Origin: Antedon mediterranea | Lineage: Eukaryota > Echinodermata > Crinoidea > Comatulida > Antedonidae | Direction: 5' to 3' | NCBI RefSeq assembly: GCF_964355755.1 | Contig: NC_092678.1 | Coordinates: 3,420,922-3,484,921, forward strand | DNA: 64,000 nt | Shown here: one piece after another, positions 1-64,000 of the stretch | Numbering within the stretch: the first letter of the stretch is position 1 | How the letters are laid out: the number at the start of each line of letters is the position of its first letter | Translations under genes and position numbers: made by a program | Notes under the pieces: model-generated | Database searches by the model: none | What the model saw: the letters and a program-made list of their open reading frames with translations, nothing else | Told to the model about the DNA's origin: nothing

Positions 1-819
1 TCCAAGGCGTAGACCATCTCGTAGGTATGCTTCCATGTCCGCGTAATCCCACAAGCGTATACCACCGCACTAGGTAAAAATAAAATAGATTATTATATTA
101 TATTTTTATTAAAACAAAAGTTATATTTAAAAAAAAATCTGAAATTTGAAAAGAGGCATTATCTTAATTTTCTCCTATAATATCTCAATGAGCTTGCTTC
201 TACTGAAAAAAAAAACCACCAAACTTATTAATTAATTGTAAAATGATGCAAATAACCAAAAACAATTAAAATTTACCGCCTGTCCCCGGTTTGTTCGCCA
301 TATAAATGCACCAAGAAGACAATTTGTTCGCTTTCCTAACTGCATAAAAATGCCTTCATGTTCGTCAAAATCTACTTTGTCTTTTAACAAAAACAATTTT
401 AATTCTTCAAGAAGTCCTGGATGCGAAACTTTCACCGCCTTTTCTTCGGGATCAAATACTAAATACAGACGTCTGATATTTTCAGCTTTTAAATAGTCAA
501 TGAAATTCTGAGGAGATAACTTCAATAAAGACGTTTTGGAAGAGGCTGACCCTGTATTAGCAACTAGAGGGGTTGTTAAGAATGTCCGATGGCTGGATAG
601 AGGCCAGGCCGCAGCACTACCACCACGAAGAGCTCCACGACCGGTTTCATCCTGCCGGTTTTTGTGGAGGAACACTGACTGCCGCTTGTTGAATCGATGG
701 CCTTCGTGGTTATAATTAAAAGAGTTGCATGCAATATTACGAACGTTTAGATTCAATAATGTTGGTGAAATATAGCGTTTAGCAGAATATCTGAAATTAT
801 TAAGTGATAATGCCATCAT
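1..819 (-). CDS. Mitochondrial-type Glu/Leu/Phe/Val (leucine-dehydrogenase-like) dehydrogenase, 5' part
   Basis: Two exons of a gene running off the left edge. Exon 1 runs from the ATG at 819 down to 277 (181 codons) and ends at a GTAAAT donor. Exon 2 follows a TTTTTACCTAG acceptor and covers 69 to 1, still open. They join in phase 0, so GQA is followed by CGGIRLWDYADMEAYLRDGL. The segment from about residue 155 (FIWRTNRGQACGG) onward resembles the start of the catalytic domain of ELFV amino-acid dehydrogenases, where a conserved GG and R-x-W-x-Y precede an E-x-x-x-R-D-x-L-R-L helix; the nearest recalled type is leucine dehydrogenase. The first roughly 100 residues are rich in Arg, Asn and Ser with almost no acids near the start, as in a mitochondrial presequence. 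The NAD-binding domain and catalytic lysines lie outside the window. Known for the family: NAD(P)-dependent oxidative deamination of an amino acid. Substrate here is not determinable. Confidence 0.62.
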
Positions 820-880
820 TTTGGTTTACTTTCACTCTCTGAAGTTAGGCCTAACCTACCGATCCTCTCGCGAGACGACG
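820..880 (-). promoter_or_regulatory. Candidate core promoter of the dehydrogenase gene, TCTCGCGAGA motif
   Basis: The palindrome TCTCGCGAGA lies at 866-875, about 47 bp upstream of the ATG at 819. This decamer is a known positioned element of TATA-less, broadly expressed animal promoters. No TATA box is visible. A housekeeping-type promoter fits a mitochondrial enzyme. Confidence 0.5.
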
Positions 881-1276
881 AACCAGCAATATTTATAAAG
901 TGCGCCCTCTCTGGTGGACATAACTAAAAACTAGTCTTTGAGCTTGACGATACCTACTAATTACTTAGTACGTCTGGTGGTAAAAGACTACGCGGAAGTA
1001 ACTTTAAGAAAACTTTACGGTCGAATAAGTTTTGTAAATAAACTTCGATCGAGAAAATCAACAATTGTATACTGGTGGTACGCCTTAGTTTGACCAGGTT
1101 TGACAGATGTTTAAGGTAAGTATAAGAATATAAAGTCTAAATAATAACTTAACAGACGAATGCTATATGTAAGTGTATATTTAAACTTAAAAAAATTAAT
1201 TCATAGACCAAGATATTCATATACAGACCGACGATTTTCGGTCAAGAATTGAGGTAGGCTAGGGTAGCTGAATACA

Positions 1277-2263
1277 GATCACTCCGGCCGCGCTTCACTC
1301 CGGCCGCGCTTCAATCCGGCCGCGATTCATCCGGCCGCAACTATGGAGCGCCCATAGTCTTCAACCGAGACACGTTTTTTGTAGAGAATCAAAATAAACA
1401 TTTGTAATCATATTCAGTATATTTTTTCTCTTTCAGGATCACAACAACATCGCAAGTGTTTTAAATTAGGTCTAATGCTAAAACAAAATAATTTATGTGT
1501 TTTATCCAATGTAATAGGCTAGTATATTAATTGTAATGTAATTAATTATGTAATTTATTGCAATGTACCCTATATGTCATATTATTTTTATCATATATAA
1601 ATTAAAATATAAAATCATTGTAAATTGGACTGTACAAAAATGATATATTAATTCTTGATACAATTCCAGGTAACATTAATTAGACGGATATTTGATTATT
1701 TGAAATAAATTAATTAATATTGTAAATATTGTTATTAACTATAACAAACATCAATAGTAATTGATTATTTGAAATAAATTAATTAATATTTTACATATTG
1801 TTATTAATTATAATTAGTAAGTATGGGTACTGGCAAGATAAAGTGTTATAAAAATAAGGGTTTTAACTAATTTTTAATGTTAATAAATGTAAAGCTATAA
1901 AAATAAATGTACATAGAAAGAAATTAAATATTGTTATTCAAGCATTAATTAGACGGGTATTTGATTATTATTTTATTATTGAATTTAATTAAGTTAAGTT
2001 TAGTTTGAAAGAAAAAGCAGTTCCAACTTCTTTGATTGTTATTGTTAATGAAAAAAGTAAAATTGTTGCTAATAAATATTCAACTAGTTCCATTTAAATT
2101 CACCAAGAATTTGTTATAACACTGAACAGTATAGAAAACGTAGATATGGGCGCTCCATACTAACGGCCCCTTTGCACAGGAAGTCGAATTGAATAGCGGC
2201 CGGAGTGCATAACATCGCGCTAAACTGATACGGCGGCCGGAGTGAAGCGCGGCCGGAGTGATC
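1277..2263. mobile_element. Non-autonomous DNA transposon with GC-rich inverted ends (~990 bp)
   Basis: The left end (1277 onward) and the reverse complement of the right end (to 2263) share GATCACTCCGGCCGCGCTTC followed by ACTCCGGCCGC. The CTCCGGCCGC motif recurs three to four times at each end. A second inverted pair, TATGGAGCGCCCAT near 1342 and its complement near 2145, extends the termini inward. The core is very AT-rich, has no long reading frame, and contains internal repeats of TTTGATTATTTGAAATAAAT. No target-site duplication could be identified. It sits between the dehydrogenase promoter and the plexin gene. Confidence 0.6.
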
Positions 2264-2336
2264 GGCTACCGGCTAGCTTCACCATCATGTGCGACTCCTT
2301 CCTCCTCCATCACTACTAGTCCTAGTGGCACATTAC

Positions 2337-2370
2337 CAGGGAGGTATAAAAATATTTTTATACCTCCCTG
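2337..2370. repeat. Perfect 34-bp palindrome
   Basis: Two 17-nt arms (CAGGGAGGTATAAAAAT and its exact complement) meet without a spacer. It lies in the plexin 5' region and could extrude as a cruciform or form an RNA hairpin. It may be an insertion scar or a very short foldback element. Confidence 0.7.
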
Positions 2371-2723
2371 CTATTACCACTGTACTACAAAAAATACAAT
2401 TCTGTGTGTAGGCTAGGTTGAGTAATACAATTTAGAATGCCCTCGTTTAACGTTTGACTTAAAAAATTAGTAAAATTCTATTTTATTATGAAAAATTCAA
2501 CATCACTTTTTAAAATTATTTTTAAATGCTCGTTCTACGTTATTACTGTTAATGAAAAATTATTAGGGTTATTATGAATGTTGTTGCCAAGGTTACAAAA
2601 ACTTTCTGCCAGCTACACTTCTGTTAAATGAATTAAATATCCAACAAAGTATTTCTTAACTGTTTTGTTGTCTCCAATTTTCATAAAAATTTCACAATTC
2701 TATTTAAATCTATTTGTTTTCAG

Positions 2724-5700
2724 AATATATCATGTGCCAAAGATTAAAGAGGATACATTTTATTTGATTAAAGACAGAATGGATCTATTAAGAACCACTT
2801 GTTTATATAAGCTAAGCTTTGCGTTACTAGTGTTATGGTTGCAGACACTATCCATACAAAGTGAGACTTTATCAGCCTACCTTTTAAATCAGTTCACGCC
2901 ATCCTCTCCAGTCAGTTTGCAACATATCGCAATCCACAATCGCACACGAGATGTCTACGTTGCCGCAAACAACAAGGTGTTCAGATTGTCAGATGATCTT
3001 ACGTTATTAAATAGCAATTCGACTTGTGATGAATCGGATGACTGCGTTAATGTCAACAAGGTTCTCGTTATCGATTATGAAAACGATAGATTGATAACAT
3101 GTGGAGGGGGTAACATGGGAAAATGTGAAGCATGCAACTTAATTGATTTTCAATATTTGTTTACATCTGCCGAGCAAGTCGTTGGTACCGAAGATTTATC
3201 AGCTGTGGGATTTATAGCTCCGGCCCATTCCGGTAGCGCATTATACACAGCGTCGCGCGATGATGGTGATGAAACATTCTCTTTTATTTCACGAAGGGAG
3301 TTATCCGATCTTACACCTGTAACACCAAGAAATGAAAATAGAATGCAAGTAGCAAGTGGCTATTATTTAAATATGTTACAATATGTCTCTGGTTTTTCTT
3401 ATGATGGATTCAGTTATTTCGTATCAAATAGACAAGATTCATTGATCACAGATGTTACATCTAGACTCAGTCGTGTTTGTGAAAGTGAAACAAACCTGTA
3501 TACATTTTCAGAAGTTCATTTGAAATGCAATGGATATGAATATGTCCGAAGTGTGTCTGTTGGTACCATAGGAAAACACCTTTCAGAATCATTAGGCCTT
3601 CAAGTTGGAGATAATGTTCTATTTGGAATTTTTTCAAGGAGCTCTACTAGTTTAGAATCTGCTCTTTGTATTTTCAATTGGATTGATATTAACCAAGCAT
3701 TTCGAAATGCCTTAAAAGGTTGCATTATACAGCCAAAGAATGATGATAATAAGTTACTGTATGCTAGTGGTTCTTTATGTACAGGTGGTGTAAGTATTTT
3801 TATTTTAAAGTTTTGAAATAACACAGAAAAATTAATATTAAAACAGTTGACTATGGTTTCCTGTTGGTTACTTAAGAAATATAAAAGTAGAGTTCCTGTG
3901 ATCACACACAAAAATATTATCTTTTCTGATACAGTATTAAAATAAATTTGTTTTTTTATCAGGTTGAATCTTTGAGTGATGCTCAAATAGACCGTTACCA
4001 ATGCGATTATGATTCTACATTTTATAAATACTCACAAGGCCTCATATCAGAAGCAGCTGCAGCTGATCCTGTATTACAGTTACCAAATCACAATCTCACA
4101 GCCATCACTACAGTAGTGGAACAGAACCACACGATAGCATTTCTAGGAACTGCCAGTGGAGAATTGCTAAAGGTAAGAACAAATGATGGTACGAAAAATA
4201 TTGGCAACATCAAGGATGATAATAAATAAATATGCCAATCAAAATGAAATATTTCTAAATTAACAAGCTTATATTTTTAATGAACACGTACAGGCACAGA
4301 TTGTTGACACTGCTACATCACGTGTATATGAAACCATTCCCTTGGATGATAAACCTGTGAAGCCTGACATAGTCATCAGCGACAACCTTGCGCATATTAC
4401 AGTACTGACGGAACAAACGGTGAGAGTAAAGAATTAAACTGCATTGCTAATGAACATAAAAGGTAACGAACAAGTTACAAGGAATTGTTTATTGTATATA
4501 GGCGTACAGTACTGGCGAACTCAAAAGTAGCAGAAACAGTAAGGAAAGAACTTAGATTACGAACAAACAAAGGAAGAAATTATTAGTTAAGATTTTGAAA
4601 AAACTCAAGAATTAAGATGGCCTAATAAATTTTCTCAACTAATATACGTTACTCCACAGCACTATAAAAATCTTTAGCCTTGTACTATGTTTGACCTTAG
4701 TACTGAATATTTATTTGTTATTTTAGGTTTTAAAGTTACGTGTGGAGAATTGTTCTCAGTATACTACATGCGATGAGTGCATTGGACCAAATTCCGGCAG
4801 CGATGGTGACCCGTATTGCGGATGGTGTACTCTGGAAAAAAAGTAATAATTTTAGCACATAAGCTCATATTAACAATTTTGGATTGTGGAAACAAGATGG
4901 GGAGAATGATATTTTGTTGCAAATCAGAATAATTTTATGATCTCTTTCATAAAGTAGACAAGGGCGGCCCAATCAAAGCTTCACCCTCCACCCCTCTCCC
5001 CAGTAATAAAAACTATTTACATATTAACAATTTTGGATTGTGGAAACAAGATGAGGAGGATGATATTTTGTTGCAAATCAGAATAGTTTCATGATCTCTT
5101 TCATAAAGTAGACAAGGGCGGCCCAATCAAAGCTTCACCCTCCACCCCTCTCCCCAGTAATAAAAACTATTTAAATTGATATATTCATTTTCTTTACAAT
5201 TATTTTCAGGTGTAGTCGCCAACAAGATTGCGCAACAACATGGCTTCCATACAACAACGCTGTTTGTGCTGAAATCTTATCCGTAGAGCCACCTGCTCTT
5301 CTTGACACACAAGCTAGCCAAACTGTAAGTGTCCAAAATACTACAAAGAATGCATACATGCATTAATGGAAAATATTGTTAAGCCTAATATTAATAAATC
5401 ATGAACAATAAAGTGGTATCATATAGAATTTTTAATTTTTCGTAAGTCCAACCAGAGACTTGGAAAGTCTGTATTTTAACAACACAATGTACAGTATGCT
5501 TTCCAGTGCAATTGGATAAACCAATCTGTTGTATTATTTTTATCTTGATATTGTTTGACTAATCATTACATTATTCGTGTTCATGTTTGATTTTAGATAA
5601 CTTTAGATATACAGGAACTTCCTCCACTTACTGATGGCTCAAGTTATAGATGTGATTTTGACAAGGGCGCGTTTGAGTCGGAACTCGTAGTTGGGACGAC

Positions 5701-8700
5701 CACCACGTGTTTATCACCTTCATTAGATAAAATACCAAACATACCTACTGATGAAGGTAAAAAAAAAGATTTTTAAGTAAAAACACCATGCCGCAAAATA
5801 TAATTTATTAAAGTTAACAAAATAAGTTCATATCATCATGATAGTTTGTTTGTATATATATTAGATTTTGTTTTGTGCCTATATTATTATAATATTTTAC
5901 GTATGTTGACATGTTTCTATGACAATTCTATTTAGTTTTAAATACCTGTATAAATATTATTTATTAAAGATTGATATGAACCCACAAAAGACAAAAAAAA
6001 AGTAAAAAAATAACCTGTGCCTGATGAAATACCAAAAGGCAGGGTAATAATAATGAAATGCTATAATCGGGCCATTTTTTTGTAACAACCATAAACAAAT
6101 AATCATTCTCACTGCACTTAATTACACATAATTCTGTACATGTCAACAGCAGACAATATTTAATGAAAAATAAAAGCCTATTTGTGTAATCCAATGAACA
6201 AACATAGCCAATTTTTAAAACTATTAATTTATTTTTAACAAATATATTTTTAAAATTTCAGAATTCATTACAATTGAACTTGCTGTATATTCTTCAGAAA
6301 CGAGAATTAATTTTTTAGAAACCGAATTTGTGTATTACAATTGTGGTAGATTTTCGACGTAAGTACAACAACTCATGAGAAAAAAAGAAAAAAACAGGGA
6401 TGGTGGGGGTAGGGACACACACCAGGTTAAGAGATTCAACCATATGATAGACACAATTTGTGAAATAGTATAACATAAAGAATTTAAGAGATATAAACAA
6501 ATTGATTTAGTGTTAGTATGAATAGACAAATACAAATTTAGATTAGAATGAATAATTTATTGATAGTGAACAGGATATAAATCTGTATGGAGAAAGGATA
6601 AACAAACTCTATTGAAAAAGCCACAAAGGATTATGAGTAATGCTTTAATTGTTGGACTGATAGCAACAATTATAAGGAAACCATTCAATTGAAAACATGT
6701 AATTCAACTGTAAACTGCACAACTATCCTATTATTAAATGTCAATGATAAAGATCTCATGGCAAATTTTAGGTCCTGTCCTGTTTGTATTGTAATTTGCA
6801 AAATTATGAAGGGGGTCCCTGGGGCTGGCTTGGCCCAGGGGCTGGCTTGGCCCCGCCCCTTTGAGTCACGTATGATTGTTAGTATAAAAGGTAGCAAAAT
6901 TGGTTTTTAAAGGTGGAATTTAAGTTTAAGAATGTAGAGAGTGTGTGTAAAACAAATAACTGAAACTAACATCCAGAAGTTGTTTAAAAGTGGCTGAAAA
7001 CCACCCTATGTTTAAAAAACAATTTCTACTCAGATGGTAGACTGACCACTGCATTTATTATCATTAGACCTATACTTAAGATTTCTCACAATTATATTCA
7101 CTAAAATATTTATTTCTGTTGCAGAAACAGATGTTAAGTAGGTTGATGCAGCAAAGTGATATTAAATTTTCAGGAAACTCTTCTATTTCATTATCATAAT
7201 GATAAAAAGCATTTTTAATGTGCCATATATCCGATATAATTTCTCATATATAGTAGTACAGTGTAATAAAATAACATGTTAAATAGAACTGTAACTTCCT
7301 CATATTCTGCTTATATAAATAGGGTGATGATGATCTTTGAAATTCACCTCTATGACTTCACAATCATTTTTTAGTACCCATATGCTTCCTTGTTTGTATA
7401 CAGTAATACTATTTCCTGGTAGTACTCCGACCAGTTTAATCCACTACTAACCGGGTCAAAAAATGGTATTCTAATACATTCAGTTCTAGAAAATTTTATT
7501 GGTGTATTTTATATGAAACTTTAAATTAAATGACAATTAAGTTTGGAATGATCGACATTAATGAGGTTTTGGATATTAATTAAGTTTCTGAATAATTGGA
7601 TATTATTAATGCTCTATTGTATGGTTAGAATTACGCATAAAAAGAACAAAAAAAGGAAAATTCTGGAAAAAACAAACAAATATTGTTTACTTTACTGTCC
7701 TGTTTCTCAATTAATATATTATTATCCTCTTCCTTTATTTTTTCATTTCTTTCAAATTTAAATTCAAATTTATTTCCTTTCTTTTTTCTTATAAAATAAA
7801 ATTATAATATTAATAGTATTGGCATTTTTACCATAGAAAGAAGAAGCTAGAAAAAGTACATATCAAGTCCATCCCTATAACATAACAATAGTTACAATAT
7901 TGTAATAATAATAATTTTTTTTATTACTTTAGAATTTTATTAATCTTCTTTGTGATCTATTTGATATAGGCATCACCTCAGTAAAGCTATACATACAGGG
8001 TAGCTGTGAAGATAATCTAATTCAGCTTCAGGCTATTGTAGCACCTAACTACTCTAATTTTTCAATCTATATATTCAATAAATCATTGTATTTCATGGCT
8101 ATAGAAAAAGAAAATCAAGTGCTTTTAGATTTTTTGTTTTAAAAAATGTATAAACTTTCCCGATACCACATTGCACAATATTTTTAATCACTACTTCCGT
8201 TTACTTTTAACGTCGTCACGTAGACTATTTATTTGTAATCTCTACAATAGAATTAGGATCTTTGTCATATGTTGTTGAACATTATTTCTCCATATGGTTC
8301 CTGGTTTAACACCATTTGTTTCAATATATTTAATCTTTTGTAGGTCATATAACTATGAGGAAACATTTAAACTTATATATTTCTGTTCATTACAAACTGC
8401 TTTTTTAAAATCATCTAGAATAGGCCTAATTATGTTATTCTAACTTAGTTTCGATATTTTTTAGAAGCGTCGATCCTCTCTTTTTTGTTATTAAGTTTTA
8501 TTTTAAAATTATATAAACTTCTTTTTACTGTTTTATTCTAATTTAAAAAAAGATCAATAAAACTATTTTTCTCATGTTAAAACACTTTTTACACGAATTT
8601 ATTTAACACATTTTTGTATTTTTAAAACACAGATGCTCTGAATGTGTTAAGGGGTGGGAAGCATGTAGATGGTGTGTTGAAGATAATGTGTGCACTGATG

Positions 8701-11700
8701 CGGAACAATGTAGCGACCCCGATACAACTTTATTTGTGAAACAGGTAAAGTGGTATAGGAATCATGACAAAATCAGAAATTGATGTTTGTAAATGTATAT
8801 AAAATTAGTTATATCAAACCAATTACAAATTACGAAGTTTTTCATGAAAGGAGAAAAGAATTGTTAAGAAAGTACTTACCATCTATTTTCATAATTTGTA
8901 GTACCATTGATTTGATATAAAGAATTTTATACACATAAATTGATGTAGTGCCAAAGAAATATCACATTGGTGTGCTAATTTTCATGTTACCAATCGCTCC
9001 TTCCAGTATGCTCTTTCAAAATGATACAAAACATGCAAAAACACATCAGAAAGGGATCCTAAATGTAACGTTTGGTTCTTTTGATAAAATTGACCAATTA
9101 TCAAGCCCCATCCATGTGTTTAACTTGTTTTGTTTTCAGCATACCTCTGTTAATTAAAGCATTTTTATTCAAGGAAATGTTTCATCATTAAGTTATCTGC
9201 CTGTATTTACAAAGAAGAATTTTACTCTAACGTGTCAATAACCTAAAACTTTTACAATAGGAGATTTTTTTTCCTTTGTAAAAAATTTATACAGTTTATG
9301 TGCACATGTTTCATGTGAATATTTCCCTTATTTAGAACTTGTTTGCATTACCACAAATAATTTGTTTAATACGGTTGTAAACATCCTATATTTTAAATTG
9401 CCTTTTGTTTTTTTATCTGTAGAATCAAACTGAATGCCCTCAGATAATTTCCGTTGGTGTCAGTGAATTGGTTCCTGTCAACTTCCTTAGGGAGATTGTC
9501 ATTCCAACACGGAATGTACCACAAGGAAAGGTAGTGATATATTTCTTGCCAATTTCTAAAGTATGCAAAATTATTATCAAAAACATTTCTTAAGCTTTGT
9601 CTACAGTATCTCTATCACTAAACAAGTTTGACAATAAAAGTGTGATGTGCCCATATATGGCAGTGATATGATGTCATCGTGTTCATGAGCACATCAAATT
9701 TATTTGTCATATAAAGTTCGATTGTAGATAGAGCTTTACATTGTGTGTGTTTTGTAAAGAATGTGATTGTTTTCCCGATTCTGCACTTTTGCCCCTATTT
9801 CAAAATCTTATATCTGCCACTGATAACTCAGTTCGAACTGTAATAATAACAAATCAAATTAAACTGGTCATATTTAAATTTATTTCTAAATTTACTTCTA
9901 ATATTTATATTTAATTCATGGCGGACATGTTTTTCTTTTGTTATTACATCTTGAGCTTCTTTCTGTTAATCTTATTTTATTACTAAATTGTGATGTCACT
10001 TTTGGATCTTTCTCAATCTGTTACTAATACTGTTTAAAATTCAAGAATGGTTATCTTTTGTAAAATAATACAAGTCTAACTCCAATAAAGAGGCAGAACA
10101 CATCTATTTTCTTGCATAATGTCAATATAAAGTCAACTTAAAGCAAGTTTTTTTTCCTTAAATTTGACATCCTTAGTTGTACTATTTTAAGTTTTCTTTA
10201 TGTGAGGAAAAATGTGATGTGCCCATATATAGACATGATGATGTCATATCACTACCATATTTTGGCATATCACTACCATATTTGGACACACGTTTTCTGT
10301 CAAAATATTTTTTTATAGTGTAGACAGAGCTTAACACACTAATTACTTATTTGTTAATGTTTCCCTCAGACTTATGAATGTATCTTTGAGATTGAAGGAA
10401 AAATTGAGTCAGTTTCAGCTACACTAGATGAAAGTAATATTACCTGTGGCGCGTTTAAGGTAAGAATTAACTACACAAACTCTTGCAAAACTATGTTTTT
10501 GATTCCTATTTACTATTGAATAAGATCAATTACAATCAAGCAGGTTTGGTATGTGTACGTGTGTGTACAATACATGCAAATTTGTATGTAATAATATGTA
10601 CATTTCTTATTTATCCATCATTTCTTTTTATTAGATTTCCTTTCTTTGCTTTGATATTTACTCTGTTTTTTTCAATCCATTTGTCCTTAAGTTTAGGAAA
10701 ATTTCACCCTTGTTCTACAGAGATATTGTAGGTAGATTGTAGACTATAGATGTTATTACCTATGTATGTATTTCTCATCTTAGTATAATTTCATCGCTGA
10801 CGTTGACAAGATAAGTATCGAGATGCAAGTACAATGGAGTAGTAATGTCATTGACCAAGAATATGAATGTAAGTCAAACATTAAATGTGATTATTTCTTT
10901 TTGTCAAAATCTACAAAAAAAAAAATGTCTTTTAGAGTATCATACTTTATACATCCTGAAATCTTTTAACTCCCTCAACGTTTTGTTGTCTGTGAAACAT
11001 GTTTATTTATAGGTAGACCAAACCCAGTACCATTTTTAATTGTGATCATGCAGGAAATTACCTCACGACGAAATCTTTTAACTCCCTCAACGTTTTGTTT
11101 TGAAATATGTTTATTTAATTTTTTAATTTAGTGGATTTGTACAAATGTTCAGTGAATCGACCTGACTGCAGCCGATGCATGTCAAAGGTTATCACTCCCT
11201 CGATGTATGAGTGTGTATGGTGCGATACTTCCTGTGCATACACTGGCACTTGTAACAATGCAGTTGATGTTTGCGGACCACCAGAAATAAGAAATGTAAG
11301 TTCCCAGTTACAAATTCAGAATGAATTAATCGCTACATATATCTTGGCTACTTTGGTAAATCCTTTAAAAGAACATAAATTTCATTTTAGTCTAAAGAAT
11401 AGAGAGACTTATCCTATAAAAGCAGTAGTGTAACGGCTATGAGCGCTCACTGGCTAAACCCACCCAAGGGGCCCAGAGCATGAGCAGCCCAGTGTTGAAG
11501 GGCCCTTGCGTTGCACCACTTCCTATAAGATCTTATTGGAAGTGGAAGAGGTGCAGATTTAAGGTAGAATCTTCTTTTTTTCTGGTATTGTCTATAACTT
11601 GCTTATTTATATATGTATACAAAATTAATTATTGATCTGGGCATGTGCATTTTTTTGGCAGATCATACCACCAACTATTGCATTTGATGTAGGCATGGCA

Positions 11701-14700
11701 ACGACCCATGATATAATCAAAGTGTCTGCATACAATCTTGGACTTAACGAAAGCAACGTTTTGAGCATCAATGTTAACGAAAAACCATGTGACATCATCA
11801 GTGGTTCTTTTAATTTATATGATCAAAGGTATTATACATGAACTAATAAGTTTATATTGCACTAGAATATACCACAGTGCAATGTTGCACTTGTAATAGA
11901 GTATCCCACAATGCAATGTTGCCCTTGTAATAGAGTATCCCACAATGCATGGTTGCACTTGTAATAGAATATCCCACAATGTAATGTTTGAAAAAGAGTA
12001 TCCCACAATGCAATGTACATGATAGACATCTGCAATAAGCTTTTGCTCACTGTATAGATTGCAAATAAGATAGTTATTGTATTTTTTCTCTCTAGTATAA
12101 TGTGCGAGGCACCCAAATGCACAATTGACGAATGTACAGATGTTGGAGTGGTAATTATCTCTGAAGCGGGCAACAGCACTATCTCCAATAAGTTGTCTTA
12201 CCAGGTAGATTAAAAAAAATTTTCAGTGATGTATCTACAGTAATACTGTTTTACATACAGTTCCGATAATGGAAATAGTGTATGGTACCTATGTATAAAT
12301 GCTATTTACACATTTCCAAAGAGTGAAAGTTAATTGAGTACGAACAGATGCCTTCAGAAACATTTGTGACTAAAACACAGGTTGGAATAGCTTCTGGTAC
12401 TATCCCAAAGGCATGCTGTCACACATCAATATTGTAAAACTATGTGCCATGTAGTAGTTTTAATCAGTCTTTAAATTTAATTTTCATTTACAGAACCCAG
12501 AAATAACCAATTTCACACCAGAACTTGGAATACAAGCAGGAGGAACCACTGTTAACATTAATGGAAAACTATTAGGAACAGGTTCACATAGAAGTGTCAA
12601 AATAGGGGAAGCCGACTGTATTATTACTAGGTTTGTATACAATTATAGAGTCTAAGTGAAAGCTACACTAGCTTGACAAAGACAAACATTTTTTTTCTCA
12701 CATAAAGTTTCATAGTGTAGACAGGGCTTTACTGAGATTTACATCAGGATTGTCAGTGGTGCAGGTTTAAGAAATCATTCATTCATTCATTCTCATAAGC
12801 TTAAGTTCATTCACTATATACAAAACCACAACTGACAAAGTTGATCAGCTGTACAAAAAAAATTGAAAGTAATAAGTTTACCTATTATTATTGTTATTAC
12901 AAATACATTTCTTAATTGTTTTTAGTGAGACTGATACAACCATTATTTGTAGTACTACTGAATCTGCTAGTGAAGGGAGAGCCAATGTTACTGTATACTT
13001 TGGAAACACAACCAGGAAATCCTCTAAAATGTTTAATATTACCGCCAATCCAATGGTTACTCTCGGTCTTTCAAAAAAAAGTATATGCTCGTAAGTAACA
13101 GTTTTAGTAATATGAAACTAATGTTTGCATTGGTAGTATTCTTGTGTTATAATTATCTTGTTAAAATGTATCTAACGAAATTTGAATTGTTATATGTGCA
13201 GAACTACCAATTCCCCCTCTGAACCAAAGTGCATTGCTTTTACTTATATTTTATTCAAAGCTTTGATTATTACTTTGGTTTGTTTATAGTGGTGGCTTAG
13301 AAGTTACAATAATAGGAGAAAATTTTGATGCAGTCCAGGATGTAACTATGGTAATTCTACAAAATATTACTGAGGTAGGATACTAATAAATTTATATTTA
13401 ATACTTATGAAGAAAAGGAAATAAAGTTGCACCCACCTTTCATATTAAACACATTGAATAAACTCTAAAGAAACACCCAGAGCTCTACTATAGTACCATT
13501 CACAACGTTGACTAGAAAACCCCAGAGAGATCCAATTCATATCAATTCTGCAACACCAGAGCTGTGCAAAAAAACTTAAATATTACCTATCTATTGCTGT
13601 GGATGGTAAATATCAATAAATGTTCTGCTGAGGGTGGTGTCCTGGTCCTCAACAACACTGGTATTTAGAGTTAGTTTCGTTTCACCGTTGCATCCCAGTA
13701 AGTAAGTAAGTAAGTAAGCAGGTGTGTCCTTGGTGCGTTTCTTGGGCTGAGTGTATCCTGGTGTTCAACCGCAGTGTTTTGAATTCCATAATTACAAGAT
13801 GCATATTAAGATAATGAATAATATCTAAACATTTTTCCAGAATTGCACGATTGAACAAAATGTAGTTGTAGTTTGTAAGACGCCACGACTACCTAGTAGA
13901 CATTGTCCAACCAGTTGTGATGAAGATGAAGCCTTTAATGCTGATATGCAAGTGTTCTTCGATGGTTACGTATACAACATGAGTACGTTCAAGTATGTAT
14001 TGGATCCAATATATTTTACATTTGATGAGTCTGAGCATTATGATGACGTCAATGATGGAACTTTGCAACTTTTGTCAAATACACTGAGTTTAAAGGTATG
14101 TTTGAAAGCTTTTTTTAGCGTTACATATTTTATTGTTTGATAAAGGTCAGGTGAAGAAAGTCAAGTAGTATTGCTCAACCAGACATGAAAAGTCATAACA
14201 CACAAACTAATTAAAATTTAAAAAATGTAATTATTCAAGCCTCACAGGGCAGCTTTGTATTATGCTTCCAGGAGCGGATCCAAAGGAATAGTCCTGGGAT
14301 TGCATTCTCCCCCTCTGACAGCTAAAATTACATTAAGAACTACTTTTTGATATTAATATAGTATTAAGAAAATCCTGGATCTGCCCCTGGCATCTACACA
14401 TAATTGAATTATTTATAAGTGTATTCTTTTAACTATTCAGAATATTTGATATTTTTATTTTATTTTATATCTTTTAGGGAAAAAATCTGAAATGTGCAGG
14501 AAATGTTGAAAATGATGTTGAGGTTAAGGTTGGAGGTGAAATTTGTAAAGTTGTGTCACTGACTGAAATAATGCTGTCATGTACAATAATTCAAAGCTCA
14601 TTTTCAAATGAGTTAGCAACTGTAAGTAAACATCAAGAATTAAACAACGACAACGACAGCAACAATTCTTTCACTCTCTAGTTGGGTGTGCTCAATATTT

Positions 14701-17700
14701 CGAATCCTAAAACTTTATGTCAAGGCAGACGAGGCAGTTAGCTTGTTTGGGATTTTTAATTTTCACACAACTTGTATAATTTATATTAACAACGATATTT
14801 AAAACATCTTTGCTTCATCTATTTTTTACCTCTCGCTCAGCCATAATGTCCATGTATATAAATATAGAATCCACACTAGATAATCGTTTTTGAGGAATAA
14901 CTCTTGACCATGTTTTGTACTTAATTAATTAATGCTTGATACAGGTTACACAAGGAAATTACTATGTTGAACTTGGAAAAGTCAGTCTTAAAACTACCGA
15001 AATTTGGATTGAGCTCGGAGCTTGCCTTGGAACACTAGTTGTTCTTGTTGTAATAGTTATCTGTGTGTTAAAGAAACGTGAAAATAAGGCTAAAGAAGGT
15101 CACAAAAAAGTACTCTTAGAAATGGACAATATGGTAGAGGCTGTGCAAAGTCAAGCTCATGAAGGTAATCATTTAAATGGTCTTCAATGCCAAATTGGTT
15201 CTAAATTTATACCTCAACACAGTCAAAACTATTTATATTAGCTTTTTCTTGTTCGTGAGTTTTCCATCAAAAAGTGATGTGGGGAGGCATGTCTGTACCA
15301 GTGGTATAAACCACAATATTTGTTATATTGCATGTCATTTATTTAAACAAATAAATAAACATCATTTTAAGTTTGACAGCTCAATTAATTGATTGATTGA
15401 TTGACATTATGGTTCATCATGTGACTGATTGATTTACAGCTATTGCAGAAATGGCTCTGAACCTAGATGACCTGGAACAAGATCTTGATGGGCATGGCAT
15501 GCCTTTCAGAGGACCAAAGGAGTATGCAATGATTATGATGTTCTCGGCCTACGATGCTAGACCAACACAATTTGTAAGTGTCGATTTTTTTAATATTATG
15601 AAATGCCAAAAACGGTTCCTTTACATTATCCAGTTTGAGAGAACGAGGTTCACTTCTTGGTTTGTTTAAGCTCATCAGCAAACTCAGCAAGTTCTGAACT
15701 TAACCTAATGTCCTATCGTTTACATTGTAATTTACAACAATTAGAGACTTTTTCGATCCACATCTATGTGTTCATTTATAGGTCTGTATGACAATTAGAA
15801 ATTTCTAAATAATTAAAATACATTAGCAATCAACATAATATTTTTGTCTTTTTTTGTAGGATGCCAATGAACACATCGGGGATGGTCTGACAGAATTTTC
15901 AAGACTTCTTATGAACAGAGACTTCTTGCTTACGTTTGTTGAAGTTATTAACAATAGCAACAAGTTTAGTGTCAGAGAAAAGTAAGTTAAATCAACTGTG
16001 TTACAATATAGTGAGTTTTTATTGGCCTAACCTGGTCTAAATATGATGCAAGGTTGAGTGAGATACAATGCATGACAAGTGACTACATAGTGAAAAATTA
16101 GTAGCTGATTTTAATATAGAAAACTATGATTTGTTTTGTTGCAGATCAAATTTTGCCTCGTTGCTGGCAATTGAGATGGTGGTTGAGGACAAACTAAATT
16201 ATCTCACCAGGTAAGTATATACATTTACCTTATGCCACTTCTTTAGACTGCTAAAATCAGGAAAAAAAAAGCAAAAGAAAACCAGATCAAAGAAAATGGA
16301 AATTATGTGGAATATTGGGAGTGTTTTAACTGGAAGTTTTTTAACACCTTATATTAAAATAGGCCTACTTGCAAATGCCCAACTGTAAAATGTTTAGAGG
16401 TGATGTCCGATTAAATTTTCAAATGGTAATTAAAAGGGTCTTCTTCAAGTTATACACTGTCCGATAGTATACAAATAATGAATGTTTATGAGTGCAATGG
16501 TACAAATAATGGCACGAGGTGAATGATGAAAGGTTATATCAACGAGGCAAAGCCGAGTTGATATAACCTTTCATCATTCACCAAGTGCCATTATTTGTAC
16601 CATTACACGAATACAAAACATTCATTATTTGTTTTATATAACATCTAGACGTTTTTTTTTCGTACACAAAAATGTTTCAAAAAGTACTATTTAACGATCG
16701 TTGAATAGTGCGTACTATTGCACGCCATGTGACCCACATTCGTCCAATCAAATGACAGGAATTTATATAGGTGTTATATAAAATGACATATTTATTATGA
16801 ATTTTCAGCATTTTAGAGGCTCTAGTCAGACGCCATATTGAGCACATGGTTACAGAAAGGAAGGCTAAGCAAGTACTAAGAAGGTATTGTAACAAAACAT
16901 TTGTTTGTATGGAGAATGCTTGTGAAAGTCAACATCTATTGATTCTTCACTGAAACTGAAAATAGTAAAAAGCATTGACGAATTGAAAATAGGAAATTTA
17001 TCTTGGAGGTCAAGTAGTGACATTAACAATCACTGTATGTGATTAGAGTGTTGAAAAAACAAGTTTTAATGGTAACTTGTAATTTTCTTTCTTTCTTCAG
17101 AAATGAAGGTGTCACCGAAAAGCTTCTTTCTAACTGGGTGTGTCTTTGTATGTATTCTCACCTACAGGTAAACTTTCTTAATTTTTACTTAAATTGATAA
17201 GTGTGTTCTTAATATTAAATATATGTGCTAAATAAGTGTTTCCATTTATACTATATAACATGACTTTATGGAACTAGTATAGCATTTGTTTACTATGTAA
17301 CTTTTTACCATTCATTCGGAAAAAAATCAATTTCAATAACAATATACAAAAAAATATTACCAGCATTACACAAAAAATAGAAACATGGGATAAAAAAATA
17401 AAAAAATATATATTAACTATTCATAATATACCTCTTTAGGAGCATAATGCCCGCCCTCTATACCTGATGTACCAAGCTATTCGATGTTACGTAAACAAAG
17501 GTGCTGTCGACGCCATCACACACCACTCGCAGCATTCGCTGAGCTTGAACACACTCCTCAGTGTCAAATCCCTTTACGAGGAAATTGTAAGTTATTAAAG
17601 GATACTTTTTAATAATACGGGTGATGTCTACACTATCAGACTAGTAATATGGTATTGATATGATGTCATCATCTCCATATATGGGCACGTCACATTTTTT

Positions 17701-20700
17701 TTGATAGTGTAGACAGAGCTTTAGATATCTATCAACGGTCTTCACCAGTGTACACCCAATTTAGTAATATTCAACCATTATTATTAATAGACACATGCCA
17801 CTGTCTTAGTAACAAAATAAATGTATTTGTATGTTCTATGTTTAGACACTAGAGGTAATTAACTCTGAAGATGGTAGTACCTTACGAGTTAAAGTTCTGA
17901 GTTGTGACACCATCAACCAGGCAAAAGAAAAGATTTTGGATGCATTGTTTAAGAATAAACCGTATTCTAAAAGAAGGCCAGCCAGAGATGTTGATTTAGG
18001 TAAGTAACTGTATAACATTAAAAATAACTAGAATTTAATTCGTCACTTTGACGAATTATAGGTGATCATTTTTATCATTTTAATGAAATTAACATTTTTT
18101 AAACTTGCATGTACGTTAACATACGATCGTAAAAAGTTGATGTACGCCATCCTATGACATGATGCATATACACTTATAGTGCTGAGTTGTACCTATTATG
18201 TGTCATATACAATATGTACAGTATATACTGTATATCTCTATACAGTGTAGCATAGGTGAAATCACGGGACCCACATCGTGTTCTAATTTTTTGGTATGAT
18301 AGAATTATCAAAATAAACTTGAAGATGACAACTTCGAAAGATAATGAATTGAGCAAATAAATATAAGGATTGGAAGAGAATTTGACACGTAGAAGCGCAA
18401 AGCGCGCGCTTTGAAATTTGTATAACTTTGACTAAAGAAATTTAAAAACTACTTTTTAACTTCAACTGGCCATATGATAACATCACATCATCCGATAGGC
18501 TTAATTTTAGTTCACTAGGCTAAACTAATAATAGTCAAATCTTTCATTTACTCGCCCCCCTCTCCAGAGAATTTTGTTTTCCAATGAAATTGTTCTGAAG
18601 CTTTTTGAATTCATTCATTCAATCCATGATATCAACCATTTGCATCTTAGACTGGCAACATGGAGCTGCAGGTCATTTGGTTCTACGAGATTTGGATAAC
18701 ACGTCAAAGGTCAACGGAAACAAAAAACAACTAAACACCTTGGAACACTTTAAAGTAAGTTTCCATTATATCATACTCAAATTTGGACAAAATATTCTTA
18801 TTAAACAAAATGTAATACTGCTCTTACATAAACTAAACGGGCAATATCTATGGTGGGCAAAATGTGCCAAAAATAGGTTAAGAATATAAAATATATTTAT
18901 GTAATATTACTTTTTGTTTTATAGATAAAGAGTGGATACAGAATTGCCCTTGTGCCAAAACAGAAAGAAGCAAATGTTAGAATTAGTCAAGACATTAGTG
19001 GCTTAAATGGTATTTATTCATAATAAGTTGCAAGTCAAATGTATTCATTTTAAATCAAATTATGTTAAAATTTAATTTTGTTTTTCTTACAGGCCTAGAA
19101 AATTTAGCATTTAATGGCGGAGCCTTTGACCCAGAGTCTGTCATCTATGCTGATGAAATTGATTTGGAACTTGGATCTGCCGTTTACCATTTGGTTAGTT
19201 GAATCATTTGTTTTGCCTAAAAAGAAGAAGAATATTGTTGTATGTGTCGTCCGCACTTGTAGGCTGCTGGTCGTGGGTTACTCCCCACATTTACCCATTT
19301 AATGGCGTTAGTTTATACTAGAGACGCTTCCTGTCTTGCGCAGTAACACCCCAGAAAAAGGAAATTAAAAGAACATTTTTACAAATTATTAAATTGTAGA
19401 ATTAGAATTCCTTGCCACGGTCCTGTGCTTAAATTCTCTGATATACATTTTAAAACAAATAAATGTAGAATTAAAAATATAAATAAATATATTTACAGGT
19501 TGATGAACCGGAAGAAAATGCTGGTGGTAAAGTTAAACAGAAGAAGAGGAAAATAGATGAATTGTCTTTCCCCAGAGTGCTTTCAACAAAGGTAAGCAGG
19601 CAGAGCCAAAACCAGGGTGTTGGAAAAGTGGAGGTTAAGCAAGTGGTATGGGAAGGGAGGAGGGGGTAGCAAAGCCTATGGTATGTAGGTTTGAGCACTA
19701 AAAGTTAATGATGATCACAGGTACTGAATCACAACTGTTCTTTCCCTAATTTCTTTGGTCCAAATGGTAAGTAAAAGTTAGTAAAAGTGTCTAATACATT
19801 TGTACTGTTTTTAGCAAACCATCCTTGAGTATGTACAAACGATGTTCCAGTCCATACTACAGCCAGCATCAGACAGCCACAGTCTGCCATTGGCAATTCA
19901 ATACATGTTTGACCTGTTAGACCGTGAGCAGAGGAAGCATAAAGTTGGCCAAGATGTTCTGAAAGCCTGGAAAAATCAAAGGTATATTTGCATGTTTATT
20001 AAGTAAGCAATTTACCTTTAGGACGCACATTATTGTTTAGTAGCCATATACTATTCAATCCTAATACTAATTATAGTATATTATATAATAATCTATTCAA
20101 TCAATTCATTCTTGAATGGTTTAGGCCTTGGCCTAGCCTCTTGTTAAAAGTAGGAGTGTTATAAATTGAATAATAATAAATGAATATTTTATATTCGTGC
20201 AATGGGGCAAATAATTTCATTCAGTGAAAGATGAAACCATTCATCTTTCACATCATGAAATTATTTGCCCCATTGCACTCATAAACATTAAATGTTTGTA
20301 TAATATTGTCTTCTAATTCCACAGTTTATGCGAACGGTTTTGGGTTACAGTTATCAACAACCCTGAAAATCTATTTGACATTCCAAAGACCCATCAAGTT
20401 AAGGATGCCCTCTCTGTCATCTCTAATGCATTCACAGATTCATGTTCCACAAACCAGCTACACTATTCTAAGGTTTGAACATTTTTATTTAATGGTAACA
20501 AATATTTGGGGTTTAATGGTATGGCACCCACCCTGCCAGAGAGAGGTTAAAGGTTCAACTCCTGTCACATGACCTATACTTATGAATTTGAATGTTTTGT
20601 TTAAAATGTAGCAGGGTTTTCATTGTGTGTGCTTATGTATAAAAATATTACAAGACATAATGAATATATAAGTTAAAGTAAATATTTTCTATCTCTCAAC

Positions 20701-21633
20701 CAGCATACGGATGCACATCGATTGCTCTTTGCCAAAGAGATTCCAACATATCGCAATCTTGTGGATTCCTTCTACAAGAGTATTCAGAATATGCGGGAAT
20801 TGGATCACATGGAGATGGAAAGACAAATGAAAGAAACATCAAACGTAAGATTCAATATCAATTGAAACAATTTTTAAAGGATAAACAACTTCAACTGGAA
20901 AAATTAACTTAAAAAACACACATTTTTATTTTAAAGATGTAGTGTCCCCAAAAACATGAAAAATGAAGATTAATAAAATCAGACTTTGAAGAGGTTATTT
21001 TGTAATTTTATAAGGTTTATCATTTCCATAGAAACAAAAACAACAATAAAAAAGACAAAATAAATTGTTAACTTCAACCAAAATCACATTTGCTGGCAAC
21101 CAATTTACTATTTTTTTGTTTTAAATTACATTGTTTTCAGGTAAATATTTTTTTTAAAACCAATTTTTGTCAAAGTGTGTAACAATTATGTGACAATAAA
21201 ATAGCATATTCAATAACAATTTTTAAAGAATTATATTTTTTCAGGAGGACAATACATTTTTAACATTTTCTGCTTGTTTTTCCTTTGTAGAAATTTCAAA
21301 GTATCTTTAGTAAAAAGAGTATACTGGACCATTTGTATTCTTATGCTAAGAGTTGCAATACAGAGGTGAGTATAAAGACATTTACTTATTACTTTGTTGT
21401 GACACAAAGATGACCCCTGACACAAAGGTGACCCCTGAATAGGTGTTTTTCTGTATTACATATGTACAGTACAAGCTTACAATAAGAAATAAGAACATTG
21501 CATTCAAATTCGGTGACTAATTAATATTATGATTTGTTTTCAGTTAAGTAAGGCTGTGGAAAATGATGACTCGTGCAGTAGAAGTCGGATCGGGTTCAGA
21601 CTGGAGCAAATTCCTTCTATGATGGGTACATAA
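2724..21633 (+). CDS. Plexin semaphorin receptor, complete coding region of 36 exons
   Basis: Single-pass guidance receptor. The ATG at 2779 precedes a signal peptide; the first exon follows a TTTTCAG acceptor at 2723, so a further 5'UTR exon exists upstream. Coding exons: 2779-3789, 3963-4172, 4294-4419, 4727-4842, 5210-5324, 5597-5756, 6262-6358, 8633-8744, 9423-9530, 10370-10459, 10784-10868, 11132-11295, 11662-11828, 12096-12204, 12494-12630, 12926-13090, 13290-13374, 13841-14095, 14478-14621, 14945-15164, 15440-15573, 15860-15981, 16145-16210, 16809-16883, 17101-17167, 17440-17586, 17846-17999, 18651-18754, 18925-19009, 19093-19193, 19499-19591, 19815-19981, 20325-20472, 20704-20844, 21291-21365, 21544-21633. 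All phases agree, giving 1,814 residues. Order: signal (1-28), sema (~30-455), PSI (~458-500), PSI (~605-645), PSI (~745-790), IPT repeats (~799-1150), membrane helix (~1173-1194), split RasGAP domain with Rho-binding domain. The candidate arginine fingers, LRR at 1357-1358 and R1668 in RFWV, are present. No C-terminal VTDL motif. Plexin class not assigned. Confidence 0.95.
4866..5173. repeat. 154-bp tandem duplication in a plexin intron
   Basis: Two near-identical copies, 4866-5019 and 5020-5173, lie in the intron between the two halves of the first PSI domain. The second copy ends 36 bp before the next acceptor, so the upstream copy carries a duplicate of the sequence just upstream of the polypyrimidine tract. 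Confidence 0.85.
9592..9736. mobile_element. Foldback element, family CTCTGTCTACACTATC, diverged copy
   Basis: The inverted ends GCTTTGTCTACAGTATC and GATTGTAGATAGAGCTT flank a core with GTGATGTGCCCATATATGG and GATGTCATC. It is one of at least nine copies of this short non-autonomous family in the window. It lies in the plexin intron after 9530. Confidence 0.6.
10190..10333. mobile_element. Foldback element, family CTCTGTCTACACTATC, copy with internal duplication
   Basis: The core TGATGTGCCCATATATAGAC and a duplicated ATATCACTACCATATTT are followed by the right end ATAGTGTAGACAGAGCTT. The left inverted end is worn. It lies 37 bp upstream of the plexin exon at 10370. Confidence 0.6.
11859..12017. 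repeat. 33-34 bp minisatellite beside a plexin splice donor
   Basis: About five copies of a unit containing AGAGTATCCCACAATGCAAT and GTTGCACTTGTAAT start roughly 30 bp after the donor of the exon ending at 11828. The last unit is truncated. The open reading frames read through it are a consequence of the repeat. Confidence 0.8.
12660..12733. mobile_element. Short remnant of the CTCTGTCTACACTATC foldback family
   Basis: The ends CTACACTAGCTTGACAAA and TCATAGTGTAGACAGGGCTT face each other around about 35 bp. The usual core is missing, so this is a deletion derivative in a plexin intron. Confidence 0.45.
16471..16632. mobile_element. Near-perfect long hairpin in a plexin intron
   Basis: Arms of about 70 nt surround a short loop (GAGGCAAAGCCGAG). 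The outer ends are ACAAATAATGAATGTTT and its complement; the inner stem contains GTGAATGATGAAAGGTTATA. In the plexin pre-mRNA this would fold into a long double-stranded stem. A related hairpin lies at 20181-20300, so this is a dispersed foldback family. Confidence 0.75.
17617..17724. mobile_element. Foldback element, family CTCTGTCTACACTATC
   Basis: The ends GTCTACACTATCAGACTAG and TTTGATAGTGTAGACAGAGC flank a core with GATGTCATCATCTCCATATA and GGGCACGTCACA. It lies in the plexin intron after 17586. Confidence 0.6.
20181..20300. mobile_element. Hairpin related to the element at 16471
   Basis: Imperfect arms contain GTGCAATGGGGCAAATAATTTC and its complement, with a short stem GTGAAAGATGAAACC / TCATCTTTCAC. 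The GTGCAATGG-x-ACAAATAAT spacing matches the 16471 element. It ends 25 bp before the plexin exon at 20325. Confidence 0.65.
20505..20570 (+). repeat. tRNA-derived SINE head (candidate)
   Basis: GGTTTAATGGTATGG resembles an A box, and GGTTCAACTCC 40 bp later fits the pol III B-box consensus. There is no acceptor-stem pairing for a working tRNA. It lies in a plexin intron. Confidence 0.35.
20931..21266. repeat. Dispersed repeat with AAGATGTAKTGTCCCC ends, copy 1
   Basis: It starts TTAAAGATGTAGTGTCCCC and ends GGAGGACAATACATTTTTAA, an inverted terminal match. A second, diverged copy lies at 55887-56226 with the same internal landmarks (AATCAGACTTTGAA, CAACCAATTT, GCATATTCAA). Probably a short non-autonomous DNA transposon. 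It ends just upstream of the plexin acceptor at 21290. Confidence 0.6.
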
Positions 21634-22904
21634 TGCTCTACAATGTTGGAATTGTTGCAAAAGGTATCACAATGCATAGTAGTTTTTGAGCATGTGCAGA
21701 TATTTAATTATGCTTTTATAAAAGTTTAAAATAAAATTTGTATATGTGCTTAATATTGCAGTGGTAAATAAGAAATAATAATCATGGTAAAGTTGATACA
21801 AACCAAGAAAGAATTAGCACTTTTGAATAAAGATTTACAAAATAAACTAAATGCATAAGCAGTGTACGTTTATAGAATCAAGCAGGTTAATCAATAGATT
21901 TAAAAACACATTTTTAAATACTGCCAGAATTATTACATAAATTTATGTAAATTTGTTCAACAAAGTTTAAAATAAAATATTAGATAGTTATAGAATATTT
22001 CTTTATTAAAGTTAATATTACCATGAAAATATTCATCCATGTAAGGAATTCATCCACTGTAAAATATTCATCCACTGTAAAATATTCATCCACTGTATAG
22101 ATACACTATAAAGGTGTATGAAAAATAGTTCTAATTACTAAATCATAGACATTGGTCTGCGAGTGACAAATAACTCTATTAAAGTGAATGAAATTGTATT
22201 GTTATGAACGTATATCTTTATAATGGAGAAGAAAATGCCAAAAAAGTCAAAAAAGTGTATTCTATGCATTCCAGAACAATAATGTAAATAAGCTATACAA
22301 TGTTACAATGGATTTGGTGTAGACTAAATTAAAACATGACCACTATAAACAGTTTTTATTACATTCCAACGAACTTAAAATATATTAATGAAAGATAAAG
22401 AAAGAGTGACCAGATGATCGGAATTTATTCAATTCACAATTCTGCTGCGCATGCCCATTTTTTAAGCTAATTTTTGCATTTATAAGTGGATTTTTTAAAC
22501 TGTTAAGCACATACAGTTTTTGTTTATTTTTTAACCTAATAAACCTTTTTGACCAGTATACAGTTTTGGAGAATCTATAATGTTCATTTTATTAGTAATA
22601 GTTTGTTTTATATTTTTATGTTGACATAATTTAACTAAATATATCTTTATAAATTATATGTAAACTATTTTTATACGTTGTCATAAGCAAGATAGGTTTG
22701 GTTTGATTTTTATTTTTCTAAATGCCTATTATAAAGATTGTATATAAAACAAGATTTAGTCATGCGTGTTCCAAAAGATGCCATTTATAAAGATTGTATA
22801 ATAATGGTATTTGTAGAGTCCATTATCCATCATGAAATATTATATTAACAATTTTATATATTTTATGATGATTTTTATATATTTTATCTAACTTGCAAAA
22901 TAAA
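21634..22904 (+). other. Plexin 3' untranslated region with direct repeats and poly(A) signal
   Basis: AT-rich sequence after the TAA at 21631-21633. Several AATAAA signals occur; the last clear one is at 22899-22904. At 22027-22100 an 18-bp direct repeat with core ATTCATCCACTGTAAAAT is present three to four times. The end of the UTR is inferred. Confidence 0.5.
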
Positions 22905-23366
22905 GTTAATATTAAATAAGTAAATTTTGAGTTTCAGAACTTTATTTCACAATTATGCCCTCCCTCGGTCCCCTCCCCCTTCCCCTAATTAAAAATCCTG
23001 GATCCAATAACATTGATAGTTTTGTAAGACAGGGAACACTGCTCTTAATTAATCTCAATTTACTGTAATGGTAAAAAATATTTTCTTAGATAACAGCCAA
23101 CCAAAAGAAGATTTCAAGCGAAAAATCACATCTAAATAACAGTTAAGCGTGTAGGTGTTTCTTTGTTAAAAGACATGCCTCCTAAAATCGCGATGCCAAA
23201 TGAAAATAAAACGAAAGAATGAATCCAATTAAAAAGATGCACCGTCACTCCTGAGTTTGAAAACAATTGTAAACGATAATAATAAGATATCGAATAAAAC
23301 ATAACATGTTAGATTCACACGCCTACGTAAACTGGACATATCTTATTATTCATACAGTATATTTAA

Positions 23367-23505
23367 AGATACGTTCACACTGAGCATGATTAATTCGGGA
23401 TAGGTACATTTTGTACACAATCCGGGATGAATAAGTGTGAACTGTTCTAAAATTTGACGATTTTGATTGAAATCTGAGCTTATAGTGTGAACATACTGTA
23501 GTTTA
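23367..23505. mobile_element. Short inverted-repeat element, CGTTCACACT ends (candidate)
   Basis: TACGTTCACACTGAGC on the left and TTATAGTGTGAACATA on the right are inverted relative to each other; an internal AAGTGTGAACTGTTC repeats the motif. No coding capacity. Confidence 0.4.
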
Positions 23506-23637
23506 AAATCCAAGACAGGAAAGCTTGGAACATATATTTTTTTTTTTTTGACAGGTAAAAATAAAAGAATATTTGTTTGACTGACAGTCAGCCTCTTCCT
23601 ATTGGAATTACTGTACTATTACTATACAACATTCCTA

Positions 23638-24035
23638 ACGCTTGGTTCTCACTAGAACGTAACGTAACGCAACCTACGCAACGTAAGAAAATGCCCTTTA
23701 AATAGGGCCTACTTGTGTTTGCCCCCGCTTGCGTGAAATCAAACCGATGTTTGCAGAACTGTTGCGTCGTCGGTTCACATTTGTCTAAAGCTTGGTTCCC
23801 ACTAGAACGTAACGCAAGGACGTAAACGCAACGCAAGCGTTTTAACCAATGACAAGCGAAGTTATAGACAGTTAGCAATCACAAGCGAATAAGCCATCGC
23901 TTGTGATTGGTCAATTCACTTGCGTTGCGTTACGTCCTTGCGTTGCGTCGCTAGTGGGAACCACGCTTACGCAACACAGCACTTTGCGTCAATACGTTAA
24001 TATTGCGTTGCGTCGCTAGTGAGAACCATGCTTAA
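23638..24035. mobile_element. GGTTCCCACTAG foldback element split by a second member of its family
   Basis: The outer element begins GCTTGGTTCTCACTAG at about 23640 and ends CTAGTGAGAACCATGC at about 24033. Its middle matches the uninterrupted copy at 28376-28583 (TGAAATCAAAC, TGTTGCGTCGTCGGTT, then CTGCGTCGATACGT). Between those segments, at about 23787-23969, lies a complete inner element (GCTTGGTTCCCACTAGAACG to GCTAGTGGGAACCACGC). Confidence 0.75.
23787..23969. mobile_element. Inner GGTTCCCACTAG foldback element
   Basis: Ends AAGCTTGGTTCCCACTAG and CTAGTGGGAACCACGCTT flank nested inverted stretches (AACGCAAGGACGTAAACGC and GCGTTACGTCCTTGCGTT; CACAAGCGAATAAGCC core). Nearly the same sequence recurs in opposite orientation at 24444 and 45538, which suggests relatively recent activity. 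Confidence 0.75.
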
Positions 24036-24443
24036 ATAAACGTGGTTGTTTTCTTTCATCAGGCCCGAAAGACAACATTTATATAACGATCATTGTCAAA
24101 TTATCCGAAAAAATTTCTTTCAAAGAATCAAACGATGTAAGATTTGAGAAAACAGGTACTATGTTTATGTAGTCATAATTCTCATAGTGGTTAAGAGGTA
24201 GGCCTATTCTTTACACATGGTGGCCCAATTGATTAATACTTTATTATACTAGGGCTTAACATCAAATAAAAAAGCATTTGTAATATAAAGAACTTTATGA
24301 TACTTTTACAATTTATCAAAATTGTTTATATCTTATACGAGGAATACTTTCCCCTTATTTGGTTACAGCGATGTGAGCTGCCCCTGCCCAGCATTTTTAT
24401 AATGTTGTATTGTAGACGGTCTTCGATGCCTTTTTGAGAATAA

Positions 24444-24633
24444 TGCTTGGTTCCCACTAGCGACGCAACACAAGGACGTAACGCAACGCAAGTGAATTGA
24501 CCAATCACAAGCGATGGCTTATTCGCTTGTGATTGCTAACTGTCTATAACTTCGCTTGTCATTGGTTAAAACGCTTGCGTTGCGTTTACGTCCTTGCGTT
24601 ACGTTCTAGTGGGAACCAAGCTTAAAGCGTTAC
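24444..24633. mobile_element. GGTTCCCACTAG foldback element
   Basis: Full-length copy: GCTTGGTTCCCACTAGCGAC at the left, CTAGTGGGAACCAAGCTT at the right. It is very similar to the 45538 copy. It lies about 180 bp upstream of the gene A TATA box. Confidence 0.75.
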
Positions 24634-24813
24634 ACGGGCAATTAAGCAATGTAGACAGTAGCCTGATCAAATCTCTATTTTGTTTTACTGTGTACTGAAG
24701 CATAATAATAACCTTCGCTGTTCTATTTTGTAAGAGGTAAAATGGTCACAGTCACACTCCAACACAGTTTATCCTCTACGTCCCTACTGATAAAATAGGA
24801 TAGTCGATGTTGC

Positions 24814-24820
24814 TATATAA
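24814..24820 (+). promoter_or_regulatory. TATA box of gene A
   Basis: TATATAA lies 66 bp upstream of the gene A ATG at 24886, which would place transcription start near 24845-24850. The cysteine-free relative, gene B, also has TATATAA ahead of its ATG. TATA promoters are common in inducible or tissue-restricted genes. Confidence 0.6.
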
Positions 24821-24885
24821 ATGACGGATATGTAAACTTGTATTCATTTGTTGTAAAGCCAGTAAACCTTAAGAAAAGAGTGAAG

Positions 24886-27800
24886 ATGAACCGACTTGCA
24901 GTAATTGTCTTGGCTGTGGCAGTTTTTGCTACTCTCGCCGAAGCAAAGAAATTTGCTAAAAAGGAGGAGGAGGTAGGCTTAAGTTCTTATAATTATCTTT
25001 TTCATTACTCACATGAACCATTGTATAGAGCCTATACTTACTGTAATCATCCACAAGGTTGATTACTGATACATTTTATTAATGTTTTCCTTTTTTTGTT
25101 CAGGGCCTCTCGAATGAACACTTGTGTATTGTTGAATGTAAGTAGTAAACTGAATCTAATACCTGTAATAATCATAATGATTTTGATCGCTGTTGAATTT
25201 CATTAATATAAAACTTGCTAAACATCGGAAACATTGCATACAATGAAGGTATTGCAAACGCCGAGATTAATTTATATATGTATATATATAGTAATATTAA
25301 TCAATAAAATATTAAACGTCTATTATTTTAATATATTTCCACAAACAAAACAAGCACAAAGATACAGATACAAAATTGCTTGCTTGTAGAATTAAAACAA
25401 AATAGACACTGAAATTATACAGTATAAAGAATACAGGCACGGTGATACAGGAGTATGCCTATTAACTTTATCTTCCTTCTAATATAAATAATGTCTCTCG
25501 GCACTATATATCCATTTATAGATTTGGGTATATTAGTTAGTTAGTTATCTTTTTGATTATATTATAAGATGATGCCCGTCCATTGGACGGGTAAATACTA
25601 ATAGGCCTATATATTATAATAATGATGATATTGAAAATAATGATGATGTTGAAAATGATGCTGCTGATGACGACGAAGATGGTGATGCTGTAATAAATAC
25701 AAAAACTTAACAAGCAAGTTTACTTTTTATCCAAGGCATGTGTAATGTATTTGACGAAGACAATAACGATTATCCAGTCGATTGTATGCCAAATGCATGT
25801 GAATATTCTGAAACACCTGAAAATTGTTGTAATGAAGATGAAGCCAATGGCTGGTTTTTCTATATTTCTGCTACGGGGGTGTGTTTTGATATCAAATGTC
25901 AAGGAAGTAAGTTTAAACATGAATTGTTCCATGGTTTAAAGATGAATTTACATGAAACTCGAACAAATATATATATATTTTAATTGCTCATACCAAAGAA
26001 TTATTTCTTGATGTGTCTAAAACTGTTTCTTCTCCCAGAAATTAATAGTGTTCACAGCTTTAACCAGTGTTTTGAATAATTTAACGAGTAATGTTTGTTG
26101 TCTTTGTTTTGTTGTTCTCTAGATGCTGCTGGCTGGGAAGAAGCATGTGGTAGGTATTAGGTATTGTTGTCAATAATATTAAAAGTCACGAAAGAAAATT
26201 TACGTCTTAAACGCCCATTAAATGTGCATGCCAGTGTAACTCCATCTATCAGGTTCAATATACATACTCCGAACGCTTATGGAAGTGTATTAGGCCAACG
26301 GTGGGTCATTGCGTTGTTCTCTCATGGCCCCCTCACTCTTTTTTCGACGGAAAACCCCAGAACTTGTTATACGTATTCTGTAGTGTTGTTTATTACTTCG
26401 ATACTGTGTACGTAATAAAAGGTTCTACTTGGCCAAGAGCTATTATTAATCTTCTAAAAAACATTACCAGTAGGCCTATCATTCCATTTGTTTTTTATGA
26501 TGTTGGTGAGAAGAATAGGCCTAATTTAGTAGGAAATAGATATATATATATATATATTTTGATATCGCATAAGCGACCATAACTATATTAATGTACAGCA
26601 ACGCCTACACTAGCAGATTCTCTTCGGGTAGTGTTTTCGGTGATGGGAAATTCCTTCTAAAACATCATCATACCACAACGTAGTCGTGATATGCAAATGG
26701 TTAATTATTGCTGAGGGCCTAAAGCTGAAGATTTACTAAGGTTCATACGAAGTTTTTAGTCGCGTGCAACTCGACTCTACAGCCCACTATGTCAGTCGGT
26801 TGGTCGGTCGGTCGTTAAATTAAGCCTAATACATAACTTGATGGCTTCGGTTATGTAGATCTACAAACCATAGTTAAAGTAAGTTAATATGCATTAGATG
26901 ATGTATTAATGTAAACATGTATGAAACTACGCTGATCATAATTGATGAAATAAAAGTTTTGGAAAAATCACAATAAAAAAAAGCTGAAATTAAATTAAAA
27001 TCATATAACGATGGCCAATAGAGCGTTTTCAAGTATGAAACGTCCGTTATGTCAATTCATTGTGCGGGGATATTGGGACGGGCTTTGCTCATCCTACCTG
27101 AACACAGTTTTGACGGTGCGACATCGTTTGACCTGACCTAGTTACGTCATTGGTCGTCGCAAATCGCAAGGTTTACCTCCTCAATAAGTAATATTATAAA
27201 GATGTTTTCTTTTCAATTAAAATTATATTAGGCCTATTTCATAATGATATTGAGCTTTTCACAAGATGAATATACTGTTTTTATTTTTTAAAGAATGTAG
27301 GAATGACATTGTCAACGGCGCAAATGGTACGTATGCTTTTATTTTTGTTTAATTTTTTTAACATCAAGTATTAATGGTTTTTTGCCAGTGACATGGAGAC
27401 GAGCATGAAAATATTAATACATTAATTCAATTTCAATATTGATATCCGTATCATAAATTTAAAGAAACCTTTTGTTAAACTGATTGATTATATTTACTTG
27501 AAGAGTATATACTTAACATTTTACGGCATCTTATAATATTAAATTTGAGTGTATTGTGACTGGATTTTGTGTGTGTTTTACTGCTATAATAAATATATTT
27601 ATTATTGATTGTTATACTTTTTTAAAGAAGGTTACATTTTCATAACTTCATATTTATTTTTGCTTGTTTTTTTGTTGCTAAAAATAAAGGGAATGAATGC
27701 ATTTCAATGTAAATTAAATGAAAGCTTGTTTATACAACGTAGAATTACAATACTAAAATAAGGCATTCTATGCAATATTAACATTATTATGATTAACATT

Positions 27801-28811
27801 TTCAAATTTCCAGTACAGGGGCAAATTAAGAAGACAACAGAATACATACAGTTATTGTAGCCTAACATAGATTACTCCTCTACATACATAATGCAAACAA
27901 GAGAAATAAACTCTGAATCATGTAGATTAATACATATTGTTATTCATAATATGATAGTTATTGTATTTGTTTAACTTTTTGGAATAAAAGATATCCTCAG
28001 TGCAGGAGATGATGAACTTCAATGTGGAGAAGGACAGGCTGGTGAAGATGAAGCGGGAGAGACTGACGAAGATATTGGTAAGACATTACTTTGTTTAAAA
28101 TAAATCATCATAAATCGCCCATAGATGGACAAACAGAAACAAGGGAGAAGTATTATTCTTTTTCCTTGTTTTTGTTTAAGCTTGGTTCCCACTAGAACGC
28201 AACGCAATAGTGCTGCAAACATCGATGGTTTGATTTCACGCTGGCGGGGGCAAACACAATGATTGGAAGGGCATTTTCTTATGTTGCGTAGATTGCGTTA
28301 CGTTGCGTCGCTAGTGGGAACCACACTTTATACGCATGCGAGGAAGAGGACCTGGTAAGGGTTCCACCTTTAAGCTTGGTTCCCACTAGCGACGCAACGT
28401 ATCGCAATCTACGCAACGTAAGCAAATGCCCTTCTAATAATTGTGTTTGCCTCCGCCTGTGTGAAATCAAACCTGCGATGTTTGCAGCACTATTGCGTCG
28501 TCGGTTCCCACTTGTGATTACGCATTCCATCACTCTGCGTCGATACGTCGCAGCGTTGTGCTCTAGTGGGAGAACCACGCTTTATAGGGTTACAGGAATG
28601 CCTATTATTTAATATTAATTAAATCAATAATATATTAAAATCTACCTTATTATCTGAAATAGATGAGAAGACTGCTGCTACTGCTAAGCGGGTAATGGCC
28701 AAAAAGAAGCTGATGGCTGCTAGACGCAAAGCAATGGCTAGCAAGAAATCGATGGCTAAAGAAAAGAAGCTGAAAGGTTTCATAGAGGCTTTCAAAAAAA
28801 GAAACATCTAA
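24886..28811 (+). CDS. Gene A: secreted acidic 12-cysteine protein with cationic MAAKK-type C-terminus
   Basis: Seven exons joined by phase: 24886-24972 (87 nt), 25104-25137 (34), 25736-25906 (171), 26123-26149 (27), 27294-27326 (33), 27991-28077 (87), 28663-28811 (149), giving 195 residues. Residues 1-20 are a signal peptide (MNR, hydrophobic core, TLAEA cleavage end). Residues 37-129 hold all 12 cysteines, an even number, including C-x-C and CC. Residues 118-146 are Glu/Asp/Gly rich. Residues 147-195 carry about 18 Lys/Arg with repeated MA-K/R-K motifs and no Cys. Exons 3 to 6 are all phase 1-1, so any could be skipped without a frameshift. Several acceptors are weak (CCAAG, AAAG), which would suit alternative splicing. 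The signal exon and last exon match gene B downstream. I do not recognise a named family. An acidic prosegment next to a cationic tail resembles antimicrobial peptide precursors; that is inference. Confidence 0.82.
28176..28330. mobile_element. GGTTCCCACTAG foldback element, short form
   Basis: It runs from AAGCTTGGTTCCCACTAG to CGCTAGTGGGAACCACACTT in the last intron of gene A. Its core includes GATGGTTTGATTTCACGC, shared in reverse orientation with the 28376 copy. Confidence 0.7.
28374..28585. mobile_element. GGTTCCCACTAG foldback element, uninterrupted long form
   Basis: It runs from AAGCTTGGTTCCCACTAG to CTCTAGTGGGAGAACCACGC. It is the best uninterrupted match to the outer element at 23638-24035. 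It lies about 45 bp after the previous element, in the same gene A intron and opposite in its core orientation. Confidence 0.7.
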
Positions 28812-30490
28812 ATAAGAAAGGAAAATCATTGAAGGCTTTATGGAAAGAAAGTGCTTTGATCATAATATCTATGCATTGTTTTAATATATTTGGTGACGGG
28901 AAGCTACACAATATTTCATTATTATAATGATTAGTGGTTAACAAGCAAAATATTATCAATTCATGATTTGTAAGTGTGTTTTATCACTCATAAATCTGAA
29001 AAACTTTCTATTTTTTAAAAATATAATAAAAAAAAATATTGCAAGCAAATGTGTTTTAGGTTGTGTTTATTGTTTTTCCTTTTCCAAAAAGAACTGTTAT
29101 TATTTTGTTGTGAACCGGAGATTAAAGTTCTTTCTAGTAACTACTGAACTAATTTAGCCCTACGGTGTCATTCAACAAACTTTCGCCTTCTGGTGACGGA
29201 TGATGATAATGATAAGGGTGGCAATCAAATGACATGACAACGGTAACGCTGACGATGATGAAAATAATTTTGAAATTCCTGTTTGGTAGCAGCAAAGTGG
29301 ATGAGTTTGGTCGTTGATTACGGGACAAAAATACAGTCCCCATAAATGAACGGAACGGTGTATAGCGCTAGGGCTTCTACGCATGCGCAGATTATTATTT
29401 CTTATAGTACCGTCTCCTCCTGTGTACCGTTCAAAAGCTCGCTGTTGGTTATTCAGTACAACCAGAACTTCTGGGATGTAAATAACAACCTCGTTTTCAC
29501 GCAGCTGTCTATAGAATAAATCTCATTCTGCGCACGCTAAGAAATAATGAGCACGCACATGATTTTTTACTCAATAGTGAAAGCGTGTTGTGAAACCAAA
29601 AGATCGGTTAATAATGTGTACAGTTTATGTTAAAACGTTTGTTGGGAAGAAACAGAAACGAGAAAAAGTACCTTGTCATCGCTGAACAGAGGTGTTAAAG
29701 GCTAGGTCGTAATAACTTAATGAGACGACCTAAAACATATTTTATATGTAAGACACTAATTGTACCATTAAATTATTGAATAGGCATATAGACAAAAGTA
29801 TGTTATGTGTACCATATACCTGTTAAATCAATGGTCAAAAGTAACATCTATTTCTTAGATAAATCGTGTATAATACCACCAAAATTACAAGTGAGAATCA
29901 AAATCAAAAGGTAGGCCTATTTAATGAAAACTGTCTTGAAATCACTTGACAGTTTCAAAAAGCTATTCTCATCATCAGAACTGTAAATTCATATAAAATA
30001 TCTTCATATACAGTACAATAATTTGAGTAATTATATTAAGAGCCAACAAAGCAAATATTTTGATATGAGAGGCAGCTCACCAGAACAAGAAAAACAGGAC
30101 AACACGAGAAGCTGTAATGGAAACTAAAAGAAGAGTAAAATATAAAATACTGTAATTTATAAGGCACTATTGATGTGAACGTGAACGACCATTATCCCAG
30201 AGTGTTGGACAAGTAAACAGAATATTATTTAAATTGGTTTGCGCTCCGAGTTTTGTGGTTTTTTGATTTATTATTTGAATTATGATCAAAACTAAATAAA
30301 TTATCAAATTGAGATGCTGAGCTTTTCTATTCGCATGAATGAACGCGTCATAACTCATTCCCTGAGCTCTCATTGGTTGCGCATATTTGTTTTAGAAAAA
30401 AAAGTAGAAACTCACTGAATGAAAAATTTAAGGAACTAGAATTCGTCGCAAGAGGGATTAGGAAGATAGAACCATGAATACGCATGCGCA
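28812..30490. other. Gene A 3' flank and intergenic DNA
   Basis: AT-rich sequence after the gene A stop. AATAAA-like signals occur near 29023. No exon series, RNA gene or conserved reading frame was found on either strand; the short frames near 29150-29384 are single and unsupported. Confidence 0.4.
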
Positions 30491-30497
30491 TAATCTG

Positions 30498-30613
30498 ACG
30501 TTTACACTATCATACTTTATGTGATGTGTCCACATATGGACATGATGATGTCATTACACTACCATCGTATGTAGGCACATCACACTAGTTTGATAATGTA
30601 GACAGAGCTTAAG
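30498..30613. mobile_element. Foldback element, family CTCTGTCTACACTATC
   Basis: GTTTACACTATCATACTTTATGTG at the left and GATAATGTAGACAGAGCTTA at the right flank the family core with GGACATGATGATGTCATT. A TTAA follows the right end. Confidence 0.65.
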
Positions 30614-30771
30614 ATCAACTTATCCAAATCATAGAATGAAAATAAAAGAACTGATTGCTCTATCAAAAGATAAAGATCTGCTATTCATTACAGCATGTAT
30701 AGTCTGCTCATGTCGCCCATATAAACGATTTATTTGAAAAAAACAGTAGGCCTATGTTGTCCAATTTGTAA

Positions 30772-30913
30772 AGCTTTGTCTACACTATCAAGCTTTATGT
30801 GAAAAAGTGGTCATATATGGACATTATGATGTCATATCACTACCATATTTAAGCATATCACTACCATATTTGGGCACATCACACTTTTTTTGATAGTGTA
30901 GATAGAGCTTAAT
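30772..30913. mobile_element. Foldback element, family CTCTGTCTACACTATC, full length
   Basis: AAGCTTTGTCTACACTATCA at the left is complemented by GATAGTGTAGATAGAGCTTA at the right. The core carries a duplicated CACTACCATATTT, as in the copies at 10190 and 61273. Confidence 0.7.
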
Positions 30914-31694
30914 AAGACGAACATCCTGATTATGGGTTTATTGAATGAAATATAAGATTTTTTTTTATAAAGTCATGATTATACAATTAATGCGAGTATC
31001 GATATAGTTAACTTCAATTATTGAGACATGGAATGAATAAACACCAAATCTACCTTTAACTAAGCTTATAACAAGTTACTATTTGTTGGAATGTGTTGGT
31101 TTATAATTGGTGTACGTTTTGAATGTATAAACACAGAGAAATTAGTATGGTAAATAATCTCTTTTGCTTGATTAATTCCAACAAGGAGTGTGCGTTTTCT
31201 TTAGGCCTACGTTGTTTCTTTTGACAACCACCAGTAAACGGATGCATAAAGTGGTTTATCATGCGTGCTAATATTAAGTGTTTTCAATTTTTCGGTTGAA
31301 ATAGGCCATATGTTGGTATGAATACATTGGAATGTGATTATATTTAGTTAGATAGTAATTTAATTTCGGTCAATTAATTCACAATATCATATCTGACTGT
31401 TTTCATTTGCCACACCTGTAATTTAATATAGGCTAGTGGATCTTGCCCAATCTGACATGAACCATGTATTGAATACTCATACTGGATGAAAACAAGAACA
31501 ATACACGTTTGGAAGAATTAATTTTAACGTTCAAATTTGCCCAAATATGAAAATGTTATGTCGGCCTACCACCCAACTAAATATGTTCTGTATTCAGTGT
31601 GACTCACCCTACACTGTGAAAACAAGCGTCTTTAAAAATGGACGCGTCACTGAAAATAAGAAAATACTATAAACCTATTACCTTGATTCCTACT

Positions 31695-31930
31695 AAAGCT
31701 TGGTTCCCACTAGAAACGCAACGTAAGTGCGTAACGCAACGTAAATTATTTGACCAATCACAAGCAATGAACATTCAAACTGTCGCTTGTCATTGGTCCA
31801 CTCGCAAGGACGTAAAGCGCAGCGCAAGGAATTTGACTAACCACGACGTAATGTAATTGAGTGTAAACTTAACTTAACTTGTGCTTACGTCATTGTGTTG
31901 CGTCTAACAAGTGGGGGAACCAGCTTAAAT
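31695..31930. mobile_element. GGTTCCCACTAG foldback element, diverged copy
   Basis: AAAGCTTGGTTCCCACTAGA at the left and a worn right end AAGTGGGGGAACCAGCTTAA flank a core with GACCAATCACAAGCAATG and CTTGTCATTGGTC. A TTAA borders the right end. Confidence 0.65.
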
Positions 31931-32125
31931 GTGTTCATGGCACTGTCTGTAACGTGGAGTACCAAGTTGTCTACACTCAACATACTTGGATTTCTTTTAT
32001 GTTAACTTGTTTACAGTGACAAACGTAAACATTTTTTATGTATATTATACAATTAATACGGTATATAATCTAGTATATGTATTAAAATACGGCGCTGATT
32101 CGCCTGTACAGCGTATGCTTAAGCT

Positions 32126-32245
32126 CTGTCTTCACTTTCAAACTAGTTTTACAAAATAATGTGCCCAAATATGGTAGTAATATGACATCATTATGTCCAT
32201 ATATGGGCACATCACATAAAGTTTGATAGTGTAGACAGAGCTTTA
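32126..32245. mobile_element. Foldback element, family CTCTGTCTACACTATC
   Basis: TTAAGCTCTGTCTTCACTTTC at the left and TTTGATAGTGTAGACAGAGC at the right. The core is in the opposite orientation to the 30772 copy. It lies about 320 bp upstream of the gene B TATA box. Confidence 0.65.
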
Positions 32246-32562
32246 GAATTCAAGTGTTAGAGAGCCTTTTTTTTTTTTCGTTTTATTTTTAAATTTTTGG
32301 AACTGTCATGTTAAATACTATGGGAAACGTTCACATAACTGTTGGTAATATAAGTTATTCTTTTGTTTGAAATTCTGAAAGAAATCTTCCGGATAATTTA
32401 AACTAAAAATATTGTTATTGAAATCACTACTTGTAGATAACAATGATGCAGCAGATTATTACATTTTATACATGGGTAAACAGGCAAGTTTAGTTTGTAA
32501 CGTAGACATTAATAACTCAATAAACATACCTATTCAATAATAGAATCACCTGACAAGAAACA

Positions 32563-32569
32563 TATATAA
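32563..32569 (+). promoter_or_regulatory. TATA box of gene B
   Basis: TATATAA lies 91 bp before the gene B ATG at 32660. The sequence around the ATG (AAAGATGAACCGA) is almost the same as in gene A, so 5'UTR and start context are conserved between the two genes. Confidence 0.55.
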
Positions 32570-32659
32570 TATACGTGCGTAAGAAGTTTCAACGCTTTAG
32601 CATATTTTTACTTCTTGATATCAATAAGCAGACGCTTAGTGAAACAATAAAAAGTAAAG

Positions 32660-35600
32660 ATGAACCGAGTCGCAGTCGTTATCTTGGCTGTGGCAGTGAT
32701 TGCCACACTCATCGAAGCAAGACCAAATCTTGCTAACAAGTTAAAGGTGAGTTATCCTTCTATTTTTACCGTTAGTGGGAATATCTTTTCTGTCTTTTTT
32801 ATTTGTTTGTTTGTATTATGCATTACATCGTGATGTAAATCTAAACATTGATAATGTTACTCTATCATCTAAACAAATATCCTTTTCTCGCTAGCTACCT
32901 GCTGATTGTTAAAAGCGCTTTATTGATATGACTACATCAATAACATACTCGCATTTCTAGTGTATTGTATTAAATCATCAAAGTAATATTGATACTAAAC
33001 ATACAAAGTAAAATACGTGATTTCCGGATTTTGAAAAAACTAACGGGAAGCTTCGATTATATTCCGTACTATAATAGTTTGGTTCATCGAGTGCACTCTG
33101 TAGAATTTGTGTTTTGTGTTTAATATACACCGAGTGTAACCGATGGAGGAACTCTCACGCAAAGAAACATTACAAACTAGGAAGGTATAATGAGGCATTC
33201 TATATACAGGTGTAAACTGTCATGCCACTCAAAGAAAACCCAAATTTGTGACTGCTTTTCTTTCGGGAGGGTATACTGTATTTACAAAAAGATTTTATAA
33301 AATAAAGCAAACTATTTATGCTTATATTTTTTGTTTTCAGAGTAAACGTGGAAAGAAATTACTAGAAAGTAAGTTTTAACCAAAATGGCACCATTATCTT
33401 AAAATTAATGTTCATTAAACAACCTATTAATATTTAAATAAATCACAAGACTCTCTAATGGTAAAAATGTAACATCTGTATTTAGAAAGAAAATGTATAC
33501 TTGTCTCATTTTGAGGCATTAGGTTCTGTCTCATGACATAAATCAAGATTTACCAATGCCCTGTTGACTGTAAAACAAACAACTTAACAATTTCTACGAT
33601 GAAATTAATTGATAAAACATTTTTAAATAAAAGGTTTATAAAAGATTCCAATACAAATACAACAAATAATGATGAAAAATATTATTTTAATAAGCTACCT
33701 TCTTGGAAATATTTTGGAGGCCACTAGAAATAAAATCACTAAATTATGTAACAACTATAGTAAAAATCTAAACATTTACATATTATTAAAAAAGGAATTG
33801 ACAATTTTTTTCTCAGTAATAAAGACCCCATTTTCTTTGATCTTAAATCCAATGATGTCTATCTATTAAATTCTGAGAACTGTGACGCCTCTAACGTCGA
33901 GGAAACTTCGCGACATCTAAAGATAAGAATCCATAAGAGTAGGGATTAAAATACACATATAGTACAAAGATATTAATTAGTAATAATAGAGAATTGTCTA
34001 GATCACAAAATACTTACCTGTATAAAAATGTAAGACCGTATTTCATTGCAGTGATGATGTTATTCGGCGTAACAACGAAACATTTTTGCTAACATTTTGT
34101 CATAACTCAAGTTTTCTTTTAATGTTGCTATGCTTTCGAAAGTTCGGAAACATTATTTTACATTACTTTAAACACTTCGGTGTCAATCAAAGACTTACAA
34201 ATGTTGGAAAAGCTCTTGAAAATCAAGTAAAAGCAGCTGATGTAAAATACATTCAAATAAATATTGTTATTGTTTTTTTTATAGTTTCTCAGAGAAAGAA
34301 AGAATGTAAGTATACAAAAATAGTTACCTTCAATTCAGTTTGCATTGAAGAATGCACCAATAATGATTTTCAAAAGCAGCATAAAACTGAATTAGTTAAA
34401 GACATATACAATCTTGTTATATTATTAATTGTTAATATTTTTTAATTTGTTATAATAATAATTATTAATTTCGCTAAACTAAACAATGAATTTTCTTCAC
34501 GTTTCTTGAATGCTGAACTATAAATTATTCTGATACTTAATGATTTGATTATTTTTTTTAAAACTTAAAGTAGCCGAGAAAAAAGATGTTTGTAAGTATA
34601 TCTTCTTTTTATTTATTGTTCTTATACAATCCGCAAAAATCAGAATAATAAACAATAATAAGCTTTATTTATTCATGGACACTTAACTCAACTAAAAGTT
34701 GTTTTTCAGTATGTAATAGAATGGTATACATCAACTTTTTGCGCTCGTATTTTAACGTACGTGCATGTTGCGTTTGCGTGGATTTTTAAAATTTAAATGT
34801 CTGTGAAATTTTATTTATCACAAAGGTCATCTATAATTCATGACGAAATTAATTTTAGCTTGAAAGTAAAGTTATTTGTGATTATTTTTATTTTGATTCT
34901 TTTAAGAATGTTTCCAACCTAGGCCTAGTTGTTTAGTATTTTTGAAGTTTATAATTTAAAAAAAAAAAATGTATGTGACATTTAAAGGATGATAAGGCTA
35001 ATTTAAAATAAAACGTGCTTTTTATGGTGTTAAATATAGGCTAAACATTGATTGTTTGGTGTCGTTTGTTAACACACTTTTATAGTGAATAAAAGAATAA
35101 ATAATATTATCAAAGAACTTATGATATTATCTACTTGCATGGGCAAGTGATCTGTTATTGTATTGTCAAATTCTATCTTAGCATTGGATCTACTGTATTA
35201 TACTGATTATTTTTACTGGAAGTTTTTTTAGACGGCCCTTGACAAATGTTCGAATTTCCACGCCACAAGCCGTGAAACCCCCAGGACTTATGACACAAAT
35301 TATGATAACATGTTTTGATTATGAAATTTAAAATTAAATTTGATTATGATTATTTTCACAGGGAGCGATGACGACTTCGATCTTGGTAAGTCTTTAACAC
35401 ATTTCCACAATGTTTATTTAAATCTATATGAAGTAGGGTAAAAGAATGCACAATAATAAAGTTACTTTAAAATAAAAACGTGTTTTATATTATTTCCAAA
35501 GATGACAAAAAATAAGTTTATTAACTCAAATTTCATAGTGATAATTAATTATAATAATTAACCTGCAAGTGATGCTACCGTATTGTTGAATAGATGAAAA

Positions 35601-38600
35601 TTATAAATATTGTGGAATGATGAATTTTATTAAAGGTAAACGTTCTTCCTAGATGGCGTATGGTATAACAATCACAAACAATTTCATGATAAATAAATTA
35701 GGCATAAACATTAAAAAAATATATTGTTAATAATAACTTACTTCGTATACCATATCCATAGAGTTATTTCTTTATCATCAAACTCATTCCAAAATTTTGG
35801 GATATTGTTGGATAGTGACATTTAAAGGATGATAAGGCTAATTTAAAATAAAACGTGCTTTTTATGGTGTTAAATATAGGCTAAACATTGATTGTTTGGT
35901 GTCGTTTGTTAACACACTTTTATAGTGAATAAAAGAATAAATAATATTATCAAAGAACTTATGATATTATCTACTTGCATGGGCAAGTGATCTGTTATTG
36001 TATTGTCAAATTCTATCTTAGCATTGGATCTACTGTATTATACTGATTATTTTTACTGGAAGTTTTTTTAGACGGCCCTTGACAAATGTTCGAATTTCCA
36101 CGCCACAAGCCGTGAAACCCCCAGGACTTATGACACAAATTATGATAACATGTTTTGATTATGAAATTTAAAATTAAATTTGATTATGATTATTTTCACA
36201 GGGAGCAATGAAGACTTCGATCTTGGTAAGTCTTTAACACATTTCCACAATGTTTATTTAAATCTATATGAAGTAGGGTAAAAGAATGCACAATAATAAA
36301 GTTACTTTAAAATAAAAACGTGTTTTATATTATTTCCAAAGATGACAAAAAATAAGTTTATTAACTCAAATTTCATAGTGATAATTAATTATAATAATTA
36401 ACCTGCAAGTGATGCTACCGTATTGTTGAATAGATGAAAATTATAAATATTGTGGAATGATGAATTTTATTAAAGGTAAACGTTCTTCCTAGATGGCGTA
36501 TGGTATAACAATCACAAACAATTTCATGATAAATAAATTAGGCATAAACATTAAAAAAATATATTGTTAATAATAACTTACTTCGTATACCATATCCATA
36601 GAGTTATTTCTTTATCATCAAACTCATTCCAAAATTTTGGGATATTGTTGGATAGTGACATTTAAAGGATGATAAGGCTAATTTAAAATAAAACGTGCTT
36701 TTTATGGTGTTAAATATAGGCTAAACATTGATTGTTTGGTGTCGTTTGTTAACACACTTTTATAGTGAATAAAAGAATAAATAATATTATCAAAGAACTT
36801 ATGATATTATCTACTTGCATGGGCAAGTGATCTGTTATTGTATTGTCAAATTCTATCTTAGCATTGGATCTACTGTATTATACTGATTATTTTTACTGGA
36901 AGTTTTTTTAGACGGCCCTTGACAAATGTTCGAATTTCCACGCCACAAGCCGTGAAACCCCCAGGACTTATGACACAAATTATGATAACATGTTTTGATT
37001 ATGAAATTTAAAATTAAATTTGATTATGATTATTTTCACAGGGAGCGATGACGACTTCGATCTTGGTAAGTCTTTAACACATTTCCACAATGTTTATTTA
37101 AATCTATATGAAGTAGGGTAAAAGAATGCACAATAATAAAGTTACTTTAAAATAAAAACGTGTTTTATATTATTTCCAAAGATGACAAAAAATAAGTTTA
37201 TTAACTCAAATTTCATAGTGATAATTAATTATAATAATTAACCTGCAAGTGATGCTACCGTATTGTTGAATAGATGAAAATTATAAATATTGTGGAATGA
37301 TGAATTTTATTAAAGGTAAACGTTCTTCCTAGATGGCGTATGGTATAACAATCACAAACAATTTCATGATAAATAAATTAGGCATAAACATTAAAAAAAT
37401 ATATTGTTAATAATAACTTACTTCGTATACCATATCCATAGAGTTATTTCTTTATCATCAAACTCATTCCAAAATTTTGGGATATTGTTGGATAACGTTT
37501 TTAAATTTAAACTTTTCAATATTTTCTGGTATTATGCGGTAATTAATATTTAATTGTGTTATCGACAAAACAACATTTTTTCTATGCTTATACCTTTTAA
37601 ATAAAAAATCCAATACTGTTCAATCGAATTAAAAGATGGGCCATATATAACGATTATACAATAATTATAAAACGTAATGATATAAGTTAATTTGAATTGT
37701 TTATGATTATTTTCACAGGATCGTTGTCCGATATTCCCGGTAAGTCAGATTTTTATTGTATCTAAATTAGGTCTATCTATACAACCACAACAGCGACATT
37801 TAGCAAAGTTTATGTCAAATAACTGCCAGACACATTCTTTGTAAAATGATCGGGTTAACGATACATTCACCCACGGAAATGGAAGAAACTATGATTACTT
37901 TCACATATTTTCCGTCACATATGTCATAACGTAGCTTAAGCAAAAAAACAAAAAAAATGTTAGTGTACCATTTTTATGCATATTAGGATATACTGATAAT
38001 AAAATTATTTATTTAGGTTCTTTCAAAGATGTTTAAACTGTCAATAACTTACTAAGATTAGTTGTATGTACTTAATTGTGTTAAACTACTGTGGAGTAAC
38101 TATGCGTCAGGGAGTTAATTTGTAAATACATTGAGAACAAGTTGTTCTTCGGTTGGACGCAAACCCACGACCTCCAGTGTTCTCAATGTACTTAGTATGT
38201 ATTTCAATGTTTATTGAGAGACCTCTAATAAATTTATCAGCATCTTTCAATTTGTTTAATAATAATAATATCATGGATTTATATAGCGATATATATATAA
38301 ACCAAATCGAAGTAAGGGGATACGCATTCGTCGCTAACCAGGGATCGGTCTAATTGAACTCCGGTTTAAAGGACCTAGATCTAAATTAGAATAACGATCG
38401 TTTTGAGGCAAATCAGTAAAGTAACAGTAAAACTGTACATGGAGTTAATTTTTATTAATTATTTAAATAAAGACTACTGTTGCACACATAATTGTAGCAC
38501 GCAGACGGCTATGTTTGTTGTAATATTCAATTGACTTTTCAGTGACGTGCATCCATTACATTATAATCGTGTTATGTTGTTCAATACGACCATTACTTAT

Positions 38601-39303
38601 TATCATTTTCTCTCTATGTTATTATGTTATGTAATACATCTATCGAATCAAAATTTGTTAAACCATTGAGAAAAACTATTTGTTTTTTCTCCATGGTAAA
38701 CGCAACGTGAACTTATGGACAAGATGAGTTTGCATATTGTTTACAGTGACAATAAATCCATATACTTGAAAAGCATCAATAGATTTTTAAAAGATAGCAA
38801 AACTGATTAGTTTGAGACATGCGTATACAATCTTTCGTTATAGGCAGCATATATTGCTAATTTTATTTTTGTTTGATTAATCACTGTTAATTTATATATA
38901 TACATTATCTTCACGTTTTAAAAGCTGAAATTTACATTATATTTTTACGTAATAAAAGTCATTAATATAATAATCTGATAAAATTGGTTTATGATTTTAC
39001 AGAAAATGCTTTGAGGCAGTCGCGAAGTCAGCCATTGTATTTAAAAAAAAAATTTTTGTGCCACTGTCGCCAATAATTAACAACGTTCGATTAAGTATAT
39101 AATTTTCCATTACTTATGAAACCGCCGGCGTGTGAATGTAGATTTTACTATTTATTTAAAAAATAACTACTGTTTGTTTGTTCGTTAGAAAATTCCCATT
39201 TATAAAATAGCAACTGTTAAACCACCATGTGATAAAGTTAATTAAAATAAGAAATTTCAGGGCCGTGGATGAACGTAATGTAGGCAAAAAATGAAATGTA
39301 TCC

Positions 39304-39335
<32 letters not shown>

Positions 39336-40044
39336 GTATTAGTGTTATTATTATTATTATTATTATTGAGGGGCACATTCATTGAAATAAGAAAATGAAT
39401 TGAAAGTGTTAAAAGTTAATTTGTAATAAATGTTTTTTATATTACTTTCACAGGTAAGTATTTCAGTATGTCCATACTGTAGTGTAAGCAACATGAAATG
39501 AAATGTAACTATCTCTTATGCCTATTATAGATTTTTAAAAAGTTTTAAAATGTCGTGTAGCCTATTAATATTATTAATATTATTAAGGGACCTATTCATT
39601 GAAATAAAAAATTATTGAAAGTCATAAAAGTTAATTTGTAATAAATGTTGTTTATATTACTTTCACAGGTGAGCAGTCGTACTCGTGTAAGTATTCCACG
39701 CATTTCCATACTGTAGTTTAAGCAATACGAAATGATATGTTACTATCGCTTATGCCTATTATAGATAAAAAAAAGAAGTTTGAAACGCAATGAAATGTTG
39801 GGTATCCTATTATTATTATTATTATTATTATTATTCTGGGGCCTATTCATTGAAATAAAAAATGAATTGAAAGTGATAAAAGTTAATTAACTATACCAAC
39901 TGAACAGCTAGGCTCCTCTTATATTATTTAATTGATTAATTCCTGTCACCCATTGATGTTTCTTCGTTTCGTATTGTTTATTTGACCAGCATATTTTAAT
40001 AGATCATTTCATTGAAAATGAATATGACACATAATACTCATAGC

Positions 40045-40111
<67 letters not shown>

Positions 40112-43100
40112 CGAGGGGCCTAACAATTATGGATGAATCTTCGAACTGTGATTGTGATTGGTGAATTCACTTACACGCATGCTAAAGCTTTAAAGTTTTA
40201 CCGAAAAATTACACAATAATTTATAATAATCAGAAAATCAAATAATCGTCCAATCAAATTACAGATTAGTCATGCGTCATAATAAATAGATACAATTGTT
40301 TTCATGTTGTATATTGATCTGTCAACTGATGAGTAAACAATAATGAAATATCATTAGATCGTTAATAATACGACTTGGGGCAAGCTTAACGCAAATGAGC
40401 CAGTTGAACCCCTCATGTTAAATAAAAACATAAAAAAGGAAAACAAAAGTAATTAATAAAATAAATTTAAAAAATGTAATTTCTGACTTTGTACTATTCC
40501 ATCATTTGTTCTTGAAAATGGATCCATTTTTTTATTATATTGTAGGCCTAAATGTTTTGTATTATTATATCTATGAAATCAAAATCTGATAAAATTGGTT
40601 TATGATTTTACAAAAAATACTTTGAGGCAGTCGTGAAAACATTTTTGTGGCACTTTCGCGAATAATTACAACAAATGAGTTTCTATTACTTATCAAACCG
40701 GCGCCATGTGAATGCATTTTGCTATTTATTTAAAAAATATTAAATTTATTAATATATGTAATACTATTTTTGGTTCGTTAGAAAATTCCCCTTTGTTTTA
40801 AAATTTTTATTATCGTTTTGATAATGATTTACCTTCAATAATTCAGGTTGCATATTGTTTACAGTGAAAGTAAATCCAGATACTTGAAAAGCATCAATAT
40901 GATTTTGAAAAGCTAGCAAAACTGATTTGTCTTGGACATGCGTATATAATCTTTCATTAGAGCGGCATAAAGCCTACTGCTAATTTTATTTTTATTTAAT
41001 TAATAATTTTAATTACCAGTTTCACTGTTAAAAAACATTTATATACATTGTCTTCACGTTTTTGAAAGCTGAAATTGACGGTACATTATATTTTTACGTA
41101 ATAAAAAAGAGTCATTAATATATATTTTTTACATACAGTAGCCGAGGACAAGAAGACCTGTAAGTATAGTCTATTTTATTGTGGCTTTATATGAACATTA
41201 AAACTTTGTTTGAATGTAAAATTTTTGTAGGCCTAACATTTTTAACTAAATTTTGAACTAAATATATATAATTTAACTTTCACATGGTCGTCATCCTGTT
41301 CTTAGTATTTTAAGTCATGTTTTAAGGGTCTTTCATACCTATTTCGGCACAGTTCCGGTAAGTATTTCACGCATGTCCATACTGTAATGTAAGCAATACA
41401 AATGAAATGTAACTATCTCGTATGCCTAGTAGTATAGATAAGTTTAAAAAGTAATGTCGAGTATCCTGTTATTATTAAGGGGCCTATTCATTGAAATAGT
41501 AAATGAATTGAAAGTGATAAAAGTTAATTTGTAATAAATGTTGTTTATATTCTTTTCACAGTGGGCTTGGTGTGGTTGTGTAAGTATTTCACACATTTCC
41601 ATACTGTAGAGTAAGCAATACGAAATGTAGGCTAACTATCTCTTATGCCTATTATAGATAACAAAGTTTAAGACGTAATGTCGAGTATCCTATTATTATT
41701 GAGGGGCATATTCATTGAAATAGAAAATGAATTGAAAGTGATAAAAGTTAATTTGTAATCGATTTTGTTTATATTACTTTCACAGTTGACTCGTACTTTT
41801 CGTCATGGTTGTGTAAGTATTTCACGCATTTTAATACTGTAGTGTAAGCAATATGAAATGAAATGTAACTATCTCTTAGTATAGATAAAAAAGTTTAAAA
41901 AGTAATTTCGAGTATCCTATTATTATTGAGGGGCCTATTCATTGAAATAGAAAATTAATTGAAAGTGTTAAAAGTTAATTTGTAATAAATGTTTTTTATA
42001 TTACTTTCACAGTAATACTGTAGTGTAAGCAATATGAAATGTTATTGTTACTATCTCGTATGCCTATTATAGATAAAAAAAGTTTGAAACGAAATGAAAT
42101 GTTGAGTATCCTATTATTATTATTATTATTATTGAGGGGCCTATTCATTGAAATAAAAAAATATTCAAAGTGATATGTAACTATCTCATATGCCTATTAT
42201 AGATAAAAGCGTACAATGATTTAAAATAAAATGGGGTTTATATTATTTTCATAATAATTAATTTATGGAATTCGGACTAATGAGATTATAATTAAATTAT
42301 TAACCTGTATGGGAGATTGATCCATATTGTCAAATTATAACTTAGCAATTGTTACCGATTATTTTTTACTAACGGTTCCATTTCTTACGAGGCCTTTTGA
42401 TAATTGTTTTGGCTTCTGCCACTGTAACCTATGAAATCTCCTGAATTTTCTACACAAATAAACTTGTGAAAAATATCATAACATTTTTGATAAGGAATAA
42501 TTTGAAATAAGTTGTTTTATGATTTTTTTCCACAGCGGAACAGCCTCCTGTCCGTAAGTTTTTAACACAACAAAAGTGACATTTTATCATGGTTCTAAAA
42601 TAACGTAAAATGAAAATGGGGTTTATTTTATTTTCATAGAATAATTAATTTATGAAATTCGGCCTAATGAGATATAATTAAATTATTAACAACTTGCATA
42701 GGCGATTGATCCATATTGTCAAATTATAACTTAGCAATTGTTACCGATTATTTTTTACTAACGGTTCCCTTTCTTACGGGGCCTTTTGATAATTGTTTTG
42801 GCTTCTGCCACTGTAACCTATGAAATCTCCTGAATTTTCTACACAAATAAACTTGTGAAAAATATCATAACATTTTTGATAAGGAATAATTTGAAATAAG
42901 TTGTTTTATGATTTTTTTCACAGCGGAACAGCCTCCTGTCCGTAAGTTTTTAACACAACAAAAGTGACATTTTACCATGGTTCTAAAATGAACGTACAAT
43001 GAAAATGGGGTTTACATTATTTTCATAGAATAATTAATTTATGGAATTCGGCCTAATGAGATATAATTAAATTATTAACAACCTGCATGGGCGATTGATC

Positions 43101-46100
43101 CCTATTGTCAAATTATAACTTAGCAATTGTTACCGATTATTTGTTACTAACGGTTCCCTTTCTTACGGGGCCTTTTGATACTTGTTTTGGCTTGTGCCAC
43201 TGTAACCTATGAAATCCCCTGAATTTTCTACACAAATGAACTTGTGAAAAATATCATAACATTTTAGATATGGAATAATTTGAAATAAGTTGTTTTATGA
43301 TTTTTTCCACAGCGGAACAGCCTCCTGGCGGTAAGTTTTTAACACAACAAAAGTGACATTTTACAATGCTTCTAAAATAACGTACAATGATTTAAAACAA
43401 AATAGGGTTTATATTATTTTCATAGAATAATTAATTTATGGAATTCGGCCTAATGAGATATAATTAAATTATTAACAACCTGGGCGAGTGATCCATATTG
43501 TCAAATTATAACTTAGTAATTGTTACCGATTACTTTTTACTAACGGTTCCCTTTCTTATGGGCCCTTTGATAATTGTTTTGGGTCTATCGAATAAAAACC
43601 TGTTAAACCATGGAAGACAAAAATCTTATGATTGATGAATTCACTTACGCGCAAGCTCAAGTTTTATCGAAAAATGACATAATAATTAATAACTATTATT
43701 GTTGTATTAAAAAAAAAAAGGTTTTTAAACAAAGTTATAATAATACTATATTATCATAATATTAATATTTTCTTTTTACAGTTCCGAACAAGAGGAATGA
43801 TGGAGGTAGGTTCACCGCGTTTATAAATATAAACTATTTTTCTTCCATGTTATTATGTAATACATCTATCGATTAAAAATCTGTTAAACCATTGAAGTAA
43901 AACATATTTTACTCCAGTATTTTTTACTGTCCTAGTCAAACATTAACGGAACTTATTTAAACTTCAGAAAATTAAAAAAAAGTAACAGATTAATCATTCA
44001 CGATAAATATATACTATTATTTTCATGTTGTATAATTGTTCTGTCAACTGATAATGTAAACAATAATGAAATATCATTAGTTTGTCAATACTCATGTAAT
44101 ATTTATCATAATTCATAATCAGTAAAATGATAATAATTCATTTTGAATTTTTTTTATATACGAGAAAACTTAAACTGCATAAGGCATTATGGTAAAATGA
44201 TAATAATTCATTTTGAATTTTCTTTATATACGAGAAAACTTAAACTGTATGAGGCGTATAATAATGATAATTATTACACTTTTGTTTACAGGTTTTGTTT
44301 ACGAAGGCAGCGGCGATGGTAAGTTGACGTTTTTACTGTTCTTCTGTTCATGAACCGCTTCCTAACTTATTTTCTGAAACATATTTTATCAACTGATAAA
44401 AAAATATAATAAATTACTTATAAATGTGATTTTTTAAATGTTGTGGGGAAAGCATCATTATGTTTGAATATAATTAATAATACAGGCTGAATAAATTAAA
44501 ATAAAATAAATTTGATTATATTGTAAACAAGTTATTAGAAAAATCACAGATTTATTACTTTAACTATATACAAACTTAAAACAGATTTTAAAGAAACCTT
44601 ATTATTAATAAATCCAATTACAAGATGCGCATGCGTCATATAATATATACTGTTATAATCACTTAACAATTACAAGATTGCTAATGTAAGTGTAATTCAA
44701 TATATTTTCGTAATACCATTACAGTATTAAGTTTTACTATAATAAATAATACAGGTTTAGTACTGTAATAATAATTTATTAAAAATCAAATCAATAAAAT
44801 ATAAAATAAATTGTACCTGCAATGTATGTATTATCATATCATGTTATATATCTTTTTATATACGAGAAACTTAAACTGCACGACGCATAATAATAATTAT
44901 TAAACTGTTGTTTACGAAAGCAGCAGTTGCTGTTCTTCTTTTCATTATTCCGGCTTAGTCCTGTTACTAACAGTACTAACAGTAAATTTATAATTAATAC
45001 ATTTAAAATATAACACAATTATGCTTGAACTTGAAACACAGAAATGTGTGGATACAAAATTATCTTGTAATATGTTGTATTATTACCATTACCTATTGAA
45101 TAAATCTTATTGAACTTTAGAACATTGAACCAATACCTCATACCTCATTGCTAATGTAATATAATATAAATAAAATATTTTTGTAATAGTATCATTATAT
45201 TTGACATAATTACTAGTTCAGTATAGTAATAATAATTTTTTATTGTTCTCATAAAAAAATTAAATATACCTGAAATTGATGTATTATTAATAGCATGTTA
45301 TTTTAATTATAATTCTTTCACACACTATTTTTTTTTTTACAGTTTTTGTTGATGAAGGTAAGTTTTAAAACAGAATTTATCCCCAGCTTCATGAACAGTT
45401 TTTGTTTTGAATGAGTTATACGATTGAAATAACAAACAAAATGGTATTTGGCACTGTTTATGCACTGATTCTGCTTACTGTAGGCTTATTTCACGCTTGG
45501 TCGCAATGCAAAGACGTAAGCGCGCCGCAAGTAATTAAGCGTGGTACCCACTAGCGACGCAACGCAAGGACGTAACGCAATGCAAGTGAATTGACCAATC
45601 ACAAGCGATGGCTTATTCGCTTGTCATTGCTAACTGTCTATAACTTCGCTTGTCATTGGTTAAAACGCTTGCGTTGCGTTTACGTCCTTGCATTACGTTC
45701 TAGTGGGAACCAAGCTTTAAGGGATGGATATTGTTTGCATGTGACTTTTATTTATCCATAAGAAAGAATTACCAAGTATAAAAACATCAATATGACAGAA
45801 TGAAATATGAACATAAAGGAAGGCGAGAAAAACTACATGCCTATCGAGCTCAACTTCCAAAATTAAAAAAAAAAGAAATGACATTTCTTTTAGAATATAT
45901 CAAGCAAATCATGTAAGAATTAATTAATATCAAAGTGCAGTAGTTATTGAGTATAATGCTTTATTTTTTTTAACTTTTTAGATGTTCGAGATGGTTCTGG
46001 CATGGGTAAGTTAAAAACTTTATTAATACTATAAAATGTTTATTGTAGTTTTTTTTGTCTTGTGTGAGTTCATCTCACGTTTATTTAAATTCTCATTGAT

Positions 46101-48464
46101 GAATATATTATATACATATAGGTAAGTTTTATTGTAGTTAGTGATAATTCATTATTAATCAAAGTAAATCGTAAGTACGAATATTTAGCAATTTGTACGC
46201 CCTGCATCCACTCCACATCCAGTAGGCTTATAAACAGTTCCATTAAACTGTTTTAAACTTTATTGATATCTATCATGTTTATAATTAGGCCTAAAATAAT
46301 TGTGTGTGTTAAAAGCTTTAACAAAATCAACAAAATCAAATTACAAGCTGCGCCGTATAGATACTATATAATAGTCATGTTTTCTTGTAATTTATTTTTT
46401 GCTGGTGGTATGGTACTATACTTTTACTTCTAAAATATACACTTTTTAAATTATTATTACCAATAAAAAAGAGAAGTGGGTGTTTCTTTTTCAGGAAGTT
46501 GACATATATGATTTATCTGATAATGATACAGTCAAATAATAATGTTAATAATTGTGTTGAATTGACATTATCATAATATAACCATGTTATTTGTTTTTTA
46601 TTATAGGTGATATGGAGGAGAGGGATGATGGTAGGTTTATGTTTTTTTTATTACAGTATATAGTTTTAGACGGTTTTGGGGTTTTTTCTTCTTATAAATA
46701 CTATTTGTTATCATGTTGTAAAATTGCTCTTTAACTGATAAGGTAAACAAGAATAAAATATTATTAGTTTGTCAATACTAATATTTACCATAATTATTCA
46801 ATTAAAAATCAATTTTATTTCATTTCCACATAGTTTTTGTATACTAATTTGTAGATGCAGTTTAAATAATGTAGTTGACTAATGTTTCATAAAGTAGTAA
46901 TGATTTTGAGAGTTTATTATTTTCGTATTTTAACAAAGAAAACAGATTGAAAACTATTGATATCAAATATATTTAATGTTTAAATTTAGAAAAGATTGGT
47001 TTGGTATGGGCTCGATAAGTTGATTTAAAACAAATACGAAGCGCTTTTTTCTGTAATTTAAAAAGATGGTCCAACTTTGTAGTTACCGTAGTAGTCCATG
47101 GCCATTGGAAATGTTTATTTGTAACAGTTCCCCATAACAAGTTACAATACGACAAATACGGAAAGAACCATGGTATTATAATGAAAAAAGAATATTTGTT
47201 GTTAAACTATATTTTTCTCATTGCTCCAATATTTCTTGATTTTTAGTTAATTGCTGTTTCAAGTTAAATTGGGTGTCAATTGTGATTCTAAGAAAATTTA
47301 AATGTTGTTTTTCTTTAATTAAAAGATTATCAATTTTGATTTTAAATTATTATTCCCTCGGACGTGTCTTCTGTCACTTAAAAAATATAAACGTTTGTTT
47401 ACAGGCAACGTTTCCACTGGCGACGACGCGGATAGTCACGGCAAGTTTGATTTTTTTAACTGTTTTTCTTTTCCCGAGCCACTTATGAACTTCTGAAATA
47501 TAAATTGTATTTTACCAAAAATAACTGTAATTTTCAATATATTTTCGCGATTGTATATTTAGGTTTGAATAATATTATAACTTAAAAACCCAAGTAAATC
47601 CAACTTCCAATTTATATTCTGTATTTTATTTACTCATTTGTTTTTGAGAATGGTTCCATGATGGTTCCGAAACGTCGATCTTTTTTCATAATTCCGGTTC
47701 AGTTCTGTAATAATAATTTTGAATTGTTGATTTGTATGCCCACCTCCACCAACAACAGGTTTCAATTTTTGCAAGTTAAATTTTACCTTAAATTGTTTTT
47801 ATTACTTGGGTAAAATGTTATATATATTATCAAAATATACAAACAGAAACAGTTCAATGAACATACTTGGCCGAGATTAAATGTTAGTTGCCATGTGCGT
47901 CATAATAAATTAATATTGACCAATCACAAACTGAACTGTTGCTTGTGATTCGTCAACTCATATTGTGTTTTGCCTACCTCATTGAGTTGCGTCCAGTTAT
48001 ATGTAAGCGTTAACAGCTCATCAATTAAAAAAATGTTGCTTGTAATTTGTGTCAAATATGACAAAAAAACATCGTGAAAAATAAAATTGTCGGTAACTTA
48101 TATTTTCATTTCAAATTAAAAATAATCCTTCGATTTATTTTGAATATTACAAAATTATAATTTTAAACATCTTTAATAAACAATTAAGTTTATTAGGACA
48201 TCGATTGATTTAGATTGGGTGGAAAGTGTAATATTGTCACATTATTGTAAGAGGTTACGTTATTTATTTGTATACTTATACTTGATATTAATAGGCAATG
48301 TAATAGGCAACAAGAAGACAAAGAAGGTTGCTCGTATGTTGGCGGCTAAGAAGATGATGGCGGCTAAGAAGATGATGGCGGCCAAAAAGGCGTTGGCTTC
48401 AAAGAACTTGCTGAAAGAGTTGGCTAAGAAGCGAGCCATGACCAAAGCCCTCAAGAAAAACTAA
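32660..48464 (+). CDS. Gene B: secreted micro-exon gene, at least 22 exons, cationic C-terminus
   Basis: Exons: 32660-32746 (87 nt), 33341-33368 (28), 34285-34305 (21), 34571-34591 (21), 35362-35385, 36202-36225 and 37042-37065 (24 each), 37719-37739 (21), 39669-39686 (18), 41139-41159 (21), 41562-41579 (18), 41786-41812 (27), 42536-42553, 42924-42941 and 43313-43330 (18 each), 43782-43805 (24), 44292-44318 (27), 45343-45357 (15), 45982-46005 (24), 46607-46630 (24), 47405-47440 (36), 48295-48464 (170). Joined, they give 235 residues without a stop. Exons 3-21 are all multiples of three and phase 1-1, so every one can be skipped singly. Signal peptide 1-20; Lys-rich segment with KSKR; acidic SDDDFDL-type repeats; EQPPVP repeats; acidic Gly-rich part; C-terminal 56 residues with MAAKK repeats, about 19 basic residues and one acidic. 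There is no cysteine. The first and last exons match gene A. I recognise no named family. The layout resembles schistosome micro-exon genes; orthology is not implied. Confidence 0.82.
33655..33950 (+). pseudogene. Penelope-like element fragment, degenerate
   Basis: One frame reads through KTPFSL and then, after a frameshift near 33855, a second frame gives DVYLLNSENCDASNVEETSR followed by HLKIRIHKSRD. This resembles the GIY-YIG endonuclease end of Penelope-like retroelements, whose recalled pattern is C-x-x-C-D-x-x-Y-V-G-E-T-x-R-H-L-x-x-R. Here the YVG is replaced by NVE and the frame is broken, so it is a dead fragment. It lies in gene B intron 2. Confidence 0.55.
34975..37494. repeat. Three tandem 840-bp cassettes, each with one 24-nt exon
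   Basis: Units are 34975-35814, 35815-36654 and 36655-37494, with sharp boundaries. Each carries the acceptor TATTTTCACAG, a 24-nt exon and the donor GTAAGT. By eye the copies are identical except two substitutions in the second unit, both inside its exon (GAT to AAT and GAC to GAA, Asp to Asn and Asp to Glu). Exon products are SDDDFDL, SNEDFDL and SDDDFDL. Confidence 0.92.
39302..39367. repeat. (ATT)n microsatellite
   Basis: A run of ATT units, slightly interrupted, in gene B intron 8. It is an expansion of the short ATTATT motif found in each ~210-bp cassette. Confidence 0.9.
39368..42230. repeat. Family of ~210-bp cassettes around 18-27 nt exons
   Basis: About six diverged copies share a donor-side block (GTAAGTATTTCACGCATTTC, then ACTGTAGTGTAAGCAATA), a middle block (GGGGCCTATTCATTGAAATA) and an acceptor-side block (TTATATTACTTTCACAG). 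Donor-side blocks start at 39454, 39687, 41357, 41580 and 41813; the copy after 42012 has lost its donor. Exons 39669-39686, 41562-41579 and 41786-41812 lie between acceptor and donor blocks. Two other acceptors (39453 and 42012) have no exon. Confidence 0.8.
40046..40111. repeat. (TTA)n microsatellite
   Basis: An almost pure run of about 21 TTA units in gene B intron 9, again at the ATTATT position of a worn ~210-bp cassette. Confidence 0.9.
42200..43595. repeat. Tandem ~388-bp cassettes, each with an 18-nt exon
   Basis: Three full copies and a truncated fourth. Exon ends at 42553, 42941 and 43330 are 388-389 bp apart. Each copy has TTATGATTTTTTTCCACAG or a close variant before CGGAACAGCCTCCTG and GTAAGTTTTTAACACAAC after the exon. 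Exons 1 and 2 are identical; the third ends GGCG. Introns differ by scattered substitutions and small indels, so the array is older than the 840-bp one. The fourth copy (43370-43595) ends before any exon. Confidence 0.88.
45485..45718. mobile_element. GGTTCCCACTAG foldback element plus a fragment of another
   Basis: A full copy at 45538-45716 (GCGTGGTACCCACTAGCGAC to TCTAGTGGGAACCAAGCTTT) closely matches the copy at 24444. A TTAA lies at both borders, offset by one base. A partial copy (CACGCTTGGTCGCAATGCAA) abuts it at 45492. It lies in gene B intron 18. Confidence 0.7.
46960..47300 (-). pseudogene. LINE reverse-transcriptase C-terminal fragment
   Basis: On the minus strand, 47155 to 46973 reads YCNLLWGTVTNK, then LDHLFKLQKKALRICFKS and AHTKPIFSKFK. 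This is the hallmark of the region after the catalytic domain in CR1/L2/jockey-type LINE reverse transcriptases (Y-x-x-x-x-W-G ... L-x-x-L-Q-K-x-A-x-R-I). A frame shift separates an upstream piece with IDTQFNLKQQL. No intact retrotransposon is present. It is antisense in gene B intron 20. Confidence 0.65.
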
Positions 48465-48490
48465 AAGGGCATTAATAGCAAAGATACAAG

Positions 48491-48496
48491 AATAAA
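48491..48496 (+). terminator. Poly(A) signal of gene B
   Basis: AATAAA lies 26 bp after the gene B stop codon (48462-48464), which implies a very short 3'UTR. Confidence 0.6.
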
Positions 48497-48879
48497 GTGT
48501 ATTTGATTGATATATGTTTAATCATTGGTGAATGGTGATGGGACCTTTAATATATAGGCCTACATTTATTCTGGCCACATTCGATATTCTTTCATCCTTA
48601 AGATAATATTTAACAACTTACATGTTTTAAATTGAGTTTATTTTTACAAAGTGTATTCATTATACACAGAAAGAGTGATATTCATGGAAACTTGTGAAAA
48701 TAACAATAAGAATAAAAACAACATTTTTAAATATGTACTATCTTATCTTTTAATAAACTTTATGCAGGCATTAATACTTTGTGTATATTGTTTTTCTAAA
48801 TTATGTGTACAATAGAACGACTTACAAATTGTGTATTTAAAGAGCAGGCAAAAAAATGTGCATGTTTGAGGGTGGGGAA

Positions 48880-49002
48880 GAAGACCCTGGGCAGAGGACC
48901 CTGGGCAGAAGACCCTGGGCAGAAGACCCTAGGCAAAATACCCTGGGCAGAAGACCCTGGGCAGAAGACCCTGGCCAGAGGACCCTGGCCAGAGGAAGAG
49001 TG
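48880..49002. repeat. 15-bp GACCCTGGGCAGAAG minisatellite
   Basis: About eight units of GACCCTGGGCAGAAG with AGG, GCAAAATA and GGCC variants. The unit length is a multiple of three, so frames stay open on both strands; there is no other sign of coding. Confidence 0.85.
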
Positions 49003-49049
49003 TAGTAATATAATGACATCCTGATGATGTAGGTAATGACGATGATAAG

Positions 49050-49175
49050 ACTGTAAAGACAATTTTCCACTAGGCGAATTTGTTGGCGCAAATTGAAAGC
49101 ATCATATTATACGCATGCATATTCACACTTTCGTTTCCTGCAAACAAATATGGCTAGTGGAAAATCGGCTTAACA
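49050..49175. mobile_element. TTTTCCACTAGGC foldback element, diverged copy
   Basis: CAATTTTCCACTAGGCGAATTTGTT at the left and AAATATGGCTAGTGGAAAATCGGC at the right, followed by TTAA. It is a relative of the element at 62138-62303. Confidence 0.6.
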
Positions 49176-49335
49176 CCAGTGGCAGTATTCATCAATCAAG
49201 AAAAACAACAGCATAAAATAAAAAAAAAACATCCTATCTATTGTGAAATAGGCCTTAAAGGAAATATTTCCTTGACACTGGTGAATATGACGACTGGTTC
49301 AAAATCACTTTCTTGGTGAACAATATCAGGAGACT

Positions 49336-49435
49336 AAAGCTCTGTCTACACTATCAAACTTTATGTGTCAAAAAAATGTGATGTGCCATATATTGACATG
49401 ATGATGTCATATCACTACCATATTTGGGCACTGAG
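49336..49435. mobile_element. Foldback element, family CTCTGTCTACACTATC, right end lost
   Basis: AAAGCTCTGTCTACACTATC at the left and the usual core to CACTACCATATTTGGGCAC; the sequence then leaves the family consensus. It lies just downstream of the MRPL42 stop. Confidence 0.65.
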
Positions 49436-49466
49436 TACTCCATTTTAGCTGATCATTCCAAACAAA

Positions 49467-51927
49467 TCATAAATAATCTCGGTCTCTGGGTGGGTTCGGA
49501 TTCTTCAAATTCCTTCTTCGAATTCCACTGAAAATGAAATTTGTGGTTGAATTTGTGGTTGAATTTGAGGAAATGCAGATCAGTGAATTTTAAATAAACA
49601 CGTACATTAAACAATGTTTGTACTTACACTGGATACCATCTATGCTTTGTCGTATAATAAGTCTGGCTTAAATCGGAAATGCTAGGTCCTCTTTTCTCCA
49701 TTTCATAATGGTCAAATTGAAGTTTACTTTTTAGTATACTCTCAGTGCTGTGCTGTACAAATAATAAAAACAGAAATATCATTTTGATAATGAAGCCAAA
49801 GCAAAACAAAATGCCCATCAAAAAAAAAAAAAGGAATAGCAAAATCTTGATATAACTTACATGCATGTCTGGATTAACTGGGTCTTGTCGCGTTATCGGC
49901 TAAAAGATAAAAAACAAAACAAATATTGCTTTTGATATTGCCATCAAAAAGATACAAAAATGTATCTGGTTATCTATGTGGTTTAACAAATAGTAAAAAA
50001 AGAATTGAGTAAGAAAGAGTTGATAAGTTAATCTATAGTGATTGATGTACTGTATTTGAATATAACTACAATTGCAAGCCTTTTCTTTTAAGGCGAGCGA
50101 GTGCGATCACTCACCTAACACACTTCTAAACTGCCCTTGGGGAGTGCGATTTACAACACGCTTAAATTTGGTAAACTTCCACACACCAAAATACAAACAG
50201 CACACCTACAGCACCCCTAATGTATTGAGGAGTGCAATTTGTAGCACAGTTATAATATTCAAAAGACAAGGCCTGCAATTGATTATCAAACTGTTAGTAG
50301 TTGAACTTTCAACACTAGAAGCTCATAGCTAAAGGGCTTTCACACCTGTTCCGGCACGGTTCCAGTCCCGCGAATCGAACATCAATGTTTTGTTGCCAAT
50401 CGATATGCGCGTAGCCGCGTGAAAACGAAACATTGACGTTCAATTGGATTTTCCGGCGCCGGACTGGAACCGTGCCGGAACAGGTGTGAAAGCCTCTTAT
50501 GATAGTATGAGATTTTACATTCTAAAAGGTTACCTTTGTGTGTTCATACGGAAAATCGTTTGCAGGATGGTAACAAACAAACATTGAACCATCTGATGTT
50601 TCTGTCCATTGCTTACTAAAAAGAAGAAAACAAAGATGTTTTTTTAACAGAATGGAGGAGGTCATCATGACACTGGGAACATGTATAAGTACTTTTGTAG
50701 ACAAAATATGGTATACACAAATAAAAATAGTTCTTCAGGTTGAAGATGAGGGAATTGTAATACAGTTGACTTTCCCAATACCAAACTCTCTGAAAACCAA
50801 AAACCAGACTTTTCTTGAGGTGCAATTCATTTTTGCCAGTAAAAAACATTCCGAATACCAGATTTTCTAAAAAAACTAGACATATTAGGTCGGCCCAAAG
50901 GTGTCTGGTATTGAAAGAGTTGACTGTAGTAAAGTAGATAGTGATACTGTAAAGTCTTGAATGAAAGTAAAGAATTGTTTTGCTACAGAAAAAAAAATCT
51001 TTTGAACCTAAAAAAAAGTGTATAAACTATTTACTATACTATTTAAAATATCCTTGAGGTGCAGGATAACATTTCACAAAATTATATAATTAAATTCAAT
51101 TTGATTGATTGATTTGAAGGCAAGCAAAAAAATAAACAGCATCGGACCTTTTAAAACCAATGTCTCCTAAAAAAGGCAGAGTTAACATAATATATATATT
51201 TGTTTAATCAAATTACTCACCTGTGTATGGTTCCAGAGGAAAATATGCGTCGTGACATTTCATTTAAATCTAAACAAATTAAAAATTAAAAACAAGCAGT
51301 TTTATTTATAAAGGAAGATTTGATACAAGTTGGTAATGTATGCATGCTTCACTTCATATAAGTATGACAAAATTGATTGTATGTCATGATTAAAAAAATG
51401 TCATTAAATAATTTTATAATAATAATTCTAAAAAAAATAAGAATTATTTAAAAAAAGAAGAGAAGAAATTTCAACTAATATTAATAATGGGCTGAAACAT
51501 CCTGATTGGCCTCTCTAGGACTAGTTAGGCCCTAGATTATCACATATGTTAGGAGGGCTGGATTGGTAGTAGTTAGGCAAGGCTTAGCTAGCCTAGATCG
51601 ACTACTAGGCTCCACCGTGGCACTTGTCAGCCAAGCAGACGGCGAGGCCTACCTTGGCTACTACTAGAAGGTAGGCAAGTCAGCCTTGCTAGGCCTATCT
51701 TGGTCTAGTAGGCTAGGCCTAGCTAGCTAGCTAGTAGGGTTAGCTAGCTAGTAGTAGGTCTAGCTAGGCTAACTTGGTCAGCCCATACCTAAATTATTAA
51801 ATAAACCTAAACCACTTTTGATATAACGCCTCTGATAGAAATTTTAATTCAATGTGAACTTACTTTTCAGAAATATCAACTTTAATCGAGAAAAGTGCTG
51901 AAATGTGTATCTCATGGACGCAGCCAT
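49467..51927 (-). CDS. MRPL42: Mitochondrial large ribosomal subunit protein mL42
   Basis: Six exons on the minus strand: 51927-51864, 51269-51221, 50615-50534, 49899-49861, 49752-49628, 49527-49467. All join in phase to 139 residues, close to the 142 of the human protein as I recall it. Diagnostic stretches are TSDGSMFVCYHPANDFPYEH in exon 3, YTTKHRWYPVG spanning exons 5 and 6, and KNPNPPRDR before the stop; these match the conserved mL42 core and C-terminus. The N-terminus (MAASMRYTFQHFSRLK) is basic and free of acids, as in a mitochondrial targeting sequence. Known role: animal-specific component of the mitochondrial 39S ribosomal subunit. The gene is head to head with the exon at 52137, 209 bp away, suggesting a shared bidirectional promoter. 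Introns hold foldback elements at 50335 and 50755. Confidence 0.93.
50335..50494. mobile_element. 160-bp element with perfect 34-bp inverted ends
   Basis: The left end GGCTTTCACACCTGTTCCGG plus CACGGTTCCAGTCC is repeated exactly, inverted, at the right end. It lies in the MRPL42 intron between exons 3 and 4. A worn relative (CTTTCATACCTATTTCGGCA) lies at about 41330 in gene B. Perfect ends imply recent insertion. Confidence 0.85.
50755..50930. mobile_element. Inverted-repeat element, TACAGTTGACTTTCCCAATA ends, copy 1
   Basis: TACAGTTGACTTTCCCAATAC at the left and GGTATTGAAAGAGTTGACTGTA at the right, with CCAGACTTTTCTTGAGGT and GGCCCAAAGGTGTCTGGTAT inside. A related copy lies at 60310-60493. 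It lies in MRPL42 intron 2. Confidence 0.65.
51490..51785. repeat. CTAG/GGCC low-complexity tract 1
   Basis: Irregular mixtures of CTAG, AGGC and GCCT words in MRPL42 intron 1. There is no clean period and no coding signal. Confidence 0.7.
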
Positions 51928-52136
51928 GTTGTTTTTATGTCGCCCTCTATATAACGTAAAAAAGTAAACATTTCTGAGGAATATTTGGTGGTACATATTA
52001 CGTACCCAAAATATACCTCTTATATTTGGTGCAGACGATTGCGATGACGTCGTACGTAGGCCTACGACGTCGAACGAAAAAAAGGCTAGGCTAGGCAAGG
52101 TTTTTAATTACGTTTAATTAACTAACTAACTAACCA
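51928..52136. promoter_or_regulatory. Candidate bidirectional promoter between MRPL42 and the 52137 exon
   Basis: The 209 bp between two opposed start codons holds TGACGTC (52045-52051, a CRE/ATF-type site) and an imperfect palindrome around GACGTCGTACGTAGGCCTAC. No TATA box suits either gene. Sharing of one promoter is inferred from spacing and orientation. Confidence 0.45.
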
Positions 52137-52175
52137 ATGATTGGTTCTGAAGTGCTGGATTGGGACTCTATGAAG
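52137..52175 (+). CDS. First coding exon of a gene divergent from MRPL42 (candidate)
   Basis: ATG at 52137 opens MIGSEVLDWDSMK and ends phase 0 at a GTATGA donor. SEVL-x-WD recalls the start of the SAM domain of SLP-76 (LCP2), an SH2 adapter. The next gene on this strand encodes an SH2 adapter with a possible phase 0 acceptor at 59655, so this may be its 5' exon across a ~7.5-kb intron. The match is only six residues. If the link is wrong, it is an isolated exon or chance. Confidence 0.35.
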
Positions 52176-52214
52176 GTATGAACTTCATATATCTTTCAGA
52201 TGAAGAGAATGTAA

Positions 52215-52410
52215 TATAAAAAAAGGCCTCTAGGCCTAGGCCTAGGCTAGCTAGGCCCTACTAGTACTATGCTAGTAGGCCTAGCCGCCTAGCCTTAGTT
52301 AGGTAGCCAGGCTAGCCTAGGCATATAGGCCTAGGCCTACTAGCCTAGAGGCCTAGCCTAGCTAGAGGCTAGGCTACTAGGCCTAGGGCCTAGGCTGCTA
52401 AATAAAGAAA
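52215..52410. repeat. CTAG/GGCC low-complexity tract 2
   Basis: Near-palindromic words of GGCCTAGGCCTAG type, denser than tract 1. Such sequence self-pairs readily and is prone to misassembly. Confidence 0.7.
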
Positions 52411-52860
52411 GGTTTCTCTAGTTCTGCAGTCTCCAGCAGAGCCAGGGCCGGGAGAGTCGTGCTGCTGCATGCAGACAGAGGGCCAGCAATGACAATGTAA
52501 GCGGTTGTTGTGCAGATGGATCGATGGTGTAGCTAGGCCTAGGCGTAGTAGAGGCGGGTGGGGGCAGGCGGGGTAATTGGCATATGACCGTTTCGGCCAC
52601 ATACAGTTTCGGCCACAACATATTTCTATGGCGCGCCATTCACGCATATATATTAGACCGTGCTATTGTTTTTGATATTATTAGTTATCGCATCGCATGA
52701 GCGATTTCAAACGTGACTTAATAATAATATTAAAAAAAAACTTTTTTGTTTTTTAGTTTAAGGCTAGGCCTAGGATAGGCCTAAATAGTAGGGTAGGCCT
52801 AGCTAGTCCCTAGAGCTAGTAGAGGGCTAATTAAGTTTAATTTATGGTAGGCCTATATAG

Positions 52861-53532
52861 CCGTACTGACGCGGGTATAAGCCCATACTCGGGTATAAGC
52901 CCACCCCCAACTTTCGACTAATTTTCATGAAAAATGAGGCACTCGGGTATAAGCCCACCCATTAATTCGAAGATCTACAGTGTGTGTCGTAATACATTAT
53001 TTTGTATTTGGCGACGTCCATACACCGAATACACCTACCTTTGATCATAACCAAGCTAGGCTAATATACGCTAGGCCATATGAGGCCTAGCGGTCCTGTT
53101 TTGTTTACACTCCATCGCGGTCGAAGATCGCTTCACACACGACGCTACAAGTCGCCAAAACGGAAAACCACTATTTGGTATCGGCTGCCATAAACAAGCT
53201 TATTAAATTTCTTTGGTACATTTCTATTTAACGAACATTGTATACTTGCTTTTCTGCTTGATAAATTCTTATTAAATTGATGTTTAAAATAAGATATTTT
53301 ACGATAAATTACACGAACTATAAACTTAATTTTCCGACACTCTACACCTCGTGTATTTAGAGGCAACGTCGTACACGTGAGGGCGCTCGCTCGCATGGTG
53401 GATCTGAATACACAGTGTACATGTGCTGTTTTTGACGATCTGCATTTTTGGATCCTCGGGTATAAGCCCACCCCCCAAACTTGACGTGATTTCATGTTCG
53501 AGGGGGGTGGGCTTATACCCGCGTCAGTACGG
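52861..53532. mobile_element. 672-bp element with CCGTACTGACGCGGGTATAA ends
   Basis: Inverted ends of about 25 bp (CCGTACTGACGCGGGTATAA then GCCCA). TCGGGTATAAGCCCACCC also recurs as a subterminal repeat near 52889, 52942 and 53457. TAG flanks both ends and may be a 3-bp target duplication. The minus-strand reading frame of 136 codons within it has no recognisable domain. Confidence 0.7.
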
Positions 53533-54212
53533 TAGATAAAAGTCTGGGGAAACACTCATTTAACATTTGAATCAAAGACTTTTAATTCATAAAATGTTTG
53601 TTCGATGTGCTACTTTTTTCTGATTTTGCATCACCTTCTGCGCCTCTGTGTGCAAGCAAATTAATATTTTAGATGTTTATAAGTTATATGAATTATGTAT
53701 GTATTAAAATTTGTTTCTGATTTTTTTATCGTAGATTACCACATATCATAAACTCAACTAATGCTTCCTCAGTTTTGTTTCTCACTTGCCCATAAAAATA
53801 TTAATATTATCAAGGCTCAAAACTATGGAATAATTTACCGTATGATTTAAGAATGATCTCATAAAAAAAAAATTAAGCAATTTTTTTTGTTAAGCAATAT
53901 TTACTTTCCAAATATTAATTATTTTTACTATTCATCAGTTCTATTACTACACAGTGATTATGATATTTTTATTTATTTTTTATTTTAAATGTGTTTTAAT
54001 TATTATTTAATTTGTATTACTATTAATGTAAATTTCTATATTCATTTTTAACTATAAATAATTACTTCATTTAAAAGGCCAAATTCAGATAAGCGAAAGC
54101 TTTGTTATTGGTCTTTTTGTCAAATAAGTTGAGCAATGTAATTATTCTTATAATTATTATATACCGGTATTATTATTTTGACAATAAAGAGATTGTATAA
54201 AATTAATAAAAC
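53533..54212. other. AT-rich intergenic DNA without a recognisable gene
   Basis: Long A and T runs and no reading frame of note on either strand. No RNA gene, hairpin element or splice-consistent exon series was seen. Confidence 0.4.
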
Positions 54213-55160
54213 TTAAATTAAAAGGTTAGGAAAGCAATGGCCTAAAATAATTGCCTCTTGTTCATCCTTTTTCTTTTCATTCCATGTTTTTGATGGTCTG
54301 CCTCCTCTTCTTTTTTTTTCATTCCATGTTTTTGATGATCTGCCACCTCCTTCTTTTCTTTTCATTCCATGTTTTTGATGGTCTGCCTCCTCTTCTTTTC
54401 TTTTCATTCTATGTTTTTGATGGTCTGCCTCCTCTTCTTTTCTTTTCATTCCATGTTTTTCATGGTCTGCCTCCTCTTCTTTTCTTTTCATTCCATGTTT
54501 TTCATGGTCTGCCTCCTCTTCTTTTCTTTTCATTCCATGTTTTTGATGGTCTGCCTCCTCTTCTTTTCTTTTCATTCCATGTTTTTGATGGTCTGCCTCC
54601 TCTTCTTTTCTTTTCATTCCATGTTTTTGATGGTCTGCCTTCTCTTCTTTTATTTTCATTCCATGTTTTTCATGGTCTGCCTCCTCTTCTTTTCTTTTCA
54701 TTCCATGTTTTTCATGGTCTGCCTCCTCTTCTTTTCTTTTCATTCCATGTTTTTGATGGTCTGCCTCCTCTTCTTTTCTTTTCATTCCAAGTTTTTCATG
54801 GTCTGCCTCCTCTTCTTTTCTTTTCATTCTATGTTTTTGATAGTTTGCCTCTTGTTCATCCCTTTTCTTTTCATTCCATGTTTTTCATCGTCTGCCTCCT
54901 CTTCATCCCTTTTCTTTTCATTCAATGTGTTTCATAGTCTGCTAGGCCCCTTCATTCCTTTTCTTGTCATTCCATCTTTTTCATGGTCTGCCTCTCCTTG
55001 TTCATTCCTTTTTTTTTCATTCCATGTTTTTCATGGTCTGCCAACCTCTTCTACATTCCTTTTCCTTTCATTCCATATTTTTCATGGTCTGCCTCTCCTT
55101 TGTCCATTTTCTTTTCATTCCAAGTTTGTTATGGCCTGCCTCTTCTTCGTCCCTTTTTCA
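54213..55160. repeat. 42-bp minisatellite, open in several frames
   Basis: From 54213 to about 54850, some 14 units of 42 bp with core TTTTCATTCCATGTTTTTGA and TGGTCTGCCTCCTCTTC; to 55160 the units become longer and more degenerate. Because 42 is divisible by three and the unit lacks stops in several frames, long open frames arise on both strands. The minus-strand frame (204 codons) repeats MKRKEEEADH(E/Q)KHG. There is no splice-consistent partner exon and no other support for translation. Confidence 0.85.
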
Positions 55161-55886
55161 GATTCCAGAGACAGATAATTATCAATGATTTTATGCAAAT
55201 GTATTTGGAAATATCCCACAAGAGGAAAAATAATGCATTTTGTCATAAAGATATAGGCAACCTATATCATAGTTCCTTGACCTTTATTTAGTTAGACATG
55301 TGGTTTGTTTGTTTTAGGCATGTGTCTTCCCCTTCTTAGGGATATTCCACACTTGCACTCAGTATTTTTTATTTAACCAAGTCAATTTCCTATTTTTCGC
55401 TGTTTAATCCATATAATTATAACTCACAAATTTATTTTGTGCCACTGAAATTATATGATGGTTATGGTTATTACAGTATTAATAATTTGGTTTTTATTTT
55501 AAACATGTTTGTTTTATAGTATAGCCACACCTAGAATTTATATGCATGATTATTATTCAGGATATAAACAATTTCCAGTGTTTACCATTAATTCTGACCA
55601 ACTAATTAGACTTATTTGTTATTTAATTTGTATGTGTACTACCGATGTTTTGCAACTTACAACTTAGAACATAAATGCAACAATACCACACCCACTCCAT
55701 CAATTAATGATCAGAAACAAATAAATGAAAAAGTATCCAGAAAAGATTGGTTGGCTATATTTTTCATTTAAATTTGCTGACAAAGTGTCATGTATTGTAA
55801 CTTTACGTTTATACTAGTACTTCATAGTATTTGATTTTATGAAATTTATTTGATAGCATGATTATAATTTTTGTTGGTTTTATTTG

Positions 55887-56226
55887 CATGTATTGTCCCC
55901 CAAAAACATGAAAAATTAAGATTTTAATTAAATCAGACTTTGAATAGGTTATTTTGTAGTTTTAATAAAGTTTTTAAAGTTAAATAATATAATGTTTTTT
56001 CATATAAAATGACAAATAAATGGTCAAATTCAACCAAAAACCTTTTGACTGGCAGCCAATTTGACTATTTTTTTGCTTCAAATTTCAGTTAAAATTAAAT
56101 ACAGTAATTTTTTTTGGGATTTAATTTTTGTTCAAAGTGGATAACTAAATCATGACATTAAAATGGCATATTCAACAACAAAAATGTAAACAAATATTTT
56201 TTCGGGGGACAATACATCTTTAATTA
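55887..56226. repeat. Dispersed repeat with AAGATGTAKTGTCCCC ends, copy 2
   Basis: TGTATTGTCCCCCAAAAACATG at the left and CGGGGGACAATACATCTTTA at the right are inverted copies. The inside aligns with the plexin-intron repeat at 20931-21266. Confidence 0.65.
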
Positions 56227-56464
56227 TTTATTTTGAATGGTATTTAAAACAGGAAGTATATTGGGTAAAATTATAAAATACAGTACAGTTGACTATTTGA
56301 GTAGGTGGAATAAAGAAATCCAAGTGTTGGTATGAATGCATTGTGTTTGGTTACTAAAGGAAGTAATTGTCTACAAATTGATAGTTCATCATGTCACGTT
56401 TAATAATATTAATATTACAGTATATAACAATTTAATGTAAGTTTTCAAGTTTTTTTTATTACAC

Positions 56465-56700
56465 GACAGAGCGTAGCGATTCTATGGAAACGCTAGAATT
56501 TATCGGGGATCTAGTACGCGAGCGCTAAATATTCTTTGGTACGCGTATACAATTCATCGCCGACAAAATCGGCAAAGTTGAACATGGTTGAACTTTGCCG
56601 ATTTGACTGTGATGCCATCCCGATTGCGTCGGCGACATCTGCGCGTGTAGCGATTTTAATGGAAACGCTGTATCGATTTTAATGGAAACCAGGCTTTAAA
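56465..56700. mobile_element. Hairpin-rich GC island, probable foldback element
   Basis: In an AT-rich setting this block has GTAGCGATT-x-TATGGAAACGCT near both ends and a central hairpin (ATCGGCAAAGTT / AACTTTGCCGAT). No coding potential. Borders are approximate. Confidence 0.45.
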
Positions 56701-57489
56701 ACGGCAATAGTACATTGATGATACTATATCTCTTGTATGTTACATACGGTAGGTATATTTTTTGCTACCTGCATTTCTCTCTCATATTATAACTGTTCTG
56801 AACGCATGCTAATACAGTGTACTAATGTCATTCATTAATTTTCACCAAGGAAGAAATCCACCATAACTAGATTTAAAGCTCAGGTACAAGCATGAATTTT
56901 AAATATAATATTTGGTTAATTGTACATAAATCAAATATTTGTAACAGAAATCAAGACGAAAAAACATGAATTTTCCTTAATATGGTCAAATACAAAATTT
57001 GGCAAAATTCTTCCATAAAAACCAGGAAGACTTTTTTTCAGTAGTTAGGTAGTAAACCTAATGTAATAACATGTCTGGTGACTCCCTAGAAGGTGAAAAA
57101 AGATGGTGGATATACAGTGGATAATTTTTGCTATAGCATGAAAATAAAAATCTGAAGTTGAATAAAAATACCAGAAATGTAATATTCAAGTTATATTACC
57201 TATATTTAGTCATCTGACAACATTTTTTACCACACTGTTTATTTTTCATAGCTTTTTAAAATTCTTCTCTATTTACACAATTTGTGTACAAAAGAATAGA
57301 GATTTTACTGTGTAATTTAAACTATCCCCCCACTGATAAGAAAGTGCTTATTTTCAACAAGCTTGTGTAACACAAATTAAATGCCAAAAATCATGAAACA
57401 TATGGGAAACTATAGATCGATAATTATTGGAATGTATGATCAATAGAAATTTTTTGCCCGCACCTGGCCTTTAAAAGGACACTTGCTTT

Positions 57490-57695
57490 AACCATGGAGC
57501 TATAAAATTGAATTATAATTAGCTAATTATATCTCAACCGTAGTAGTCGTAGCAAATAACGATTATTTTATTTACCTGATGTTTCTATTACTATTACGGT
57601 TGAGATATAATTCACTATTATAATTTATTTCCAATACCAACCGAATGAATCTTTTTAATGAGCTATAAAATTAGTTTAATTTTATAGCTCCAATG
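57490..57695. mobile_element. Double inverted-repeat element in AT-rich intergenic DNA
   Basis: The outer pair is GGAGCTATAAAATT (57496) and AATTTTATAGCTCC (to 57691). The inner pair is ATTATATCTCAACCGTA and TACGGTTGAGATATAAT. It is probably a foldback element. Confidence 0.6.
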
Positions 57696-57699
57696 CTTT

Positions 57700-59655
57700 A
57701 ACGCTTTTTTTTTCTCAACCTAACCTGAGATTATAAAGCTTAAGTTTTTAGGGGATAAAGCACAATCGTATTTAATATCCTGGTCATGTACTGACATTGT
57801 TGTGTTATGAGTACTATACAACTACAATATATCAGTTTATCTAAAATTTCTTATTTTACTAATTCTTAATTTTGTTTTGTGAGGATCTGATTGAGACAAG
57901 TTTTTTACTTTTAAACCAGATCCTAACCAAAATAAGGAGAAAATATTATGTTAAAATGTATGTTTTAAATAAAATATGTACTATTTTGGTTGAATAAATA
58001 TAACGAAACGAAAAAAACAATTTTTTGATTGTTATAGCACATGATAAAGTTCATCATCAGCATACAACCAACTTGATACTAATATAAATGTAATGTCAAA
58101 CAAGTTTGTAACTTTTTAAACATACTGTATTTCACATTTTTTAAAGATACAGTAGTCACATTATATAACATGCAGTACAACATCTTCTCAGATCCAGTTT
58201 TCTATACTTTTATGACATCATTTTTTTCTAAATGTTCAGTCACGTATTTGGTCTGAGGTTATTACTACGTCAGTTAGAAAATGTGTTCGTTCGCTCGGTC
58301 AGAATATGTGTTCTGTGGCTAATGTGGCAATACTCTAATTTCGTCCTTCATTAAAATGTATACATTTCCTATGTCATTATCAGTCGGATATCTACTAGAC
58401 TTTTTCCATATAAGGGAAGACTTCTTCCATATAAGGGGAGACTTCTTCCATATAAAGTAATACTTGCTAGGTTAAAAAATCTCAATGTTTCACCGATTGT
58501 TAACTTTACATTTATCTCATAAAATCTGATTACAATTGTAATCTTGATTGATAAAACCACTGCAGTAGTCTAAGAGTCAAGGAAAAAATATATGGCAAGG
58601 TGGTGGTGAATTAACATTATAGAACACTCAGTGTTTGAAGCAGCTTGTTTGTCAAAAGCGCTTTGATAATAACAGTGAAAAAATTTAGTACAACAATAAG
58701 CAAATGTTTTCTTTGCCTATCACTTTAAATGGGAACTGTGACACTAGAAATAATGTAAAATTGGCAGGCAGCCAGTAAACAATAGGAACCTACTATAGGA
58801 GAATTGGACCATGAAAGAGAGAATATATATTATCACATTGGTGCAATCCTCCTCCTCCCACCAAAACCCATCCACACGCCTGACAAATCTGGAATTGTTT
58901 TCCTCAATATTATAATTAATAAATATCTAATTTTGATCAACCTGACAAACATATTAGACTAGCTTTCTGGTATTGAGGGAGTTTACTCTGTATACATTTC
59001 GTTTTTACATCCCTAAGGCCCTTTCTGCCCCTTGTATTGTGGATTTGCAGCTGTACAGTAATTAGCCTTAATTGTAATTAAATTATTTTATTTATTGTAG
59101 AGATTACAAAACTTTAAGATCTAGCAGATTCTTCAATATTAATACAATTTAAACAAAACACTTAGACTATTTATTTAAAAGTAATGTCATAAGATGAGGT
59201 AATTGTACTGATAAAATTTTATTAAACTTTTCCTGTACAAATAAAGCATTAAATTGTTTAATTTTTTCACCTTTTGCCTTCTAACAGGATGTTAAACTAC
59301 CATGCTACATCACATCAAGTCTGTTTGTGATTGGTTGAATTGTGAAGTTTACTCATTGATGCGCGACTCTAATTTATGAACTTTGAGCATTAAATGCTGT
59401 GCAGAATGTATTTTTGTTTGACAATACTTTGAAAATACTGCTATATTTGGTTTACCGGTTTGATATGCATTTGTAAGACGTGATTTGAGATACTGTACAT
59501 ACTGCAACCAGAATACATTGTCGCTATTGTGTGAACAATTTTGAGCGATTTTTATTTCACATGGCTGACAACTTTTAAATTTGCACGGGTTCCTGCATCC
59601 AAGTGTTCTCATCGAAATACTATCTGTTTCTTTCGCATGATAAATAACACTAAAG
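57700..59655. other. Intergenic or intronic DNA without a supported gene
   Basis: No splice-consistent exon was found. Partial matches to dispersed repeats occur, such as TTCTGGTATTGAGGGAGTTTACTCTGTA at 58967. A short direct repeat, CTTCCATATAAGGGGAGA, lies at 58400-58455. If the 52137 exon belongs to the SH2 gene, all this is intron. Confidence 0.35.
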
Positions 59656-59658
59656 GTA

Positions 59659-62600
59659 ATGTTTGAAAAAATGAAACGCATCTTGGGTAAAGCATTAAAC
59701 GATAACATCGGACCGCCGATTCCGCCACGGCCGGACATCCCAACGGTTTCGATACCTATATCTCCCGAAAGAAAGCACAATAAGGAAACACGGAATTCAC
59801 ACGATAAAAATCCAGATCGTAATGGTTTACAAAACCTTTGGTGGTCAGAAGATTTAAAAACCATCAATTGTTATTATGACATAGTCGAATATAGTGAGGT
59901 AAATATTGCATGCTTCTTATTTATATTAATAATAATACTGTAGTTAATAGATTAGAGTACAGGTTAGACAGTATGACCTGGTCGCTCCTAGTCAGGTTTT
60001 ACCTGGCTAAATACTAAAAACTAAAATATTATTAAATGTTTATTATAATCAATATTTTTATTGTTTCTTTTTGTTTTTGTTTTTTTTGTTATTGTTTTTT
60101 AATTGCAAAATTAATGATAATACTGTAGTATTTTTATTTTTAGTTGGTAAAGATGATGAACCCACACATTCATCAAACAGGTGCGTACCTCATACGAAGA
60201 AGCAACTCCAGTCCATACGCTCTTACAATTTCTGTTGTGTAAGTATAAACCTAGACCTATTACTCTTGCTATTAGGAATAACATGATGTACCACAAACCT
60301 AAATACAAACAACTTTCCCAATACCGGACTTTTTGAAAACTAGAAACTTTCCCAAAACCAGACTTTCTCGAAGTTCAAAAGGTCCCAATTTCCTCTTTAT
60401 CAATAAAAGCACATTCTAAACATACCAGATTATCCGGAAAACTAGGCATATTTGGTCTGCCCAAAGGTGTCTGGTATTGTGACAACTGTACATGTTTTAG
60501 ATTTGTGGTACGTAATGTTATTTCTAAAAGCAAGAGGTAATGTTGAGAATGTTTTGATTGTTTTACATACTAATAATAATTATATCCTTGATTTATAAAG
60601 CGCCTAATGTTGTGAAACCTCTAAGCACTCTAAATTATTATATTACCCTGATCATTTTTGGATCAAACATGTATGGAAATATACTTCCATAATGCAGCTA
60701 ATAATCACCGAAAATAGTGTTTTGACCTTACCGAATACCCATTTGCGAATTTGGGTAGAGAGAGGCAAATGTAAGTAATCCTAAGGATACAAGCAATGCA
60801 ACTAGTGTTGGTATCGACCCCATGATCTCACAATCAGTAGTCCAACGTCCACACACTACGCAGCCACCCTCATAATAATATGTATGGTCACTCCTCTGAG
60901 GCAGACATATACTCGCGCTTTAATTTCTCTATGTAATATTCGAAGATAAAGAGCTGATTTGATTAAATCATAGGTTCTAAAATAGAGTTTGCTTGCATTG
61001 AACCTTGAGGTTCATCAAGGTAAAAAAGTTCATAAATAACCAAAGCATCCTAAGCTTCAGGCCATTAACCTTAAATTAAAAGTTTCCTTTTCTGAACGTG
61101 TCTATGAAATTTTTAAAATCATTTAATTATCATTGATTGATATTAAGTTAGATTCCTAGAATTTCCCAAGAAATTAGTGGAGTCTGTACAGTAGTTTTTT
61201 GTTAACATTAACTAGTACGTTAATAAGGTTTATTGTTGTTTAGGAGATTTTCTTTAATTTTGACCATAGTCTAAAGCTCTGTCTACACTAGAAAAAAATG
61301 TGAGGTGATGATGTCATATCACTACCATATTTGTGTATATCACTACCATATTTGGGCACATCACACTTGTTTTATCAACATTTTGGAAAATAGTCTGAAA
61401 AACAATGAGCCCTTTCGTCTGGCGCAAACAAATCGGCACAGAAAACAAACACAAACAGTTTGTCACAAGGCGTTGTCTAGCGGATGATTGTCATTTAAGT
61501 AGAGGATATCCAACTTATAATGCATCAATTACCAATTCCATCAAAAAGTATCTTTTCTTCAAATTGAGTCGGTATTATTCCAGTAAAACCACCAAGGTCG
61601 AAATAATGTCCGTCATTAAGTGATCTTCTTCCTGTATTAGGTAACAAATAAGTGGGTGAATCTAATTATCAATACGATAATTGAAGCAATAATGTAAAAA
61701 ATTGTTTTTACAAAACTGTTTAATATCAATTTTAATTTATTCATTACAGAATAAAATCTAATTAAGTGCATCATTTTCAAACTTAATTTTTGGGCGGGGT
61801 CAAGTATTCATTATGGTGTAACGAAGCAGAAATCTGAAATAATGATACATAATGGGAGGGACACTGTCATAATTGATATGAATTTTACAGTTATTTTTGT
61901 TTAATTATTGTTTCAATGATTGTGAATAATTATTATTAAGGGATGGAGGCAATAAAGAAAACAGCTGAACCCCCCTTTTTGGGACATTAAGACACCTACC
62001 TCTATTGATGGGACACCATCCTCAGATATGTTATAACACTATGTCCAATCCCTATTCTTGTGACAACATTGATGTCATATCAGTTATTTTTATATAAATT
62101 AAAAAAGCATTCACAATAGCAATACAGAAGAACCCTATTAAGCCGATTTTCCACTAGGCAAATTTGTTCGCGCGAATCGAAGGCGTCAGCTAATACGCAT
62201 GCGTAGAGAAGGATCTGGAAGATGTAAACATGAATACACATGCGTGCAAGCTGGCGCTTTCGATTCGCGCGAACAAATTCGCCTAGTGGAAAATCGGCTT
62301 TAAGGAGACATCTTTGGGACCCAAAAAAGTGACCCCTTAATAAGCATGTCCCAAAGGAGAGATTCTACTTTATAGTTTCAGTTCATTCAGATTTACTCAT
62401 TTAGTTCTGTATACCGTACAAGAGTCATGTGACACTTTGAATTGTAACTGTTTTTGTTCGTTTTTTATTTATCGGTTTTTGTATATCTTAAATATCGCAA
62501 ACATAATTTCTATGTATATTTTATATTATTATATATTATATTATATTATTTTAATGACAATAAATGACAATAATTTTCCACTGATGAATGAATGAATGAA

Positions 62601-63271
62601 TTGCAGTAATAATAATAAATAAATTTTTTTTTTCTAGGCACACAAGATTGAATATATATCACTTCAAAGTGATGCCACAAAACGACAGGTACGAAGTCAC
62701 AAAGAATCTAAGGTTTCCAACAATACAAGAAGTTATTGACTATTTTATGGATCATGACATTCCCGGAAGCCAAATCACAGACCTGAAGCTGACAATGCCC
62801 ATAGATAAACCAAAAATTGTGCGAACTGCTCGTTCTGTTGAATTACAAATGAAACGACGTGTGCCGCGTATGCGAAGGGTGAGTGAGCCTGATCCGATAG
62901 CAGTTCAACAACCGTTGCCGATAGAGGCTCGCCCGCCATTACCTACCCCTCCTGTGGATGACCCAGTTTATCAAGAGGTCACTGATAATCATGATGTATC
63001 AAAATTTGTAATGGATATGTGTGCGATACAAGATCAACAACAAAGGCGACAAAAATGCAAATGCGGACTGTACTATGACGAATCTCTTCTGATTGACAAT
63101 TGGATGATGCATCGAAGCATGGCAAGCGAAAACCTGGGCAGACTCTTTTTTGTTAATGATTTATCGCAAAAGGCAATGTGGACACTACCGCAACAAGTTC
63201 AAAGTAAACTAAAAAGGGTCGACCCTTCTCGATATTTGATTTTTCAACGTTTGCAAAGAGAGTGTCAATAG
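59659..63271 (+). CDS. SH2-domain adapter protein with proline-rich and WW-like segments
   Basis: Three exons: 59659-59898, 60144-60238, 62638-63271, in phase, 322 residues. An in-frame stop at 59641 supports the ATG at 59659. A phase 0 acceptor at 59655 would add upstream sequence instead. Residues ~20-30 hold PPIPPRPDIP, an SH3-ligand-type motif. The SH2 domain spans about residues 68-165: GAYLIRRS carries the phosphotyrosine-binding arginine (R98), followed by SPYALTISV and IYHFKV strands, then FPTIQEVIDYF. Next comes a Pro-rich linker (RPPLPTPPVDDPVYQEV; the Tyr lies in an acidic context). Residues 267-296 (W ... NLGRLFFVND ... MW-T-L-P) follow the WW pattern, with 25 residues between the tryptophans instead of the usual 20-22. 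There is no catalytic domain, so it acts as a tyrosine-kinase signalling adapter. The ortholog is not assigned; SLP-76/BLNK-like is a possibility only. Confidence 0.82.
60310..60493. mobile_element. Inverted-repeat element, TTTCCCAATACC type, copy 2
   Basis: ACTTTCCCAATACCGGACTT at the left and CCCAAAGGTGTCTGGTATTG at the right match the MRPL42-intron element at 50755-50930. It lies in SH2 gene intron 2. Confidence 0.55.
60776..60892 (-). repeat. tRNA-derived SINE head (candidate)
   Basis: On the minus strand GGTGGCTGCGTAGTGTGTGG (A-box-like) is followed by GGGGTCGATACC (B-box-like). The arms do not pair as a tRNA. It lies in SH2 gene intron 2. Confidence 0.45.
61270..61372. mobile_element. 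Foldback element, family CTCTGTCTACACTATC, right end lost
   Basis: AAAGCTCTGTCTACACTAGA at the left, then the duplicated CACTACCATATTT core up to GGGCACATCACACTTG, after which the right inverted end is missing. It lies in SH2 gene intron 2. Confidence 0.6.
62138..62303. mobile_element. 158-bp foldback element flanked by TTAA
   Basis: TTAA (62138-62141), then GCCGATTTTCCACTAGGC, and at the other side GCCTAGTGGAAAATCGGCT followed by TTAA (62300-62303). Long internal arms include TTCGCGCGAATCGAA. A TTAA target duplication is characteristic of piggyBac-type transposition. It lies in SH2 gene intron 2. Confidence 0.75.
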
Positions 63272-63311
63272 CCTTTCTTGGTGACATTTTTTATACTATT
63301 GACAATGTACA

Positions 63312-63317
63312 AATAAA
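63312..63317 (+). terminator. Poly(A) signal of the SH2 adapter gene
   Basis: AATAAA 41 bp after the stop codon at 63269-63271. Confidence 0.55.
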
Positions 63318-63746
63318 TATTATTATAATACAATATTATACAGATATTGCCTGCTTAGAGGTTAAATATAAGATTTGACATCCCCGAGGGAATGATATTT
63401 TGTTGGAATACACATTTCCCGAAGCGCTAGCTGAGGGAAATATATATTCCCCGAGAACATAATATCATTCCCAAGTCATTCCAATTCCAATGTCATCGTA
63501 CTCGAGGATATATACGATTTACGATCCTCGCAGCAGTAGTCATGTGAATCACTTTCAATCAATCATGTTCATTGCAGTAATGATGACGTTCATGTATTTA
63601 CATAGGCTATGTAGTAATATCTAAATGTAGTAATATATAACAGTCTCAGCCAGGTCAGTATTGGAGAATTTGTGTTCAGTTGTTCAATTATAAGTCATCA
63701 TGTATCATATTGTATAGATTTGTGAAAATGAATATGGATATGATAT

Positions 63747-63914
63747 GTTAAGCTCCGTCTACACTATCAAACTTTATGTGATAACAAAATTGTGATATGC
63801 CCATATATGGAGATGAAGATGTCATATCACTACCATATATAAGTATATTACCACCATATTCGGGCACATCACACTTTTTTTGTCAAACTAGTTTGATAGT
63901 GTAGACAAAGCTTT
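63747..63914. mobile_element. Foldback element, family CTCTGTCTACACTATC, full length
   Basis: TTAAGCTCCGTCTACACTATC at the left and TTTGATAGTGTAGACAAAGC at the right flank a complete core with ATATGGAGATGAAGATGTCA and GGGCACATCACA. It lies downstream of the SH2 gene. Confidence 0.7.
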
Positions 63915-64000
63915 CAGGTATGGTAGTCTCATCAGAGTATTCAGTACACAACAGCAGCAGTTGTTTCAGCCTCAATGGCATAAATCCATAAGTTCATCTC

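What the first reader, a model, noticed from the sequence alone, without database searches (positions are those of the whole stretch)
32660..48464. A secreted micro-exon gene: 19 consecutive 15-36 nt exons, all phase 1-1
Gene B encodes only 235 residues over 15.8 kb. Between a signal-peptide exon and a 170-nt terminal exon, every internal exon from the third to the twenty-first is a multiple of three, starts and ends in phase 1, and is flanked by clear acceptor and donor sites. Any subset of exons would keep the frame, so one locus could yield a very large set of secreted variants. The closest known design is the schistosome micro-exon gene class; I know of no such gene in the animal group this window suggests. 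Exon boundaries are read directly; the comparison and the diversity function are inference.
Basis: partly seen in the sequence, partly recalled or inferred. Interest (0 to 1): 0.95.

Follow-up and report, generated by a model that had tools for sequence, protein, structure and literature searches.

The report
Secreted gene built from tiny exons
An unidentified animal carries a gene, probably for a small secreted protein, whose middle is stitched together from 19 exons of 15-36 letters, many copied in place and some apparently changing faster than the non-coding DNA around them, a layout best known from parasitic blood flukes.

Summary
Gene B (32660-48464, +) has 22 predicted exons, 708 coding nt and 235 residues; exons 3-21 are 15-36 nt, multiples of three, phase 1-1. 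Candidate micro-exons there split 20:1:1 by length mod 3; 60 shuffles average 0.68 of the in-frame class.

New here: (1) a neighbouring paralogue, gene A (24886-28811), shares the 87-nt signal exon, phase scheme and Lys-rich tail. (2) Nine of 19 micro-exons lie in tandem intron-exon-intron cassettes (840, ~389, ~225 bp) matched nowhere else in the genome, with decayed cassettes alongside. (3) In two of three cassette families the exon diverges more than its introns: the 840-bp copies differ at two bases, both in the 24-nt exon, both changing the protein, though perhaps one event. The third family shows no significant excess (P 0.24).

I read this as a fast-evolving, acidic, possibly selected segment ahead of a cationic helical tail. 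The layout is MEG-like; common ancestry with schistosome MEGs was not tested, and the animal is unidentified.

The parts
32660..32746 (+). Gene B exon 1, start codon and signal-like peptide MNRVAVVILAVAVIATLIEA..., 87 nt, phase 0-0
   Evidence: 52% identical to gene A exon 1 over 29 residues, DNA 82% over 61 nt. No signal predictor was run; read by eye
33341..33368 (+). Exon 2, 28 nt, phase 0-1, basic
34285..34305 (+). Micro-exon 3, 21 nt
34571..34591 (+). Micro-exon 4, 21 nt; weak acceptor, missed by the scan; starts with the same 8 nt as exon 10
34975..37494 (+). Three tandem 840-bp cassettes, identical outside the exon
   Evidence: only these three places matched in the genome
35362..35385 (+). 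Micro-exon 5, 24 nt (SDDDFDL)
36202..36225 (+). Micro-exon 6, 24 nt (SNEDFDL): two replacement differences, 5 bp apart, from exons 5 and 7
37042..37065 (+). Micro-exon 7, 24 nt, identical to exon 5
37719..37739 (+). Micro-exon 8, 21 nt
39436..39475 (+). Decayed ~225-bp cassette: acceptor TTTCACAG abuts donor GTAAGT, exon of zero length
39669..39686 (+). Micro-exon 9, 18 nt (~225-bp cassette)
41139..41159 (+). Micro-exon 10, 21 nt
41358..42175 (+). ~225-bp tandem cassettes: donor half of a truncated copy, live copies with exons 11 and 12, then a copy with acceptor but no donor (42013)
   Evidence: query 41358-41900 matched in the genome only itself, 39454-39888 and 41813-42175
41562..41579 (+). 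Micro-exon 11, 18 nt
41786..41812 (+). Micro-exon 12, 27 nt (9 nt longer than exons 9 and 11, frame kept)
42228..43582 (+). ~389-bp cassettes, 3.5 copies, the last without an exon
42536..42553 (+). Micro-exon 13, 18 nt
42924..42941 (+). Micro-exon 14, 18 nt, identical to exon 13
43313..43330 (+). Micro-exon 15, 18 nt, two differences from exon 14
43782..43805 (+). Micro-exon 16, 24 nt
44292..44318 (+). Micro-exon 17, 27 nt, acidic with EGSGD
45343..45357 (+). Micro-exon 18, 15 nt
45982..46005 (+). Micro-exon 19, 24 nt, DGSGM
46607..46630 (+). Micro-exon 20, 24 nt
47405..47440 (+). Micro-exon 21, 36 nt, GC donor, missed by the scan
48295..48464 (+). Terminal exon 22, 170 nt, Lys/Ala/Met-rich tail (net +18 with the joined codon) and stop; weak acceptor
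   Evidence: predicted as one helix, mean pLDDT 86.9
24886..28811 (+). Gene A, paralogue: 7 exons (24886-24972, 25104-25137, 25736-25906, 26123-26149, 27294-27326, 27991-28077, 28663-28811), 195 aa, same phase scheme, Cys-rich 171-nt exon, acidic middle, Lys-rich tail
   Evidence: model read by eye, two of its six acceptors score below 0

Best explanation
Gene B is a functional gene for a secreted precursor with three zones: signal peptide plus short basic stretch, an acidic, probably disordered middle made of micro-exons (net -28), and a Lys-rich helical tail (net +18). It belongs to a tandem family of at least two genes with gene A, which has the same ends but a cysteine-rich exon in the middle. 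The micro-exon array grows and shrinks by tandem duplication and decay of whole intron-exon-intron cassettes; since every live cassette exon is phase 1-1, gain or loss does not break the frame. Within cassettes the exon tends to change more than its introns, which I read as diversifying selection on the secreted middle. Most likely role (inferred): a host-defence or surface-active cationic precursor whose variable acidic segment shields or targets the cationic tail until processing. Shown by sequence: exon structure, cassettes, relation to gene A, exon-over-intron divergence in two of three families. Inferred: secretion, selection as the cause, disorder, defence role. Untested: transcription and exon skipping.
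For: In-frame micro-exon candidates 20:1:1 against shuffle mean 0.68. Gene A matches exon 1 (52% over 29 aa; DNA 82% over 61 nt, E 5.6e-12 in a two-sequence comparison) and the tail (43% in the alignment, both low-complexity), with an 87-nt first exon and phases 0-0, 0-1, then 1-1. Each cassette type matched only this gene. Exon against intron mismatches: 840-bp family 2/24 against 0/816 (Fisher one-sided 7.8e-4); ~225-bp family exons 9/11 11/18 against 40/228 (1.1e-4), 9/12 8/18 against 35/223 (0.006), 11/12 6/18 against 29/233 (0.025), gaps left out; ~389-bp pair 14/15 2/18 against 19/384 (0.24). Combining the three families with the weakest ~225-bp value gives 4.2e-4, or 0.008 if the two changes in exon 6 are one event. 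In alignments blind to exon position, the exon window ties for most divergent in all three ~225-bp pairs; 3 of 179, 3 of 167 and 9 of 183 windows reach it. The exon length difference is 9 nt. Charges. Tail helix.
Against: No transcripts. The ~389-bp family alone is not significant, and exons 13 and 14 are identical while their introns differ. The two exon 6 changes lie 5 bp apart and may be one event (chance 24/840 = 0.03) or an assembly error. Exons are tiny, so each test rests on 2 to 11 exon changes, and the three ~225-bp comparisons share copies. For older pairs silent change is not low (exons 9/11 pN 0.63, pS 0.47; exons 4/10 pN 0.41, pS 0.60), which fits fast change of any kind, not only selection. 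At 100 degrees the tails are no more amphipathic than shuffles (606 of 1000 shuffles reach B, 761 of 1000 reach A), which weakens an ordinary amphipathic antimicrobial helix. No convincing family match.
Confidence: 0.48

Rival explanations
1. A MEG-type splice-variant generator: exons are skipped in many combinations so that one locus yields a pool of secreted variants.
For: All 19 micro-exons are symmetric, so any subset keeps frame. Schistosome MEGs of this layout are reported to do so (passages of PMC4350168 and PMC5825161).
Against: 16 of 19 micro-exon donors are GTAAGT, which suggests efficient inclusion. Frame symmetry is also expected if exons merely come and go by duplication. No transcripts.
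Confidence: 0.3
2. A casein/SCPP-like or proteoglycan-like secreted protein: the micro-exons encode a disordered acidic spacer whose bulk composition matters, possibly with sugar chains on its two acidic GSG sites, and it drifts freely.
For: Casein genes CSN1S1 and CSN1S2 also show extensive exon duplication, numerous small exons and skipping (passages of PMC12470106). EGSGD and DGSGM sites resemble glycosaminoglycan attachment motifs (recalled). Middle net -28.
Against: Free drift should not push exons above intron rates. Casein exons are in phase 0 (recalled), here phase 1. The tail is strongly cationic.
Confidence: 0.25
3. Mutation-driven: exon change comes from local template switching or gene conversion inside cassettes, not from selection.
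For: One cassette lost its exon exactly between AG and GT; exon 12 shares short words with both exon 9 and exon 11, as patchwork exchange would give; the two changes in exon 6 are 5 bp apart.
Against: Such events would have to stop near exon edges and keep the frame in the live copies.
Confidence: 0.17
4. Chance pattern or pseudogene.
For: Micro-exons are easy to invent in AT-rich DNA; exon 4 and the terminal exon have weak acceptors and exon 21 a GC donor.
Against: statistics, open frame, paralogue with the same ends, divergence peaks on exons.
Confidence: 0.03

Closest known systems
Schistosome micro-exon genes (MEGs)
   Same: Signal peptide, most coding sequence in short symmetric exons, introns of similar length, fast evolution; internal duplication of an exon length pattern is reported for MEG-26 (PMC10526429 introduction; passages of PMC5825161).
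   Different: 60% rather than about 80% of coding sequence in micro-exons; exon skipping unproven here; the genome is probably not a flatworm (inference); no sequence comparison with MEGs was possible.
Casein / SCPP genes of vertebrates
   Same: Secreted, many small exons, exon duplication and skipping (passages of PMC12470106).
   Different: Different exon phase (recalled), no cationic tail (recalled); no sequence link tested.
Sea-urchin centrocin / strongylocin antimicrobial precursors
   Same: Prepro-part ahead of mature chains; among centrocins the prepro-region is similar while the mature chains diverge (passages of PMC4805251).
   Different: Here the divergence measured is in the middle. 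The paper's main text does not hold the word intron, so gene structure could not be compared; sequences were not compared.
Venom toxin genes with exons evolving faster than introns (recalled)
   Same: Exon divergence above intron divergence.
   Different: There between gene copies, here between micro-exon cassettes of one gene. Comparison from memory only.

Membership tests
Schistosome MEG | About 80% of coding region in symmetric exons of 6-36 bp (PMC5825161) | tested here: inconclusive
   19 symmetric exons of 15-36 nt make 423 of 708 nt, 60%: most of it, but below the stated figure
Schistosome MEG | Signal peptide; secreted or membrane-anchored product | tested here: inconclusive
   Hydrophobic N-terminus read by eye; no signal predictor was run
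Schistosome MEG | Variants made by alternative splicing | not testable with these tools
   No transcripts available
Schistosome MEG | Sequence relationship to flatworm MEG families | not tested
   No flatworm genomes held; Pfam gave 0 families for both proteins, which does not settle it
Schistosome MEG | Occurs in platyhelminths (said to appear restricted to them, PMC4350168) | tested here: inconclusive
   IRF-domain matches (4 places) and 150 GT29 match places do not, from memory, fit a flatworm; the species is not identified
Amphipathic cationic antimicrobial precursor | Cationic tail behind an acidic pro-part | tested here: met
   Net -28 and +18 in gene B, -29 and +16 in gene A
Amphipathic cationic antimicrobial precursor | Amphipathic helix | tested here: not met
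   Helix predicted for B, but the moment at 100 degrees is not above that of shuffles in A or B. B is higher at 80 degrees (0.48), without a shuffle control
Casein/SCPP | Small exons in phase 0 (recalled) | tested here: not met
   All 19 micro-exons are phase 1-1

The most novel reading that the evidence does not exclude
An animal outside the flatworms has independently evolved a micro-exon diversity locus: frame-neutral cassettes that duplicate and decay inside one gene, with the coding bases between constant splice sites turning over faster than the introns around them, so that the intron frame is the stable part and the tiny exon the variable part, possibly further mixed by alternative splicing.
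Probability: 0.38. Interest if true: 0.82.

Novelty: new variant of a known kind. Interest (0 to 1): 0.62.

Why it matters
MEGs were said to appear restricted to platyhelminths (PMC4350168, passage) and are discussed there as host-parasite genes. A comparable gene elsewhere would mean the design can arise without a parasitic flatworm ancestry. The 840-bp array may catch the process at work: three copies identical in 816 flanking bases, with the only two changes in the 24-base exon. That makes the birth, decay and selection of micro-exons measurable within one gene and across individuals.

Tried and rejected
Transposon origin of the cassettes: one query of each cassette type was searched in the whole genome and matched only this gene (such searches can miss weak copies).

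Larger family: queries of B ends (limit E 10) gave 5 matches: B's own tail and exon 1, gene A's exon 1 at E 3.1, and two places on C4 at E 8.6 and 10, which I dropped. Queries of A ends gave A's own tail and exon 1 and B's exon 1 at E 2.1. Neither search recovered the partner's tail, so relatives as diverged as A and B would be missed and the family size is open. An early guess pattern for the tail found nothing.

Cys-rich exon of A: one place, itself; its model is poor (mean pLDDT 49.7), so no fold search was made. RNA families: none at gathering score in the window. Amphipathic helix: not supported. A 12-nt exon tried in my first gene model gave a stop and was placed wrongly by the script; it was dropped, and the sequence at 42013 is read as a decayed cassette. 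One search translated gene A's last exon in a wrong frame and was not used.

The matches all lie on C1-C11, which hints at 11 large chromosomes; I recall about 11 for some feather stars, but the passage says most echinoderms have 36-46 (diploid), which does not support it. The species stays unidentified.

Full report
1. Observation. I rebuilt gene B from the raw sequence. The exon chain joins in one open frame of 708 nt (235 residues and stop). Exons 3 to 21 are 21, 21, 24, 24, 24, 21, 18, 21, 18, 27, 18, 18, 18, 24, 27, 15, 24, 24 and 36 nt, all entering and leaving in phase 1, and make 423 of 708 nt. Of the 19 donors 16 are GTAAGT, 2 GTAGGT and 1 GCAAGT; exon 4 and the terminal exon have poor acceptors. 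A generic splice scan finds 20 candidates of length 0 mod 3 and one each of 1 and 2 mod 3; 60 shuffles average 0.68 in-frame, maximum 3; looser and stricter thresholds gave 20:2:2 and 17:1:1. Of these 22 candidates 17 are model exons, 5 are not, and two model exons were missed. Counting each cassette family once leaves 11, still above every shuffle.

2. A paralogue next door. Gene A (24886-28811) came up through its signal exon (E only 3.1 genome-wide) and was read by eye as seven exons, 195 residues. The link rests on exon 1 (52% over 29 residues; DNA 82% over 61 nt, E 5.6e-12 in a two-sequence comparison), the Lys-rich tails (43%, low complexity), the equal 87-nt first exons, the same phase order and their neighbourhood. 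A has two micro-exons of 27 and 33 nt, an acidic middle and a 171-nt cysteine-rich exon. Two of its six acceptors score below 0. The genome searches did not recover the partner's tail, so further diverged members may exist. Neither protein matches Pfam or PDB sequences at E up to 1; NCBIfam gave nothing for A and two hits far below cut-off for B.

3. Cassettes. Three array types carry nine of the 19 micro-exons: 840 bp x 3 (exons 5-7), about 389 bp x 3.5 (exons 13-15) and about 225 bp (exons 9, 11, 12). One query of each type matched only this gene in the 354-Mb genome. Decayed cassettes remain: one with acceptor and donor touching and no exon (39436-39475), one with acceptor but no donor (42013), one with donor half only (41358), and a fourth ~389-bp copy without its exon. 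Exons 4 and 10 start with the same eight bases and may go back to an older duplication.

4. Exon faster than intron. The 840-bp copies are identical in 387 upstream and 429 downstream bases; the only two differences are in exon 6, and both replace a residue. One-sided Fisher P is 7.8e-4, but the two lie 5 bp apart; as one event the chance is 0.03. The ~225-bp exons differ at 11/18, 8/18 and 6/18 positions against 40/228, 35/223 and 29/233 in flanks (P 1.1e-4, 0.006, 0.025; gaps left out; not independent). The ~389-bp pair 14/15 gives P 0.24, and exons 13 and 14 are identical despite intron differences, so this family adds no support. With the weakest ~225-bp value the three families combine to 4.2e-4, or 0.008 with exon 6 as one event. 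In alignments made without marking the exon, the exon window ties for most divergent in all three ~225-bp pairs. For older pairs silent change is also high. Gene conversion or template switching confined to exons is the more serious alternative to selection, and an assembly error at exon 6 cannot be excluded from the assembly alone.

5. Mechanism. Shown by sequence: a frame-neutral cassette system within one gene. Inferred: the product is secreted; its acidic middle is disordered and under diversifying selection; the tail acts on polyanions such as microbial surfaces. The tail is predicted as one long helix (mean pLDDT 86.9, single sequence), but its moment at 100 degrees does not exceed shuffles in A or B, so an ordinary amphipathic antimicrobial helix is not supported. 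Two GSG sites leave a proteoglycan-like role open.

6. Known systems. MEGs: most of the coding region in very small symmetrical exons, signal peptides, 'appear to be restricted to platyhelminths' (PMC4350168, passages); about 80% of coding sequence in exons of 6-36 bp (PMC5825161, passages); PMC10526429, abstract and introduction. Gene B works like a MEG in layout; membership was not established, because homology and splicing could not be tested. Caseins (PMC12470106, passages) show that many small exons and exon duplication occur outside flatworms, so the layout alone is not unique. Literature: 'micro-exon genes' with 'echinoderm' gave 0 papers; wider searches gave 62 papers, 30 listed, 5,383 papers, 15 listed, 3 papers, 3 listed and 394 papers, 20 listed; no listed title names such a gene outside schistosomes. 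Unlisted and subscription papers were not seen.

7. The animal. Not identified. IRF-domain matches (4 places) and 150 GT29 sialyltransferase match places (142 of 221 candidates scored; places are exon-sized pieces, some with stops, not genes) fit, from memory, an invertebrate deuterostome rather than a flatworm. Two direct tests gave nothing.

8. Verdict. On checking I lowered confidence, the odds of the novel case and interest slightly, because the two exon 6 changes may be a single event.

Noticed in passing
39436-39475: Acceptor TTTCACAG directly followed by donor GTAAGT with no exon bases: a zero-length exon that also looks like a recursive splice site.
   Followed up: partly
25736-25906: Gene A exon encoding a cysteine-rich, acidic segment of about 57 residues without a family match; the only match in the genome is itself.
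   Followed up: partly
G000 contigs C1-C11: 150 match places to the sialyltransferase family GT29, a striking expansion, some with stops inside.
   Followed up: no
about 23780, 24440, 28180, 28370, 31697 and 45500-45715: Repeated element with words such as GCTTGGTTCCCACTAG and ACGCAACG, MITE-like, seen by eye; two of these places match 45535-45567, in an intron of gene B.
   Followed up: no
54269-55148: About 20 copies of a 42-bp tandem repeat with long open frames on both strands, including 223 residues on the minus strand.
   Followed up: no
48875-48993: 14-bp tandem repeat GGGCAGAAGACCCT, 8.5 copies, just downstream of gene B.
   Followed up: no
48336-48382: 18-bp tandem repeat, 2.6 copies, inside the terminal exon: the MMAAKK motif seems to have grown by in-frame duplication.
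   Followed up: no
2632-21634 and 62600-63271: Plexin-like gene upstream and an SH2-like exon downstream, both recognised by eye; no search made.
   Followed up: no
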